This document shows, piece after piece, positions 1-64,000 of a DNA stretch of 64,000 nt. The position numbers were made by a program, and so were the translations under genes. Each line of letters begins with the position of its first letter. The stretch's first letter is position 1. The notes below the pieces were generated by a model. That model had not been told where the DNA came from. It did no database searches and saw only the letters and a list, made by a program, of their open reading frames with translations. The stretch covers positions 1 through 64,000 of the forward strand of contig NZ_JACJRS010000024.1 in assembly GCF_014697375.1 (NCBI RefSeq), given 5' to 3'. The DNA is from Phormidium sp. FACHB-1136 (GTDB lineage Bacteria > Cyanobacteriota > Cyanobacteriia > Phormidesmidales > Phormidesmidaceae).

Positions 1-2
1 TG

Positions 3-104
<102 letters not shown>

Positions 105-157
105 TCTTGATTGACCAGTCCATGGGTCAGCTAGCCATAGTTGACTAGGGAAAAAAG

Positions 158-185
158 AGCGCTCTCCGCAAGGGGGGCGCTTTTT
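158..185 (+). terminator. Rho-independent terminator of psbA
   Basis: A 10-bp stem (AGCGCTCTCC against GGGGGGCGCT, with two G-T wobbles) closes a GCAA tetraloop and runs into TTTT. It lies about 53 bp after the psbA stop and points with that gene. Confidence 0.85.
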
Positions 186-206
186 ACGTAGATGCCATGG
201 CAAAGC

Positions 207-1937
207 CTACAGCTTGGCCCGGTCTAGTTCTTGCTTGAGGGCAGGTAGGTTTTTGTTTTGGGTGCGCAGGGTTTGCACGTACTGGCTAAATTCAGCCTCT
301 TGGCTCAGGGACTGGGATAACCGTTGCACTGCCTTCAAATGCTCAGCGGCTTGGCGGTAGTTGTCGCGGCCCCGATTGGCAATGGCGGTTTCAATGACCT
401 GTCGATACAGGGCGATGGCGATCTGGGGCTGGTCGGCCTCTAGGGCTTTGGCGGCCAAGATAGAATACTTCGGCCTCTCAAAGCGGTTCAAATGCTCTAG
501 GTAGGCGAGGGCAGATTCCCAGTCCTGCTCTAGAAGGGCAATGTCCACCAGCGACGAGAAGCGCTTCCCCTCCTGCAACGGGGTGATAATCTGCGGGCGC
601 AGGGTGTCCCATTGACCGAGGGATTCGGCCTTGGCCTTGAGATCGCGATAGCCCTCTAGGGTGAACCGGAGCTTGAGGTGGTCGAACTGGGCGGCGACCA
701 TCTGTTCCGGCGAGCCGTGCTGGGCGAAAAACTGCACTAACCACTCCCCATAGCCGTAATAGTCTCGTTCTTGTTGGCAAGTCTGGATGAAGTCGAGGGC
801 TAGGGCAGGTTGATTGGCCTCTAGCAGGGCATCGGCAAATTGCTTCACTAGCCCTGGCAGTTCCATAAAGTGTGATCGGGCTAGGGATAGCGCTGCGTCA
901 ACATTACCCTGTCGCAGGTGGTAAAAGGCTTTTTGGCGAGACGTGCCCAGTTCTAGCACCAGAGTGTCGGCGGATTGCCCCCGCGTTTTAGCCCGCTTCA
1001 CCAGCAGATCAACCAGGGACTCTTGCCCCCACTCGCTGACTTTGCGCAGCCCTGTCCCCTGAATGACCTGGCGAATTTGCCCTTCCACCCAGGCCCAATC
1101 CTCATCGGTGCTATGCTTCAGCAGGGCATCACGGGCGGGATAGGCATAGTCTATGCCGCCCAGTTGGAGATCCTTCAGCACGGCGGCTAAACAGGTTTCA
1201 ATCCAGAGGCAATGGCGACCCGTATCCAGCCCCTTAGCCTCACCCAGGCTGTCGCTCAGCCCTTCAGCGATGTCCTGAATCACCATGGCCACGGCTCCGT
1301 CGTAGTCCACCTCTAGTACGGTGTCGTCGTAATGGTCATTGGCCTCTTCCAGGAGCAGTTGATAGATGTCGCCCGCATTCACCCAATCACCGTGATCTGC
1401 AAAGTGATGCCCTTGTTCGGCCAGGGCGGCCAGGGCGGCGGCCATCGTATCCATATCGCTGCCCCGAAACACCCGCTCCACGGCTCGGCGGTAGTTGTCC
1501 AGGTTGGGAGTATGGCCGCCTGTGGTGGTTGGCATATCTACCCAGTCCAGCAGATCGGGATGGCGCTGCACCATGCGTTCAACCAGGGCAATCAGATCCT
1601 CTCGGCTCCGCTGGGCCAGCAGTTCTGGAATGGGAGGAACCGAACGGATACTATCGCGGTCGTGAATGTAGGTTAGCAGCAGGGCCACCAGATGCTTACA
1701 CAGCCCGCCCCAGTCGTAGGGACAGGTGCAGTCGCTATCTTCCACCCCCTCCGGCCCCAGGGTAACGCGGGGCTGGTAGGTCTCTGTTCCCTCACAATCG
1801 GCCCACAGGGTTTGGCCTTGCAGCACAGGGTTATAAATCGCCCCATTGCGGTAGTAGCGCTGACCCCGCTCAAAACTCTGATCGGCGGCGAGGGCTTTAA
1901 TCTGCGACTCCTTGAGAACTGGCAGGGGTAGGGACAT
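207..1937 (-). CDS. SWIM zinc-finger protein
   Basis: This 576-residue protein has a SWIM-type zinc finger near the N-terminus: Cys70-x-Cys72, then Cys80-x-His82 in CTCPYDWGGLCKH, the CxCx(n)CxH signature. SWIM fingers bind DNA or mediate protein contacts. In bacteria such proteins are often near SNF2-type helicases, but none is adjacent here. The rest (about residues 110-576) is helical and rich in Leu, Ala and Gln, resembling TPR-like alpha-solenoid repeats, although no strict TPR consensus is visible. It is convergent with psbA and divergent from the kinase gene at 2143. Biological role is unknown; the family call is firm, the function is not. Confidence 0.8.
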   Translation of the reverse strand: MSLPLPVLKESQIKALAADQSFERGQRYYRNGAIYNPVLQGQTLWADCEGTETYQPRVTLGPEGVEDSDCTCPYDWGGLCKHLVALLLTYIHDRDSIRSVPPIPELLAQRSREDLIALVERMVQRHPDLLDWVDMPTTTGGHTPNLDNYRRAVERVFRGSDMDTMAAALAALAEQGHHFADHGDWVNAGDIYQLLLEEANDHYDDTVLEVDYDGAVAMVIQDIAEGLSDSLGEAKGLDTGRHCLWIETCLAAVLKDLQLGGIDYAYPARDALLKHSTDEDWAWVEGQIRQVIQGTGLRKVSEWGQESLVDLLVKRAKTRGQSADTLVLELGTSRQKAFYHLRQGNVDAALSLARSHFMELPGLVKQFADALLEANQPALALDFIQTCQQERDYYGYGEWLVQFFAQHGSPEQMVAAQFDHLKLRFTLEGYRDLKAKAESLGQWDTLRPQIITPLQEGKRFSSLVDIALLEQDWESALAYLEHLNRFERPKYSILAAKALEADQPQIAIALYRQVIETAIANRGRDNYRQAAEHLKAVQRLSQSLSQEAEFSQYVQTLRTQNKNLPALKQELDRAKL

Positions 1938-2142
1938 GGCTATGGCCTACTGCGGTGACGGCTATGTCCAGCCTAGCGGATTTATGACAGCCTGGAATCC
2001 AGTGAGTTTTCGCTATTCTGGACGTTGATCAGCCCAAAACCAGGGGCCGATCATCCTGGCCTTGCCCCCTCGGCCTTTCCAAACCGTGACATGGCCCGAG
2101 GCTGTGTCTTTTACTGAGAGCGTCTGCTGAGAGAGTCATCCT

Positions 2143-4578
2143 ATGCCCCCGCCCCTTACTGCATCGTCTTCAATTTCCCAAATTCAAACCCAGGTGGGGG
2201 GATGGCTCCAACGGCAGGTGAAAAAAAGTTGGCTGAAGGTGTCGTTGGCAAGTCTGTGGCTGGGCTTTGTGGTGGCCCATGTGGCGGCAGATTCCCCTCC
2301 GGCTCAACTGCTAGATCGGCAGCTTCAGACCCTCTTCTTTGACATGCGCGGCCCCCGTCTAGCCCCATCGGACATTGTGATTCTGGCCATGGATGACGAA
2401 TCCTTTGCCCAGGCGGAATACTACCGCAGCGATCCTGACCAGTACGCCGATTTAGCGCCCATCGCCAATATTCCCTGGGAGCGGCGGGCCTATGCCCAGG
2501 CCATTGATCGACTGCTAGCGGCGGGGGCCAAGGCGGTGGCGGTAGATGTGTTGTTTTTGGTGGACAGCGGCTATGGCCCAGCGGACGATGAGTCACTGCT
2601 TGAGGTGCTGAACCGCTGGGGGGATCGGGTGGTGCTGGCGGCGAGTTTTGACGATACCGACCTACGCCAGGGATCAATGGATCGACTGCTGTTACCCCTG
2701 CCTCGGTTTTTGGAGACCCCTGTGCGGGTAGGCACCATTAACTCCCCAGTGGAGGCCGATGGTCGTATCCACCGCCACGGACGGGCCTACCTGGAGGATC
2801 GGCAGGCGCGGATGGCAGCCACGGAGATCACCAGTCAAATCGAACTGGACACCCAAGGGATTCTATCCTTTACCGAGGCCACCCTCCAGGCCGCTCAGGT
2901 CAGCCATCCCCCCCGGCGTGGCGACTTTGTGCCGTTCTACGGCCCAGCCTACACGTTCCAGCATTTGCCCTTTTGGTATGTGCTGGATGCTGATCCCTGG
3001 GTGAACCATTTGGCCAATGGCCAGTTCTTTCAGGACAAAATTGTGCTGATTGGGGCCACCGCCCGGTCACTGCAAGATTTCCACGCGGCCCCCTTTTCCA
3101 AAACCCTGTTTCACCCGGAGCCCATGGCAGGGGTAGAAATTTTGGCCAATGATCTGGCGAACCTACGCCGGGGCGTGGCTCTGCGCCAACTTCCCCATCC
3201 GGGGCTACGGGCACTGCTGGTATTTACGACGGGGGCCGGATTTGGGGTCTTGCTGTGGCGGTTCAATCGTCCGGTCGCCCGCCTGGGATGGACGGTGGCC
3301 ATCAGCGGTGCTTGGTTTTGGCTGAGCTATGGAGCCTTTACCCTGGGGGGATATTTGCTGCCCGCTGCGGCTCCGATCCTCAGCTTTATGGTGATTGGCA
3401 GCACCTACGTGGTGGCGGATATCGTCACCGAGCAACTGCGGAAACAACGCCTCCGCCAAACCCTAGAGCAGTACGTCACCTCGCCCATTGTGCAGGAGAT
3501 TATTAGCCAGCAGGATGACCTCCAAGATCTGGTTCGGCTGCGGGAGGCCGAGGTAATTGGGTTAATGCTGGGCAACCGCTATCGCATTACCCGGTTGCTA
3601 GGCTCTGGGGGGTTTGGCGAAACCTATGTGGCCCAGGACACCCAGCGACCCGGTGATCCCATTTGCGTGGTTAAAGAACTGCGGATTCTGAGCGACGATC
3701 CCAAGGCCCATCAGCTCGGGCATCGCTTTTTTCTCAGCGAGGCGGAAACCCTGGAGCGCCTGGGCCACCACGACCAAATTCCTCGGCTGCTGGCCTACTT
3801 TGAGTCCCCCAATGCGTTCTACCTGGTGGAGGAAATGATCGCGGGCCACCTCTTGCGGGAGGAGCTCGCCTTACGTCGGCCCCAGTCACCCATCTATGTG
3901 CTCCAGTTGCTGAAGGATTTGCTGCCTGTGGTGGGGTTCGTCCATAGCCAGGGGGTAATTCACCGCGATATCAAGCCCGCTAACATCATTCGTCGCCACA
4001 GGGATCGGCGGCTGGTGTTGATCGACTTTGGGGCGGTCAAGGCCGTTTCTAATCCACTGGCCGATAGGGAGGACTCCCCCACGGGTACGGTGAGCGTGGG
4101 CACTCAGGGGTATATGCCCAGCGAACAGGCCACCGGAATGCCTAAGTTCGCCAGCGACCTCTATGCCCTGGGCATCACCGCCATCGAAGCCCTGACAGGT
4201 ATTCCCGCCTACGCCCTCAAACGCGACTCCAGGGGCGAAATCCTCTGGCGCTACGCCGTTCCAGAGATCCACCCGGCCCTAGCCGATGTGCTGGCGCGGC
4301 TAGTTCGCTACGACTTTACCGACCGCTACCAGTCCGCCTGGGACGTGCTGCGAGATCTGGAAACGGTGGAACCCAACCTCCAGGTTACCCAGGCAGATCA
4401 CCCCCTAGGCCAAGACATCCTACCCCAGCCTGATCATCCCGAGGAGAGTCCTGGCGGGGAAACGGATTTTGACACGGATTTTGACGATGATGACCATGCC
4501 AGTGAGGAAGCTACCCGTCTACTTTCCCAGGGCTGGGATGACAGCAGCGGAGCTACATCCGAGTTTCTTGCCCACTAG
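2143..4578 (+). CDS. CHASE2-domain serine/threonine protein kinase
   Basis: This 811-residue membrane kinase starts with one membrane helix (about residues 30-48). An extracytoplasmic CHASE2 sensor follows (about 50-330; FDMRGPRLAPSDIVILAMDD is typical). A group of hydrophobic helices (about 345-430) comes next, then a cytoplasmic Hanks-type kinase domain from about 477. Kinase motifs present are the glycine loop GSGGFGETYVA, the VVKEL lysine, catalytic HRDIKPAN and the DFGA magnesium loop. The tail after about 745 is acidic and probably disordered. CHASE2-kinase fusions are common in cyanobacteria and are thought to relay envelope signals, but the ligand and substrates are unknown. The gene stands alone, with a small divergent ORF downstream. 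All catalytic residues needed for activity are visible. Confidence 0.88.
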   Translation: MPPPLTASSSISQIQTQVGGWLQRQVKKSWLKVSLASLWLGFVVAHVAADSPPAQLLDRQLQTLFFDMRGPRLAPSDIVILAMDDESFAQAEYYRSDPDQYADLAPIANIPWERRAYAQAIDRLLAAGAKAVAVDVLFLVDSGYGPADDESLLEVLNRWGDRVVLAASFDDTDLRQGSMDRLLLPLPRFLETPVRVGTINSPVEADGRIHRHGRAYLEDRQARMAATEITSQIELDTQGILSFTEATLQAAQVSHPPRRGDFVPFYGPAYTFQHLPFWYVLDADPWVNHLANGQFFQDKIVLIGATARSLQDFHAAPFSKTLFHPEPMAGVEILANDLANLRRGVALRQLPHPGLRALLVFTTGAGFGVLLWRFNRPVARLGWTVAISGAWFWLSYGAFTLGGYLLPAAAPILSFMVIGSTYVVADIVTEQLRKQRLRQTLEQYVTSPIVQEIISQQDDLQDLVRLREAEVIGLMLGNRYRITRLLGSGGFGETYVAQDTQRPGDPICVVKELRILSDDPKAHQLGHRFFLSEAETLERLGHHDQIPRLLAYFESPNAFYLVEEMIAGHLLREELALRRPQSPIYVLQLLKDLLPVVGFVHSQGVIHRDIKPANIIRRHRDRRLVLIDFGAVKAVSNPLADREDSPTGTVSVGTQGYMPSEQATGMPKFASDLYALGITAIEALTGIPAYALKRDSRGEILWRYAVPEIHPALADVLARLVRYDFTDRYQSAWDVLRDLETVEPNLQVTQADHPLGQDILPQPDHPEESPGGETDFDTDFDDDDHASEEATRLLSQGWDDSSGATSEFLAH

Positions 4579-4626
4579 AACGGGGGACAAAGAGCCGCAA
4601 CAGTGCAGGCGACCCCGAGGGAGTTC

Positions 4627-4743
4627 CTAAGGCGCAACTCGACGATTTGGCAGCACCCAGAGCAGCATGGGGCATACCACTAGAGTCATCGCAGTCATAA
4701 TGGCGATAATTTCTAACCCGTTGATGAAAGCAGTTGTCATCAT
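4627..4743 (-). CDS. 38-residue single-helix membrane protein (unrecognised)
   Basis: A short reading frame encodes 38 residues with one hydrophobic helix (roughly GLEIIAIMTAMTLVVCPMLLWVL) and a basic tail, NRRVAP. GGAGG lies about 7 nt before tandem ATG codons at 4743/4740, a strong ribosome site that supports translation. Cyanobacteria have many one-helix subunits of photosystems, cytochrome b6f and NDH-1 of this size. I compared it from memory with PsbX, PsbN, PsbM, PsbT, Psb30, PetG, PetM, PetN and PsaM and found no convincing match. It lies alone between the CHASE2 kinase and potA, on the opposite strand. It is probably a genuine small membrane protein of unknown complex. Confidence 0.5.
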   Translation of the reverse strand: MMTTAFINGLEIIAIMTAMTLVVCPMLLWVLPNRRVAP

Positions 4744-4948
4744 GTTGACCTCCATGGATTGGGGGCGTCTCTGCCCATGCTAACAGGGTGCCCGAAAACT
4801 GTGCCTACATATACATTTTACTAGAAAAAATGGGATGGGGTGGGACGGTATACCGTAGGGATCAGGACGGACGAGGGAATTTGGGGGATTGACTTGTTTA
4901 TCTGCGATTTGATCGCTAGAGTTGGGTTGACAACGGGGATGCATAGCC

Positions 4949-6085
4949 ATGGCACAAACGGTTCACTCCACCACCCCGGCCACGGTCACCGAGGGCCAGG
5001 TTGATGTGGAACTTCGACAGGTGGTCAAGCTTTTTAACGACGAACCAGCGGTGCAGGGGCTGGATTTAAGCATCCGCCGGGGCGAGTTTTTTAGTATTCT
5101 GGGTCCTTCAGGCTGTGGTAAAACCACCACCCTAAGGCTGATTGCGGGCTTTGAGATCCCCACTGCTGGCGAGGTGCGAATCCAGGGGGTGAATATGAGC
5201 CGCATTCCGGCCCATCGTCGCCCGGTAAACACGGTGTTTCAGAGCTATGCCCTGTTCGACCACATGACCGTGCGAGACAACATTGCCTTTGGCTTAAAAA
5301 TTAAGCGATTGCCCTCCAACCAAGTGCGAGATCGTGTGCTGGAGGCGCTGCGACTAGTGCGCATGGAGGGCTTTGCGGATCGGTTACCCAACCAGCTTTC
5401 CGGCGGGCAAAAGCAACGGGTGGCCCTGGCGCGGGCTTTGGTGAACCGTCCGGCGGTGATGTTGCTGGATGAACCCCTAGGAGCCCTAGACCTAAAGCTA
5501 CGCAAGCAAATGCAGGTGGAACTTTCGACTCTGCACCGCCAGTTGGGGATCACCTTTATTATGGTCACCCACGACCAGGAGGAGGCGCTCTCCCTCTCAG
5601 ATCGGATTGCGGTAATGAATGCAGGGCAGATTGACCAAATTGGCACCCCTAGCGACATCTACGACCGACCGAACACCCCCTTCGTGGCAGATTTTATCGG
5701 CGATACTAACCTTCTGAACGGCACCCTTGAAGGGGGTGACGGGGACACCATGCAGGTGGTCACCCCCAGCGGATTGAAGGTGCAGGTACTGCGTTCCCAA
5801 GCCATGGCCCTAGGCCCAGCCCCTTGCCCCGTGGTACTTAGTGTGCGACCCGAGAAAATCCGCCTCGGCACCGACTATCCCCTCGCGGACAATTGCTATC
5901 ACGGCCAGATTAGCCATGTGATGTATCTGGGCACCCATGGGCATTGCGGTGTTCGGTTGGCGTCTGGGGAAACCCTGACGGTGCTTCAGGCCAATCGTGG
6001 TAAGGGGCTCTGGGCCATTGATACCCCGGTGTATGTCTACTGGGCAGCTGCCGATGCTCGTCTGCTGTCCCCAGATCCCGGTTGA
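4949..6085 (+). CDS. potA: Spermidine/putrescine ABC transporter, ATP-binding subunit PotA
   Basis: This 378-residue ATPase has an ABC domain at residues about 15-250: Walker A GPSGCGKTT, Q-loop, signature LSGGQKQR, Walker B VMLLDEP, and the switch histidine in VTHDQEEAL. A C-terminal TOBE regulatory domain follows. It energises uptake of polyamines through the PotB/PotC channel. It is the first gene of a potA-potD-potB-potC cluster on one strand, the classical polyamine order. Other members of this ATPase subfamily (maltose, iron, sulfate) look similar, so the polyamine call rests mainly on the PotD and permease neighbours. Confidence 0.9.
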   Translation: MAQTVHSTTPATVTEGQVDVELRQVVKLFNDEPAVQGLDLSIRRGEFFSILGPSGCGKTTTLRLIAGFEIPTAGEVRIQGVNMSRIPAHRRPVNTVFQSYALFDHMTVRDNIAFGLKIKRLPSNQVRDRVLEALRLVRMEGFADRLPNQLSGGQKQRVALARALVNRPAVMLLDEPLGALDLKLRKQMQVELSTLHRQLGITFIMVTHDQEEALSLSDRIAVMNAGQIDQIGTPSDIYDRPNTPFVADFIGDTNLLNGTLEGGDGDTMQVVTPSGLKVQVLRSQAMALGPAPCPVVLSVRPEKIRLGTDYPLADNCYHGQISHVMYLGTHGHCGVRLASGETLTVLQANRGKGLWAIDTPVYVYWAAADARLLSPDPG

Positions 6086-6204
6086 CCTGCGGCAACCCAA
6101 GACACCCCCAAAGGCACCCCCAGTGGTTAAAATTCTGGGATAGTCCAGTCCTTCCCGTCAGGATTGTTTTACCGCTGTTTCCCGGTATCTATCAGGAGAA
6201 TTCC

Positions 6205-7332
6205 GTGCCCTACCCTCCTCCTCCCCGCCGTCAGCGTTGCAGTGCCGTAACGCGCCGCCGATTTTTGCAAAGTTCAGCGGCCATGGTAGCGGGAGTTTCG
6301 ATGGCCAATTGTCGGCAAAACCTAACCCAGCCAGGGGCGGGCGGCAGCGGTGGCGACCCTAGCACCCTACACATCTACACCTGGGCCAATTATGTTGATG
6401 ATAGCCTCACGGCTGCGTTTACAGAGCGTACGGGCATTCGGGTAGTGGTGGATATCTTCGACTCCAACGAAATTATGCTCACCAAGATGCAGGCTGGGGG
6501 CGGTGGAGCCTATAGCATCCTCTATCCCTCCGATTATGTGGTGTCGGAAATGGTGGATACGGGGCTGCTGGCCAAGCTGGATCGGTCGCGGCTGGTGGGC
6601 TTGGAGAATCTGAAGGATCAATGGCAAAATCCCGCCTACGACCCCGGTAATGCCCACAGTATTCCCTTTAACTGGGGCACCACGGGCCTGCTCTACAACC
6701 GTGATGTTACCCCCGGTCGCCCCGAAGACTGGATCTTTTTGTGGGACAACAAAGAAGCTCTCTCTCGCCGCATCACCATGCTGGACGACATGCGTGAAAC
6801 CCTAGGGGTGGCCCTCAAGACCCTGGGCTACTCCTACAACACCACCGACCCCGCCCAGATTGAAGCCGCCTACGCCCAACTGAGGGAACTCCAGCCCCAC
6901 ATTGCCGCCTTCAAAACTACGGGCTTTGAGAACGAAATTTTGGCGGGCGACCTCTCGGTAGCGATGACCTACTCCAGCGATGCCATCGCCCTCACCCTGG
7001 AGGATGATCGTTTAGATTACGTGATTCCCGCCAGCGGCACCTCCCTGTGGACGGATACCCTAGCTATCCCCAGTTCGGCCCCCAATGTGGATGCCGCTTA
7101 CCAGTGGATGAACTTTTTGCTAGAACCAGAAGTGGCCCAGGCGGCTGTGGAGCGCCTGTTTTTCGCCACTGCCAACCAGGCTGCCTTTAACTTGTTGCCC
7201 GATGCCCTTCGCAGCAATCCCCACCTATATCCACCAGAGGCTGTACTCGCCAACAGTGAGGGGATTCAGTCCATCGACACCGCCAGCAACGACCTGTTTG
7301 ATCGCTTCTGGACCGAGATCACCAGTGCCTAG
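6205..7332 (+). CDS. potD: Polyamine ABC transporter substrate-binding protein PotD
   Basis: This is an extracytoplasmic solute-binding protein of about 375 residues. It begins with a twin-arginine signal (TRRRFLQSSAAMVAG) that ends at a cysteine (SMANC), so it is probably a Tat-exported lipoprotein. The mature part has the PotD/PotF pattern LHIYTWANYVDDSLTAAFTE and, further on, FNWGTTGLLYN. I chose the GTG at 6205: AGGAG lies 6-10 nt upstream and the signal peptide starts at once. The same frame is open back to 6082, overlapping potA by 4 nt, but that extension would put about 40 unrelated residues before the signal. It binds spermidine or putrescine for PotABC; exact specificity is not readable. 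Confidence 0.88.
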   Translation: MPYPPPPRRQRCSAVTRRRFLQSSAAMVAGVSMANCRQNLTQPGAGGSGGDPSTLHIYTWANYVDDSLTAAFTERTGIRVVVDIFDSNEIMLTKMQAGGGGAYSILYPSDYVVSEMVDTGLLAKLDRSRLVGLENLKDQWQNPAYDPGNAHSIPFNWGTTGLLYNRDVTPGRPEDWIFLWDNKEALSRRITMLDDMRETLGVALKTLGYSYNTTDPAQIEAAYAQLRELQPHIAAFKTTGFENEILAGDLSVAMTYSSDAIALTLEDDRLDYVIPASGTSLWTDTLAIPSSAPNVDAAYQWMNFLLEPEVAQAAVERLFFATANQAAFNLLPDALRSNPHLYPPEAVLANSEGIQSIDTASNDLFDRFWTEITSA

Positions 7333-7400
7333 ATCCCCGTAGGGCAAGGCCCACCATTCTGACGATCCCCCACCAAGACCTATCCTGAAGAGTCGTTGCC

Positions 7401-8324
7401 ATGGCTGAGTCCCCCCTTCCGTCATCCCCCCCCTCTGGCCAGGAATCGCACCTTTCCCAAACCCTCGCCCCCCGACGCTGGCTGGGGCCAGTGGCGATGC
7501 TGGGGCCAGCGGGGCTGTGGCTGGTGCTGCTGCTGGTTTTTCCCACGGTGTTGATCCTCGAAATTAGCCTAGTCCCAGGGCTACGCCTAGGCCAACCAGC
7601 GGGGGGCTATGGCCTGGGCAACTACCTCCAAATTTTGCAGCCCGTCTACCTACGGGTAATTGGACGATCCCTTGCCTTTGCCCTAGGATCCACCCTCCTG
7701 TGCTTAGGACTGGGCTTTCCGGTGGCCTACTGGCTGGCGCTGATGTCGCCCAAACGCTGGCGTAACCTGCTGGTGGTGGCGTTTATTCTGCCCCTGTGGA
7801 CTTCCTCCCTGTTGCGAGCCTACGCCTGGATTACCATTCTGCGGCCCAGCGGTGTTCTCAATACAATCTTTGGCGTCTTTGGCCTCCCCAGTCAGAACTG
7901 GCTGAACACCCCCACAGCGGTACTGATTGGCCTCACCTACAGCTTTTTGCCCTACATGGTGCTGATTCTCTACGCCTCCCTCGAAAAACTGGATATTCGC
8001 CTGTTAGAAGCCGCCGCTGACCTCGGAGCTAACCCCCGGCAACAATTTTGGAAAATTACCGTGCCCCAAACCCTGCCGGGAATTGCGGCGGGTTGTCTGC
8101 TGGTATTTATTGCTGCCCTAGGAGATTTCGTCGTTCCTACTCTGCTCGGCGGTGCATCTTCGATGAATATCAGCCGCCTTATCTATAACCAATTCCTTGG
8201 CCCTACCCGCGCCTGGGGGTTTGGATCTGCCCTCAGTATGGTGCTGATCCTCGCTGTCAGCCTTGCCATTGCCCTGCTGTTGAAATACGGTGACCGCAGC
8301 ACCGTTACAGAGACATCGCAGTGA
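7401..8324 (+). CDS. potB: Polyamine ABC transporter permease PotB
   Basis: This 307-residue inner-membrane permease has about six hydrophobic helices. It carries the binding-protein-dependent transport signature (EAAADLGANPRQQFWKITVP), the loop that contacts PotA. The first 40 residues are a Pro/Ser-rich cytoplasmic leader. It lies 68 bp after potD and, after a block of heptamer repeats, is followed by potC. It forms the heterodimeric channel with PotC for polyamine import. Confidence 0.88.
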   Translation: MAESPLPSSPPSGQESHLSQTLAPRRWLGPVAMLGPAGLWLVLLLVFPTVLILEISLVPGLRLGQPAGGYGLGNYLQILQPVYLRVIGRSLAFALGSTLLCLGLGFPVAYWLALMSPKRWRNLLVVAFILPLWTSSLLRAYAWITILRPSGVLNTIFGVFGLPSQNWLNTPTAVLIGLTYSFLPYMVLILYASLEKLDIRLLEAAADLGANPRQQFWKITVPQTLPGIAAGCLLVFIAALGDFVVPTLLGGASSMNISRLIYNQFLGPTRAWGFGSALSMVLILAVSLAIALLLKYGDRSTVTETSQ

Positions 8325-8325
8325 A

Positions 8326-8375
8326 GGCAAAAGGCAAAAGGCAAAAGGCAAAATTTTGAACTTTGAACTTTGAAC
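8326..8375 (+). repeat. Two short tandem heptamer repeats between potB and potC
   Basis: Four perfect copies of GGCAAAA (8326-8353) are followed by three perfect copies of TTTGAAC (8355-8375). They begin two bases after the potB stop and end just before the potC start at 8382, so they fill the intergenic gap inside an operon. Heptamer arrays of this type (STRR) are known in filamentous cyanobacteria. Confidence 0.9.
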
Positions 8376-8381
8376 TCCCCC

Positions 8382-9176
8382 ATGTTCTCCAAACCCACCT
8401 GGCAAAGCCTCTTCACGGCCATCATGTATGGCTTCATGTATTTCCCGATCATTGTGCTGGCGGTGTACAGTTTCAACGGTTCCCGCTACAGCACCACCTG
8501 GGAGGGGTTTAGTTTGGAATGGTATCGAGCCTTGTTTCAGGATCGACGGATTTTTGCGGCGCTGATGGATAGCCTCACCATCGCCTTGGTGGCGGTGGCG
8601 GTATCGGCAGTGTTGGGCACACTGATGGCGATTGGGCTGGCGAAGTATCGCTTTTGGGGGAAAGGCATTTACCGAGGTATTTCCTACCTGCCGTTGATTA
8701 TTCCCGACATTGCCATTGCGGTGGCCACCCTGGTGTTTCTCACCTCCGTGGCTATTCCCCTCAGCCTGTGGACGATTATTGCGGCCCACATCGTCTTTTG
8801 CTTAGCCTATATTGCGGTGGTGGTCTCTAGCCGCCTGCAAAACCTCGATCCTAATTTAGAGGAAGCGGCCTTAGACCTAGGAGCAACCCCCTTCCAGGCG
8901 ATGACTAAGGTGTTGATTCCCCAGTTGGCACCGGGCATTTTTGCGGGCTGTCTCCTGGCCTTTGTGCTCAGTATGGACGACCTGCTGATCTCCAGCTTTA
9001 CGGCAGGGGGCGGCGTCAATCCTTTGCCGCTGGAAATTTTTAGCCGGGTACGCACCGGGGTTAAGCCCGACATTAATGCCCTCAGCGTCGTCCTCATTAC
9101 CGGGTCGGCCCTGATATCGGGGTTAGCAGAATATGTCCGCTACAGCAGCGAACGTCGCCAACGGCAACGGGCCTAG
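8382..9176 (+). CDS. potC: Polyamine ABC transporter permease PotC
   Basis: This permease of about 264 residues has roughly six membrane helices and the EAA loop EEAALDLGATPFQAMTKVLIP. It pairs with PotB. An in-frame TTG at 8370 is also possible, but it lies within the heptamer repeats, so I prefer the ATG at 8382. The family match to PotC-type permeases is clear (short N-terminus, FNGSRYSTTWEGFSLEWY motif). It ends the operon. No Shine-Dalgarno sequence is obvious because the repeat block occupies that position, which may lower or couple translation. Confidence 0.87.
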   Translation: MFSKPTWQSLFTAIMYGFMYFPIIVLAVYSFNGSRYSTTWEGFSLEWYRALFQDRRIFAALMDSLTIALVAVAVSAVLGTLMAIGLAKYRFWGKGIYRGISYLPLIIPDIAIAVATLVFLTSVAIPLSLWTIIAAHIVFCLAYIAVVVSSRLQNLDPNLEEAALDLGATPFQAMTKVLIPQLAPGIFAGCLLAFVLSMDDLLISSFTAGGGVNPLPLEIFSRVRTGVKPDINALSVVLITGSALISGLAEYVRYSSERRQRQRA

Positions 9177-9190
9177 CTAACGGGCCTAGC

Positions 9191-9257
9191 CTAGAGAGTG
9201 CCATGCTTGATGATCACTAGCTCGATCAGCGCTAGAGAGTGCCATACTTGATGATGA
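9191..9257 (+). repeat. Imperfect direct repeat after potC
   Basis: Two 26-bp copies (9191-9216 and 9232-9257) share CTAGAGAGTGCCAT, a variable base, then CTTGATGAT. They lie between potC and the HpsJ-like gene. No function is evident. Confidence 0.6.
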
Positions 9258-9358
9258 ACAGCGACTAGAATGGTTGCCGTCAAATATTTTGTAGCGATTC
9301 TGTCGTTTTCTGATGCGTCCAAGGCAGAATGGTGATCTGTAGAAACTAGTCAAAATTT

Positions 9359-10129
9359 ATGACATCTGAACAAGGAACCTTTGGCGCAACGGCCTCTCCC
9401 CTAGCGGCCCTAGCCCTCAAAGCCGTTGGATTGGTGGCCATTCTGTCCGCATTGCTCGACTATCTGATTCTCCTGTTTCCCCTTAATCTCACCAATACCC
9501 AGTGGCAATTGGCCACCACCACCCAATTGGTAGACCGAGGCATTGTGCCCCTGGTGGGTATGGCGATGCTGCTAGCGGGCTTTTGGATAGACAGCCAGGT
9601 GGGGCGCAATCCTGGGGCCAAGAGTTTATTTGCAGACTTGCGGTTTTGGGTCTGTGCCTTAGCCAGCCTATTGGGCTTGGTGTACCTGCTACTGTCGCTG
9701 CTGCATCTCAATGCGGTGCGCCTCTCCAGTCGTACGGCCCTAGAGCAGGTGAACGCAGAAGCCACCCAGGCGACAACGGAGCTAGAGCAACGGCTGTCTG
9801 CCGAATTGGGCCAGCAGCAAACCCAGCTTGGGGCACTGCTAGAAAATCCGAACCTGTTGTCCCAGGCGATTCAAAGCGGTCAGTTACCCCCCGAAATTCA
9901 GCAATACCAGAACAACCCAGAGGGGCTCAATCAATTTCTACAACAGCGGGCCGATCAAGCCCGTCAGCAAATTCAAACCGAAATTGGTACTCGCCGATCC
10001 GATGCGGAGCGACGGGTAAAAACCGAAGCCCGGAAGTCCGCGATTCGCACCTCGATCAATAGTCTGCTGCTCGCCGTTGGGTATTCCGTCATTGGTTGGA
10101 CAGGGCTACGTCGCTTGTTACGAGCCTAA
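9359..10129 (+). CDS. HpsJ-like membrane protein
   Basis: This 256-residue protein has about four membrane helices. There are three in the N-terminal half (about 15-35, 60-80 and 97-115) and one at the C-terminus. Between them is a long Gln/Glu-rich coiled-coil segment (about 120-225). The N-terminal pattern LDYLILLFPLNLTNTQWQLATTTQLVDRGIVPLVGMAML is what I recognise from the cyanobacterial HpsJ family. That family is linked to hormogonium polysaccharide secretion and gliding in Nostoc. No other hps genes are adjacent, so a direct role in motility is only an inference from family. Confidence 0.65.
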   Translation: MTSEQGTFGATASPLAALALKAVGLVAILSALLDYLILLFPLNLTNTQWQLATTTQLVDRGIVPLVGMAMLLAGFWIDSQVGRNPGAKSLFADLRFWVCALASLLGLVYLLLSLLHLNAVRLSSRTALEQVNAEATQATTELEQRLSAELGQQQTQLGALLENPNLLSQAIQSGQLPPEIQQYQNNPEGLNQFLQQRADQARQQIQTEIGTRRSDAERRVKTEARKSAIRTSINSLLLAVGYSVIGWTGLRRLLRA

Positions 10130-10205
10130 CCCGCATGACCCATAGCGATTGGGAAAAGCTCGTCATTCTCCCATGGGGAGAGGGACTTTGATCGGCCTTT
10201 CTAGC

Positions 10206-10230
10206 GCCCCTCTCCTACGGGGAGAGGGGC
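10206..10230. repeat. Palindromic dispersed repeat (CCCCTCTCC hairpin)
   Basis: GCCCCTCTCC and GGAGAGGGGC form a perfect 10-bp stem around TACGG. A related palindrome, CTCCCATGGGGAG, lies about 40 bp to the left. The same family recurs inside the methyltransferase gene near 63545-63625. It could act as a bidirectional terminator between the HpsJ-like gene and the response regulator. Confidence 0.7.
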
Positions 10231-10336
10231 TGGGGGTGTAGCTTGCTGCCTGTCGTGGGCTACCAGGGCATAGGGCCGCTGAGCTTACCCCGAACTGAGG
10301 TTACATTAGGTTGGCAACCTTCTGAGTCTGGATAGT

Positions 10337-11017
10337 TCAGTCCCCCAGGCGGTAGCCCTTGCCGTAAATGGTGTGGATGAGGGGGGCCGTGCCCTTGGGT
10401 TCAATTTTGCGCCGTAGTAGCCGCATTTGGGCGGCGAGTACATTGCTGCTGGGCAGGTCTTGGTCGCCCCATACGGCCTGATAGATCTGCTCATGGAGGA
10501 GCACCTGGTTGGGGTGGCGTAGCAGGTAGGCCAGCAAGGCGGTTTCCTTTTCCGATAGCTCGATAGTCTGCCCCTGGCGATAGGCCAACTGGTTAGCTGG
10601 GTCGAGGTCGAGGTCGCCAAAGGTAAGCCGGGGGCTGGGAGCTGGCCCTTCAATGACCGCAGACCGTCGCCCCAAGGCCCGCACCCTGGCCAGCAGTTCC
10701 CGTAGCTCGAAGGGTTTGATCAGATAGTCATCAGCCCCGGCATCGAGGCCGTCTACCCGGTCGTCGAGGGTGTCCTTGGCGGTGAGGAACAGCACCGGAG
10801 TCGGATCTTGGCGCGTTCGCAGCCGCCGACAAATCTCCAGCCCACTCAGTCCCGGTAGCATCCAGTCTAAAATCAGCAGGTCGTAGCCCCCCTGTTCGGC
10901 CATGGTGAGGCCCATGTCGCCATCGGTGGCCACATCCACCTGGTAACCTTCGCGGGTGAGCAATCGGCTGAGGGGATCGGTGAGTTCAACTTCGTCATCC
11001 ACAAGCAGAATGTGCAT
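10337..11017 (-). CDS. OmpR/PhoB-family response regulator (RppA-like)
   Basis: This 226-residue protein has an N-terminal receiver domain: the acidic pair DD near residues 7-8, phospho-acceptor Asp in LLILDWMLPG, and conserved Lys in DDYLIKPF. A C-terminal winged-helix DNA-binding domain follows (about 130-226; VLAAQMRLLRRKIEP and IHTIYGKGYRL). The receiver closely resembles cyanobacterial RppA, which with RppB answers redox or Ni signals. No histidine kinase gene is adjacent, so the partner and RppA identity remain unproven. Confidence 0.85.
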   Translation of the reverse strand: MHILLVDDEVELTDPLSRLLTREGYQVDVATDGDMGLTMAEQGGYDLLILDWMLPGLSGLEICRRLRTRQDPTPVLFLTAKDTLDDRVDGLDAGADDYLIKPFELRELLARVRALGRRSAVIEGPAPSPRLTFGDLDLDPANQLAYRQGQTIELSEKETALLAYLLRHPNQVLLHEQIYQAVWGDQDLPSSNVLAAQMRLLRRKIEPKGTAPLIHTIYGKGYRLGD

Positions 11018-11105
11018 GGTGCGCCCAACACAAAACGTCCAGACTAGGATTTTCTTACGGCTAGACCAGGGATTCTAAGCCGAGACTTCCCTAGCCAGAA
11101 TTTTT

Positions 11106-12185
11106 CTAGACGGGATGGAAGAAAAAGGCTGCACCTAGCAGGGCAAAGGTAGACAGTAGCAGCACTCCTTCTAGCCAGTTGGAGCGGCCATCCTGGCTAA
11201 TGAGATTCACGGTCGCCACCGCCACCGCCACCGCCACTACTTCAAATAGGCCGAAGTTCAAATCCATCGGCTGATCGATGATTTCCCCCACAATCACCAA
11301 CACTGGGGCCACCAGCAGCGCCACCAGCAAGCTCGACCCCATGGCCACCGAAACCGCGAGATCCATATTATCCTTAGTGGCCATGCGTACAGCGGTGACG
11401 TATTCCGCCGCACCGCCCACCAGGGGCAGCAAAATCACCCCGGTAAACAGCGGCGTTAGCCCTAGACTTTCGGCGGCTTCTTCGACAGCACCCACAAAAA
11501 TTTCTGACATCACCGCCACGCCCAGGGTGGCCAGCAGCAGCACCCCCACCCACAGCCACAGGTTCGGCTTGTCCTCGCTTTCACCTTCTCCATGGGGATG
11601 ATCGCTCACACCCACATCGTAGAGATAGCTATGGGTTTTGAGGGAAAACAGTAGGGTCAGGGCATAGACCGCAATCATCACCACCGCTACAACGACAGAC
11701 AACTGCCGAATCACCCCTGGCTCCACAATGTTGGAGGTGTTGATCACCAGGGCTGGAATCAGCACCGCCGTCACCGCTAGGCCCATGGTCGATCCGTTGA
11801 TGCCCGCCACCTTTTGGTTAAAGGTTTGCTCTTTGTAGCGCAGCCCGCCCACAAACATCGACAACCCCAGCACCAGCAGGGTATTGGCCAAAATCGACCC
11901 GGTAATACTGGCCTTCACAATGTCGATCAGGCCAGACTTGAGGGCCACTAGGGCAATAATCAACTCCGTGGCGTTGCCAAACACGGCATTCACCAAACCA
12001 CCAATGGTGGGGCCAGTCACCAGGGCCAATTCCTCGGTGGCGGTGCTGAGCCAGATGGCTAGGGGCAAAATCGCCACCGCCGAGAGCCCAAATACCGTCA
12101 ACGCACCCCACTCCAACCGCTCGGCCACAATGGCAATGGGGATAAATAACAGCAAACCGTAGGAAACAATGTTTTTGGTGGTCAT
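11106..12185 (-). CDS. cax: Calcium/proton antiporter (CaCA family)
   Basis: This 359-residue inner-membrane protein has about eleven hydrophobic helices in two homologous halves. Each half carries the alpha-repeat of the Cax/ChaA exchangers: GNATELIIALVALKSG in the first and GGAAEYVTAVRMATKD in the second. The paired acidic residues there bind Ca2+. A short charged loop (DHPHGEGESEDKP) separates the halves. It probably expels Ca2+ using the proton gradient, as in the related Synechocystis exchanger. It stands alone downstream of hemF on the same strand. Confidence 0.88.
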   Translation of the reverse strand: MTTKNIVSYGLLLFIPIAIVAERLEWGALTVFGLSAVAILPLAIWLSTATEELALVTGPTIGGLVNAVFGNATELIIALVALKSGLIDIVKASITGSILANTLLVLGLSMFVGGLRYKEQTFNQKVAGINGSTMGLAVTAVLIPALVINTSNIVEPGVIRQLSVVVAVVMIAVYALTLLFSLKTHSYLYDVGVSDHPHGEGESEDKPNLWLWVGVLLLATLGVAVMSEIFVGAVEEAAESLGLTPLFTGVILLPLVGGAAEYVTAVRMATKDNMDLAVSVAMGSSLLVALLVAPVLVIVGEIIDQPMDLNFGLFEVVAVAVAVATVNLISQDGRSNWLEGVLLLSTFALLGAAFFFHPV

Positions 12186-12305
12186 AGGGCATTGGGGACG
12201 AGTAGGGCCATCTCCAGGGAGACCCCCAGGGGAGATTTCCCAGGATTTTAACGGATCACCACCGCCCTAGACCTTGGTTGCCCACGAACCGTAACGACTA
12301 AGCCC

Positions 12306-13343
12306 TTAGGCGGTGGGCCAGTTTACCCAATCCTGGGGCTTCAGGAAGGTGTCGTAGAGCTTAGCCTCGATGCTGCCCGGTTCGGGGGTGTAGCCATATT
12401 CCCAGCGCACCAGGGGCGGCAGCGACATCAGAATCGACTCGGTGCGGCCATTGGTTTGGAGACCAAAAATGGTGCCTCGGTCGTAGACCAGGTTAAATTC
12501 CACGTAGCGACCCCGGCGATAGAGCTGGAACTGCCGCTCTCGGTCGCCGTATTCGTCGTTTTTGTGGCGTTCGGCAATGGGTACGTAGGCGGGTAGGAAG
12601 GAATTGCCGCAGGCCTGGGAGAAGGCAAACAGTTCTTCCCAGGATCGCTGGGGCAGTTCGCCGATGGACTGGCTCACTTGGTCGGCACCCTTGCCTTGGT
12701 CAGGGCCACGGTAGAGCAGCCCTTGGCCGTCTTGGTAGTCGAAGAAGATGCCGCCTACGCCACGGGTTTCTTGGCGGTGCTTGAGGTAAAAGTACTCGTC
12801 GCACCAGGGTTTGAAGACTTGGTAGTAGGCGGGATTGTGGCGATCACAGGTTTCCTGAATCGTCCGATGAAACTGCACCACATCGGCCTCGAAGGGATAG
12901 TAGGGGGTGAGGTCGATGCCGCCGCCAAACCACCACACCGGGCCAGCCTCGAAGTAGCGATAGTTGAGGTGAACGGTGGGAATGTAGGGGTTGCGGGGAT
13001 GCAGCACCATGGACGTGCCCGTGGCGTAGAAGCGATGTCCGGCGGCTTCGGGACGCTGCACCAAAATCGAGGGAGGCAGATGATCGCCCCACACTTCAGA
13101 GAAGTTGACGCCGCCCTGCTCGAACACGCCGCCCTGTTTGATCACCCGCGACCGACCGCCGCCGCCTTCGGGCCGTTCCCAGCTTTCTTCCTGGAATTTA
13201 GCCTCGCCATCGAGAGCCTCTAGCCCTTGGCAAATGTTGTCCTGAAGTTGCTTGAGCATGGCGCTGGCCCGTTCCCGCGAATCGGCGGGAGGGGGCGCGG
13301 TTTTGTTGGGGGCAGTTGGGTTGGGTGCTGAGGAAAGGGTCAT
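12306..13343 (-). CDS. hemF: Oxygen-dependent coproporphyrinogen III oxidase
   Basis: This 345-residue soluble enzyme converts coproporphyrinogen III to protoporphyrinogen IX with O2, a step in haem and chlorophyll synthesis. Family landmarks are all present: [55 protein letters not shown] and [31 protein letters not shown] near the C-terminus. The first 30 residues are a low-complexity Ala/Pro/Ser leader; a later in-frame ATG at about residue 29 could also be the start. Length and motifs fit an intact enzyme. Confidence 0.95.
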
Positions 13344-13767
13344 AAATACTGAGCGTGCAAGGTTAAACCGGAAGTAACGATATCAGCTATCCGTTGTTTC
13401 ATCACGCTACCGTGAAACCTTCCCCCAGCGCTAAAGGCTCTAGGGATAATGTTGCGAAACTCAACATTTTGCGAACCGAAGTTTAAGTCTAACGTTCAAA
13501 TACGGAGGCCGTTTGCAGATCAACCGATCTAGGGCAGGGTGGGCAGAAGTTCCAAAACAGGCGATTTGCGGGGCTGGATCGATCCTCCAGCGAAAAACGG
13601 TTAATTTTGAACTACGGGGGGATGTCGCGCCCCCTAGCGTTAGCCCAGGATCGGGAAGACTGAGGCCGCAGGTTAACCTGGTAAGAATAGGTTAAGGGGT
13701 ACGGCTCTATCGCCGATTGTCCATGCGGGTGCTGCAACCCGACCGTTGCTGTCTGTGGAGACCGCTT
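13344..13767. other. Intergenic region upstream of hemF and the SRPBCC gene
   Basis: About 420 bp separate two divergent genes. A weak TTG-start frame (13513-13695) has no ribosome site and no recognisable protein pattern, so I do not call it. The stretch should hold the promoters of both genes; I see no clear operator. Confidence 0.5.
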
Positions 13768-14325
13768 ATGATTGCTGCCATGTTTAGGACCTGGTCACCT
13801 CAGGATTGGTCGTTTCCTCGGCCCTTTTTGTCGTTGATGCAGATCATTCAGCGCTGGGTGCAGGTGCAGCAACGGCTGGAAAAGTCCTACCGCATTGTCA
13901 GCACTGCCCCGGTAGAGACCCTGTGGCAAACCATTAACAACCTGGCCGATGTCTCCTGGCATCCCCTCCTCACCAGCACCAACGCACCCCAGGGGTTGAG
14001 TCCTAAACCGGGGCTGATCTACCGCGCTTTCACCCGCTTTTGCCCCATTCCGGTGTCGATTTTTGTGGAGCGGGTGCTGCCCCAGGAGATGATCAGCATT
14101 CGGGTCCTGCCCGTCCCCGGCCTAGAGGAACGGGTAACCTACGAACTGAAATCGACCCTGGGCGGCACCCAAATTTCCTATTCAGTCACGCTCCAGGGCT
14201 GGCTATCTCCCCTGGCTTGGTCTCTCTTGCGACCCTACGCGGCCAAGGTGGCCACCGCCTTAGCTGAAGCCGCCGAAGCCCCCCCGACATTTCAAGGAAC
14301 CCGATCACGATTCCAGACTTGGTAG
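13768..14325 (+). CDS. SRPBCC-fold protein (polyketide cyclase/dehydrase-like)
   Basis: This protein of about 185 residues has an SRPBCC (START/Bet v1-like) domain from about residue 40: YRIVSTAPVETLWQTINNLADVSWHP is the usual first strand and helices. A long C-terminal helix (LLRPYAAKVATALAEAAE) is also typical. Such folds bind hydrophobic ligands. I place the start at 13768 because GGAG stands 7-8 nt ahead of that ATG; earlier starts at 13717 (TTG) and 13723 (ATG) lack one. The stop codon lies in the first unit of a 31-bp tandem repeat, so the 3' end may have been reshaped by it. Ligand unknown. Confidence 0.7.
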   Translation: MIAAMFRTWSPQDWSFPRPFLSLMQIIQRWVQVQQRLEKSYRIVSTAPVETLWQTINNLADVSWHPLLTSTNAPQGLSPKPGLIYRAFTRFCPIPVSIFVERVLPQEMISIRVLPVPGLEERVTYELKSTLGGTQISYSVTLQGWLSPLAWSLLRPYAAKVATALAEAAEAPPTFQGTRSRFQTW

Positions 14326-14378
14326 GGTTCGCCGTTGACAAGGCACCACTTGGTAGGGTTCGCCGTTGACAAGGCACC
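14317..14378 (+). repeat. Two exact 31-bp tandem copies
   Basis: The unit starts ACTTGGTAGGGTTCGCCG and ends GACAAGGCACC; two identical copies abut (14317-14347 and 14348-14378). The first contains the TAG stop of the SRPBCC gene. Confidence 0.9.
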
Positions 14379-14639
14379 CCAATGCCGATCTGCTGGACAA
14401 CACCCCGTTCACGCCTCCGCTAGACAGGCCCCCATCTCAGCCCAAGGGAACTCCAACCCAGGGCTAGGGAGATCTCTGTGAAGATACGTCACAACTTATC
14501 CTTAAGCCATCTCCAGCCCTAGCCATTTAAGTGTTACTACGGGTATAATCGCCAAAAGATTTACCATCAACCCCAGGAAAAACACTGGAATGGTTTGTCT
14601 TTTTGATTTTGAATCTTCTTAACATACCGGGAGTCTACG

Positions 14640-15500
14640 ATGCAGACATTACGCACCTTGCCGACCGTGCTACTCTCCGGGGCCATCGCTGCCCTAACGG
14701 CCTTCCCCGCCCTCGCCCAGATTCAATACACTTCTGATGGCTTCCGGGATGGGGTGACTAACGGCATCGTTGGCAATGGTGCAGCCCCAGGATTCGAGCT
14801 GTTTGGCGCGGGCCACGTGCAGCAAGGGAATCGCCTCATCGTAGGTATCAGCAGCCATATGCCCTTTGGCGGCTTTTCTAGCACAGGGGTGCAGGGCGGG
14901 AGCATTACTTGGGGCGATCTGTTTCTCAATTTCTCGCCAGACGATGACTTTGAAACCGCCTTGGCAGCGGGCAAAGTTTATGGGGTACGCTTCAATCCGT
15001 TTAATGACTCCCCGGTGGCTCTAGGGGTTTATCAGGTGACGGGTACGGCCAGTGTAGCCAGTGTTAACCAAGGGTTTGCCTCGGTGAATGCTTATATCAA
15101 TCACGTCACTGCGGCTGGGCAAACCCCTTACTTTGGCACGACGGTCATGGATAGTAGCTTCAACTACCTCAACCGCACCAAAAGCAATAATGTTATTGCC
15201 TCTGGCCATCTTTTATCCACCGACGTGGAATACATCCAAGACCTGACCACCCTGGGCTTCGCCAGCGACTTTGGCTTTGGGGATAACCTCGCCCAAACCG
15301 GGGCCTATACCCATGGCCTTAGCTTCAGCTTGGATAGTCTGCCTGGGGGCCGCTTCCTCGCCCATTTCTGGGCTGAATGCATCAACGATGGAATGGCCTT
15401 TAGGGGCGAACTTCAGGCGGTGCCAGAGCCTTCTATGCTCCTTGGTTTTGCCAGTTTGGGTATGCTGGCCTTGGCTACGGGCAAGCGCCGCCCATCCTAG
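14640..15500 (+). CDS. PEP-CTERM sorting domain protein
   Basis: This 286-residue secreted protein has a Sec signal peptide ending near ALA-Q (about residue 26). Its body is beta-rich with no cysteine motif. It ends in a PEP-CTERM tail: VPEP, a hydrophobic helix (about 262-278), then GKRRPS. That tail is recognised and processed by exosortase EpsH-type enzymes and links such proteins to exopolysaccharide. GGGAG precedes the ATG by about 8 nt. The body (residues about 30-255) matches no family I can name. No exosortase gene lies in the window. A 310-bp non-coding stretch upstream contains the 31-bp tandem repeat and no other evident element. Confidence 0.85.
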   Translation: MQTLRTLPTVLLSGAIAALTAFPALAQIQYTSDGFRDGVTNGIVGNGAAPGFELFGAGHVQQGNRLIVGISSHMPFGGFSSTGVQGGSITWGDLFLNFSPDDDFETALAAGKVYGVRFNPFNDSPVALGVYQVTGTASVASVNQGFASVNAYINHVTAAGQTPYFGTTVMDSSFNYLNRTKSNNVIASGHLLSTDVEYIQDLTTLGFASDFGFGDNLAQTGAYTHGLSFSLDSLPGGRFLAHFWAECINDGMAFRGELQAVPEPSMLLGFASLGMLALATGKRRPS

Positions 15501-15582
15501 GGCGTATCATCCTACTGAAACACAGGCACCACCTACCCCTCCGGCCCCTGAAGGTCACGGAGGGATAGCTTGCCGTTGAGCC

Positions 15583-16335
15583 TTAGATTCCGGATCCGTC
15601 GAAGAATTCGTCAATGGTGCGGTCTTGGATGCGGCAGAGAACACGATCTCCCCGACCAGCGGCGACCATATTGGCCAGTTCGTGCTCTAGGGTAGGCGGG
15701 GTGGCTTGGCCGATGGCCTGCACCTGTTGCTCTAGAGCCTCAATGCGGTCTACCAGGGCGCGAATCACCTGGGCCTCGGAGTCGGGGAGGCGACCATGAT
15801 CGAGGGGCTCTACCCGTTCTCCAGAGCGATAGACGACCCGACCGGGCACTCCCACCACGGTGCAGTCGGAGGGCACTTCGCGCAGCACCACGGAACCCGC
15901 CCCAATGCGGACATTGTTACCAATTTGGATGTTGCCCAGCACCTTGGCTCCGGCACCGACGACGACGTTTTCGCCCAGGGTGGGGTGGCGCTTGCCGCTT
16001 TCCTTGCCCGTGCCGCCCAGGGTCACGCCTTGGTAAATCAGGGCATAGTCACCGACGATGGCGGTTTCGCCAATCACCACCCCCATGCCGTGGTCGATAA
16101 ATACGCCCCGGCCAATGGTGGCCCCTGGGTGAATTTCAATTCCGGTGAGGAACCGCGCCAGATGAGACAGCATCCGAGGCAGGACGGGAATGCCAAGAGT
16201 CCACAGCCAGTGGCTAAACCGATGCATGGCCAGGGCATGGAAGCCGGGATAGGACGTGATCACCTCTAGCCAGTTGCGGGCGGCGGGATCACGCTCGAAG
16301 ACCACACGAAAGTCTGCAACCAGAGTTTTAAGCAC
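15583..16335 (-). CDS. cysE: Serine O-acetyltransferase
   Basis: This 250-residue enzyme acetylates L-serine with acetyl-CoA, the first step of cysteine synthesis. The N-terminal helical part (about 1-60) precedes a left-handed beta-helix of hexapeptide repeats. The CysE hallmarks are [27 protein letters not shown], with catalytic Asp and His in DHGMG, and [22 protein letters not shown] variable C-terminal extension of about 60 residues follows the catalytic core. It stands alone, convergent with the PEP-CTERM gene. Confidence 0.93.
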
Positions 16336-16372
16336 AGGTTTCCAGAAGAATGAGCAAGGGCACTAATATCCT

Positions 16373-16460
16373 AGCGTGGGATTGGTGTTACCCGATAGGG
16401 TTAGGGGCTAACGGTGAGCGTGGGATTGGTGTTACCCGATAGGGTTAGGGGCTAACGGGG
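16373..16460. repeat. 44-bp tandem duplication overlapping a gene end
   Basis: Two copies of a 44-bp unit (16373-16416 and 16417-16460) share AGCGTGGGATTGGTGTTACC at their start. The second copy contains the stop codon and last residues of the gene at 16445-16933, followed by a partial GGGGCTAACGG repeat. Confidence 0.85.
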
Positions 16461-16933
16461 CTAACGGTGAGGGAGTAATTGATCCGCTGGCCTTGGTTGT
16501 GGGATCCCACCCAAAGGCGGTAGGTGCCCGCTGGCAGGTCTTGGGCCTGAATTTGGGCGTCGGGGTTGCGACGGCTGATATCTTCGCCACAGTGCACGAG
16601 ACTATCGTTGGGGCCTTGCATCAGTAGGGTGGTGTCGTCGCCGCCGCTGTTCACTTGGAGGGTGAGTTGGGCCATAGGGTCTTGCAGGGTGAGGATGTGG
16701 TCGGGGGCGGTATCGGCAAAACCCGTGCAAATGAGGCCCTGATGATCGCGCATAGCGATGTTGGACAGGGCAAAAATGCCCGCAGTCGTGCCATTTACGG
16801 TGGCGGTGGGCTGGTTGGTCGATAGGGAGATGGACGCAAAGTTAGCGGCCTGGGCGAGGGCTGCCGTCCCGACGCTCCCCAGGGCCAACAGGGTGAGGGC
16901 AACAAATCCGTATTGCTGATGCCGAATACCCAT
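16445..16933 (-). CDS. Secreted protein with pre-peptidase C-terminal-like domain
   Basis: This 162-residue protein has a Sec signal peptide (about 1-30, cleavage near AQA-A). A single beta-sandwich domain follows. Its pattern (DTAPDHILTLQDPMAQLTLQV, then LPAGTYRLWVGSHNQG, then INYSLTVS) resembles pre-peptidase C-terminal (PPC) domains of secreted cyanobacterial proteins. AAGGGAG precedes the ATG at a good distance. Two cysteines may form a disulfide. Function unknown. The 3' end overlaps a 44-bp tandem duplication. Confidence 0.6.
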   Translation of the reverse strand: MGIRHQQYGFVALTLLALGSVGTAALAQAANFASISLSTNQPTATVNGTTAGIFALSNIAMRDHQGLICTGFADTAPDHILTLQDPMAQLTLQVNSGGDDTTLLMQGPNDSLVHCGEDISRRNPDAQIQAQDLPAGTYRLWVGSHNQGQRINYSLTVSPVSP

Positions 16934-17087
16934 GGCGATCTCCCTTCATGACAAAACCTACTTCTACGATGCGTCACCCCATCCCGCCGTGATCCCCGCT
17001 GTGGACAGAAGTTAAACTGGCTGAGGGATCTGGCGGCGTCCAGTTTGACCTTGGAGCGGTGAGCGGCAGTCTAGGCAGGATAGCGCG

Positions 17088-17246
17088 ATGGAAGTTCTTT
17101 GGCTGTTGATTTGCGGGGCGGTGGCCTGGGTGGTGGGCACCACCGTGGACTTGTTGCCCAGCCTGGGGCAGTTCTTTGTGCCGTCTAAAGGAGTCTGGCT
17201 GATCCTGGGGCTGGGGTTGGCGGCGTGGCTGCTTCACGAGGACTAG
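17088..17246 (+). CDS. 52-residue two-helix membrane protein (unrecognised)
   Basis: This short frame of 52 residues has two hydrophobic helices (about 3-24 and 36-50), joined by a turn containing PSLGQFFVPSKG, and ends HED. AGGA lies 7 nt ahead of the ATG. It sits between the PPC-like gene and the bactofilin gene, on the opposite strand to both. I do not recognise a family. The ribosome site and coherent hairpin topology make it a credible small protein. Confidence 0.5.
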   Translation: MEVLWLLICGAVAWVVGTTVDLLPSLGQFFVPSKGVWLILGLGLAAWLLHED

Positions 17247-17271
17247 CGAACGCCGCATCGGGATGCTGGCC

Positions 17272-17667
17272 CTAGACCTCGGTGGTGCCGTAGAGTTCGG
17301 GCAGTTCGCGGGCGGGGGGGAGGGATTTGGCATCGCGGGTTTCGATGTATCCGGTGTAGTAGGCTCCGGGTTCTATTTCCAGGGATCCGGCCACCACGTC
17401 CCCCTCTAGGCGGGCGGTGCGGCTGAGGGTGAGCTTGCCCTCGGCCCACACCTTGGCCTTCAAAACACCCTGTACCACAATATTTTTAGCCTTCACCTCT
17501 GGCCCCTCCACCAGACCGGAGGTGGAAATTTCTAAATCGCCATTGACCTCAACGGTGCCGTGGATAATGCCATCCACCCGCAACATGCCCTCGGCGTGGA
17601 GCACCCCTTCAAACTCGGTTTTTTGGCTCAGATAGGTGAGCAGCGGCGTGGGTTTACGTTTGAACAT
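17272..17667 (-). CDS. Bactofilin
   Basis: This polymer-forming cytoskeletal protein has about 131 residues. The body is a right-handed beta-helix typical of bactofilins (LRVDGIIHGTVEVNGDLEIS, then VKAKNIVVQGVLKAKVWA, then LEGDVVAGSLEIEPGAYYTG) with short flexible ends. I start it at the ATG at 17667, where GGAGAAGG lies about 9 nt upstream; an in-frame ATG at 17694 would add nine residues. Bactofilins form nucleotide-free filaments at membranes and help shape cells. The gene is monocistronic here. Confidence 0.87.
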   Translation of the reverse strand: MFKRKPTPLLTYLSQKTEFEGVLHAEGMLRVDGIIHGTVEVNGDLEISTSGLVEGPEVKAKNIVVQGVLKAKVWAEGKLTLSRTARLEGDVVAGSLEIEPGAYYTGYIETRDAKSLPPARELPELYGTTEV

Positions 17668-17970
17668 AGATGGCCTTCTCCCGGCAGGGAACACGACGGC
17701 TAGGACGACCGCTAGCCTTGCAGGGTGGTATTCCGCTAGGGCATTAGGTCAACGTCAGTGTACCGTAATCCGCAAATCCGAAGAAACTTGGAAGAAATCG
17801 CCTGGATTTAAAAAATACGGGGATCAATATAAACAGAGGATAAACAAGCCTGTTTTTTAGGACTTTAGATTTTTGGGCTTGACACCAGCGCTGGAGAAGA
17901 GGCGCTGCCCCTCAGCTCAACGTCCGACCATCTCGGTCACCCATAACAAATCACCATGAGGGATACTCCA

Positions 17971-18432
17971 ATGACGGTTGCTAATTTTCGTCCCCACGTT
18001 TCACCGACGGTCACCGAAGACGCCGTTCGTCTCTTTCACCAGGCTCCGACGGATTGCCAGTTGGTGACCCTGTGGCAAGCCTACGATACCCTGGGCCAAG
18101 CCTTTGGTACTGTGGCTCCTTTGGCCCTGTTTTCCCAGGCGGTGCAGCAGTTGGTGCAGCAGATGCAGCAAATGAGTCGGGAGGAGCAACTCGATATTTG
18201 TCGGGATATTCTGGGCCACACCGACACCCGCTTTGCCCAGGCCTATCAGGCGTTGAACCCCAATATGAAGCTGGCCTTTTGGCATCGTTTGTTTAGCCGG
18301 GGGCGCAACCTACCCTGGGAAGCGGTGGTGGAACGGGCCAATCAGCAGGCGGATACCTATCTCCTGCGGTCGCGGTTGGGGACGATGGGTCTGAACGAAC
18401 GGCTCCACTTTTTGCGGCAGGTGGTGGCCTAG
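17971..18432 (+). CDS. Helical carotenoid protein (OCP N-terminal-domain homologue)
   Basis: This 153-residue all-helical protein matches the N-terminal, carotenoid-binding half of the orange carotenoid protein and lacks the C-terminal sensory domain. Conserved positions match OCP residues that contact the carotenoid: Trp35 and Tyr38 in LVTLWQAYDTLG (OCP Trp41 and Tyr44) and Trp104 in NPNMKLAFWHRL (OCP Trp110, with the Asn ahead of it). A final Arg in HFLRQVVA corresponds to OCP Arg155. HCPs bind canthaxanthin or echinenone and act as singlet-oxygen quenchers or, in some clades, phycobilisome quenchers. GAGGG precedes the ATG at 17971; an ATG at 17956 is less likely. No ketolase or FRP gene is nearby, so the clade and ligand are unknown. 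Confidence 0.85.
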   Translation: MTVANFRPHVSPTVTEDAVRLFHQAPTDCQLVTLWQAYDTLGQAFGTVAPLALFSQAVQQLVQQMQQMSREEQLDICRDILGHTDTRFAQAYQALNPNMKLAFWHRLFSRGRNLPWEAVVERANQQADTYLLRSRLGTMGLNERLHFLRQVVA

Positions 18433-18632
18433 GCGGGGCGCATCATCACTTCCCATAGGGCACTGGCCTCGGCCCGATCCTGGGATTGGGCCTGGGCCTG
18501 AAGGGTAGCCAGGGCATGGGGATTTTTGTGGGCCACCCGCTGGCTGGGTGGCACCTGGGGGCGCGGCTGCGGTGAAAAAAACCAGGGGCAGAGCGGCCAG
18601 GGCAAAGCCAGAGCGCTAGTCAGAGAGGGCAT
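18429..18632 (-). CDS. Possible small hypothetical protein
   Basis: This 67-residue frame overlaps the end of the carotenoid protein gene by 4 bp in convergent orientation. The start resembles a short hydrophobic signal, and the rest has the coherent stretch NPHALATLQAQAQSQDRAEASALWEV. No ribosome site is visible and no family is recognised. It may be chance coding. Confidence 0.25.
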   Translation of the reverse strand: MPSLTSALALPWPLCPWFFSPQPRPQVPPSQRVAHKNPHALATLQAQAQSQDRAEASALWEVMMRPA

Positions 18633-18799
18633 GGAAGAGCCTACATCAGGATGCTCCTAGCCTACCCAGCGGTTGTGGCCCCGGCGGTGATAGACCGAGG
18701 CTGAGATCGTGATCCTGAGGGGGATCCAGCGGTGATCTGGCGGGACTGTGGGGGTGAGATGGATCCGGGGTGTGGATCCGGGGTGAGGGGCTGGGGAAC

Positions 18800-20083
18800 C
18801 TAGCGGCGGGTGGTGGAGAAGTTGTCAAACCAGCCCCGTTTCCAGAAAAAGTAGATTTGCAACCCCGCAATCAGGGCCATCACCCCCAGGCAGATGATAT
18901 AACCCCAAAACCAGTCCAGTTCCGGCATATTAAACGGAGAACTGGCGGGGTTGAAGTTCATGCCGTAGACCCCAGCAATGAAGGTAAGGGGAATAAAAAT
19001 GGAGGAAATCACCGTCAGCAGCTTCATCACTTCATTCATGCGGTTATTGATGGCGGATAGGTACACATCCATCAAGCTAGAGGCAATTTCTCGGTAGTTT
19101 TCGATAATATCCACCACCTGCACAATGTGGTCGTAGACATCCTGAAGGTAGAGTTTCACCTCCTGGCTGATGAGGTCTTCGCTGTCGCGGATCAGGCTAT
19201 TGATGACGCTGCGCTGGGGCCAAATGTAGCGGCGCAGTTTCATCAAGCCTCGGCGCATCCGGTGGATATTTTCAATGGTTTCGCGGCTGGGGTTATCCAC
19301 CACCTCTTCCTCCAGGGCTTCCAGTTCGTCGCCAATGGCTTCTAGGACGGGGAAAAAGCTGTCTACGATGGTGTCGAGCAGGGCGTAGGCGAGATAGTCG
19401 GATCCCTGGTTGCGGATGGAACCCACCCCTCGGCGGATGCGATCCCGCACGGGCTCGAAGGAGTCCCATTCCGGCTCTTCCTGGAAGGTAACGAGGAAAG
19501 TTCTGCCCAGCACAAAGCTCACCTGTTCGCTGGCCACCCCGGTGCCCGTTTCCTTCGACCGCACCATCTGCATGATCACGAGAATCTGGTCATCGTAAAA
19601 GTCAATCTTGGGACGGTGGGGCACGTTGACCACGTCCTCTAGCATCAGCGGATGCAGGTAAAAAGACTGACTCAACTGCTTCAGCAGCCCTTCGCTGCCT
19701 AGTCCACGGGCATCCAGCCAGCTTACGGGATGCTGCCGCGCAATGGTTCGACAATCCTCCATCCGATCAATGGGCTGGGTGAGCGCACCGTTGGGGCCAT
19801 AGGCCATCAGCATTATTTCCGTGGGCAGAGCATCTTCGGGGATGTTCAGGGTGCCGGGGAGGGTGCCGGGGGCGCTGTAGTTAAATTCCACAAGCTCGTC
19901 GAGATCATCATCTTCATCGGTCTCGTTGTCGGCAATCCGGGCCTCGGTGGCGGTTGGGGATTCCACCAAAAATTGGTTGGCGTCTAACACCAGGGCAGAC
20001 CGCCGATCCGTCGTGTGGTCTTGGGCCGTTTTAGGAACCTTAGAAAATTTGCGTTTGCGCGCCATAACCCTCTCCCAAAACAT
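18800..20083 (-). CDS. corA: CorA-family magnesium/cobalt transporter
   Basis: This 427-residue membrane protein has a long cytoplasmic N-domain and two C-terminal membrane helices. The diagnostic YGMNF pore motif follows the first helix (GMN near residue 385). The coiled helix before the pore carries the typical LRRYIWPQRSVINSL and NNRMNEVMKLLTVISSIFIPLTFIAGVYGMNF. The first 60 residues are charged and probably disordered. The protein forms a pentameric Mg2+ channel gated by cytosolic Mg2+. It is transcribed away from groEL's terminator. Confidence 0.9.
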   Translation of the reverse strand: MFWERVMARKRKFSKVPKTAQDHTTDRRSALVLDANQFLVESPTATEARIADNETDEDDDLDELVEFNYSAPGTLPGTLNIPEDALPTEIMLMAYGPNGALTQPIDRMEDCRTIARQHPVSWLDARGLGSEGLLKQLSQSFYLHPLMLEDVVNVPHRPKIDFYDDQILVIMQMVRSKETGTGVASEQVSFVLGRTFLVTFQEEPEWDSFEPVRDRIRRGVGSIRNQGSDYLAYALLDTIVDSFFPVLEAIGDELEALEEEVVDNPSRETIENIHRMRRGLMKLRRYIWPQRSVINSLIRDSEDLISQEVKLYLQDVYDHIVQVVDIIENYREIASSLMDVYLSAINNRMNEVMKLLTVISSIFIPLTFIAGVYGMNFNPASSPFNMPELDWFWGYIICLGVMALIAGLQIYFFWKRGWFDNFSTTRR

Positions 20084-20130
20084 ATGGATGCGGCCAACCC
20101 GGCCCCGTTGGACAAGGCCTAATAAAGCAT

Positions 20131-20156
20131 AAGGGCACAGCCAAAACTGTGCCCTT
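20131..20156 (-). terminator. Terminator hairpin downstream of groEL
   Basis: AAGGGCACAG and CTGTGCCCTT form a perfect 10-bp stem with a six-base loop. It lies 48 bp after the groEL stop and just upstream of corA, so it should end groEL transcription. Confidence 0.8.
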
Positions 20157-20203
20157 AGACGTTAGCGGTTATTTAGGAAAAGGTCTGGGAAAGGTATGGC
20201 AGA

Positions 20204-21904
<1,701 letters not shown>

Positions 21905-21916
21905 TCAGAGACAAAC

Positions 21917-21943
21917 TTAGCACTCTCCATAGCCGAGTGCTAA
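21917..21943. promoter_or_regulatory. CIRCE operator (HrcA-binding site)
   Basis: TTAGCACTC, nine bases, then GAGTGCTAA: a perfect match to the CIRCE consensus inverted repeat. It lies upstream of groEL. Confidence 0.97.
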
Positions 21944-22084
21944 CTTGGCTAGCGTACCGCCGCCCAGTACCCAAGGTAAGTCGCAATAACCGATCCTTAG
22001 GTGGGGCCAAGGGATCGAGGCTAGGCCGAGGTCTGATACCAATCCTAGTGGGATAACTCCGAATTCCCAGCCCAGTAAACCTTA

Positions 22085-22103
22085 GGGACGAGGTCTCCTC
22101 GCC
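22085..22103. repeat. Dispersed palindrome (GACGAGG/CCTCGCC type)
   Basis: The sequence GGGACGAGGTCTCCTCGCC is a near-perfect hairpin of the same family as the copies at about 59238-59263, 60365-60428 and 61047-61070. It abuts the permease gene fragment and appears to mark where that fragment is truncated. Confidence 0.65.
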
Positions 22104-22104
22104 T

Positions 22105-22222
22105 GCTGATACCGGGGGCCACACCAGCCAGGGTTGCAGCACCAGAATGGAGGCGTTGGTGGCGAGGGTGAGCATATTGCCCCAGGAGGAGGCGTTTTTT
22201 GGTATGCCGAGACCTACCAATC
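22105..22222 (-). pseudogene. Fragment of a DppC-type ABC permease gene
   Basis: The minus strand encodes about 34 residues (GLGIPKNASSWGNML onward to LQPWLVWPP) nearly identical to part of the intact permease at 23105-24148 (GLGIQQPDASWGNML onward to LQPWLVWPP). The copies differ at several bases, so this is an older duplicate or the relic of a paralogue. It has no start, is cut at the 3' side by a dispersed palindrome and at the 5' side by the GIY-YIG gene. It is not functional. Confidence 0.8.
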
Positions 22223-23050
22223 CTACACGTCCTGAAGCTGCTTGAAGCCTCCCAACTGAAGCAGTATTTTTGCAAAGTCTGAACGCTCGCAATTTGTGAA
22301 ACCTAAACTCAGGTAGCTTTTTTTGAATTCTGAAAAACCTGGCATGGCATTAAGAACCACGTAATCACCTTTGAAAATCCTTGAATTTCCTCCATAAACA
22401 ATGAATTCCGAAGCATAATCATCGCTTTCCTCATAGCCATAAGGAATAAAGCAACTGATTAACATATAAATTCTGTCTCGTTTGAATTCTTTCAGGCATG
22501 ACAGATTAGGATATTCTTCGTTTTCGTAATCTTCAAACAGGCCGGAGGCGATCAAAAAGATTGGTCTTGAGTCATTAATGGCCTTGGTGATCATAGACCG
22601 TTTGCTTGTATTCACGCATAATTCATCACCGTCTTCGGCATCGAAATGAGTGCAGTACCCAGCTTGCTTTGCATTATGAGTCTGGACATATACTGGGCCA
22701 TGTAAGGTCTTGATTTCAGGCTCACAGGGGACGGATGTGTTATTAATGGGTGGCTTGTAGAAATCCATCGCCTGCTTCTCAAGGTTTCTCAGAGATGGCT
22801 CGATATCTTGAAGTTTCCCTACCATATCTGGGGGCAACGTTCTAAAGCGAATCTCTACATTGTTAATCGACTCAAATTGACTCTTCCGATGGTGGCTGAT
22901 ATGCCTTGCTTTTAAATTTCTTGAGAGGCCAACATACATCACGGGTTCGTCTGCGTTGCCAACAAAGTAAATCCCAGGCAAGGACGGTAGTTCTCGCCGT
23001 TGGCTATAGGCAAGGCAGGACATCGACTTTACATGAAGATTCAATTTCAT
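22223..23050 (-). CDS. GIY-YIG domain protein
   Basis: This 275-residue protein has an N-terminal GIY-YIG nuclease-type domain. LPGIYFVGN is the GIY strand, MYVGLSRNLKARHISHHR is the YIG strand with the catalytic Arg helix, and a Glu in RNLEKQAMDFYKP fits the metal-binding position. The C-terminal half (about 110-275) matches nothing I know. It is distinctly more AT-rich than its neighbours and sits between a permease fragment and an intact permease gene, which suggests recent acquisition. It could be a homing-type or selfish endonuclease, or a stand-alone repair or defence nuclease. Confidence 0.72.
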   Translation of the reverse strand: MKLNLHVKSMSCLAYSQRRELPSLPGIYFVGNADEPVMYVGLSRNLKARHISHHRKSQFESINNVEIRFRTLPPDMVGKLQDIEPSLRNLEKQAMDFYKPPINNTSVPCEPEIKTLHGPVYVQTHNAKQAGYCTHFDAEDGDELCVNTSKRSMITKAINDSRPIFLIASGLFEDYENEEYPNLSCLKEFKRDRIYMLISCFIPYGYEESDDYASEFIVYGGNSRIFKGDYVVLNAMPGFSEFKKSYLSLGFTNCERSDFAKILLQLGGFKQLQDV

Positions 23051-23104
23051 AGATTTACCGCTAACGGGCTACCTCTTATTTTGGATAAGGCGCTTTTCAC
23101 GTCA

Positions 23105-24148
23105 CTACTGCTTCAAGGTTCTTGGATCTAAGGCATCCCGCAGACCATCGCCCAGCAGGTTAAAGGCAAGGGAGGTGACCACAATCAAAATAGCGGGAGG
23201 CCACACGAGCCAGGGTTGCAGCACCAGAATCGAGGCATTGGTGGCAAGGGTGAGCATGTTGCCCCAGGAGGCGTCGGGTTGTTGGATGCCGAGGCCGATG
23301 AAGCTCAGCACTGCTTCCGCCAGGATGAAGCCGGGGATGGCCAGGGTGGCGGCGATGATGCCGTAGGTGGCGGTTTGGGGCAAAACGTGGCGGGTGATGA
23401 TGTAGAGGGGGCGTCCGCCCATGACACGGCTGGCCTGAACAAAGTCTTGCTCTTTGATGGAGAGGACTTGGCCCCGGATGACCCGTGCCAATCCGGCCCA
23501 GCCCACCAGGGAAGTGATCAGCACAATCAGGAAGAAGCGCTGAATGCTGCTGAGGCCAGCGGGAAGGACGGCGGCAAGGGCCACCAGCAGGTAAATGCTG
23601 GGGATGGTCATCAGCACTTCTACAAAGCGCATGAGGACGGCATCGACCATGCCGCCAAAGTATCCGGCGATGCCGCCCACTAGCAGGCCCAAGGGGAAGG
23701 AAATGATGATGCCAATGAGTCCGACGGCAAGGCTAACGCGGCTGCCGTGGATGAGGCGGCTGAATTGGTCGCGGGCCTGTTCGTCGGTGCCGAGGAGGTT
23801 GAGGTAGCCGGGGCCAGTGGTGTCTAGGAGCTTGAGTTGGCCCGCGTCGTTGCGGTGCAGAATACGCAGGGCGGAGGGCTGGCTGCGGTCTACGATCAGT
23901 TCCCGATTTCCGGTTTCCAAGTCTACCGGGCCTTGGGTGGTGGGGTAGACGTGGGGAAAGAATCGCCCGGTTTCGGCGTCGCGCCAGTAGATTTGGGTGG
24001 GCGGCAGCAGGGAACCGTTAGCCTGGGTGGCGTAGGGGCTGTAGGGCGCGAAGAAGTCGGCCCCAAGGGCGACCGTGTAGAGCACGATCAGCAGCACAGC
24101 CCCCAGTTGGGCTAGGCGATTGGTTTTAAGTTTGCGCCACCAGGTCAT
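23105..24148 (-). CDS. Peptide/nickel-type ABC transporter permease (DppC/OppC family)
   Basis: This 347-residue permease has one N-terminal helix (about 15-32), a periplasmic segment of about 95 residues containing LLGTDEQARDQFSRLIHGSR, then five helices. It carries the permease signature QASRVMGGRPLYIITRHVLPQ. That arrangement is the DppC/OppC type, which with a DppB-type partner imports di- or oligopeptides or related solutes. No partner permease, ATPase or binding protein is adjacent, so the transporter is assembled from distant genes, as is common in cyanobacteria. Confidence 0.88.
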   Translation of the reverse strand: MTWWRKLKTNRLAQLGAVLLIVLYTVALGADFFAPYSPYATQANGSLLPPTQIYWRDAETGRFFPHVYPTTQGPVDLETGNRELIVDRSQPSALRILHRNDAGQLKLLDTTGPGYLNLLGTDEQARDQFSRLIHGSRVSLAVGLIGIIISFPLGLLVGGIAGYFGGMVDAVLMRFVEVLMTIPSIYLLVALAAVLPAGLSSIQRFFLIVLITSLVGWAGLARVIRGQVLSIKEQDFVQASRVMGGRPLYIITRHVLPQTATYGIIAATLAIPGFILAEAVLSFIGLGIQQPDASWGNMLTLATNASILVLQPWLVWPPAILIVVTSLAFNLLGDGLRDALDPRTLKQ

Positions 24149-24179
24149 AGCCGTTCCGAGTGAATTGTCCTGTATGAAT

Positions 24180-25034
24180 TTACGTGTGAATCACGGTTTT
24201 CTCGTTCTCCACCATAAACACATTTGAGTAAAGGTTCGCAATGATTTGCTTGCCTTCCTGGGTCAGCGAGAGGTAGCGCAGACCGTCTTGAATGTAGGGA
24301 TGCACCACGTTCCAATAGAAGCCGGGGTAGTTGGCCCGGAGGTCGGCAGGGTGTTCATAGCCCAGTTTTTGGTTTTGTCCCGTTTCTTCAAATTCGTAGA
24401 AGAGGGCACCGATTTTCTTTAGGTAGCGAGGATCGCTAAGCTGGCCGATCAAATCCGCCGCCCGCACTAGGCCAGGGAAATGCTGGGTGTCTTGGTGGTC
24501 TTCCTCCTTGGGCACCGGGAAGCGGGTGAGTTCGATGTTGCGCTTGATCACGTCGGCGTTGATCAGTTTGTTGCCGCCAAAGCGTTCTTCAATGAAGCGC
24601 TTGCCCCGGTCTACGTGGTAGGGGGTGAGGGAGGCATCGGAGGATCCCGGTTGCAGCATCACCATTTCGTCCCCTTGCCCCGTGGAATAGAGGTGGTTGC
24701 GGTCTTGGTCGTGGCGGCAAACGCCCTTCACATAGCCGATATCGTGGCAGACCAGGGAAATGATGAAGTGCATCCAATCTTCGCAGGTGACGCCGCCCTC
24801 GCGAATATGTTTGCCGCGCAGAATTTCCTGCCCCACCAGGGCCACCAAAATGGTGTGTTCGACGTTGTGGTAGAGGGCATCGCTGTTGGCGATATTTTCT
24901 AGCGCCATGCTGCCCGCCCAGGCAATGATGTCTTCGTAGGTGGGGTTTTGGCCACCATAGGTGCGGTGGTAGCCCGCCCTTAGCTTAGTGACAAAGTCGC
25001 TGATGAGGAGTTCGGTGGCGTTAAACATTCCCAA
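24180..25034 (-). CDS. HD-domain metal-dependent phosphohydrolase (Npun_R2479-type)
   Basis: This 284-residue protein has an HD-superfamily fold: metal ligands in YHNVEHTILVALVG and the HD pair in LVCHDIGYVKGVCR. The sequence corresponds to a conserved cyanobacterial family I know as Npun_R2479-like HD metalloproteins. Substrate is not known; HD proteins usually cleave phosphomonoesters or diesters of nucleotides. It lies 31 bp upstream of the DppC-type permease gene and may be co-transcribed with it. Confidence 0.75.
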   Translation of the reverse strand: MGMFNATELLISDFVTKLRAGYHRTYGGQNPTYEDIIAWAGSMALENIANSDALYHNVEHTILVALVGQEILRGKHIREGGVTCEDWMHFIISLVCHDIGYVKGVCRHDQDRNHLYSTGQGDEMVMLQPGSSDASLTPYHVDRGKRFIEERFGGNKLINADVIKRNIELTRFPVPKEEDHQDTQHFPGLVRAADLIGQLSDPRYLKKIGALFYEFEETGQNQKLGYEHPADLRANYPGFYWNVVHPYIQDGLRYLSLTQEGKQIIANLYSNVFMVENEKTVIHT

Positions 25035-25420
25035 AACCTGCCTTCGTTAGCCTGAGTGAACGGTGAAACCGGAACGAGCCGCTGCTGTGAGCCTGGAGGG
25101 TGGACGGTGACGATGGCTGGGAACTCGACTCACGGGCTTTGATGTGTAAAGGTACCAGGTTTCTTTTGTTTGTACCTACTGCTATTACACCAAATCGCCC
25201 CCACTAGGCGTGTGATTTAGGTCAGTAGCAACCCTGGGAGACGGCACTTAGCCCCAGGTGGGGGATTGGCTGATCAACCAGTTCCAATCGACCTGATGCC
25301 GAGCTAATCCGGTTTGCCCGTTCCCAAGGATGGGAATGAATCAGGCATAATGGAGACTATACATTTCGCAACGATTGGGTCGTAACGATTGGACTAAGCT
25401 GTGCCCTGAAGGATAACGCT
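25035..25420. other. Intergenic region between divergent HD and efflux genes
   Basis: About 385 bp between two divergent genes; it must hold both promoters. I see no clear operator, RNA gene or extra coding sequence. Confidence 0.5.
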
Positions 25421-26734
25421 GTGCAGAATCTCCATTCGCCTCAACCGCTAGAGTCCGCTGCCCCATCAACGACCGACGGAATGGCCTACAGCGATCTGGC
25501 TCCGTTATCAAAGGATCGTCCCTGGAAGCCCGTACTGTTGGGGTTGGGGGCTGGGATTTTGCTGACCCTGCTGGGCACGCGCATCCTAGGTGGCCAAGAT
25601 GCCGCCCCACCCGCCCAGGAACCCACCCCCGCCCCTGCCCAGGCGTCGCAAACCGTCACAGTGGCCCCGGTGGTTCCGGCCTCGGTGGCAGATACCCTGG
25701 CGGTGAACGGCACGGTGCAGGCGGTGGATCTGCTGTCCATTTCGCCCCAGGCCAGCGGATTGCAAATTCAGCAGTTGCTCGTCCGCGAAGGGGATGCGGT
25801 GGCGGCGGGGCAGGTGTTAGCGGTTTTGGACGATGCCACCCTGCAAGCAGATTTGCGGCAGGCCCAGGCTCAGCTTTCTGTCTCCCAGGCCCAAGTCACC
25901 CAGCGACAGGCTTCCCTCTCCCAGGCCCAAGCCAATTTGGCCGAAGCCCAGCAAAACCTGCAACGGTTGCGGACTCTGGCAGGGCAAGGGGCCATCAGCC
26001 AGCAAGAACTGACTCGCCAGCAAACCCAAGCCACCACCGCGCAGCAGTCCGTAGGGTTGGCTAGGGCCGAGATAGAAAGCGCCCAGGCCGGGGTGCGCTC
26101 CCAGCAGGCGGTGATTGATCGACTGCAAACCCAGCTTGGCCAAACCTCGGTGCGTTCCCCAGTGGCGGGCATTGTGGCGGAACGGCGGGCCAACGTGGGC
26201 GATGTGGCCTCCCCCGGCAACCCGATTGTGACGCTGATTCAAAACAACCAGCTCAAACTGGTGGCGGAGGTGCCCCAAACCCAGCTTAATCGGGTGGTGG
26301 TGGGTGCCCCCGTGGCGGTGTCTTCCACTGCCGACAGCCGCCTCCGCCTCCAGGGCACCGTACAGTCCATCGATCCCCTGGTCAACGCCACCAGCCGCAC
26401 CGCCCAGGTCAATATCTCCCTCCCCGGCAGCGATTTGCTGCGACCCGGCCTGTTTCTGCGCGGCGACATCAGCACCAACAGCCGCCAAGGTCTGGTCATC
26501 CCCGCCACCGCCCTGCAACCCCAGCCCGACGGTAGTTCCCTCGTATTCGTTCTGGGTGAAGGCAACCAAGTCACCGCCCGCCCTGTCGAATTGGGCAACC
26601 GCCTGCCCACCAACGGCGACCAACCCGCCCAGGTGGAAGTCGTCCAAGGGCTGCAATCCGGGGAACAGGTAGTCACCTCCGGCGTCGGTTTCTTGCAAGA
26701 TGGCGACATTGTACGCATCGCAGAACAGCCGTAG
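25421..26734 (+). CDS. RND efflux periplasmic adaptor (membrane fusion protein)
   Basis: This 437-residue adaptor has an N-terminal anchor helix (about 38-56). A lipoyl half-motif (SISPQASGLQIQQLLVREGDAVAAGQVLAVLD), a long Gln/Ala-rich coiled-coil hairpin (about 150-245), a second lipoyl half (VRSPVAGIVAERRANVGD), and beta-barrel and membrane-proximal domains follow. It links the inner-membrane RND pump encoded next to an outer-membrane channel. AAGGA stands 7 nt before the GTG start. It is followed 83 bp later by the pump gene. Confidence 0.9.
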   Translation: MQNLHSPQPLESAAPSTTDGMAYSDLAPLSKDRPWKPVLLGLGAGILLTLLGTRILGGQDAAPPAQEPTPAPAQASQTVTVAPVVPASVADTLAVNGTVQAVDLLSISPQASGLQIQQLLVREGDAVAAGQVLAVLDDATLQADLRQAQAQLSVSQAQVTQRQASLSQAQANLAEAQQNLQRLRTLAGQGAISQQELTRQQTQATTAQQSVGLARAEIESAQAGVRSQQAVIDRLQTQLGQTSVRSPVAGIVAERRANVGDVASPGNPIVTLIQNNQLKLVAEVPQTQLNRVVVGAPVAVSSTADSRLRLQGTVQSIDPLVNATSRTAQVNISLPGSDLLRPGLFLRGDISTNSRQGLVIPATALQPQPDGSSLVFVLGEGNQVTARPVELGNRLPTNGDQPAQVEVVQGLQSGEQVVTSGVGFLQDGDIVRIAEQP

Positions 26735-26764
26735 TAATGCACCAATAATATTTGATTCCCAAGA

Positions 26765-26788
26765 GGTGCATTGCTTCGCGAATGCACC
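26765..26788. repeat. REP-like palindrome in the adaptor-pump gap
   Basis: GGTGCATT and AATGCACC form an 8-bp inverted repeat around GCTTCGCG, followed by CTACG. A lone TAATGCACC lies just upstream (26735-26743). This is the GTAGGGTGCATTCGCGAAGC-type repeat widespread in cyanobacteria. Confidence 0.75.
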
Positions 26789-26817
26789 CTACGAAACCCT
26801 CTCTCCCCCATCCGCCC

Positions 26818-29800
26818 ATGAACGTCTCCGGCTGGTCCATTCGTCGCCCGATTCCCATCATCGTTGCCTTCCTGGTACTGACCCTGGCGGGGATGCTGTC
26901 CTTTGGGCGACTGGGCATTGACGAAAACCCGAATATCGAGTTTCCTGCTATCACCGTCACCGTGACCCAGGTGGGGGCGGGGCCAGAGGAACTGGAAACC
27001 CAGGTGACGCGCAAGGTTGAGGACGCTGTTGCCGGATTGGGCGACATTGATGAAATTCGTTCCACCGTGCGGGATGGGGCTTCGACGACGGTGATTTCCT
27101 TTATCCTCGGTACCGATGTGGATCGGGCCACCAACGACGTGCGGGATGCGGTAACGCGGATTCGCGGTGATATGCCGGGGAATATTCAGGAGCCCGTAAT
27201 TCGGCGACTGGAGTTTGGCGGCAGCGCCATGGTGACCTATGCCGTGAACTCCGCCCAGCGCTCGGTGGAAGAACTCAGCGACCTAGTGGATCGCACCATC
27301 AGCCAGGAAATTTTGACGGTGCCGGGAGTGGCACGGGTAGACCGGGTGGGGGGTGTTGATCCGGAAATTCGGGTGGATCTCGACCCCCAACAACTGGACG
27401 CCCTCGGCATTACCGCCACCCAGGTCAACGACCAAATCCGCGCCCTCAACATCAACTTGCCTAGCGGACGGGCCACCCTGGGCGGCCAAGAGCAGAGCTT
27501 CCGCACCCTGGGCAGTGCGGCGACGGTGGAGGAAATTCAGTCCGCCAGAATCATGCTGCCCAATGGTGCCACGGTGCCCCTCACCAGCCTGGGCCAAGTG
27601 TCGCTGGACTATGGCGAGGTGCGGCAGGCGGCGCAGCTTAGCGGCGAACCCGTGGTGGCGTTCCAGATTTACCGCAGCACAGGCAGCGTGCTGGTGTCGG
27701 TGGAGGATGGCGTGACGGCGGCGGTGGAACGGCTGCGGCAACCCCTGCCGGAGGATGTCAGCCTAGAACTGATCTTCACTCGCGCCACGGAAATCCGCGA
27801 TTCCTACCAAGCCTCCATTGATTCCCTAATCCTCGGCTGCATTTTGGCGGTGGTCGTCGTCGGCGTGTTCCTGCGAGACTGGCGGGCCACCCTCATTACC
27901 GCCACCGCCCTGCCCCTGTCGATCATTCCCACCTTCCTGGTGCTGGAGTGGTTTGGCTACACCCTCAACAGCATGACCCTGCTGGGCCTCACCCTGGCGG
28001 TGGGCAACCTGGTGGACGATGCCATCGTGGAAATCGAAAACGTGGAACGCCATATCCGCATGGGCAAACGCCCCTTCCAGGCGGCACTAGATTCCACCGC
28101 TGAGGTGGGCCTAGCGGTGGTAACGACCACGGCGACGATTGTGGCGGTGTTCCTGCCCGTGGCCTTCATGGGCGGCATTCCGGGGCAGTTCTTCCAGCCC
28201 TTTGGGGTGACGGTGGCCACAGCAACGGTGTTTTCCACCGTCGTGGCCCGCACCGTCACGCCGATGATGGCCGCTTACCTGCTGAAATCCAAACCCCAGA
28301 CCGTCTTCGGCGACGATCCCCTGGAAAGCTTCGACAGCAACGGCACCCGCCGCCGCCCCGGCCTCTATCAACGGCTGCTGCGCTGGGCCTTGCGCCACCG
28401 TGTCCTCACCCTGGCCCTAGCCCTGATTTTCTTCATCGGTAGCCTGCGCCTGGTGCCCTACATTCCCACCAACCTGTTCGATGCCAGCGACTCCGGCCTC
28501 TCCACCATCACCGTGGAACTGCCCCCCGGTGCCACCCTAGCCGACACCCAGCGTGCCACGGCCCAAGTTACCAATGGACTGCTGGAGAACCCCGCTGTCT
28601 CTGCCGTGCTAGCCACCGAGGGCGGTGAAAATGGCGTTAACCAAGCCACCCTCTACGTGCGTTTGCTGCCCAAAAACGAGCGCGATGTCTCCCAACGCCA
28701 GTTTGAACAGGACATCCGCCCTCTGTTTGAACAAGTCCCCGGTGCCCGCGTCACCTTCCAAAGCCAGGGGGCCGGGGGCGAAAGCAAAGACCTGACGGTG
28801 GTGCTGAAAAGCGACGACCCCATCGCCCTGCGGGAAACCTCCGACGCCCTCACCCGCGAAATGCGCGCCCTCCCCGGCTTTGTGGATGTCAGTTCCAGCG
28901 CCAGCTTGGTGCGGCCTGAGGTGCAGATTATCCCCGACCGGGAACGCGCCGCCGACTTGGGTGTCACCGTCCAAGCCATCGCCGGAACCGCCTCCCTGGC
29001 CACCCTCGGCGACACCGACGCCAACCTGGCCGACTTCAACCTGGGCGACCGCCAAATCCCCATCCGCGTCCAAATCGCCCCGGAATTCCGCGACGACCCC
29101 ATCCTGCTACAAACCCTGCGCGTCCCCAGCCAAACCGGAGCCTTGGTACCGCTCTCCGCCGTCGCCGAAGTGCGCTTTGGCAGCGGCCCCGCCCAGATCG
29201 ACCGCTTTGATCGATCCCGCCAAGTCACCATCGGCGGCAACCTGCAAGGGCTCACCCTCGGCCAAGGGCTGGCCCTCGTGGACGAACTGCCCACCCTACA
29301 AGCCCTGCCTCCCACCGTCACCCAGCAACCCGCTGGCGACGCCGAAATCATGCGCGACATCTTCACCCGCTTTGGCCTAGCCCTGGCCACCGCCGTGCTG
29401 ATGATCTTCGCCGTGCTGGTGCTGCTCTACAACAGCTTCATCTACCCCGTAGCGGTGATGGCCTCCCTGCCCCTCTCCGTCGGCGGCGCACTGCTGGGCC
29501 TGCTGATTTTCCAAAAACCCCTCGGCCTCTTCGCCCTGATCGGCATCGTACTGCTGATGGGCCTGGTGACCAAAAACGCCATCCTGCTGGTGGACTACGC
29601 CCTGATGGCCAAGGAACGCGGTAAACCTCGCCGCGATGCCGTCGTGGAAGCGGGCGTCACCCGTTTTCGCCCCATCCTGATGACCTCCATCTCCACCATG
29701 GCCGGGATGGTACCCATCGCCCTAGAACTCGGTGCAGGCGGCGAAACCCGCAGCCCCATGGCCATCGCCGTCATCGGCGGCTTCACCACCTCCACCCTGC

Positions 29801-29955
29801 TTACCCTGGTCGTGGTGCCCGTCCTCTACACCTACATCGACCGCCTCAACAGCATGATCAGCAACCTGATCCAACGCCTCACCGGGGGCGACTCCACCCC
29901 GACACCCCCCACCCCCCAGGAAATCCCCCCCAAGGAGTACACGCTGAGTAAATAG
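26818..29955 (+). CDS. RND-family efflux pump (AcrB/MexB-like)
   Basis: This 1045-residue inner-membrane pump has the HAE1-RND layout: helix 1 (IIVAFLVLTLAGMLSF), a large periplasmic porter loop, helices 2-6, a second loop (about 560-870) and helices 8-12. Proton-relay acidic residues in helix 4 are visible in TLAVGNLVDDAIVEIENVERH. With the upstream adaptor it should expel drugs or lipophilic compounds; substrate is unknown. I prefer the ATG at 26818, immediately before the first helix; upstream starts from 26752 would translate the REP-like repeat. A Pro/Thr-rich tail ends the protein. Confidence 0.92.
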   Translation: MNVSGWSIRRPIPIIVAFLVLTLAGMLSFGRLGIDENPNIEFPAITVTVTQVGAGPEELETQVTRKVEDAVAGLGDIDEIRSTVRDGASTTVISFILGTDVDRATNDVRDAVTRIRGDMPGNIQEPVIRRLEFGGSAMVTYAVNSAQRSVEELSDLVDRTISQEILTVPGVARVDRVGGVDPEIRVDLDPQQLDALGITATQVNDQIRALNINLPSGRATLGGQEQSFRTLGSAATVEEIQSARIMLPNGATVPLTSLGQVSLDYGEVRQAAQLSGEPVVAFQIYRSTGSVLVSVEDGVTAAVERLRQPLPEDVSLELIFTRATEIRDSYQASIDSLILGCILAVVVVGVFLRDWRATLITATALPLSIIPTFLVLEWFGYTLNSMTLLGLTLAVGNLVDDAIVEIENVERHIRMGKRPFQAALDSTAEVGLAVVTTTATIVAVFLPVAFMGGIPGQFFQPFGVTVATATVFSTVVARTVTPMMAAYLLKSKPQTVFGDDPLESFDSNGTRRRPGLYQRLLRWALRHRVLTLALALIFFIGSLRLVPYIPTNLFDASDSGLSTITVELPPGATLADTQRATAQVTNGLLENPAVSAVLATEGGENGVNQATLYVRLLPKNERDVSQRQFEQDIRPLFEQVPGARVTFQSQGAGGESKDLTVVLKSDDPIALRETSDALTREMRALPGFVDVSSSASLVRPEVQIIPDRERAADLGVTVQAIAGTASLATLGDTDANLADFNLGDRQIPIRVQIAPEFRDDPILLQTLRVPSQTGALVPLSAVAEVRFGSGPAQIDRFDRSRQVTIGGNLQGLTLGQGLALVDELPTLQALPPTVTQQPAGDAEIMRDIFTRFGLALATAVLMIFAVLVLLYNSFIYPVAVMASLPLSVGGALLGLLIFQKPLGLFALIGIVLLMGLVTKNAILLVDYALMAKERGKPRRDAVVEAGVTRFRPILMTSISTMAGMVPIALELGAGGETRSPMAIAVIGGFTTSTLLTLVVVPVLYTYIDRLNSMISNLIQRLTGGDSTPTPPTPQEIPPKEYTLSK

Positions 29956-29969
29956 CTCGCAAATAGCCC

Positions 29970-29975
29970 TATAAT
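29970..29975 (+). promoter_or_regulatory. -10 box of the tRNA-Gly gene
   Basis: A consensus TATAAT lies 32 bp before the tRNA 5' end. No good -35 hexamer is visible at 16-18 bp. Confidence 0.55.
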
Positions 29976-30007
29976 AGGTATCCGTTGGTTACAGGCCAGC
30001 GCACCTT

Positions 30008-30079
30008 GCGGGTGTAGTTCAGTGGTAGAACGTCAGCTTCCCAAGCTGAATGTCGTGAGTTCGAGTCTCATCACCCGCT
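30008..30079 (+). tRNA. tRNA-Gly (anticodon CCC)
   Basis: The 72-nt cloverleaf is complete. A perfect 7-bp acceptor stem (GCGGGTG/CACCCGC), the D-arm, an anticodon stem TCAGC/GCTGA with loop TTCCCAA (anticodon CCC) and a T-arm with TTCGAGT are all present. CCA is not encoded. It is the attachment target of the neighbouring transposon: its D-loop/anticodon region carries a GTG PAM and a 17-nt protospacer matched by the homing guide at 30240-30256. The tRNA itself is intact. Confidence 0.95.
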
Positions 30080-30086
30080 TTTCCTA

Positions 30087-30206
30087 TGTACAGTGACACG
30101 TTATTTGTCATCAGTGACAGATTGGTGTCGTCGAGGCCATATTAGTGTCATCGGGCCAAAATCTTGTCGTCAAACGACTGGTGACACATTGAATGTCGTT
30201 TAGCTT
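30087..30206 (+). mobile_element. Type V-K CAST (Tn7-like) transposon end
   Basis: The end begins TGTACAGTGACA and contains at least five spaced TGTC(A/G)TC-type motifs (near 30106, 30126, 30146, 30167 and 30195), the pattern of TnsB-binding repeats. It closely resembles the terminal sequence of the characterised ShCAST element, which also starts TGTACAGTGACA. It begins 7 bp after the tRNA-Gly gene and 62 bp downstream of a GTG PAM, within the 60-66 bp spacing known for V-K insertion. Genes inside the element (homing guide, array, tracrRNA, cas12k) follow in the expected order. The opposite end and tnsB, tnsC and tniQ are not in the window. Confidence 0.88.
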
Positions 30207-30239
30207 CTTAGGGCCAGTATTGAGATCAACTCATGCAAA

Positions 30240-30264
30240 GGAAGCTGACGTTCTACCTTTCAAC
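30240..30264 (-). CRISPR. Delocalised homing guide: truncated repeat plus tRNA-matching spacer
   Basis: On the minus strand GTTGAAAG (30264-30257), the 3' end of the V-K repeat, is followed by GTAGAACGTCAGCTTCC (30256-30240). Those 17 nt match the tRNA-Gly gene at 30025-30041 exactly, and identity stops at nt 18. The target is preceded by GTG, a valid Cas12k PAM. This is the arrangement reported for V-K transposon homing crRNAs: separate from the array, near the transposon end, with about 17 matched bases and a degenerate repeat. Confidence 0.88.
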
Positions 30265-30282
30265 TCGCTAAATAATTTTCCC

Positions 30283-30299
30283 CGCTGAAGTCTTCAGCG
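30283..30299. other. Perfect hairpin between homing guide and array
   Basis: CGCTGAA, three bases, TTCAGCG: a perfect 7-bp stem. It may end or stabilise the homing guide or array transcript; no T-run follows on the minus strand. Confidence 0.45.
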
Positions 30300-30353
30300 A
30301 TAGACAGAGTAACTCATTGCGTCTGGTTGGTCGGCATAATACCCAGACAATTC

Positions 30354-32736
30354 CCGCCAACCTCCCCTGTGCAGGGTGGTTGATTGTGACACGGCATACC
30401 AACCAATAAAAAGAAGATCGTCGTTCTTTCAACCTCCCCTGTGCAGGGTGGTTGATTGTGACTAGGCCTCCATCGCCTACTAAAGCTTACGAGATTTCTT
30501 TCAACCTCCCCTGTGCAGGGTGGTTGATTGTGACTCCGTAGACCGTGAGAGGACTGCCCAGTAGGGCGTACTTTCAACCTCCCCTGTGCAGGGTGGTTGA
30601 TTGTGACTAGCCTTATATTACGGATTGCTTAAAATTCCGGGATCTTTCAACCTCCCCTGTGCAGGGTGGTTGATTGTGACTTGAATTGTTCGCGCTACAA
30701 CTTCACCGATGAAAACTTTCAACCTCCCCTGTGCAGGGTGGTTGATTGTGACGACCATTGATGGTGAACTGGGCACACTCCCTCCTCTTTCAACCTCCCC
30801 TGTGCAGGGTGGTTGATTGTGACCTACCACATCAGCGGCATCACTAAGCGGTGCAGGGTGGTTGATTGTGACTTCCCACTCCCACAGGGCATCAATTAGA
30901 TCTTCTAGGCGGCATCACTAAGCGGTGCAGGGTGGTTGATTGTGACATGGATAGCGAGATAAACGCCTGGGATACGTCAACGGCATCACTAAGCGGTGCA
31001 GGGTGGTTGATTGTGACTCGCCTGTTCGGGCCGCTTCCCTAAACAATTCCTGTCCGGCATCACTAAGCGGTGCAGGGTGGTTGATTGTGACGTGGTAGGG
31101 TTCCCTAAGCCCATAGGCTCAACTGCTCCGGCATCACTAAGCGGTGCAGGGTGGTTGATTGTGACTTCAACGTCGCCTACTGCTGATGGACGCCCTTGGA
31201 CCGGCATCACTAAGCGGTGCAGGGTGGTTGATTGTGAGGGCTGGCACCTCGCCATCTGGCTTGATTTCTACCCCGGCATCACTAAGCGGTGCAGGGTGGT
31301 TGATTGTGACAATCGCACCAATCGGGCAAAAATACCCAGGCCTCCGGCATCACTAAGCGGTGCAGGGTGGTTGATTGTGACGATCTTCCCTTTAATTGAA
31401 AATGCCGTCCCCAATCGGCATCACTAAGCGGTGCAGGGTGGTTGATTGTGACCACCAGCAACGTGATCGAAATCCAAGAAGAAACCCGGCATCACTAAGC
31501 GGTGCAGGGTGGTTGATTGTGAGTGCTGAAATGCTACCGACAGCTACTCGAATCCTCCGGCATCACTAAGCGGTGCAGGGTGGTTGATTGTGACGTTCGT
31601 TGGTATCTTTACGCTTTCTGGCCTCATCCGGCATCACTAAGCGGTGCAGGGTGGTTGATTGTGACGATACACAGCCCCTCCGATAGGGCACCCTAAGAGG
31701 GCATCACTAAGCGGTGCAGGGTGGTTGATTGTGATATCGAGGGGATGCTCAGACAATGCCCAATTTTTCAAGGGCATCACTAAGCGGTGCAGGGTGGTTG
31801 ATTGTGACCTGCGGCCCCTGTGCGGCCCGTGGAGGCGTCCCCGGGGCATCACTAAGCGGTGCAGGGTGGTTGATTGTGACGCACTACTAGAGTGCCCAGC
31901 CCGTCCTGGGCTACGGGCATCACTAAGCGGTGCAGGGTGGTTGATTGTGATATCGGGATGCATATGAATCCCATATTCTTATTGCGGGCATCACTAAGCG
32001 GTGCAGGGTGGTTGATTGTGACCGGCTTGTTGCAATGGTGAGGGGGTCAGCACCCGTCGGGCATCACTAAGCGGTGCAGGGTGGTTGATTGTGACATCGT
32101 GCAGGGCATGGAGTTACGGCCCATTGTGATGGGCATCACTAAGCGGTGCAGGGTGGTTGATTGTGATTTCAGCCGCAGTCACATCAAAGCCGAACCGCTC
32201 GGGCATCACTAAGCGGTGCAGGGTGGTTGATTGTGACTCCCGCCGCCACCTTGCGGTATTGGGTGGGGCTGATCGGGCATCACTAAGCGGTGCAGGGTGG
32301 TTGATTGTGACCACCCCTGAAGCCGTCCACGCTACTCAGCAAGAAGGGCATCACTAAGCGGTGCAGGGTGGTTGATTGTGACCAATCCTGTTAGCGTCAA
32401 TGACCCCGCCCGACTCGGGCATCACTAAGCGGTGCAGGGTGGTTGATTGTGACAAATCCAAAGCTTATTGACCCTGGAACATACGTTGGCATCACTAAGC
32501 GGTGCAGGGTGGTTGATTGTGACGTCTGGGGCTTGCAGGCGTAGCATGACCTGGCCGGGCATCACTAAGCGGTGCAGGGTGGTTGATTGTGACAATCGCG
32601 TGAAGCGCCCCTTATATTCTTCAAAAAGGGCATCACTAAGCGGTGCAGGGTGGTTGATTGTGACGAGAAGAGTTGATAAAGAATCTCGTAGTAACGCTCG
32701 GGCATCACTAAGCGGTGCAGGGTGGTTGATTGTGAC
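30354..32736 (-). CRISPR. CRISPR array A: 34 repeats of V-K origin, with three repeat generations
   Basis: Thirty-four 37-nt repeats alternate with spacers of about 34-37 nt; transcription is leftward from a leader near 32740. All repeats share a 22-nt 5' part starting GTCACAATC and ending CTGCAC. The seven leftmost (30354-30823) end AGGGGAGGTTGAAAG, the usual V-K 3' end. The next twelve (30836-31665) end CGCTTAGTGATGCCG and the last fifteen (31699-32736) end CGCTTAGTGATGCCC, except one ending in A at 32487. The leftmost repeat is degenerate, as expected at the trailer. At the switch the spacer is only 12 nt (30824-30835) and the period 49 instead of about 72. Small last-base changes occur on the leader side of five repeats (31238, 31523, 31735, 31951 and 32167). 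Confidence 0.95.
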
Positions 32737-32741
32737 GCAGG

Positions 32742-32776
32742 CTTCTGAAAGGAGCTCAAGATAAGGCTTTCAGAAG
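32742..32776. repeat. Inverted repeat in the array A leader
   Basis: CTTCTGAAAG (32742-32751) and CTTTCAGAAG (32767-32776) are perfect 10-bp inverted copies starting 6 bp from the first repeat. They could bind an adaptation factor, or form the 3' end of the tracrRNA or a terminator ahead of the array. Confidence 0.6.
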
Positions 32777-32919
32777 GTGTTTGCGCGGATCGCCTCATCC
32801 ATCCTGGCGGTACTGGTGAGGTTGGGGGCCTTTTGACTTGGGCAAAGACTCGAAACAACCGTGTGACGGGTCGTTTGGCCTTAGCGCGGATCGAGAAGGC
32901 GTATTTCATCCTTCCGAAG

Positions 32920-33248
32920 ACCCTCAACCCCAGTATTGGAGCGAGTTCCCCCTTGGTCGGGGGTGATTCGGTAGCCACTACAGCAGTACATCCGCACCCT
33001 TATTGCTGGGAGCGCACCTACGCCATAATTGGAGTTGCAAGCCCACCAACTACGACTTAATCTCTTCGGAGAGGCCGAAGCCCCTCGTCCGACAGCATCA
33101 GGGCGAGTAGCTACCAGGGCCAGAAAGCACGGCTGTTTTCCAACAGCCAAACTAACCCTTATTTCACACGACTCAGAGGCTAACGCATGAGTCGCGGCGC
33201 GATTGAGGCATTCGGTTGTCTAGGTTCAACGGTCGGGTTCAAAGCTGT
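32920..33248 (-). ncRNA. tracrRNA of the type V-K CAST
   Basis: The minus strand carries blocks that match the characterised ShCAST tracrRNA in the same order. These are GCGCCGC, GCCTCTGAG, AAGGGTTAGTTTG with a hairpin of GGCTGT/ACAGCC, CTTTCTGGCCCTGGTAGCT, CTCGCCCTGATGCTG, TAGGTGCGCTCCCAGCAATA, GCGGATGTACTGCTGTAGTG, and CACCCCCGACCAAGGGGG. It lies between cas12k and the array, as in other V-K loci. Ends are approximate: the 5' end is set from a TATAAT at 33255-33260 and the 3' end just after the expected anti-repeat. That anti-repeat reads AACTCGCTCC and pairs poorly even with the ancestral repeat end. Confidence 0.88.
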
Positions 33249-33254
33249 TTGCCC

Positions 33255-33260
33255 ATTATA
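33255..33260 (-). promoter_or_regulatory. -10 box of the tracrRNA
   Basis: TATAAT on the minus strand (GGCTATAATGGGC), about 17 bp after the cas12k stop and just ahead of the first conserved tracrRNA block. Confidence 0.6.
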
Positions 33261-33276
33261 GCCTGGTCTTTTGGTT

Positions 33277-35270
33277 CTAAGGTACTACCGTTTGTCGGGC
33301 CTCGTAGGCGGCTATGGCTACGGCTTTTGCTCGCTCCTGGGGATTTTGCCGCCAGGGTTGTTTGACGGTTTCGATGACGAGTCCTTGCTGGGCGGCTTTG
33401 CTGGCTACTTGATCGAGTAGTCTGCTGTAGCTCCATTGGTGGATGCTGATTTTGTATTGCTTGGCGTAGCGTTTCTGGCCTTCGATGGAACCGGGCGCTT
33501 TTTGCTCGGCTTTGGTCTGAATTTCGGCCTGAAGGGTTTCGCGAATGTTGTCTAGCGTGGGAATGGCGATGCTCCCGGCTCCATACTGCTGGGCCACAGC
33601 GACGACGGCCTTGGCCAGTAGGCGATCAAGATGTTCTCCCAGGTTGGAGGTGCCAAAGCGGTTATCTTTGCCCTGGCGCTGGGCCTTGTGGCGGCGATGG
33701 GACTGCTGCTGTTGGTCTCGGCGGTGTTTGAGGAAGAGGCTGTAGTCTTCACCCAGGAGTTGCCGGAGGCTGCGATAGGTCAGGACTTCCTGGGTGCTAG
33801 CGTTCCAAATCGCTAGGGTAAGCGGGACATCCCAGCCCAGGCTGAGGCCAGCGATGATGTGGGCTTGTCCTTGGTCGCGGGGGCGGCTGGGGCGATGGAA
33901 GGAGCTATCGAGGCGCTCTAGGGTGGAGGTGAGGCGTTTGGCATAGCCTGCCTGGGTTTTGGATAAGTCACCTTTCTCGTTGAGGCGGGTGAGTAGACCT
34001 TATCGGTAATAAATTGTTCTTCATGTAAATACACGCATTAACGGCAGGAACATTCGATTCCAGATGAAGAATTGACTGCTTTTTTAATTCCGATTAAGTC
34101 TAGTATCTGGGCGACATCGGCAGCTTTTTCCTGGCGCACGTCGTCGGTGCCCTCGGCGCTCCAGAGGCGGGTATCGACGGTGCAGGAGAGGGTAAGGGTG
34201 TGGACATCCCAGGGGTGGCCTTGGTGGTCATCGCATTCTTGCCAGGAGAGGCGGGCGGAACGCAGGGCAAAGAGGGCACTGGAGTGCTGGTTTTTGCTGG
34301 CCCGCTTGGTTTCTTGGTCGTCGAGGAAGCGCTGAAACCAGGGCAGTTGTCGTTGGTCACAGTAGATTTGAAACCGATGTTCGCTCAGGCCGTTGAAGCG
34401 CACACAGAGACGACCGGAGGCATTCCGCGACCAGACGAGGTCTTCGTTGGTTTCAAACAGGATGGGGAAGGGGATGGTGCGGGGCTGGGCCAACAGTCTG
34501 TCTTGCCACTGCTTATGTTCGCGGTTGTCTTTGGGGACGGTGGTGGTGGCGGTGAGCAGGGTGGAGAGCCACGCTTGTCCGGTGAGGTCTCGGCCTTTGG
34601 GAAGGCGGGCTTCGAGCTGGTCTTGGAGGCGCTGCACCTGAATTTCGGCTTTGCGGCGGCGGTGGGCAAATTTGTCGGGGTCTTCGGGGTGGTCGGGAAT
34701 CTTGACCCCGTTTTTGAGGAGATAGGCGGTGGCACAACGGATCAGGGGTTGTTTGGCCTGGTCGTGCTTTTTGAACAGATGTGCCCTGATGGCGGCTGGC
34801 TTAGATTGGCCTGAGTTCCCTGCATCCTCAATGGCCGTTTCAGCGTCATCCAAAATCTGGGCGGCTTTATCTTGGATGTCTTCTAGATCATGGCCACATA
34901 GCTCAACCAGTTCGTCATCGCTTTTGAGGATGGTGAGCCAGGTTTGTTTGCCAGAGATTTGCTGCTGGAGGCGGCGTTGCAGGGTAAACCAGGATTTGAA
35001 GATGTAGTTGACGGCTTTTTCGGCGGAGGCATAGAACCGGGAGGGCTGACCGGAGAAGGGGGCTTCTGTTTTCAGGCTTTTGCAGAGCTGGGTCACAACA
35101 TCGGCGGGATGTCGGCCCTTAATCCGCCAGGTTTCAAAGTCTTCGTGGGTGACGATGCCTTGGATGAGGGCGTTAATCAGCGGCGTGTTTTTTTCGGCGG
35201 CGAGTGTCCACAGGTATTGACGGGTCTCAGCAGGGGCGACCAGGCGGCATTGAATCGTTTTTTGAGCCAT
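33277..35270 (-). pseudogene. cas12k: cas12k, interrupted by a 107-bp insertion
   Basis: The gene would encode 627 residues, close to the 639 of ShCas12k, a naturally nuclease-dead Cas12 that guides CAST insertion. The N-terminal part (35270 to about 34105) matches throughout: LNTPLIN-like, SRFYASAEKAVNYIFKSW, MPKGRDLT-like LPKGRDLTGQAWLSTLLTATTTV, VFETNED-like LFETNEDLVWS and KNQHSSALFALR. The C-terminal part (33991-33277) matches equally well (LNEKGDLSKTQ, YRSLRQLLGEDYSLF, GEHLDRLLAKAVVAVAQQY). Between them lies a MITE-like insertion that puts the halves in different frames and ends the first after 17 foreign residues. The start is the ATG at 35270 (AGG 7 nt upstream), not 35288. Promoter, start and stop look intact, so the inactivation seems recent. 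Confidence 0.93.
33995..34101. mobile_element. 107-bp MITE-like insertion in cas12k
   Basis: The insert is AT-rich, has inverted ends (AGACCTTATCGG and, from the other side, AGACTTAATCGG; 10 of 12 match) and is flanked by the 3-bp direct repeat AGT (33992-33994 and 34102-34104). Removing it and one AGT rejoins the codons ADVAQI-LTRLNEKGD of Cas12k without a gap. It encodes nothing. It is probably mobilised by an IS transposase elsewhere in the genome; the family is not known to me. Confidence 0.85.
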
Positions 35271-35372
35271 AGGATACCTTGATCGCAATATAGTTCTAGA
35301 GTACTAATAAATTTTCGGAAAAGCAACCTGATGCTGACTCTGCTGCACTGTTTTGGGTATGGGCAGAAAACA

Positions 35373-35405
35373 CCCCACGGCCCGATCTGGGGTTGAGCCG
35401 TGGGG
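35373..35405 (-). terminator. Terminator between the cmr operon and cas12k
   Basis: CCCCACGGC and GCCGTGGGG form a perfect 9-bp stem with a 15-base loop. On the minus strand it runs into TGTTTTCTG, 34 bp after the Cmr6/Cmr1-like stop. It separates the III-B operon from cas12k. Confidence 0.65.
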
Positions 35406-35438
35406 ATGTCCTAGCTGTTTTGGGTTAGTGGCAGGAGG

Positions 35439-37007
35439 CTAGACTGGCCAGATTTGGGTAAACCCCTGTCTCCCTAGGGTTGGTGCGATGGTGGCCTCGA
35501 AGAGGGTGATGAGGCAGTAGTTATCTTGGGGCTGGTCGCCTTTGTGTTGGCGGACGGTGTAGCCGGAGGGACGAGTTTGGGAGCTGCCACACCAGGCGGG
35601 TCGGTCTGGGGCACTACTGCTACAGACGCCGTGGACGATGTCGCGCCACTGGTCAGGGTTGGTGCTTTGCCAGATGCTGTGGATGCTGCCCTGGGGGAGG
35701 GGGTTGGGTGGGGCGATGGGCAGGTGGTATTGACGGGCGAGGTACTGAATTTGGGCTTGGAGGCTGGCGATGAGGTCGGGGAGGGATTGGTGGCTGTTTT
35801 GGGTGGTGGTGGTGAATTGGCTACCGCGATAGACGGTGCCGTTGCGGAAGCTGTGGGGTGGGCGTCGCCAACCTGGCCCCATGCCGCCGAGGCGTTGACT
35901 GAGTTCTAGCAGGGCATCGACGAGGGGAATGAAGTCGCTGTTGCAGAGGGCTTCGATTTTCCAGGTTTCTTCGGCGTCTTGGCGCAGGATGTTGGCGTAG
36001 CCGTTGTTGTCTGAGGTTTTCGATGTCTGACCGTTGGTGCCGAGGGTTCGTCCGGCGTAGGCCCTAAAGCTGGTGAGGTTGAGGCGGGCCGGACGCCCCA
36101 GGCCACCGAAGACTTGATTGGTGAGGTTGATGGCGTTGGCTTGGTTCATTTGGGAGAGGGCGATGCGGGTGAACCAGCCCCGCAGGTGTGCCCGCAGCAC
36201 TTGGGGAGACCAGCGATATTGGCCGTTGATGCCGTCTTTGAGGTTTCGGGTTTGGATGGCGGGTTTCATGCCTTCGAGTTTGATTGTCCATGTGCCTTGG
36301 GAGGTTTTGCCGAGGCGTCCGAAGCCGGAGGCTTTGCCACGGCCAATGCCTTGATGTAGGAGGGTTTCTTGTAGGCGTTGGGTGAGCCAGGTTTTTTGTT
36401 GGGGGGGTGGGCTGTGGCGCAGGTTGACTTGGAAGGCGATTTTGTCGGGGTTGGTGCTGGGGGGCTCTTGGGGGCCAGCTTGCCATTGGATGGCGAGTCT
36501 GGTGCGGTCTTCTTGGTTGTTTAAGACCTGCCAGGATTGTTGGGGGTTGAGGGGGTAGGGTTCTAGGTTTTTGAGGGGGGTGCTTTCAAAGCGGATGGCG
36601 CGGGGTTTCCAGCCTTGCCCGTTGGGTTCGATGAGGCTTTGCCAGAAGGCTTGTTCTTCGGGGGGCATGGTGGGGTGTTGGCGGCGCAGCCAGGAGAGAA
36701 GTGCGCCTTTGAGGCTGGAGCCGGGGATGCAGGGATAGCCGCCGATTTGGGCGGGGAGGGTCATTTCGTTGGTGACTCTGATGCCGCCGACTTGGATGGG
36801 GGTGAGGATTTGGGCGGTGAGGGTGGCTTTTTTGGAGGGTGGGGCGTAGGCGAGTTGGTTTTTGGCGTACCAGGCTTCTCGGATGACTTTGTTTTCGGGC
36901 TTTTGGGGGCTGATGATGATGTGTTCTGTTTTGGGGATCCAACCTCTTTCTGGGCGGTCTGGATCAATTTGATACCAGAGGGGTTGGGTTGTGGGGAGTG
37001 AGGCCAT
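35439..37007 (-). CDS. Type III-B RAMP protein, Cmr6/Cmr1-like with two RAMP domains
   Basis: This 522-residue protein carries two RAMP modules. The first (about 60-245) has IPGSSLKGALLSWLRR and the glycine-rich loop GIGRGKASGFGRLG, as in Cmr6-type proteins. The second (about 260-400) has LRAHLRGWFTRIA, then QVFGGLGRPARLNLTSF and LGGMGPGWRRPPH, a Cmr1-like pattern. It would supply the Cmr6 and Cmr1 ends of a Cmr complex in one chain. It is separated from cmr5 by array B and a lipoprotein gene but is on the same strand. No other Cmr1 or Cmr6 gene is present, which supports the double role. Exact subtype assignment needs structure-level comparison. Confidence 0.75.
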   Translation of the reverse strand: MASLPTTQPLWYQIDPDRPERGWIPKTEHIIISPQKPENKVIREAWYAKNQLAYAPPSKKATLTAQILTPIQVGGIRVTNEMTLPAQIGGYPCIPGSSLKGALLSWLRRQHPTMPPEEQAFWQSLIEPNGQGWKPRAIRFESTPLKNLEPYPLNPQQSWQVLNNQEDRTRLAIQWQAGPQEPPSTNPDKIAFQVNLRHSPPPQQKTWLTQRLQETLLHQGIGRGKASGFGRLGKTSQGTWTIKLEGMKPAIQTRNLKDGINGQYRWSPQVLRAHLRGWFTRIALSQMNQANAINLTNQVFGGLGRPARLNLTSFRAYAGRTLGTNGQTSKTSDNNGYANILRQDAEETWKIEALCNSDFIPLVDALLELSQRLGGMGPGWRRPPHSFRNGTVYRGSQFTTTTQNSHQSLPDLIASLQAQIQYLARQYHLPIAPPNPLPQGSIHSIWQSTNPDQWRDIVHGVCSSSAPDRPAWCGSSQTRPSGYTVRQHKGDQPQDNYCLITLFEATIAPTLGRQGFTQIWPV

Positions 37008-37084
37008 GGGATGTCTCCAATATTTTCAGTGATGTGTGAATAAACGCTGTACGACATTAAGGTTCAAGACCCTGAGCTTGGTAT

Positions 37085-38214
37085 GTCGCAGCCCCTGTAC
37101 TTTCGTGAGAAGGTCGTGGCCAACGCGCCGAAAAAGTCGCTGAACAGATCGATCTGCCGTCGCAGTACCTATACCTTCTGGAGAAGGTCGTGACTGATGA
37201 ATACCCCAACCAACTAGACCCCGACGCCATAGGATCGCAGCACCTGTACCTTCCGGAGAAGGTCGTGACACATTCACCGCCGAGTGCTTCAAGGCCGGAT
37301 ACGAATGGTCGCAGCACCTGTACCTTCCGGAGAAGGTCGTGACCCCATCAACAAGGCCGTCAAGGTTCAGCAGGCAATCCTGTCGCAGCCCCTGTACCTT
37401 CCGGAGAAGGTCGTGACGAGGTATGGGCGTGGATGCTAACTTTCGACATCATGTCGCAGCCCCTGTACCTTCCGGAGAAGGTCGTGACTTACTGCGGTCG
37501 AGCAGTACAACGTGAGTCGTACGGTGTCGCAGCACCTGTACCTTCCGGAGAAGGTCGTGACTCCCTTTTTTCGGCTGCAAGGGTACGCGGGGACAGGCAA
37601 GTCTCAGCACCTGTACCTTCCGGAGAAGGTCGTGACATCTTCGCTGAAGATACGAAAAAGTTCTGTGATAAGTCGCAGCACCTGTACCTTCCGGAGAAGG
37701 TCGTGACCAGACTCACGCTGTAGCTGTAGCAATGGAAGCTAGGTCGCAGCACCTGTACCTTCCGGAGAAGGTCGTGACCTAAGAACATCGGCTGGAACAA
37801 CGTTGCATCTAACCTGTCTCAGCCCCTGTACCTTCCGGAGAAGGTCGTGACTAAGAAAGTTAAGGGAGTCGAAACGATGACTCCTATTAAGTCGCAGCAC
37901 CTGTACCTTCCGGAGAAGGTCGTGACTAGTAATCTAATGACTCTTAGATACACAACATATGGTCGCAGCACCTGTACCTTCCGGAGAAGGTCGTGACTGG
38001 CAGAAATGCTCGAGCTTCGGGTGTTTGCAGAAGAGTCGCAGCACCTGTACCTTCCGGAGAAGGTCGTGACCAAAAAAGGTAACAACGGTAAAATGACTGC
38101 ACGTCTGTCGCAGCCCCTGTACCTTCCGGAGAAGGTCGTGACGTGGTTCCGTCACTTCATCGCTCAGTTGGAACTGATGTCGCAGCCCCTATACCTTCCG
38201 GAGAAGGTCGTGAC
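37085..38214 (-). CRISPR. CRISPR array B: 16 repeats, type III-associated
   Basis: Sixteen 36-nt repeats at a period of about 73. On the minus strand they begin GTCACGACCTTCTCCGG and end GCTGCGAC, with a 6-bp hairpin (ACCTTC/GAAGGT around TCCG). The two leftmost (37085-37120 and 37159-37194) are degenerate, placing the trailer at the left and transcription on the minus strand. Position 28 varies (GTGCTGCGAC or GGGCTGCGAC). It lies between the Cmr6/Cmr1-like gene and cmr5. A seventeenth repeat sits 533 bp to the right at 38748, beyond an intervening gene. The repeat starts with GTCAC like array A, but is otherwise different. Confidence 0.95.
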
Positions 38215-38223
38215 TGGGAGTGC

Positions 38224-38676
38224 TCACCGACAATTTACCTCGTCTAGGCGAAAACTGCCCGACTCGGTCGCCCCAAGGGAAATCACCCCTGTTTCTTTGG
38301 GCCTCAACCCCTGAACTGTATCATTCGTCCAATCCACATTCTGCCCTGCCTCATTGGTCAAACTGGCCTGCACGTAGAGTGTGCTACAGCCTTGCTCAGT
38401 CGTGACCTCATAGTTAAGGCAGTAGTCGTAGATCCCACAATCCCCCGTCGTGATTTTGCGAAAGTAGACAGGGCGTCCGTCTTGGTCACTCTGACTTCGC
38501 CAACCATCCCCCGTGGGCTTCCAGACGGGAGTAGGGGGTGGTTCTGGAGTGGCAACGGCCTGAGGGGTTGGCGTAGGTGTTGGGGTTGGGGGCGGTGTTG
38601 GGATAGAAGCAGTGTCGGGACTAGTGGCACAACCAACCAACCCCAGGATGATTAGCGAAACGGTAAAACGAAGCAT
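38224..38676 (-). CDS. Small lipoprotein embedded in CRISPR array B
   Basis: This 150-residue protein has a lipoprotein signal peptide (SLIILGLVGC, lipobox Cys at about 16). A Pro/Thr-rich linker (repeats of PTPTP, about 25-50) and a small domain with paired cysteines (GDCGIYDYCLNYEV, QGCSTLYVQ) follow. It should be anchored in the envelope, unrelated to CRISPR function. It occupies the whole 533-bp space between the last clustered repeat and a lone repeat of the same array. No transposase or terminal repeats accompany it. Function unknown. Confidence 0.7.
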   Translation of the reverse strand: MLRFTVSLIILGLVGCATSPDTASIPTPPPTPTPTPTPQAVATPEPPPTPVWKPTGDGWRSQSDQDGRPVYFRKITTGDCGIYDYCLNYEVTTEQGCSTLYVQASLTNEAGQNVDWTNDTVQGLRPKETGVISLGATESGSFRLDEVNCR

Positions 38677-38747
38677 GGCACAACCATGAAACTACTCGCT
38701 CAATATGCCCAAACTGGGCTAAAGCTACGCAGACACAACTGCACTAA

Positions 38748-38783
38748 GTCGCAGCACCTGTACCTTCCGGAGAAGGTCGTGAC
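38748..38783 (-). CRISPR. Solitary repeat of array B
   Basis: A perfect 36-nt copy of the array B repeat, separated from the main block by the lipoprotein gene. It lies on the presumed leader side, 22 bp from the stop of the Cmr5-like gene. Confidence 0.93.
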
Positions 38784-38804
38784 GTGGGTTGGAAGAACCC
38801 GATT

Positions 38805-39257
38805 TCAAACCTGGGTGGCGGGTTGGCCAGCCTCCAGCGTATCCTTCAGGCGCATCGTCCAGAATTGAATCGTATCGCCAATTTCCAGCAACAAATCCGT
38901 CAGCAGCATTTGCTGATTAAAATTCAGCGCCTGAAACCGATCCTGAAACTCCAGAGTCGTCATATTCGCTCGAATTTGTAAATCTTGGCCCACAATGCGG
39001 CACAACACCACACGGGCCACCTGCCACGCAAAATATCGCCGTTGATCCTCCGTTCCCGCATTCGGATCGGGCAAACCACCCCCCAACACCACCGGAGACA
39101 ACGACATCGCCCAAAACCGCTCCATCCCCCAACTCGACACAAACTCCGCAATGCCACTAGCGGCCCCCTGCCAATTTTTGAGTTGATCCTTGCTGGTGGC
39201 CCCCGCAATCAACCCTTCAAAGACCCAACGGTCTAGCTCGTAATGTTTAATCGCCAT
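38805..39257 (-). CDS. cmr5: Cmr5-like small subunit of the type III-B complex
   Basis: This 150-residue protein is predicted to be almost entirely helical, with the size and place of Cmr5, the small filament subunit of Cmr complexes. The body includes RRYFAWQVARVVLCRIVGQD and a C-terminal helical LLLEIGDTIQFWTMRLKDTL. Sequence similarity to Cmr5 is too weak to see by eye, so the call rests on position (14 bp after cmr4), length and fold. It is the last gene before array B. Confidence 0.6.
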   Translation of the reverse strand: MAIKHYELDRWVFEGLIAGATSKDQLKNWQGAASGIAEFVSSWGMERFWAMSLSPVVLGGGLPDPNAGTEDQRRYFAWQVARVVLCRIVGQDLQIRANMTTLEFQDRFQALNFNQQMLLTDLLLEIGDTIQFWTMRLKDTLEAGQPATQV

Positions 39258-39271
39258 CGCAAAATACCTCC

Positions 39272-40108
39272 CTAAATCCCCTCAACAATCACTCGGCCAT
39301 AGCCCACACTCCACAGGCCCCCCACATAGTGCTCCTGGTGCAAAAACTGCTCCCAGGCCGGGAGATTCTTCACCTCCGTGCGGCTAGACCAGCTCAGCAA
39401 AAACGCCGCTCCGGGCGGAATTGCCTCCACCGCAAACAGATTTCGTACCAGGGTGTTCTTGTCTGCCTTATCGGGATCTTTCTCATTCTCCTGATCAAAC
39501 TCCTCAACACTCTTCAGGCTCACCCTCGGCTGTCGCACCAGGCCCATATCCACCAGCACCGTAATGCTGTCATCGGGCACCACCAGCAACCGCTGGCGAT
39601 AGTCGTTCAACTCCGGGGGCAGGGGCAGAGGGGCCGGGTCTTGGTAGGTCACATTTTCCAGCTTCACCCAGCGCAAAAAGACCGTCTGCCCTGCCATCTC
39701 CGGGTCAGTAATCAACACCGGATTGGCCGCAAAAGACACCGACTGGCCCGTTAGCTTGCCATAGCGACGGAGCCAAGTGGGGCAGCTTACCCACCAGTTG
39801 CCATAGCCCAACACATGCACGGGCCACCACACCGGCCAACCCCAACCCAACGAAATCCGACCAGGGGCCGACTCAGTGGGGTTGCCGCCAAACCAATTTT
39901 GCACATCGCCCTTATAGGTCGGATCGGCCTCCGCGTGTTCTCGCAGCGCCCCCCGCAACGAACTTCCCGGCAAAACGGGGGTTCGATCCGGCAGGCGAAA
40001 AATGGGATTATTGTTCCCCCGGTTCTCACTATCGGCCCCGCCAATGTGAATGGGTTCGCGGGCTACCAACCAGGCATTTCCGGCCAGGGATGCAGTTGCA
40101 GTGCTCAT
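39272..40108 (-). CDS. cmr4: Cmr4-like backbone RAMP, catalytic Asp apparently replaced
   Basis: This 278-residue RAMP protein forms the repeated backbone of the Cmr complex and normally cuts target RNA every 6 nt. It has the thumb/loop motifs HIGGADSENRG and TPVLPGSSLRGALREH, and ends with VGGLWSVGYGRVIVEG. In Cmr4 and Csm3 the catalytic Asp stands two residues before the Pro of a D-x-P motif. Here the motif reads N-N-P (Asn33, codon AAT), so target RNA cleavage may be lost. It overlaps cmr3 by 4 nt. Csm3 is an alternative name, but the neighbouring Cmr3 fits III-B better. Confidence 0.78.
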   Translation of the reverse strand: MSTATASLAGNAWLVAREPIHIGGADSENRGNNNPIFRLPDRTPVLPGSSLRGALREHAEADPTYKGDVQNWFGGNPTESAPGRISLGWGWPVWWPVHVLGYGNWWVSCPTWLRRYGKLTGQSVSFAANPVLITDPEMAGQTVFLRWVKLENVTYQDPAPLPLPPELNDYRQRLLVVPDDSITVLVDMGLVRQPRVSLKSVEEFDQENEKDPDKADKNTLVRNLFAVEAIPPGAAFLLSWSSRTEVKNLPAWEQFLHQEHYVGGLWSVGYGRVIVEGI

Positions 40109-41088
40109 AGCGTTGTCTCCTTAAATAACCATAGGTGGCCGTAGCCTAAAACATGTCGATGGAAGGGGTCAGTCAGTGGCCCCGACCGTTGGCTGGGGGC
40201 GAGGTCATCCCAGAGATACACCGCCCCCGCCGGAGTCAGCCATTCTCCCGGCGTGAGAACACGGCGCGGCTCCCCAGACTTGGGATGGCGGATGAACTTA
40301 AACGATTGCCACGGCACCCCCAGCCCAGCCCCATAGGCCCAGGGTTTTGGGTGCGGGGGATAGGGCAACGATTGCTTCGTCGTCGGGTCACTCCAGAGTG
40401 CCCCCGTCAACAACACGGCCCCCGTCGCCCCAGGGCAATCGGCCCCTAGGCTATCCCAGCGCTGGCTTAGCCCAGGGGCTACTGGCTGAATCACCACCGG
40501 AGTGCCCCCAGCCCCCAAACGGCTGTGGGTGGGTGGCGTAAAACTGCCCAGGATTCGCACCAAAATTGACCAGCCCGGATTCATCAGCGTGGTCATTTCG
40601 GCAAAGAAGCCCCCCTCCTCCGTCACCTGGTAATCCTTCCGCTGGTTGTGGTTGAGGGTGAGGGTCTCCCAGGGGATGGGCTGAAGATTACTGGTACTCG
40701 TCAGCTTTTGGGCCGACCAAAGCTGCTCTAAATCCTGGGTACGCAGCAAAAACCGATCCGCCAGTTGCTCGATGGATTTGCCCTGGTGCGCCTCCTGCAC
40801 CTGCCACTGCCCCGCCTGCCACTGCATCCGGTAGATGGCCTTCGGTGTGTCGTTCCCCTTTACGGCCTGATCGGTATACACCGTATGGGGTATGGGCACA
40901 TGCAGGTTCCGGTCGTCAAACCAAAATGGCCCCCACAACTGGCAATGGGACGGAAGATCTAAGGCCGCCGCCAAGTGATGCCCATTGGGCGGCCAACGAC
41001 ATCCCACCTGGCCACTGTTTTGCCCCGTCGCCACCAAATTGCCCAGGGTAATTGGCCCCGTTGGCGTGATGCTATACCATCCGGTCAT
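40105..41088 (-). CDS. cmr3: Cmr3-like protein
   Basis: This 327-residue RAMP protein binds the crRNA 5' handle beside Cas10 in Cmr complexes. It opens with the Cmr3-type YSITPTGPITLGNL and has a glycine-rich segment, SRLGAGGTPVVIQPV, as well as a C-terminal VLGYGHLWLF. It overlaps both cas10 and cmr4 by 4 nt, so translation is probably coupled across the operon. A mid-region FFAEMTTLMNPGW is typical of the family's insertion. Identification depends on these patterns and the gene order. Confidence 0.77.
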   Translation of the reverse strand: MTGWYSITPTGPITLGNLVATGQNSGQVGCRWPPNGHHLAAALDLPSHCQLWGPFWFDDRNLHVPIPHTVYTDQAVKGNDTPKAIYRMQWQAGQWQVQEAHQGKSIEQLADRFLLRTQDLEQLWSAQKLTSTSNLQPIPWETLTLNHNQRKDYQVTEEGGFFAEMTTLMNPGWSILVRILGSFTPPTHSRLGAGGTPVVIQPVAPGLSQRWDSLGADCPGATGAVLLTGALWSDPTTKQSLPYPPHPKPWAYGAGLGVPWQSFKFIRHPKSGEPRRVLTPGEWLTPAGAVYLWDDLAPSQRSGPLTDPFHRHVLGYGHLWLFKETTL

Positions 41089-43421
41089 CGTTCACCTCCC
41101 GATTGAGTCGTCCATTGGGATAGCCACTGTTCCCGATCTCGGTCTTGGCGGGCCAGAAAACCGCGTAGGCTCACCCAGCCCAGCCACCAATCCCAATCTC
41201 GGATTTCGTCCCGAAAGTCGAACTTGGCAATGGCGTAAACCTCTGCCCAGGTCAGATCCAGGCCCACGCTCTGCCAAAGGGTGGTCAGCAACTTCTCCGC
41301 CGTGGTGAGATCGGGCTGGTTCTGGCGCACCCGCTCCAGGTAGCCCAGCAGCTTTTCCCAACGGTTGAGGGCGGTTTTGCCATCGGCGGGGTTGCGCTGG
41401 GGAGGGTGGTCTGGGTCTGTGCCAGGGGCCAACACCCAAGGATTGCAAGTCATCAGCCGTTCCCAGAGGGGCCAAGGACAGATCCAGTCCAGGGTTTGGC
41501 CACTGTTAAAGATGACCCGCACACAGACCCGGTTTCTACCCGCCGCCTTAGCCGCCTTGTAGGCTTGGTTCAGCCCCCGATGCCAGAGCGACTGGGGCAC
41601 CCGACGCTGGGCAATCACCAGCCCCAGGCTAAACTGCATCCGTTTTCCGGGTACCGGGTAGGGGGTGCCCTGGTATTGCACCCAGCCATCCACCGGAGGA
41701 TCCAGCGGCTGCGTCAGGGGCGATGCCTCCCCCGACCAAAGCTGATGGAGGCGCGTGGTCAGGGGAACGGCCTCCGGCAATGGCCCCAGCAACAGAAAAT
41801 CATCGCCCCCCGCAAAAATCACCTTGCCGCTATGCTGCTGCTCCACTAGGGGATCAAGAAGCTGATTCCAACGGTCAAACAACACCGACAAATCCAGCAT
41901 GTGGGGCAACTCCAGCCGCCGAGGTTGGCCAGGGGGCGCTTGGGGCGGGTCAATCCCTAGGCCACGGGCGGCAATTTGTTCCGCATCCGGGTGCCACCGA
42001 CTCCAGGGAAGATTTTGCCTGTGGTACTGTTCCCCCGATAGCCACTGGCCCATGTTGTCGCCATCCCCTCGCCAGCCCACCAGCCACTGAATGGGGGTTG
42101 TCCAGGTGGCAGGCACCGCGAGTTCCCAGTATTCCTCCAAGCCCTGGATCTCGCTGTCGTCGGCCCCAGGGTTCCAGGCTTTGAGGTTGCGCCGTTCGAG
42201 GATTTCTGGGTGGGCATAGGAGGCGTTGTCGTCCACCAGGGGAATGCCCCACGGCTTACGACCATCCCGCTGAAATTCCTTGCTGATCCCTGAAATCGTT
42301 TGATTCCAGAGGGTAGCTTCCACTTTAGACGGCACCCAAGCAGCGGCCACCGCCGTCTGATCGGGAAACCGCTCCCAGGGGCAAGTTGGGGCGGAATAGC
42401 CCCATAGACTCTGCAACGTCGCCTCGATAATCTCCGGCACCGAGGCCAGCCGCTTCACCAATTCCAGGCTGTTCAGCCGTTCTTCGGTGCCAAACAACCC
42501 CTGAAAAACGCTGCTTTGGGCCGCCCGTTTCCACCAGTTATCGAGCTGATCCTCCGGTATTCCCCAGGTGCCGCCCTGATCAATCGGACGCAGACCGGGC
42601 TGCCAAATGGATAAACTGCCTGCCGTTGGGCTGGTTTTGCCGCCCCACCAAGGGCCAGCCCAATCGCGCCCCACCTTGCGGCCCTCAATCCGTTGATGGA
42701 GGTCGCGGCTAATCTCCATCACCCGTTCCGGTTCCAGGGGCTGATGTTCGCTATAGACCGACCACAGCGATTGGTGATCTCGGTGAATCACCCGCCAGCC
42801 CACACCGTCCAGCAGCTTTTTGCCGCCCCCGCGCTTGTTCAGCTTGTCTGCCTCATGGGCAATGACGGCATATTCCAGGGTTGCTACCAGGCGGCTCCAT
42901 TCGCGGGTCACGGTTTGATCCAGATCAGCCATCCACCGATCCGCCTGTTCCCCCTGGGCCGGAACCAGCCCCGTCAACACATTGGGCAGTTCCGCCCGCC
43001 AGAAGCGCTCATTATCCGGGCATTGCCCCGTCCTCAGCCACACCATCAACGGCGACAATTGATGCCACGGCAGCAGCACCCGCCCCCCGTTTTCCTCCCA
43101 ATGGTGCATGACCACCGCCGCCAGGTAATGGCACAACCAAGAGGCCACCGCCCAATCGCGCAGCCGCTGCCCCGCCCCCAAAAAAGTCTGGACGGGGCCA
43201 AAGGTCATCACCGCCAAGGATGCATTTTGGGGCAAGGCATCCGGCAACTGGCGCAGGGCTTCTTGGCTGGCCCCACCGCCCCACCAAAACTGGCTTTGCA
43301 GATGGGGCGTTCCCTCCTGCCAGGTTCCACTCACCGGATGGATAGCCACATTGGCCGGGGTGTCTTCGGGCAGGGTGGGATAGAGCTGGCGTTGGGCCAT
43401 CAACCAATCGTGCTGACTCAT
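41085..43421 (-). CDS. cas10: Cas10/Cmr2, cyclic oligoadenylate synthase subunit
   Basis: This 778-residue large subunit has two Palm-like domains. The second keeps an intact cyclase motif, AGGDDF (GGDD at about 538-541), with the supporting WRGDGDNMG strand near 450-457. It should therefore make cyclic oligoadenylates on target RNA binding. I see no convincing N-terminal HD nuclease motif, so ssDNA cleavage is doubtful. Several Trp-rich segments (QFWWGGG, DNWWKRA) are notable. It overlaps the CARF-HEPN gene by 4 nt upstream and cmr3 by 4 nt downstream. The upstream CARF-HEPN protein is its obvious effector. Confidence 0.88.
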   Translation of the reverse strand: MSQHDWLMAQRQLYPTLPEDTPANVAIHPVSGTWQEGTPHLQSQFWWGGGASQEALRQLPDALPQNASLAVMTFGPVQTFLGAGQRLRDWAVASWLCHYLAAVVMHHWEENGGRVLLPWHQLSPLMVWLRTGQCPDNERFWRAELPNVLTGLVPAQGEQADRWMADLDQTVTREWSRLVATLEYAVIAHEADKLNKRGGGKKLLDGVGWRVIHRDHQSLWSVYSEHQPLEPERVMEISRDLHQRIEGRKVGRDWAGPWWGGKTSPTAGSLSIWQPGLRPIDQGGTWGIPEDQLDNWWKRAAQSSVFQGLFGTEERLNSLELVKRLASVPEIIEATLQSLWGYSAPTCPWERFPDQTAVAAAWVPSKVEATLWNQTISGISKEFQRDGRKPWGIPLVDDNASYAHPEILERRNLKAWNPGADDSEIQGLEEYWELAVPATWTTPIQWLVGWRGDGDNMGQWLSGEQYHRQNLPWSRWHPDAEQIAARGLGIDPPQAPPGQPRRLELPHMLDLSVLFDRWNQLLDPLVEQQHSGKVIFAGGDDFLLLGPLPEAVPLTTRLHQLWSGEASPLTQPLDPPVDGWVQYQGTPYPVPGKRMQFSLGLVIAQRRVPQSLWHRGLNQAYKAAKAAGRNRVCVRVIFNSGQTLDWICPWPLWERLMTCNPWVLAPGTDPDHPPQRNPADGKTALNRWEKLLGYLERVRQNQPDLTTAEKLLTTLWQSVGLDLTWAEVYAIAKFDFRDEIRDWDWWLGWVSLRGFLARQDRDREQWLSQWTTQSGGER

Positions 43422-44869
43422 GCTAGAGCCTCCAAATCATGGTGAACGTGTTCCATTTCGGAACGATAAAAAGCCATCCGGTCTTTGACCGACTCGGTTA
43501 AGTCAGCTAAATCGAGCAGAAATCGCAGGTGCCCAATCGCAATAAATGCAGGATGGTCAGGATGATCGACTGACTTCAAAACTTTCGTTTGCTCATCAAG
43601 TACCGTATCCAACCGATCCCCCGACAAGGAGTGGTAAAGGTTATTGCGAATAAACACAAAGCTATCGGAGTACTGATCGCTGAGCCTCCAGCGATTACCG
43701 CAGTAAAATTCCTTGAACCGTTTCCATTGCTCAGACTCTTGCCCTGTCCTATAGAGTTGCTGCACCTTGAAAGTGACGTTTCCCTGTCTTTTCTTGTTGT
43801 ATTGGCTAACGCTTCCTTCACTCAGTAGGTTTTCCACAACATCCTTGATGGAAACCGTAAAACCCAAGTGAGTATGGGGATTATCTGGATGATGCAGAAT
43901 CGTTTTTAGGGGCGTCGTTCTCCACTCATAGCGATTTGCCTCTTGCTTCGCTGAAAAGTAGATCTCCCCCTGCTTTTCCACCAAACACAGCAGGGTTAGC
44001 TCCATCGCCCCCGCCACCCTGAGATACCAGTTCATCCACTGCCCATTGCACCGCAGCGCTTTTTCTGTCCAAAGGGCGATGGTAATGCGCTCAATTACGT
44101 CCTCCTTGGGGGTTAGATCTAGTTGAAGCGCGTTGATATTAAAAGCCGCCGCCTTATCTAACCGTTGAAGCCGCTGCACCAACGCCTGGTCGGGGCAATC
44201 GTCCCCCAAGAGTTGCAGTGCGCCGCTAAAGTCTTGTAGTCCCAGCAGCTTCAGCACCTGGGGCTTCTTTAACCGCCACTGCCAATGCTTCCCTTCGTGG
44301 GAAAACGTCTCCGGCTGGGCGTTGGATTCATTGATAGACAGGTAGGCAAAATCAAAGGCCCGACCCGCCAGCTTTTGCTCAATCCCCCAGAGGTACAGGG
44401 CACTGCTCAAGGCGGGGGTGCCACTGCTGTGTTGAATCACCACCCGGTCGAATGCCTCGGTGGCAGACGGATTGAGGGAGGGGGCGGGGTTGAAGTGAAC
44501 CGATTTGCCCGATCCAGGAAAAAACTGATTCAGCAGCGGCGCAAGGACTTCAGCGATCCCATCCCAATCTGCGGCTCCATCCTTGATCTGGGGATCCACC
44601 ACCAACGGAATAAAGGTATACGGGATTTGCCGTTGGGTGAGCCAGTCTGCCAGGAGGTTTTTCCACCAAGCCCCATCCGATGCCACAATGTCCTTCCATC
44701 CCTCGGCATCGCGATCCGTCTGTTGCTCCATCCAGGTGATCTGATCGGTCAAAATAATGGCCCAATGGATCTCCCAATCGCCCTGGAGTTGCTGCCCCAG
44801 GGTGGTGCGTAGGCGGTCAATGAGCGGAAAGTTGATGGAGCTACTGCCATTGCTGACGGTTTCCTCCAT
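43418..44869 (-). CDS. CARF-HEPN ribonuclease (Csm6/Csx1-like)
   Basis: This 483-residue protein has an N-terminal CARF fold with the ligand loop SSGTPALSSALYLWG (about 148-162). Its C-terminal HEPN domain has the catalytic R-x4-H motif RNNLYH (Arg408-His413). Such enzymes are switched on by cyclic oligoadenylate from Cas10 and then cut RNA non-specifically. It is the first gene of the III-B operon and overlaps cas10 by 4 nt, so it is made with its activator. The catalytic pair and CARF loop are intact. Whether the ring is cA4 or cA6 is not readable. Confidence 0.82.
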   Translation of the reverse strand: MEETVSNGSSSINFPLIDRLRTTLGQQLQGDWEIHWAIILTDQITWMEQQTDRDAEGWKDIVASDGAWWKNLLADWLTQRQIPYTFIPLVVDPQIKDGAADWDGIAEVLAPLLNQFFPGSGKSVHFNPAPSLNPSATEAFDRVVIQHSSGTPALSSALYLWGIEQKLAGRAFDFAYLSINESNAQPETFSHEGKHWQWRLKKPQVLKLLGLQDFSGALQLLGDDCPDQALVQRLQRLDKAAAFNINALQLDLTPKEDVIERITIALWTEKALRCNGQWMNWYLRVAGAMELTLLCLVEKQGEIYFSAKQEANRYEWRTTPLKTILHHPDNPHTHLGFTVSIKDVVENLLSEGSVSQYNKKRQGNVTFKVQQLYRTGQESEQWKRFKEFYCGNRWRLSDQYSDSFVFIRNNLYHSLSGDRLDTVLDEQTKVLKSVDHPDHPAFIAIGHLRFLLDLADLTESVKDRMAFYRSEMEHVHHDLEALA

Positions 44870-45314
44870 TGGTAGTGCATTAATCTACGGGTCAGAGAAA
44901 AAAACAGCCAAAAACAGCAATCTACTGCCGTAAGGTCTCTAGGGTCGCCTGATTATTCTCTAGCCTGTACGAAATAGGACTACCCCTCCATTAACCCCAT
45001 GGCCTCCTTGAGTTCCGACAGGCTGTAGCTCCCGATGGCCCCCAATAGCTCTGAGCCTTTTTCGTGGGGCTTCCTGTTCCAGTCTCCTTGAACGTCGCTG
45101 TTCCCTAAAACCTGAAGTACTAAACACCGCTGCATAAAAGGTTGCCCCCGCTCTGTCATCACCATCGCCCTAGCGCCTAGGCACTATAGCCTCAACACCC
45201 CACTCTCTCCTAAGAAGTTATGGTATTGATAAGGACAGAGCCAAAAGCGAGTTAAGCTTTGTATTGCAAGGATTTAGAACCATAAAGTTTTGCTGAAAAA
45301 TATTTTAAGTTGCG
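44870..45314. other. Intergenic region between the III-B operon and the WYL gene
   Basis: About 445 bp separate the divergent operon starts and should contain both promoters and possibly WYL-binding sites. Direct or inverted operators are not obvious. One weak reading frame lies inside (44980-45165). Confidence 0.5.
44980..45165 (-). CDS. Possible 61-residue hypothetical protein
   Basis: The frame encodes 61 residues ending IGSYSLSELKEAMGLMEG, with charge balance and helix pattern of a real small protein. Only a weak GGGCG lies before the ATG. It lies about 110 bp upstream of the CARF-HEPN gene on the same strand. No family is recognised. Confidence 0.3.
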   Translation of the reverse strand: MVMTERGQPFMQRCLVLQVLGNSDVQGDWNRKPHEKGSELLGAIGSYSLSELKEAMGLMEG

Positions 45315-46484
45315 ATGCCTGCCCGTAAACCAGACCACGGCTACGCGGCTCAGTCCGCCTTCGACCGATTGATTCTGTTGGTCGCTACCTTGCTGCGTCA
45401 TCCTGGGGTTGGAGCCTCTGATCCCCTGTCTGCCGACGATGAAGCCCACGACACCATGGAGCAGGTGCGGCAGCGCCTCCAGGAAACCGCCCAGGAGCAG
45501 GGCATTCCCCTCAAATATGATTCTGTCCATACCCTGCGGAAAGATCTCAAAACCCTCAAACGCTATGGGGTGATGGCAGAACGGCGCTACCAGTGGGGCT
45601 ACTACCTCGGCACAGGGGGGCTGACCTGGCCCGAACTCAAAACCGCCCTCAATGCCCTCCGGTCTTTGGCGATATACCAGCAAGATCCTCTGATTAGCAA
45701 CCTCTACGACAAGATTGTGCGCCGCTTGGGGCTACAGCCCGACTCAGAGAATTTTATTTATCCCGTGCGCTCCCACATCAATCAGTCGGTGGTGTATACC
45801 GACCCCGCCGAAATGATGCACAAACGCTGCTACCGCCGCACCCTCTTTGAGCATTTGGAACAGATTGAAGCGGCCATTCTAAATGGACAAGGTATTGAAA
45901 TTCACCGGGATCGGCAAGCCTTTGCCACCAGCGAACTGGGCTATTTCAAGGTTTGGCCCCTGCAATTAGTCTATTCAGATATCGCCTGGTATTTACTATG
46001 CGAAGACATTGACAGTGGCAGGCTGGCCTTCCGTCGCCTAGATCGATTCAGTGGCCATTTTAGGCTTCTCCCCAACCACAAACGCAGCCTTGACTTGCAA
46101 TATCAAAGTATGGAAGCCGCCCATACCCTCCGCCGCCGAGGGTGGGGTCTGGCCCTAGGAACGGCGGAAGAACAAAAGCTAGAACGCGCTGGCAAGCAAG
46201 CCTTGACCCATGTCACGGTGCGTTTTTTCGCAGAGGTGGTTCCCTTTATTGTGGAAGGAGAATTGAGGCATCCCACCCAACGCCTTGAGCCAGAACCCAA
46301 ACCGCGAGGACAGCCACCCTCCTATGTGGACTACCATGTCGATCTGCCTTCCCGGTCTTTACCTGAATTTAGTTTCTGGGTATACAAGCACCTCGATCAG
46401 GCTCAATTTCTCGCCCCTGACGCATGGGTTCAAGAACATCGCCGCAAAGCCAAGCAGCTTGCCTCAAGGTTTGAAGGGATTTAA
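45315..46484 (+). CDS. WYL-domain transcriptional regulator
   Basis: This 389-residue regulator has an N-terminal helix-turn-helix region (about 15-90; DSVHTLRKDLKTLKRYGV resembles the winged-helix recognition segment of WYL proteins). A WYL ligand-sensing domain follows (about 185-260; AWYLLCEDIDSGRLAFRRLDRFSG). A WCX-like C-terminal part ends the protein. WYL regulators often control phage-defence and CRISPR operons, including type III. It is divergent from the III-B operon and convergent with the helicase operon, so either could be its target. The ligand may be a nucleic acid or nucleotide. Confidence 0.85.
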   Translation: MPARKPDHGYAAQSAFDRLILLVATLLRHPGVGASDPLSADDEAHDTMEQVRQRLQETAQEQGIPLKYDSVHTLRKDLKTLKRYGVMAERRYQWGYYLGTGGLTWPELKTALNALRSLAIYQQDPLISNLYDKIVRRLGLQPDSENFIYPVRSHINQSVVYTDPAEMMHKRCYRRTLFEHLEQIEAAILNGQGIEIHRDRQAFATSELGYFKVWPLQLVYSDIAWYLLCEDIDSGRLAFRRLDRFSGHFRLLPNHKRSLDLQYQSMEAAHTLRRRGWGLALGTAEEQKLERAGKQALTHVTVRFFAEVVPFIVEGELRHPTQRLEPEPKPRGQPPSYVDYHVDLPSRSLPEFSFWVYKHLDQAQFLAPDAWVQEHRRKAKQLASRFEGI

Positions 46485-46546
46485 ACCACTTACTGCTCAG
46501 TGACAACCGCCGCAACTAGTTCTCAGCAGACTGCTTCACAACTTAG

Positions 46547-49500
46547 CTAGTCCACCTCATCGTGATCCTCCAGGAGAATCGTGTTCAGCAGATTCAGTTC
46601 ACTTGAGGCCATGAAATAGCGGTTATCAAACACGGGTTCTAGCTGGTGGATCGCTCGTTGCCCCACCACTGCTGCCCAGGGGAACGCTTGGTACCGTGGC
46701 AAAACGGGCATCACCAGTCCATGGGAGGTGAGTGCCGTCCCTAAGGCATCGCGCCAGGTGGTGGGGTCTTCAAGCTGTTGTGTTCTGCCTTCGACCGATT
46801 GGGGTTTCCAAAAATGGGGATAATCCAGCGGCAAAGCCACCATGATGTTGTCGGTTTTGGTGTCTTGCAAGGTGGAATACTCCCTAGCCGCTGCTTCTTT
46901 TTCTCGAATCAGAAGGCGGTGAAGTTCCTTAGCAGGTTGTCGCAGTTTTGGAGGGAGGCGGGTGTCATTGGCAATGGTGTTGAGGATCCCCAGCAGGTTA
47001 GAGCTACCCTCGCCCACCTCCGTTCGCCAGGTCTCGAAGCTAAACCGTTCTTCAGCGGTTCGTCCTCGCCAATCTTCTAGCCAAAATGGGCCAATGCAAG
47101 TCAGTTCTGGGGGAATCGCTAAGGGTGGTTCGGTCAAGGCTCCGAGGAGATGACTGGTGGGACGTGAGATAGTTTTCGCCAGGGCCTCAACGGTGGTGTA
47201 GTCCACGTAGGAGGGGGTACCAATGGCTGGGGAACTCCCCTTAAGGTGGAAATGGGCAAAGAGCTGTTCCACCAGTTGCTGGGCTTTTTTCACCAGGGCT
47301 TTGTCGTCCGGGCTGTGGTCATCGCACAGAAACACCTGGGCCTCCCGCAGAAAGTTGCGGAGGTCGTCTGACATCAGGCTGAGGAGTTCTTCATCTCCCA
47401 CAAACCCTACCGGGACAAAGGCAATGCGCTGCCGCCGCAGTCCAGCATCACCCTTGATACGGGTGTGGATGGTGGATCGGAGCATGAGCAAAAGGGTCAG
47501 CAGGTCAGTCGATTGTCGTAGCCAACGACGCTCCCGATCTTCCGCGTCATCGACGATCAAGAAGTCGTTAATTAGCATAACCAAGTGACGGGCTTTGTCG
47601 TCCCCCGATACGGGTTGGCCTGTGGTGGGGTCGGGGTAGGAGCCTCGCCCGCGATAGATGAGCTGGGCCACTTCCATGAGGGCGGCTTCGATGTTAAACC
47701 GAGGGATAGCGGCAATAATCCAGTCGGTTTTTGGAAAGGAAACACCCCTGGCCCCGGAGGAGGTCATCAGGAAAACCCGAACCTGATCCCGCTGGGGTGC
47801 TTGCACGAGCTGGAGGCGCTGGTCTTCCCGCACACTTTGATCCAAAATTTTCACGTCATTCAGACCGAGTAGAGGCGATTCCCCAGCCGTGAGGGTGTGC
47901 CGTAGTTGCCGCAGGAATGCCTTATCTTGGGCGAAAAAGATCACCTGCTCTGCCCCCTGGTTCAGCGCCGCTTCAATTTCGAGTTGGGCATTTCTAATCA
48001 ACTCATCGGCAGACTGTTCGCGCACGGCCTGTCGAATGGGCTGGGGCTGGCCATCGCTGGTGAGACCGGGGGTGATGGAAGCTAGTCGCAGGCTGTAGCG
48101 GATATCCAGGGTAGAGGCTGGGTAGCTGTTAGTCATGATGTGCAGGGTGGGATGGAGGCCAGGGCTGACCCGCATCCTCGTCCCTGTCACTCGAAAAGCG
48201 CTACGGCCTGTGGTGGGGCTAATCAACACCTTGTCGGGGGCACGGTCGCCCGCATTGAGATAGCGGTTGAGCACCACGTCATTGCTCAGCGACGCATCGG
48301 AAATCATCAGCACCACCCGGAAGGGACAGGGTTCTCCCTCAAAGGGTTCGATGAACTGCTGAGTCAGCCATTCCGCCAGCCGATGGCAAAAGAGCGCCCC
48401 CGCCCCATCCCCAGCTACCTCATCCACCATGGCGATGATGGTTGGGATTCGTTGGGCAAAGGTGCGCCGCTCCTGCTTCCCTTGCACCGTGTTGGCCCTG
48501 TGCCGAAAAAGCTGGCTGAGGGCATCCACCGTGGTTTGGTTACGGAGCAAGCGATAGCCCTGAATCGCAGCGGTGAGCACCAAACGGTTGACCTTAGGGT
48601 TGGCATCCAGTAGCTTGCGGGCCGCACTGGCCAGGGTACGCAGCACACCCGGCTGAGTCTTGGCCTGCATACTATCTTCCCGTTCTGTACGGGCACGTTT
48701 GTAGCGCCTGGAGGTGACAATTTCGGTGTCAATGGCCTGCTCTTCCTGGGGGGTGACAAAGAGGATATTGCAGGGGGGATGGCGTAGATTCTCCACCCCA
48801 TCGGCCACCACAGCGCTGTCAATGTGTTGTTTCTGGGGAGGGGACGGGTCGCCCGTTTGGGCTACCTTTTGGGCATACCAAGGGGCGGCGGCGCTGATGA
48901 GCTTGGCGTTGGAGGTGAGGGTGAGAATGCCGCTGGGCTGCCCCTCCTCATCGTGGGCTAGTTTGGCGGTCACATCGCGGTTAATCACCACGCGAGGGCT
49001 GACGTAGAGGAAGGCATAACCCTCCTGCTGTTGGCCCAGGAATCGGGTGACTGCCGTGGTTTTGCCGATGCCGGGATTTCCCTCTAGGGCGATTACATTC
49101 AGCCTGCCGGGTTGGGCTGCCTGAAGCCCTGCCACCACCGCCGCCCCATGGGCATCCCTCAGGTTTATCTCTCCTGTGGCCAAGAGCCGCTGTTGCAGCT
49201 CAGTGGCCAGGGCAGGTTGGGGCGCACCGCCAAAAAAGTCCTCTAGGGCCTCCGTCGGTTCGATGGCGGCAAGAGCCTCTTCTACCGTCAAGGGTTGGGT
49301 GGGGGTGAAAAAATCTTCGACCGTTTCCGTCAGCGACAGGTGAAGGGATTGCCCGATACCAGGGGCTTCGCGGATGACTTTGGCCTGCTGGCGGAGGCCG
49401 GAGGGCAGGGCTTGTACTAGCTTCTTGAACACCAGCCGAATTTCGTGATTCAGGTCGTCCTGGCTACCCTCTTCGAGCTTGTGAACTTTGCGGTAGGCTT

Positions 49501-50440
49501 TGCCAAGGGAGACCATCAATTGCCCGCGAGGATCGTCCCTTGGGTTCCCAGAATCAAATTCGGCGGTAAGGCTTTCCAACCCGTTGGAGGTGATGGCCAT
49601 GGCACTGGCCCGACAGGCTCCGGTGAGTCGTCCCTGTTGGGTGAGCAGGTTGACGAGTCGCTCCATGTAGGAGGAAGCCTGACAGAGCTTAAACAGGGGC
49701 TTGTCCTTGCCGCTAAAGACCATGAGGTGATCCGACAACCGTTGGCTGAGGGTGAAGCCGCTGCCCTCTACCTCAGCACAGACGCGGGCAAAGACACCCC
49801 GTGATTCGATATAGCGGGCATAGCGATGAACCTCCCGACAGTGGGGGGATTCGGTTCTGAAGTCGGCCAGCTTAGGGGGGGCGTTATAGGAAAACTCAAG
49901 GCAAAGGATGAGATTTTCGGGATGTTTGCGCCTGCGTCGAGGGGTCGCCGGATTCGCCTTTAACCACAGCAGAAAGTCAGCGCGTCCCGGTTGTCCACGT
50001 TGTAGTAAGGCTGGATCCACTAGGCCGGGTAGGTTAAAGGCTTGATTGAAGGCGCGGGCGGTCGCTTCATTGGCTTCCACCGAGTTTTTTTCAACTTCGG
50101 GCAAGGTTAACGGCACCCAAAGCGCCTCAAGTTGGTGGTCTTTAGTGGCGTTGCGTGTGAGGTATTCGCGCAGGGTGCTCCACCCCAGCCCATAGCCAAA
50201 GACCAACAGGTGCCGGATATGGGATTCTACCCACTCCTTGAGATTTTGATCCGCAATATTAAGCTGCCGCAAAACGCCTTGGGTGACATCAGCGACCCTG
50301 TGGGACTGCCACCCGACCAGAGCAGGATGCCCCAAAGACAGATGGTTATGCTGCACCAAGTAAGCGATGACACCGCGCTGAACCGCAATCTCAAAGACCC
50401 GTCCCCAGGTTGATGCCTGTAACAGAATATCGGGTTCCAT
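46547..50440 (-). CDS. Large SF2-type helicase/ATPase of the defence cluster
   Basis: This 1297-residue protein has a nucleotide-binding core in its middle: Walker A GNPGIGKTT (454-462), Walker B-like IIAMVDEVAG (about 668-677), a motif V-like SSGARGVSFPKTDW (894-907) and motif VI-like QLIYRGRG (926-933). These fit an SF2 helicase or translocase. The N-terminal 400 residues include a stretch (RADFLLWL, then LILCLEFSYN) that might be a degenerate nuclease fold; this is weak. The ATG overlaps the stop of the upstream 1064-residue gene (TGATG), so the two are translated together. I do not recognise a named family. Confidence 0.75.
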   Translation of the reverse strand: MEPDILLQASTWGRVFEIAVQRGVIAYLVQHNHLSLGHPALVGWQSHRVADVTQGVLRQLNIADQNLKEWVESHIRHLLVFGYGLGWSTLREYLTRNATKDHQLEALWVPLTLPEVEKNSVEANEATARAFNQAFNLPGLVDPALLQRGQPGRADFLLWLKANPATPRRRRKHPENLILCLEFSYNAPPKLADFRTESPHCREVHRYARYIESRGVFARVCAEVEGSGFTLSQRLSDHLMVFSGKDKPLFKLCQASSYMERLVNLLTQQGRLTGACRASAMAITSNGLESLTAEFDSGNPRDDPRGQLMVSLGKAYRKVHKLEEGSQDDLNHEIRLVFKKLVQALPSGLRQQAKVIREAPGIGQSLHLSLTETVEDFFTPTQPLTVEEALAAIEPTEALEDFFGGAPQPALATELQQRLLATGEINLRDAHGAAVVAGLQAAQPGRLNVIALEGNPGIGKTTAVTRFLGQQQEGYAFLYVSPRVVINRDVTAKLAHDEEGQPSGILTLTSNAKLISAAAPWYAQKVAQTGDPSPPQKQHIDSAVVADGVENLRHPPCNILFVTPQEEQAIDTEIVTSRRYKRARTEREDSMQAKTQPGVLRTLASAARKLLDANPKVNRLVLTAAIQGYRLLRNQTTVDALSQLFRHRANTVQGKQERRTFAQRIPTIIAMVDEVAGDGAGALFCHRLAEWLTQQFIEPFEGEPCPFRVVLMISDASLSNDVVLNRYLNAGDRAPDKVLISPTTGRSAFRVTGTRMRVSPGLHPTLHIMTNSYPASTLDIRYSLRLASITPGLTSDGQPQPIRQAVREQSADELIRNAQLEIEAALNQGAEQVIFFAQDKAFLRQLRHTLTAGESPLLGLNDVKILDQSVREDQRLQLVQAPQRDQVRVFLMTSSGARGVSFPKTDWIIAAIPRFNIEAALMEVAQLIYRGRGSYPDPTTGQPVSGDDKARHLVMLINDFLIVDDAEDRERRWLRQSTDLLTLLLMLRSTIHTRIKGDAGLRRQRIAFVPVGFVGDEELLSLMSDDLRNFLREAQVFLCDDHSPDDKALVKKAQQLVEQLFAHFHLKGSSPAIGTPSYVDYTTVEALAKTISRPTSHLLGALTEPPLAIPPELTCIGPFWLEDWRGRTAEERFSFETWRTEVGEGSSNLLGILNTIANDTRLPPKLRQPAKELHRLLIREKEAAAREYSTLQDTKTDNIMVALPLDYPHFWKPQSVEGRTQQLEDPTTWRDALGTALTSHGLVMPVLPRYQAFPWAAVVGQRAIHQLEPVFDNRYFMASSELNLLNTILLEDHDEVD

Positions 50441-53400
50441 CAGGGTTGCCTCCGGTGCAGCGTTTGAGACACATGGGTGAGCAGAGCCGGATAGCTGAGA
50501 TACACCCGACCTCGGCGGCGAGAATGCAAAATTTCCACCTCCCCAGCCGCCTCCCTGGTCGTGGGAGAAATCCAGCGAAAGGGATCTAGCACAGGAATCA
50601 GTTGTCCAGCCTTGACCCCACGCTCCGCTTCAATAAAGTGCAACCCACGCAATACCGCCGTTAGGCAGGGATGAATGGGGGAATTACCCTCTGGGTTAAG
50701 CAAGTGCTGGCGAGCCCGCTCTGTCCAGCTCAGGTTACTGACTCGCTGTTCTGATACGAGGAAGTAGGCACAAAACCCAGACTGGGGGCGGTTGGCGGCA
50801 TCAACGACATGCAGCGTGGCAAAGGTGTAGGCCGGGATGATGTCTCGTACCTGCTCCATGGCCGTATTGCGAAGAAAATTGACATGGTCGCCAACGGTTG
50901 AAATTTCAAAAGCGGCTTCGGTTTGTGTCCGATTCCGCAGTCGGGTAGCCGGAAACACATCCCGAAGTAGGGGATAAAGGGTCAGATCTGGAAAGGATTG
51001 AAAGACCTCTTCGAGGAAGGTGACTGGGGTTAGCGGTGCATTGTGGTCGGCCACGCGGTTGAGATGTCGCCCCCCATAGGCATGGGACAGCAAAATGATG
51101 TGCTGACAACCAAGCTGTCTTAGATGACCAATTTCCTCCCGCACAAGACGCTGTTTCTGCATCTCCTCTGCGGATTTAACTATGTCAGACTGGGTGCGTT
51201 CTGGCCGGAGGGCATAGCCGCAAAAGGGCTGAGTAATCGCTGAGGCGACGTAGCTTTGGGTGGAGAACAGGTGATTTTGATGGCTAACCGTGAGGCCCGG
51301 TGTCTCGTCACAGGGGCGGGTAGCATAGGAAATCAGGCCAATTTTCTCAAGAGCAGGCGGGGTCGGGGTGGTCATCGCCAGGGGAAAGGCACTGAGCAAG
51401 GCATCAAACGCGCCGGACTTCACATACTTCCTGGAATCAGAGGCCAGATTATCCAGAGTAATGCCCTGCATTCGGACGGGGCCATCTTGGGCTAGCAGGG
51501 TCTCGATAGTTTGGGCGGCACCATACACATAGGCTTCAGCCTCAGAATCGCGACTTTTACCCGCCTGTTGGAGCCGTACCATCAGGGTCGTAAAGTTTTG
51601 GGAGGCCTCTAAATCGGTTGCCGCCCCCTCACGCAACCGTTGCAGGATGCGCCACAGACCGCAGTAGACCAGCACCGGAAAAGCGGCTACGGCGGCGGCA
51701 TACCACTGCTGGGCGTCGGCTTGTCCCTTTTGTTTCTCATTGCGGGTTAACGTGCGTAGCTCGTATTCCACCAGCACCGCCGCCGACAATGCCCAGACGT
51801 TCGCCTCTTTTGCCGTTGGGGTCGGTCGATAGAACGGGGTTTGGTTGGATGGTGCTCGGCCCGACTCGAAAGGCACCCAAACCACCTGAAGCATCTGCTC
51901 TGGAAAGAGCCGCTGGGCCTGCATCACCTGAGGCGCGTCCTCCTTGAGAACCAGCGTATGCTCGGTCAGTTCGGTGGTGACTTTGGCGGAAAACAGCAGT
52001 TGAGGCACATCCGGCGTACCCGAAATGTCGATCTGCTCGAACCACGCCACCGATTCTTGGGCCGGATTGGGAGCACTGACCAGCAGATCCTTCACCCCAC
52101 GTTCTGCCCCTTCTAATCGATTCCAAGCCACAATGTCTCGCTTGACGCAAATAAACTGCTGAGCCGTGCGGCGCTGGGTCTGGGATACAATCTTGCGGCT
52201 TTTGTCTTGCAGCAGTTTAATTAACGCCCGCGCCACCATCTTCATAGCCCCCGCCCGATCTTTCAGGTCTTGGATCAGGGTTTGAATGCCCTCGCGTCCA
52301 TCCCGTTGCAGGGTGGCTAGGCAGGTTTGCAGGGTTTGGCGCATCGTTGTTGGCGAGATGTCTACCACCTCACCCGATAGCCTAGGTACCACGGCATCCA
52401 ACACCACGAGTTCAGCCAGTCGTTTGGCAGGCGAAACGCTGAGCAGGTCTTCTGCCAACAGGGTTTCATGAATAAACTCAAGGCGGGCATCAAAGGCAGG
52501 CTTCTTTTTCTCAGGATTCTGGCCATTGATGCGAAAGCGGTAGCTCACCCCTCGCTGGACGCCATAGCTATTTTGATTCCCCACCTTTTCCTCAAAAATT
52601 TGAGTTTCCCATTCGGGCCATACCGCTAGACAGGTATAGAAGGTGGCCTTGTTCAGGTAAGCAGAGAGGTCGAAATCGGCACTCTGGCCATAGTGGGCCG
52701 TGAGATCAACGGCAAAGCCTTCCTGCTTCACCAAGGCCGTTAGCGCGAGAACTCGGTCGATGTACTCCACCAGACATTGGTTCTCGCGTTGAATGCTGGC
52801 GCGAGCCTGATCCGCCACAGCCTCCATAATCCTAAAGGTAACGTTCAGCCGCACGCGGGACAGCGCCGCATCATCTAAAAAGTTCAGGAATCGCTGAATT
52901 TGGCTATCGGCACGCTCTTGTTCAGCCTCAAGACTGTCGATGGCGGTATCGATGTCGTCGTCATCGCAGCCCCGTTGCTCCAATCGGGACGCAATCGCCG
53001 CCTTCATCCGGCCAAAATAGTCCTCAGCTTCCACCTGCTCAACCGCCACCAGCACTTTGGCCACCGCTGCGGTGCTCTGATCGCTCGTGTCAAAGGCAAG
53101 GGCCTGAAGATTCGCCCGGTAAGCCTGATCTTTGAACGGCACCTTCACCGCCGAAGCTAGGGCTTGGAGCTGTTGGGCTGGATGGGCTAGCAGCAGTTGA
53201 GCGAGGTCTGAGTCCTCACCCAGCATCGCATCCAAAGCCCGATCTATGGCCGCCATTAGGTTGTCGAGGTGCCCTGGCAACCTAGCGGCGCTGCCCTCCG
53301 GTAACTCCCCACCGAGCTTGGCTATGAACCCAAAGGGTGGAGCCTGGAAGTCTCGAACCAATCCACTGCCTTCGGAAGCTTTGAACATCTCCCGAAACTT

Positions 53401-53634
53401 GGGATGGGAAAACAGCCGGAGCAGCACCCCTGAGGTACAAAGCCGGAGCCGAGTTTTCTGCGTATCGGGGTTAGCCTGGAAAAGAAACAGCGATCGCTGC
53501 TTGGGATCAGGGGATTCGGATGGATCTTGGCTTACCGTGATGGACTCTGCCAAAAGCTCAATCAGTTTGGCTAAATCTACCGATGGCCGTGCTGAAGGTG
53601 CCTGAATTTGGGCACCCCGATCTTGGGTCGTCAT
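50440..53634 (-). CDS. 1064-residue protein of unknown function in the defence cluster
   Basis: The protein is soluble, mixed alpha/beta, and has no motif I can assign. Features seen are an acidic helix (CDDDDIDTAIDSLEAEQERA, about 225-245) and long helical stretches (about 270-300 and 440-480). The C-terminal third has alternating hydrophobic strands, such as HIILLSHAYGG and ATLHVVDAANRPQSG, and ends RGRVYLSYPALLTHV. Strand order there could suit an RNase H-like fold, but this is speculation. Its stop overlaps the start of the 1297-residue helicase (TGATG), and it lies 135 bp after the DUF1998 helicase. Tight coupling says it works with the helicase. Confidence 0.7.
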   Translation of the reverse strand: MTTQDRGAQIQAPSARPSVDLAKLIELLAESITVSQDPSESPDPKQRSLFLFQANPDTQKTRLRLCTSGVLLRLFSHPKFREMFKASEGSGLVRDFQAPPFGFIAKLGGELPEGSAARLPGHLDNLMAAIDRALDAMLGEDSDLAQLLLAHPAQQLQALASAVKVPFKDQAYRANLQALAFDTSDQSTAAVAKVLVAVEQVEAEDYFGRMKAAIASRLEQRGCDDDDIDTAIDSLEAEQERADSQIQRFLNFLDDAALSRVRLNVTFRIMEAVADQARASIQRENQCLVEYIDRVLALTALVKQEGFAVDLTAHYGQSADFDLSAYLNKATFYTCLAVWPEWETQIFEEKVGNQNSYGVQRGVSYRFRINGQNPEKKKPAFDARLEFIHETLLAEDLLSVSPAKRLAELVVLDAVVPRLSGEVVDISPTTMRQTLQTCLATLQRDGREGIQTLIQDLKDRAGAMKMVARALIKLLQDKSRKIVSQTQRRTAQQFICVKRDIVAWNRLEGAERGVKDLLVSAPNPAQESVAWFEQIDISGTPDVPQLLFSAKVTTELTEHTLVLKEDAPQVMQAQRLFPEQMLQVVWVPFESGRAPSNQTPFYRPTPTAKEANVWALSAAVLVEYELRTLTRNEKQKGQADAQQWYAAAVAAFPVLVYCGLWRILQRLREGAATDLEASQNFTTLMVRLQQAGKSRDSEAEAYVYGAAQTIETLLAQDGPVRMQGITLDNLASDSRKYVKSGAFDALLSAFPLAMTTPTPPALEKIGLISYATRPCDETPGLTVSHQNHLFSTQSYVASAITQPFCGYALRPERTQSDIVKSAEEMQKQRLVREEIGHLRQLGCQHIILLSHAYGGRHLNRVADHNAPLTPVTFLEEVFQSFPDLTLYPLLRDVFPATRLRNRTQTEAAFEISTVGDHVNFLRNTAMEQVRDIIPAYTFATLHVVDAANRPQSGFCAYFLVSEQRVSNLSWTERARQHLLNPEGNSPIHPCLTAVLRGLHFIEAERGVKAGQLIPVLDPFRWISPTTREAAGEVEILHSRRRGRVYLSYPALLTHVSQTLHRRQP

Positions 53635-53769
53635 ATTGGGTGGTCCTCCTTATTCTCGGTCGATGACCGCTTCACTCTCCCTGGGCGACCAACCCAGAGG
53701 AGTGGGAACTAAACTATGATTAGCTTCAGGCTACCCAAAATGTCAAGGCTAGCCAAAGTCATTCTCCAC

Positions 53770-56700
53770 CTACACTTCGGCCTGGGCCACAAACCAATCG
53801 GAGGAGTCCCGAATGGCGGCGGCTTTGGGTTTGCCGAGGAGGATGCGGCCCAGACGGAAGAAATGCTTGGCCATACGGTCGCGATCCTCTAAGTCGCCTG
53901 CGGGGATGGCCATGACCTCATAGCCTTCGTTGCTCAGTTCATCGCGAATGGCCTGATCTTTGGCTTGGCGATCCGCGTTGCCGTGGATAGCGCGGCTCAT
54001 GCCATCGAGGTAGATACAGATGCCTTCTTTGATTTCGGTGGGATCGAGGTAGAAAAAGTCTGGGGTGGTGGTGCCTAGGGGACGACCTAGGTCGATGGCC
54101 TGTTGGCAGATGGGGTCAGGGAATCCGGCTCGCCGCAGCATCGTTTGGAGCCGAGCTTCGGCTTGGTTGACGGGGCGATGATCGTCATCGTTCTCGGCTT
54201 TGGGCAAGTTGGCGGGGATGGAGTGGCTTTGGGTGAGGATATCGCCCCACTCCAGCAGTTTTTTCAGGGCCGTATGGCGATTGAGGTGGCGGTGGTAGTA
54301 GGCGTTTCGGAAGTTAAACAGGCAGTCGATACAGGCAGTTTGACAGCGGGATTTGCAATCGTTGACGACGGAAAGGGCCGCTGCAACCACCGTGGGCCAC
54401 TTGGCCAAGAGTTGTTCTAGGAGGCCAGACCCACCGGGCATGGGGTCGTAGAGCAGTACGTCTACCCGTTCGCTGCCGGAATGGCCCAGGGTGAGAATCT
54501 GCAAATCCTCTAGCTCCATTTCTAGAACGTTGCTGGCCCCATGGCGGATGGCCTCCATGACGCTGTAGGCCACTTCTCGGTTTTCGCAATCCTGAAGGCT
54601 GAGGGCATCGGCGATGACATCGGCAAAGAAGCCGACGGGGGTGATTTTGGTGCGGCAGCGATCTTCATGATCCTTCGTGAAGGCTTCCAAATCTTGCTCG
54701 GAGGTGAAGGGGGAACGGCTGCGGCCACAGACCAGACAAACGGTGTAGCCCAGGTCTCCGGTGCGTACCAGGTTGGCGGGGCCAACGTTAACCAGGCGCA
54801 GATGCACCCCCCGACGCAGGTGAACGACCTGATCATGCCATTGAAAAGCAAGGCCACCGCTGTGTCGTCCTTGTTCGTAGCCCAGGATGGTGACGGGCAT
54901 TTGGAAGCGGTTATCTTCTTCGTCGGAGATATTGGACTGGTGGGACAGATCCACATCGTCCATGGGGACGGCTTTGATGGCCGTTTTTGTTAACCCCGAC
55001 AAAAGCTGCCGCCCACTGCCGATTTCCTTAATGGCGGCGCTGGCAGCATCAACCTCGAAATAGATGGGTTCTTTCTCCGACTCTAGGTGAAAGTAGCGGG
55101 GTACAAAGCGCTGGCCGTTGGCGTAGATCAAATTACCGGGCACATATTCCCGCAGGGCCACGCTGGGGGGCCGGGGCAGGTCAAAGTCAGCCATCCAGGT
55201 AATGCTGCGGGGCATTTGGGCCGTCCCTTTCACCTGGCCTCCCTCTAGACCATAGCCGGGGAGAAACCCCTCAGCGGCTAAGACGCTGTAGGTGATGGTG
55301 TCATCAAGACCTTCGGCTTCGTTGCCCTTGCGGTAGGTTTGTCCTTTCAGGCGTTTGACAAGGCGATCGCAGCGGCGAAACAGGGCGTCATCTTCGGGTT
55401 CTAGGGTGCCCTTTAGGATACGTTCTTCGCTCAGTCGGCGGAGTTGGCCCATGGCCCACTGAAGGCGTTTCCACAGGATATGGATAACTTTGGTGAGTTG
55501 GTCGCCCATGGCGGCAATGTGGCCCTTGAGTTCCTCTTCCTTAACGGCCATGGCATCCTCGGTGGGCCAAGCCTGGGCAAAGGCGAGATCGACCTGGGCA
55601 TAGAGAGCGGGGGCGTGTTTTTGGATGAGTTGGGTGAGGGCGCTGACCTCTAGGGGCTGATCGCGGATCAGGCCGTTGTCGTTGAAGAGGTAGTCTTTCA
55701 CCTGGTGGGGGAAACATGTGGCTAGGACGGCCTGAATTTCGTCGCGGTCGCCCTGGGGGAGCCCCTGCCCGGTACGGGCCATTTGGTGCAATAGGGTGAG
55801 CACGGTGGCCCGGACGTGCTTGCCCACCATCAGGGTATTGCGGAGGTTGAGCTTGGGCGGTTCAATCGCGCCATCCAGCAGGCGCAGGGGTTCGGCAAAG
55901 TAGGATCGGTCGTGGCTGGCCCCTCGGGCATAGGTGAGGTTGACGGCCATGCGATGACGACGGCCCGCCCGTCCGGCCCGCTGCCAATAGTTGGCCGGAA
56001 GCGGCGGCACGTTTCGCATCAGCACCGAATCGAGGGAGCCAATGTCGATGCCCATTTCGAGGGTGGGGGTGCAGACGAGGGCGTTGATCAGCTCGCCCTC
56101 GCCCTTAAAGATGCGCTCGATGCGATCCCGCTTATCTTGGGGCACCTGGGCCGAGTGTTCTTCGGGGCGCAGCATGGCAAACTGGTCATCCAGCACCCGT
56201 AGGTCGTAATCATCAGGGTTTTCGGCTTCAAAGGCGAGGGTGCCCCCGCAGCGCCAGGTGGTGCAGGCCAAGCGCGGTGTGGGCCGAGGATGGGCACGGC
56301 GGCAAACGCCACAGCGGTATACGCCTCGACCGGGGGCAATTCTCAGCCTATCGGCATCAATTTGATACACCCCTTCGCAGCCCTTTAGGGTCTTGTTCCA
56401 GGCATTTTTGAGGACGCTGGGCACCAATAGCTGGGTCTCGTTGATGAGGCAGTGCCACAGGTCGGTGAAAAAGTCCTCCATGTGCTCTGGGGGAACCCCC
56501 CACCGACGGGCGGCCTGACGGGCCACGGTGTCGCCCTTGGCACTCAGCCATTGCTGGACACGGGTCACATCGCCTGCCTCGCGGGTGAGCTTGAGGCCCT
56601 TGGGTACCCCTTCCAACAGGGGCAGATAGCCCCGCTGGATCTCAAAGTCGCCGTCTTTCCATTTTTTCGAGAAAATTCGCCCTTCGCGATCTAGCAGGAT

Positions 56701-59199
56701 GGTGTTGCGGCGGGCGATGTCGAGCAGGGCGGCCACGCCATTGACCAGGTCGGTGGGGGAGAGGCCCAGCCGGGGTGCCCAGTGCTGGATAACGGCGAGG
56801 TCGGGGGTGAGGCCGCCATAGTCGATGTGGAGGCGGCCCCAGGGTTCTAGGCCAATGCGTTGTTTGACCCCAGTGGTAATTTCGCGCAGCACTTGGATGC
56901 GGAGAAAGCGCTTGCGTTCTTCGGCGTGTTGGGTGCCCTCGGCCTCTTTGCGGTGAACTTGCCACACCTCAGGAATGAGGGATCGGCTGAGGTCGTCGTC
57001 GGCCTCTAGGCGTTTATCGAGGTGGGCGGTGAGGTCGCCGATGGAGAGGGGGCCAGCGCTGATGTAGTCGTACATGAGGCCCCGCAGGCGATAGCGACGG
57101 GCGTGGTCTTGCATCCAGCCCGCTTGGAAGGCCGCATCCTGGCGGTTGTCGGCAAACACCAACAGCCGCCGCCGCTCGGCATGGTGCAGCATGTTCTGGG
57201 CCAACACATGGACATCGGCCACGGTGGTGGCGCGGATGGGGCGGGCGGGTTCTCGGTAGCGGCCAAAGACGTTGCGGCCCGTGGCTTGGCAGGCCACACA
57301 GGCGGTTAACTGTCCGGGATGTTTAGGCTTTTGGCGCACCGCCAGCAACGGCACCAGCCCCCCCAGCCGACCACAGCCCCCGCAGCGTTCCACCGGGTCG
57401 GAGTGGAGGGTGCCACAGGCTCGACAAAACTGGATCGGATAGACCGAGCGCGGATAGGGGCGGGGGCTATCGTCGCCATCGTCGCTGTCGTCTTGGGTGA
57501 TGAGGCCATCCACCAGCAGGACGCGATCACCCCCTAGTTCGGCGGAGAGGGGTTCCCAGAGGGTGAGGTCGCCGTGGGCTTGGCCCCCGGAGGGATGTTT
57601 CTCCGTGAGCTTAAAGTCGGCGACGGTGTGGGAAAAGTAGTGCTGACCACAGGTGTTGCAGGTTAACACGGGCAGGCGATAGAGGTCGTCTTGGTTGGTG
57701 CCTTCGGTATCTTCGGCGGAAAGCCACAGTTGGGGCCGATTCTGATCCTTGGGGAAGGTGACAACGGCACCGCCTACGCCGCGCACAAAGCCATGCACCA
57801 CTGGGCGCAGCAGGGGCCGTCCATCCTTGCGGGAGGCGGCTCCGAGGGCCAGCCAGATCAGCGCTTCTTCTTCGGGGATGGGCCGACCGATGATGATGGC
57901 GATTTGCTCTAGCAGGTTGGTGAGGTGGCGGGGATGCTTGAGGGCTACCGTAAGCTGATAGACCAGTTCGTTGGCCGCTAGGTGGTCGTAGAGTTGGGTT
58001 TCCCACTGGGTCGGATCGAGGCGGACTCCGGTGATTTGGCGGTAGATGTGGCTGACGGCGGGGCCAGCGTCGTCTTTTTCCACGGCGGCAAGGACGGCTT
58101 GCAGCAGCGGGGCGGGGTTGGCGGCGAGGGGCGGGGGCAGGTGCCGCTGGGGCGACCACACCTCGTCTTGGTATTGTTCGCCCACGAGGGCCACCCGGTC
58201 TTTGGCCACCCCAAAGAAGCGGGCGGCAAAGGTTTGGGCTACCCCTAGCCCTTCCTGGGTGTTGGGGTCGGCGATGGTGGCGGAGGTGGCAATGCAGACG
58301 GTTTCGGTGGGGGCTTTGCCGCAAAAGGTACGCAGGCGACGCACGAGGCAGGCGGTTTCGGCCCCGTTGGCCCCGCTAAAGGTGTGGGCTTCGTCGAACA
58401 CCAGAAAGTCTAGGGAGGCGTTGTCAAACAGGGAAATATCCCGCTGGCGGGTCAGCAGTAGCTCTAGCTGCTTCACGTTGGTGAGCAAAATGCGGGGCGG
58501 CTTGTCGCGCATTTCTTCGCGGGAGATCCGTTCTTCGGTGGGAAAGATGGGATCGGGTCGTTTGTCGCGCTGGGCCTGGATTAGCTTGGTTTCGTAGTCT
58601 TTTTTTGCGGCTTCGTAGCTGGTTTTGGAGGTGCCCGACCGTTGGCCAGACACCTGGCTGGTTTGCTCTGGGGTTTTGCCGACGTATAGCCCAAAGGAAA
58701 TACCCGTTCCGGCCAACAGCCCCCGCAGGCGGCCCAGTTGGTCTTCGGCCAGGGCGTTCATGGGGTAAACAATCACGGCGGCGATGCCCTCCGGTGCGCC
58801 CTGGTCGCGCAGCCGCAGGCAGTGGCTGATGATGGGATACAAAAAGCATTCGGTTTTGCCGGAACCTGTCCCCGTAGAAACGAGGGTGGCTTTGCCGCTG
58901 TGGATGGCGCGAAGGGCGGTTTCTTGGTGACCATAAACGGCGGGATGGGGAATTAGCTTTTTCATGAAGGGATGGAACACCCCGTCCCGAATCAACTCGT
59001 CTACGGTGGCCCCCTGCTGAAAGATGCGGCTGAGGCTAATATATGGCCCCTTCAGCAGGGGGGTGTTGCGGGTGGTCTCTAGGTTCAGCAGGTGGCGCAT
59101 CTGCTCGTAGAGGTTGGCATCGGCGAAGGGGTAGGCGGTGAGCTGGTAGCGCAGGAAGTCGCTGACGACTTTTTCGGTGTAGACGATGGGGTTGAGCAT
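53770..59199 (-). CDS. DEAH-box helicase with DUF1998 and C-terminal nuclease-like domain
   Basis: This 1809-residue protein has an SF2 core: VYGHQETALRAI, Walker A STGTGSGKTE (108-117), DEAH (about 269-272), TSATI (about 305-309) and motif VI QRAGRAGRR near the middle. Several zinc-binding CxxC pairs follow (CNTCGQHYF, CRACGTLH, CGGCGRLGG, CVACQATG). Near the C-terminus is the MrfA/DUF1998 cysteine cluster CKSRCQTACIDCLF. The last 120 residues (TTPDFFYLDPTEIKEGICIYLDG, then RDELSNEGYEVMAIPAGD) look like a PD-(D/E)xK/Vsr-type nuclease domain. Large DUF1998 helicases are core parts of several anti-phage systems. It heads the unit with the 1064- and 1297-residue genes. Confidence 0.85.
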   Translation of the reverse strand: MLNPIVYTEKVVSDFLRYQLTAYPFADANLYEQMRHLLNLETTRNTPLLKGPYISLSRIFQQGATVDELIRDGVFHPFMKKLIPHPAVYGHQETALRAIHSGKATLVSTGTGSGKTECFLYPIISHCLRLRDQGAPEGIAAVIVYPMNALAEDQLGRLRGLLAGTGISFGLYVGKTPEQTSQVSGQRSGTSKTSYEAAKKDYETKLIQAQRDKRPDPIFPTEERISREEMRDKPPRILLTNVKQLELLLTRQRDISLFDNASLDFLVFDEAHTFSGANGAETACLVRRLRTFCGKAPTETVCIATSATIADPNTQEGLGVAQTFAARFFGVAKDRVALVGEQYQDEVWSPQRHLPPPLAANPAPLLQAVLAAVEKDDAGPAVSHIYRQITGVRLDPTQWETQLYDHLAANELVYQLTVALKHPRHLTNLLEQIAIIIGRPIPEEEALIWLALGAASRKDGRPLLRPVVHGFVRGVGGAVVTFPKDQNRPQLWLSAEDTEGTNQDDLYRLPVLTCNTCGQHYFSHTVADFKLTEKHPSGGQAHGDLTLWEPLSAELGGDRVLLVDGLITQDDSDDGDDSPRPYPRSVYPIQFCRACGTLHSDPVERCGGCGRLGGLVPLLAVRQKPKHPGQLTACVACQATGRNVFGRYREPARPIRATTVADVHVLAQNMLHHAERRRLLVFADNRQDAAFQAGWMQDHARRYRLRGLMYDYISAGPLSIGDLTAHLDKRLEADDDLSRSLIPEVWQVHRKEAEGTQHAEERKRFLRIQVLREITTGVKQRIGLEPWGRLHIDYGGLTPDLAVIQHWAPRLGLSPTDLVNGVAALLDIARRNTILLDREGRIFSKKWKDGDFEIQRGYLPLLEGVPKGLKLTREAGDVTRVQQWLSAKGDTVARQAARRWGVPPEHMEDFFTDLWHCLINETQLLVPSVLKNAWNKTLKGCEGVYQIDADRLRIAPGRGVYRCGVCRRAHPRPTPRLACTTWRCGGTLAFEAENPDDYDLRVLDDQFAMLRPEEHSAQVPQDKRDRIERIFKGEGELINALVCTPTLEMGIDIGSLDSVLMRNVPPLPANYWQRAGRAGRRHRMAVNLTYARGASHDRSYFAEPLRLLDGAIEPPKLNLRNTLMVGKHVRATVLTLLHQMARTGQGLPQGDRDEIQAVLATCFPHQVKDYLFNDNGLIRDQPLEVSALTQLIQKHAPALYAQVDLAFAQAWPTEDAMAVKEEELKGHIAAMGDQLTKVIHILWKRLQWAMGQLRRLSEERILKGTLEPEDDALFRRCDRLVKRLKGQTYRKGNEAEGLDDTITYSVLAAEGFLPGYGLEGGQVKGTAQMPRSITWMADFDLPRPPSVALREYVPGNLIYANGQRFVPRYFHLESEKEPIYFEVDAASAAIKEIGSGRQLLSGLTKTAIKAVPMDDVDLSHQSNISDEEDNRFQMPVTILGYEQGRHSGGLAFQWHDQVVHLRRGVHLRLVNVGPANLVRTGDLGYTVCLVCGRSRSPFTSEQDLEAFTKDHEDRCRTKITPVGFFADVIADALSLQDCENREVAYSVMEAIRHGASNVLEMELEDLQILTLGHSGSERVDVLLYDPMPGGSGLLEQLLAKWPTVVAAALSVVNDCKSRCQTACIDCLFNFRNAYYHRHLNRHTALKKLLEWGDILTQSHSIPANLPKAENDDDHRPVNQAEARLQTMLRRAGFPDPICQQAIDLGRPLGTTTPDFFYLDPTEIKEGICIYLDGMSRAIHGNADRQAKDQAIRDELSNEGYEVMAIPAGDLEDRDRMAKHFFRLGRILLGKPKAAAIRDSSDWFVAQAEV

Positions 59200-59200
59200 G

Positions 59201-59374
59201 GGAGTCGGGAGTCGGGAGTCGGGAGTCGGGAGTCGGGTAGGGGCGAGGTTTCCCCGCCCTGGGGGCTGGTTGGCGACACTGTGATCAATCGGATGGGCCG
59301 CAATGCACCGCTTGGGGGCTGGTTGGCGATACCGGGATCAATCGGATGGGCCGCAATGCACCGCTGGGGAGTTG
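59201..59374. repeat. Composite repeat cluster (heptamers, palindrome, 57-bp tandem unit)
   Basis: Four to five GGGAGTC-type heptamers (about 59202-59237) are followed by a GGGCGAGG/CCCCGCCC palindrome. Two copies of a unit of about 57 bp follow, beginning GGGGGCTGGTTGGCGA and ending GGGCCGCAATGCACCGCT. The second copy forms the last codons of the small ORF at 59338-59544. A single related unit recurs at about 61070-61125. Confidence 0.85.
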
Positions 59375-59544
59375 GGGGTAGCCAAGCAGGATTTGATAGG
59401 GGATCGCGTTTCGTAGACGGTTTCTAGGCATTCTTCAAAGTCGTTGCCTGCCCAGGTTTCGGTGCGGCTGGGAAGGGAGCCTCCGATAGCAGGGCGAAAG
59501 TCAGGATGTTTTGCGGCTGGTTTTGGTTTTGGGTGGGTGGTCAT
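59338..59544 (-). CDS. Small hypothetical protein with a repeat-derived C-terminus
   Basis: This 68-residue frame starts 11 bp after the PIN gene stop. Its body (HPDFRPAIGGSLPSRTETWAGNDFEECLETVYETRS) looks like a real conserved segment. The final residues (AVHCGPSD) are encoded by the dispersed repeat containing GCGGTGCATTGCGGCCC, so the original 3' end seems to have been replaced. I know no family name. Confidence 0.4.
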   Translation of the reverse strand: MTTHPKPKPAAKHPDFRPAIGGSLPSRTETWAGNDFEECLETVYETRSPIKSCLATPNSPAVHCGPSD

Positions 59545-59555
59545 GGGGAGTGGGG

Positions 59556-60044
59556 TTAGGTGGGTTCTTGCATGAGGGTTTGGGCTTTTTGGTAGAGGGC
59601 GGTATCCATGCGAAAGCCGATTTTGATCAGTTGATCGAGGATGGGGGTGCCGGATGGGATGAGGTTGCGGCGTTTGGCGAGGACGATGATGCCAACGGTG
59701 CCGATGTGGGTCAGTCCTCGGCTTTGGGCGATGCGTCTACCCCTGGCTTCGTCGATGAGTAGCAGTTGGGCTTGGGTTTCTAGGGCAAGGACGATGGCTT
59801 CGCTTTCGCCACGATCTAGTTGTTCTCGCAGGATGTCTACGGCAATTGTGTCTCGGACGGTTTGGGTGCTAATCCAAGGGGCCGCTTGGACGGCGGCTGA
59901 TCCTTCTCGCCCGTTTCCGGCCTGGACAACTTCTTGGTAGACGGCCTGGGGGATCACAATCTCGCCATAGAGCGCCTGGAGCAGGTCTAGATAGGACAGA
60001 CGGGCCAGGGCGATGAGTGGGCTGGAGTTGGATACAACAAGCAT
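59556..60044 (-). CDS. PIN-domain toxin-like nuclease (DUF3368 type)
   Basis: This 162-residue PIN-fold protein has acidic residues in the expected places: SNSSPLIALARL at the N-terminus, LDRGESEAIVLALE in the middle, and LLIDEARGRRIAQSRG, then GTVGIIVLAKR. These are typical of the DUF3368 family. PIN toxins cut RNA. The UPF0175 gene ends 4 bp upstream on the same strand, giving an antitoxin-toxin pair. The pair interrupts the row of large defence genes and may act as an addiction module for the island. Confidence 0.82.
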   Translation of the reverse strand: MLVVSNSSPLIALARLSYLDLLQALYGEIVIPQAVYQEVVQAGNGREGSAAVQAAPWISTQTVRDTIAVDILREQLDRGESEAIVLALETQAQLLLIDEARGRRIAQSRGLTHIGTVGIIVLAKRRNLIPSGTPILDQLIKIGFRMDTALYQKAQTLMQEPT

Positions 60045-60048
60045 GGTG

Positions 60049-60324
60049 CTAGTTCCCTAGCAGGTGTTCAACGGTGGCAATTTCGGCGGCGAGTTCGTCG
60101 GGGGTTTCGGTGAAGTAGGGGATTTGGTGCTGGGCTAGGAGTTCGATGAAGCCTAGCTTTGAAATGCTGAGCAGTTCGGAGGCTTTTCCGGCGGAGATGC
60201 GCTGCTGACGAAATAGCTCTAACGCCAGGATTTCTAGGATGTGCTGGGGCAGTTGCGATTCGGGTAGGTTGAGGGCGGCGAGGAGGTCGCGGGGGAGGTT
60301 GAGGTTGATGGTTAGGTTGGTCAT
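60049..60324 (-). CDS. UPF0175-family antitoxin
   Basis: This 91-residue protein is of the UPF0175 type: an N-terminal beta/basic part (MTNLTINLNLPRDLLAAL) and a helix-turn-helix-like C-terminal part (RISAGKASELLSISKLGFIELLAQHQIPY). This family pairs with DUF3368 PIN toxins. The start is the ATG at 60324; a longer open frame upstream reads through repeat DNA. It precedes the PIN gene by 4 bp. Confidence 0.82.
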   Translation of the reverse strand: MTNLTINLNLPRDLLAALNLPESQLPQHILEILALELFRQQRISAGKASELLSISKLGFIELLAQHQIPYFTETPDELAAEIATVEHLLGN

Positions 60325-60431
60325 GGGAGTGGGGGGTCGGGAGTCGGGAGTGGGGAGTGGGGAGTCGGGTAGGGGCGAGGTCTCCTCGCCCTGGGGAGTC
60401 GGGTAGGGGCGAGGTCTCCTCGCCCTGGGGG
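60325..60431. repeat. Repeat spacer: GGGAGTC-like heptamers and duplicated palindrome
   Basis: GGGAGTC/GGGAGTG heptamers are followed by two tandem copies of GGGGCGAGGTCTCCTCGCCC (in 60365-60428), each a perfect 8-bp hairpin. They fill the gap between the antitoxin and Uma2 genes. Confidence 0.85.
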
Positions 60432-61007
60432 TTAGGGCCAGAGCCAGGTGAGGGTGAGGGTAAAGCCGGGGAGGATGGTTTCGCCGGAGAGGGTGGCGGG
60501 GGCGGTCAAGATTTCGGGGGGTTGGTGGGGGCGATAGATTTCGGCTTGTTTGGCGGAGGGGTTGATTAGCCAGCCGAGGCGGAGGCCGCTGTTGAGGTAT
60601 TCCTGCATTTTGGCGCGAACGGTGGCGGGGTTGTCGCTGGGGGAAACGAGTTCTAGGGCAAAGTCGGGGCAGAGGGGCGGAAACCTGCGCTGTTGGTCGG
60701 GGGTGAGGGCGTCCCAGCGAGATTTTTCGACCCAGGAGACATCGGGGGAACGGTCGCCACCGTTGGGAAGTTTGAAGCAGGTGGAGGAGTCGAACACGAT
60801 GCCGAGGTTGGTTTGCTCGTTCCAAATCACAAAGCGGGCGATGAGGGTGGCGTTGTTTTTTCCGGTTTCTCCTCCGGTGGGCGACATGATAACCAGTTCT
60901 CCGGTGGGGGTGCGTTCTAGCTTAATTTCGGGGTTGGCGGCGCAAAGTTGCTCGAATTGGGTGTGGTCGAGGGCGATGAGGGGTGTGAGGTTGAGGGTGA
61001 GCATCAT
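60432..61007 (-). CDS. Uma2-family (DUF820) endonuclease-like protein
   Basis: This 191-residue protein has the PD-(D/E)xK-type Uma2 fold abundant in cyanobacteria. It reads NPEIKLERTPTGELVIMSPTGGETG, then RSPDVSWVEKSRWDAL, with LCPDFALELVSPSDNP and YLNSGLRLGWLINP following. The Asp of SPDVSW, the Asp of CPDF and the Glu of ALELVS fit the active site. Cellular role is unknown. It is flanked on both sides by dispersed repeats. Confidence 0.85.
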   Translation of the reverse strand: MMLTLNLTPLIALDHTQFEQLCAANPEIKLERTPTGELVIMSPTGGETGKNNATLIARFVIWNEQTNLGIVFDSSTCFKLPNGGDRSPDVSWVEKSRWDALTPDQQRRFPPLCPDFALELVSPSDNPATVRAKMQEYLNSGLRLGWLINPSAKQAEIYRPHQPPEILTAPATLSGETILPGFTLTLTWLWP

Positions 61008-61136
61008 GGGGGAGTCGGGAGTCGGGAGTCGGGAGTCGGGAGTCGGGTAGGGGCGGGGTTTCCCCGCACTGGGGGTTGTTTGGCGATAGGGGGATCAATT
61101 TAATGGGCCGCAATGCACCGCTGGGGGGTGGAGGGG
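61008..61136. repeat. Composite repeat cluster before the methyltransferase end
   Basis: GGGAGTC heptamers (about 61012-61045), a GGGGCGGGG/CCCCGC palindrome and one copy of the TGGCGATA to GGGCCGCAATGCACCGCT unit, in the same order as at 59201-59374. Confidence 0.8.
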
Positions 61137-64000
61137 TTAGAAGAGATGGAGTTGTTCTTCGTTGGGGGGGATGAGGTTGAGTTGTTGGGTGGAGGGGAAT
61201 CGGGAGTCGGGAGTGGGGAGCGGGGAGTCGGGATCTGGGGCTTTCCCGATTGACGATTCACGATTGACGACTGACGATTCCGGCTTTCCCAGCAGTTGCC
61301 TCAAGTTCTCGGCGTGCATTTCGCATTCGGCCCAGGAGTCTTCGGGGGTGCCTTGGAGTTGCCAGGGGAGGAAGCGGTATTGGGCGTGAGTGGGGAGTCG
61401 GGAGTCGGGAGTCGTCAGTCGGGAGTCGGGATGTTGTTCTGCCCCGATTCCCGATTCCCGATTCCCGATTCCCGAATGCCAGAGTTTGGCGGTGTCTGCC
61501 CCAATTCTAGCGGCGACGGGCTGGGGGGTTTGGGCGCGGTGGTCGTGGCCGAGGCCGTAGTCGGCGAGGCGGAGGGTTTCGGGTAGCATCCAGCCTTCGC
61601 CGTGGTTGAGGTTGAGGAAGGCGTCGAGGCCGAGGTGTTTGAGGTGGTGGAAGGCAACGAGGGAAAGAACGGTGTGGCGCATTTCGGGGTCTTTTTCTTT
61701 GTCTACGCGCCAAAAGCCTTTGGGTTCTAGGCTACGGGCAAAGGTGTTATTACAAACCTGGGCCACGGGATGATCGCAGTCTTGCAAGATCCAAGCAAAG
61801 TCTTCGTAATCTAGGCCATAAAGTTCGGCAACAACAGCATCTAAAATACAGCGCAGGCGCAAGCGTTCGTAGGGGGTAATGGCCCAGAGTTGCTGCCAAC
61901 GCATATCAGGCTTAGCAAACTGTTTTAGTCGTAGCCAATCTAAGGCAAACTTTGGAGTAATGAAGTTAACTTGAGCTGTTATAAGTCGCAAGCTCTGCTC
62001 AATCTTCCTAGCTAATGGAAGCTCAGCAACAATGAAATAATTTAGGGAAGTTCCGCCAAGTCTTGAGCGAAGAGCAAAGTCAAACGAAAATGAGTTCGCT
62101 AAAGAACATAACTCTAAATTCCCATGTGTAGAACTAATAGAGCTTAGAATTGGGACTTTATTACCGCAAGGCAAGTCAGGGATCAAGCTACTAATGAAGG
62201 TTCTCTCATCCGTAGACCGAGCGATATCGCGAAAACTAACTCGCAAGCCTCTGGAATTTTTACTATTTTCTGAATAGTTCTCCAATTCAATCAAAAACTG
62301 AGGCTCTAAGCATTTTGATTCAAAAGGAATATCGCGCCAAATCGCCCTTAAACCAGTTCCGCTAACCCAGCCTTTACGAGAGAAATCAAATTGTTGAATC
62401 ATCACCCCCTGATACAGCGGCAACGCCACATCTTCAACCTCATCCACCCGAATCATCTCCCGGCCATCCGCCGACAAAATCACCCCCGATTCCCGCTTCT
62501 CGGAGGGCGAGGGCACCTCGCCCCTACCCGACTCCCGACTCCCAACTCCCGACTCCCGCCATTCCCCCTTCAACCAATGCCCATACTCATCCGCCTTATA
62601 CCCCTGCGCTTCCCACTTGGGCCGAGGCGGAAACAGTTTAGAATCGTTGGTCATGTCAAACTCTCTGGCGTACTGAATCCCCCAGCCATTGGGGCCATCG
62701 TCGCCCAGCAGCACGCCATTGGCATACATTTTTTCGAGAATCTTTAGGTCACGATTCGAGCGAATTTCGAGAATGGCATAGGTATAGGGGCTAAACTGGG
62801 CTACCTGTTCCCGTGGGTAGGGCAAATAATCCGGCTCGGCCTGTGCCCAGGTGTTGAGATCACGCTCCATAAAGCGGGTTTTGATGGCGTTGGTTTGTCC
62901 ACCCTTTTGCACGACTACAGGACAGAACTTAAAGCGCCCATCAACGGCAGGAAAAATGCCATCACGATTTTCAAACACATACAACCACCGCCAATTACAC
63001 CGATTCAGAAACAGCCGACGGAGAGAGGTTGATCCCTTATCGGTATAAATGCCAGAGGGCACAATTAGCCCTAGTTCGCCGCCCTCTCGCAGCAACGCAT
63101 GGCCCAACTCCAAAAACATTTTGTAGGTGTTAATATCCGCCGATCCCTGATACCGATAGGGATGTTCTGGGTCGCTATAGCCCGTTCGTTTCGCCCGTTG
63201 CTTGCGCCATTCCGTCGCCAACTGTTCCGCCTCCGCCTTCCGTCGAGACAGCGAAAACTTACTGCCCATCGCCTCATCATCCCCAAAGGCCGATGCCACA
63301 TATTTACACCAGTTCGACAACGCCTTTAGCCGCGCACAATAGGCCAGCCAACTTTCTTCAATCGCCGGATCTGCCTCAAAATATCGCCGCTGATACTCCA
63401 ACGCCTCCTGCTTACCATAGGTGCGATACAGCGGATCAATATTCGAGAAAAACTCCTTAGAATTCGGCTTTTGAATTTCCCACGGCGGATTACCCACAAT
63501 GGCATCAAAACCGGGCACCCTCACCCCCGAATGGTTGACCCTCACCCCCAGCCCCTCTCCCTGCGAGGGAGAGGGGAGATTGACTCCCCCTTCTCCCCTA
63601 GTGGGAGAAGGGGGCTGGGGGGATGAGGGGGCACAAAACACATCAGGAAACTCCAGTTCCCAATGGAAAAACTGATACTCCTGCGCCACCCGTTCCACCG
63701 CTGCCCGTACTTCTGGGGAAGGATCAACAAACTGCATCGGCGTGGGCGAAAGGTCGATGTCGTTGCCCTGCCAAAACCACACCGCACACCAACAATCAAA
63801 GGCCCACTTAAGCTGCTGAAGCGTCTGCTTTTGTCGGATAGCAGTTTCGTAGGTGGCGGCCTGTTCTTCCGGGTCTAGCACCGCCATGTGAATCGCTTCC
63901 ACCGCCGCCTGAAGCTCATCATGGGTTTGTTCTGGCGGTTGCAACAGCCGATTTTCAAACATCGAAAGCTGCACCCCTCCGGCCAACAATTCCCGCAATT
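61137..64000 (-). CDS. N6-adenine DNA methyltransferase (Eco57I/PglX-like), 5' part outside window
   Basis: At least 953 residues are visible and the frame continues past the right edge. The adenine-methylase motif IV, NPPW, is present in FDAIVGNPPWEIQKPNSKEF. Then come GGELGLIVPSGIYTDKG (typical motif VI-VIII region) and RRLFLNRCNWRWLYVFEN. A target-recognition-like region and a helical tail follow. Motif I (SAM binding) should lie upstream, outside the window. Such proteins are type IIG, BREX or DISARM-class methylases. The frame carries four in-frame insertions of dispersed repeats (near 61190-61290, 61388-61476, 62483-62565 and 63518-63628), which add Ser/Arg/Pro-rich stretches without breaking it. 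Confidence 0.85.
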   Translation of the reverse strand, partial: LRELLAGGVQLSMFENRLLQPPEQTHDELQAAVEAIHMAVLDPEEQAATYETAIRQKQTLQQLKWAFDCWCAVWFWQGNDIDLSPTPMQFVDPSPEVRAAVERVAQEYQFFHWELEFPDVFCAPSSPQPPSPTRGEGGVNLPSPSQGEGLGVRVNHSGVRVPGFDAIVGNPPWEIQKPNSKEFFSNIDPLYRTYGKQEALEYQRRYFEADPAIEESWLAYCARLKALSNWCKYVASAFGDDEAMGSKFSLSRRKAEAEQLATEWRKQRAKRTGYSDPEHPYRYQGSADINTYKMFLELGHALLREGGELGLIVPSGIYTDKGSTSLRRLFLNRCNWRWLYVFENRDGIFPAVDGRFKFCPVVVQKGGQTNAIKTRFMERDLNTWAQAEPDYLPYPREQVAQFSPYTYAILEIRSNRDLKILEKMYANGVLLGDDGPNGWGIQYAREFDMTNDSKLFPPRPKWEAQGYKADEYGHWLKGEWRESGVGSRESGRGEVPSPSEKRESGVILSADGREMIRVDEVEDVALPLYQGVMIQQFDFSRKGWVSGTGLRAIWRDIPFESKCLEPQFLIELENYSENSKNSRGLRVSFRDIARSTDERTFISSLIPDLPCGNKVPILSSISSTHGNLELCSLANSFSFDFALRSRLGGTSLNYFIVAELPLARKIEQSLRLITAQVNFITPKFALDWLRLKQFAKPDMRWQQLWAITPYERLRLRCILDAVVAELYGLDYEDFAWILQDCDHPVAQVCNNTFARSLEPKGFWRVDKEKDPEMRHTVLSLVAFHHLKHLGLDAFLNLNHGEGWMLPETLRLADYGLGHDHRAQTPQPVAARIGADTAKLWHSGIGNRESGIGAEQHPDSRLTTPDSRLPTHAQYRFLPWQLQGTPEDSWAECEMHAENLRQLLGKPESSVVNRESSIGKAPDPDSPLPTPDSRFPSTQQLNLIPPNEEQLHLF

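Follow-up and report, generated by a model that had tools for sequence, protein, structure and literature searches.

The CRISPR array in the window analysed here (64,000 nt, positions 1 to 64,000 of contig NZ_JACJRS010000024.1 of Phormidium sp. FACHB-1136) belongs to a type V-K CAST of a Nodosilinea-like cyanobacterium, a derived element that is disabled. Our joint reading, which we hold to be likely, is that a chimeric repeat arose by one event in the then leader-proximal unit of this V-K array, was copied in trans by the host type I-D system, and is probably unreadable by Cas12k. The locus is a natural experiment in which two jobs of a repeat have been split, the part concerned with guide-RNA structure being replaced and leader-side copying of 37 nt being kept; spacers can still be added with repeats that are probably no longer readable. 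The original prediction had described a chimeric repeat inherited by all newer units, but missed that the array is that of a disabled type V-K CAST and that the altered part is the RNA handle of the effector.

Parsing of the repeats identified 34 copies on the minus strand, running from 32736 to 30354, with the leader from 32737 upward. The repeat of leader-side units 1-27 is 37 nt long in total and consists of a 22-nt core, GTCACAATCAACCACCCTGCAC, followed by CGCTTAGTGATGCC and one further base. Units 28-33 carry the same core with the tail AGGGGAGGTTGAAAG. The last repeat on the trailer side, that of unit 34, is degenerate (AGGGGAGGTTGGCGG), so that the seven trailer-side repeats comprise six intact copies and one degenerate copy. 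Alignment of all 34 repeats confirmed the two predicted types with a common first 22 nt, 27 on the leader side and seven on the trailer side. The predicted irregularity at the switch, a 12-nt spacer and a period of 49 instead of about 72 (some 23 bp short), was also borne out, since the periods of the full units are 70-74 with unit 27 as the sole exception. The parts of the array are as follows.

30836-32736, minus strand: the 27 units on the leader side, whose 37-nt repeat is chimeric (22-nt core, CGCTTAGTGATGCC and C or G), from repeat parsing.
31629-31735, minus strand: second inherited change at the boundary of units 15 and 16, the last repeat base going from G (older units, 16-27) to C (newer units, 1-15), from parsing.
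30824-30872, minus strand: founder unit 27, with the chimeric repeat at 30836-30872 and a 12-nt remnant spacer, CTGATGTGGTAG, at 30824-30835 (period 49), from parsing.
30354-30823, minus strand: seven trailer-side units with the V-K type tail AGGGGAGGTTGAAAG, the last one degenerate, from parsing and comparison with relatives.

Positions 23-36 of the repeat are identical across all 27 leader-side units, and the chimeric 3′ 15 nt agree with the original repeat at 4 of 15 positions. Since 27 copies of the same 14 nt are separated by unrelated spacers, the CGCTTAGTGATGCC tail is not a chance resemblance. Position 37 is G in units 16-27 and C in units 1-15, except for an A in unit 4. The predicted split into 12 older and 15 newer copies by a G-to-C change was thus correct in its boundary, but the newer group consists of 14 copies with C and one with A. 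Two host arrays, one of 116 and one of 113 repeats, are entirely free of variation among their repeats.

Assignment to a type V-K CAST followed from the surroundings of the array. Two fragments of cas12k matched Cas12k profiles (E = 4e-170 and 3e-38), the tracrRNA and cas12k lie upstream of the leader, and both tracrRNA and leader align closely with those of intact relatives. Cyanobacterial V-K CASTs have 37-nt repeats in which the 3′ segment is the most conserved, and they also carry a truncated copy of the repeat (R*) and an anchor spacer of 17 nt (PMC9938897). The features outside the array are listed below.

30008-30079, plus strand: tRNA-Gly(CCC), the attachment site, with the homing protospacer at 30025-30041 and a GTG PAM, from sequence match.
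30087-30200, plus strand: CAST transposon end TGTACAGTGACA (TGTACA) with repeated TGTCATC/TGTCGTC motifs, 63 bp past the homing PAM, from the sequence.
30240-30266, minus strand: homing unit, made up of a truncated repeat, GAGTTGAAAG, at 30257-30266 and a 17-nt spacer, GTAGAACGTCAGCTTCC, at 30240-30256, from sequence match.
32737-32810, minus strand: end of the CRISPR leader, which is conserved among V-K relatives and resembles the host I-D leader, from alignments.
32925-33212, minus strand: highly conserved tracrRNA of the V-K system, from alignment with intact relatives.
33283-33996, minus strand: 3′ part of cas12k (residues 391-628 of an intact homologue), from profiles and homologue alignment.
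33996-34106, minus strand: MITE-like 111-bp insertion in cas12k with imperfect 18-bp terminal inverted repeats, from alignment and genome search.
34083-35270, minus strand: 5′ part of cas12k (residues 1-398 of the intact homologue), the last few residues of the frame lying inside the insertion, from profiles and homologue alignment.
35439-44869, minus strand: type III-B cmr operon and a Csx1-like CARF protein, carried as CAST cargo, from profile search.

The homing spacer GTAGAACGTCAGCTTCC matches at 17 of 17 positions inside the adjacent tRNA-Gly, with a PAM (GTG) that fits GTN. The element is regarded as disabled because cas12k is split, because no intact second cas12k was found in the genome beyond a degraded 621-bp partial match, and because the search for an intact TniQ in the genome returned only a fragment below the cut-off. 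As a control, a full TniQ was found in all six cas12k-bearing relatives. The MITE-like element has one near-full-length copy (85%) elsewhere in the genome, plus shorter or weaker matches. A second array beside the cmr genes (37085-38214) has two repeat positions that each occur in two states, G or T at position 4 and A or C at position 9, with the states intermingled over its length, and a lone intact repeat lies at 38748-38783, about 530 bp past the array end. Beyond the cmr operon, 46547-63998 encodes large helicase-, DNA methyltransferase- and toxin-antitoxin-like genes and resembles a defence island in the same element. On the other side of the window, at 21897-24148, a GIY-YIG-like ORF (22223-23050, placed by eye) adjoins an ABC permease gene, and a duplicated permease fragment (22292-21897) on the far side of the ORF resembles an insertion with a duplicated target piece.

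Relatives were compared with respect to both the repeat and the size of the array. The 22-nt core, allowing three mismatches, occurred in 11 of 65 genomes of the order, with an ordinary tail in all arrays read; the nearest relative, Nodosilinea sp. BSH.14 (G042/L026), has an identical core and an ordinary tail. In this relative (L026, 3738-5276) cas12k runs straight into the array and its C-terminus, the tracrRNA and the leader are missing; the source is a low-coverage MAG, hence the gap is either a deletion or a misassembly. Across the class, V-K arrays contain 2-11 repeats each (n = 30), making the present array, with 34, an outlier three times longer than any, while its older part of seven repeats is of typical V-K size. 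A TTGAAAG/C-type consensus end was present in 30 of 30 other V-K arrays. Units 28-33 have the 37-nt repeat ending in TTGAAAG by which V-K repeats are recognised and the 27 leader-side units do not; the chimeric repeats themselves are not V-K repeats.

A single origin of the chimera, at the unit with the 12-nt spacer, is supported. At this switch (30824-30872), which is known here from the assembled sequence alone, 15 + 12 = 27 nt separate the 22-nt core from the next full repeat. The shortfall is 72 - 49 = 23 bp; with 27 nt remaining from a spacer of about 35 nt, the loss would comprise the 15-nt tail together with 8 nt of the spacer. The array started out with ordinary 37-nt V-K repeats, as still seen in units 28-34, and a single event in the then leader-proximal unit placed 27 nt of other DNA directly behind repeat positions 1-22. 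The simplest reading is that these 27 nt are the rest of that unit's own spacer after a deletion of about 23 bp, and the lost ancestral unit would have held a spacer of about 35 nt ending in CGCTTAGTGATGCCGCTGATGTGGTAG.

Neither the tail nor this spacer was recovered from other sources. The 14-mer CGCTTAGTGATGCC has no exact copy elsewhere in the genome (there are two copies with one mismatch), and the tail does not occur in array-like copy number in any other of the 390 class genomes. The original prediction had proposed a search of related genomes for an array with the ancestral spacer, and this was not fruitful: no spacer with the 27-nt remnant was found in the arrays of relatives or in viral contigs. 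Matches to a wobble pattern of the ancestral spacer (four and one) were several bases off and roughly as numerous as expected by chance, and were rejected. Protospacer searches with the spacers of the array gave chance-level matches only in phage and plasmid records and none in exact scans of viral contigs (n = 4). Leftover spacer DNA is the simplest and most likely source of the tail, a reading that rests on the arithmetic since the remnant is absent from every protospacer or ancestral array sought.

The predicted deletion fusing repeat to spacer DNA stands as the simplest reading of these lengths, but an aberrant 22-bp duplication would give the identical product. In such an acquisition a 27-nt prespacer would have been integrated with the second cut after repeat position 22, so that 22 nt were duplicated and later 37-nt copies took in 15 nt of spacer. 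Half-site and misplaced integration by Cas1-Cas2 are known, and one such event would generate exactly the observed sequence; it requires, however, a 27-nt prespacer, where chimeric-era spacers range from 33 to 37, and a cut shifted by 15 nt followed by a normal ruler on 26 occasions, and we consider it unlikely. Deletion is preferred, since one ordinary event is enough. Fusion of two pre-existing arrays with a common 22-nt core, through recombination or misassembly, would explain why the array falls into two clean blocks sharing the 5′ part of the repeat. The independent, complete CGCTTAGTGATGCC repeat that the original prediction had named as the sign of such a fusion was found neither in this genome nor among the 390 class genomes, and on these searches the idea that the tail is the repeat of another array was rejected. 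Fusion, moreover, would not predict a 12-nt spacer precisely at the switch, and the leader, tracrRNA and homing unit bracket one continuous V-K locus; we regard it as highly improbable.

Once formed, the chimera spread through copying of the leader-proximal repeat at each acquisition, and the G-to-C change was later inherited likewise. The chimeric repeat is present in every unit newer than the founder, through 26 later acquisitions, and the change at position 37 was passed to all newer units but for the one substitution in unit 4. The predicted propagation by duplication of the leader-proximal repeat is supported by this succession of chimera and G-to-C change. At position 1 of the repeat, units 9, 12, 15, 18 and 22 have A or C in place of G, and none of these changes is inherited. 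Copying of the leader-proximal repeat accounts both for 3′ changes that are inherited leaderwards and for base-1 changes that are not, provided that the first cut is occasionally made one base into the repeat, in which case the leader-adjacent copy would retain the leader-side base and the other copy would not. Most relatives in the genus have GG at this border, which may mask the same slip of the cut. In another V-K array (L038, 4165-4924, of G044) the oldest repeats also change in order, though less drastically, with GGCGGAGGG giving way to GGTCAGGGG and then GTTCAGGGG.

The host I-D locus contains cas1, cas4, cas6, csc1, csc2 and cas3. Over the last 50 nt, the V-K leader aligned to the host I-D leader with a score of 14 (shuffles, -4.8 ± 3.2; 0/2000), and its alignment to the host C196 leader did not rise above shuffles (201/2000). 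Mean spacer length was 34.7 in the chimeric era, 35.2 in the I-D array and 38.1 in C196; the chimeric-era lengths differ clearly from C196 (p = 2e-10) and slightly from the I-D array (p = 0.04). Adaptation by I-D systems has been suggested for V-K CASTs (as noted in PMC11406308). Given the leader match, the spacer lengths and this suggestion, our best guess is that the Cas1-Cas2-Cas4 proteins of the host I-D system would insert the spacers, acting in trans.

Simple I-D adaptation does not account for a bias at the start of the spacers. In units 1-26 (30873-32699) the spacer starts with G in 16 of 26 cases and with GA in 10 of 26, and the pattern is not inherited along the array. By comparison, GA opens 5 of 115 spacers of the I-D array, 3 of 75 from related V-K arrays and none of the 6 in the older units (Fisher p about 1e-5 for a bias that was noticed post hoc). 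A ruler slip copying the first bases of the spacer into repeats was considered as a cause and dismissed, matches between adjacent units being only at composition level. The excess of GA over both the I-D array and the related V-K arrays is what might be expected if an adaptation module other than I-D filled the array, but leader likeness and spacer length favour I-D over the C196 module and the other Cas1 locus of the genome (C13) adjoins an array of a different type, making such a module rather improbable.

The effect of the new tail on guide RNAs was predicted from folding energies. A 10-bp hairpin is predicted for the original repeat (-14.2 kcal/mol; 0/500 shuffles) and the chimeric repeat has no such hairpin (-3.6 kcal/mol; 196/500 shuffles), so the new repeats would not form the hairpin plus 3′ handle common to V-K crRNAs. 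No compensation for the new tail was seen in the tracrRNA, which is conserved, and no complement of the tail was found in the leader region. Duplex energies between the conserved 3′ tracrRNA segment and the repeat did not separate original from chimera. A stronger tracrRNA-repeat duplex elsewhere in the tracrRNA was given no weight, as it overlaps a stretch that is variable among relatives. Because the most conserved part of the V-K repeat and the hairpin are lost, no complementary change is seen in the tracrRNA and cas12k is broken, the guides of the 26 post-founder spacers (units 1-26) are probably unreadable by Cas12k.

The new tail might instead be an adapted handle for another effector, such as the cmr cargo or the host I-D system, the array being re-targeted rather than silenced. 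A type III-B operon does adjoin the array, and positions 23-36 are unchanged in 27 units; recent copying alone, however, already predicts unchanged tails, and the tail forms no hairpin and does not resemble the repeats found in the host I-D, C196 and window cmr arrays. We consider re-targeting very unlikely. If the chimeric units are unreadable, loss of the handle may have uncoupled writing from reading and allowed the array to escape a limit of about ten units, becoming write-only through the host I-D system with an altered (GA) choice of spacers; we put this forward tentatively, as a possibility somewhat short of an even chance. It suggests that readable guides may limit array length in V-K CASTs.

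These observations bear on the placement of the second cut by Cas1-Cas2 in the little-studied pairing of I-D and V-K. As copying persisted after the change, neither the particular sequence of the 3′ 15 nt nor the repeat palindrome is required for acquisition here. That the tail was replaced and yet 37-nt copying continued through 26 acquisitions argues that in this system the repeat is measured off by distance, starting at the leader side; the I-D complex would recognise the leader plus the leader-side portion of the repeat and place the second cut by distance rather than by 3′ sequence or palindrome. The original statement, which reduced the requirements of adaptation to the leader-side 22 nt and a length ruler, holds insofar as the 3′ 15 nt are dispensable. 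As a claim of sufficiency it goes too far, since fewer than all 22 nt may be needed and the array also retains a conserved leader.

It is already known that mutations in repeats can be inherited; what is new is the scale, the CAST context and the dispensability of the 3′ 15 nt for acquisition. Repeat indels and multiple point mutations may pass to later repeats during duplication (CRISPRDetect, PMC4869251). The present array resembles those cases in that repeat mutations were carried into newer repeats, but here 15 of 37 nt were swapped at once for non-repeat DNA and carried through 26 acquisitions. No report of wholesale tail replacement so propagated was found in the literature covered, which was without one key preprint on repeat mutations. 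Rulers placing the second cut at a set distance are described for II-A (PMC6895254), V-A (PMC13034035) and I-E (Goren 2016, cited therein). The length of the II-A repeat is set partly by an element close to the second site (PMC6895254), and in V-A mutations near the second site lower full-site integration (PMC13034035). The likeness to the II-A and V-A rulers lies in a second cut at a set distance; those systems need or prefer sequence near the second site, whereas here this sequence was replaced and 37-nt copying persisted. With ShCAST, AcCAST and AnCAST the element shares Cas12k, a tracrRNA, 37-nt repeats, a truncated homing repeat, a 17-nt tRNA anchor spacer and the TGTACA end. It differs from them in its interrupted cas12k, in that no intact TniQ was found, and in that 27 of its 34 repeats are without the 3′ segment called most conserved in PMC9938897.
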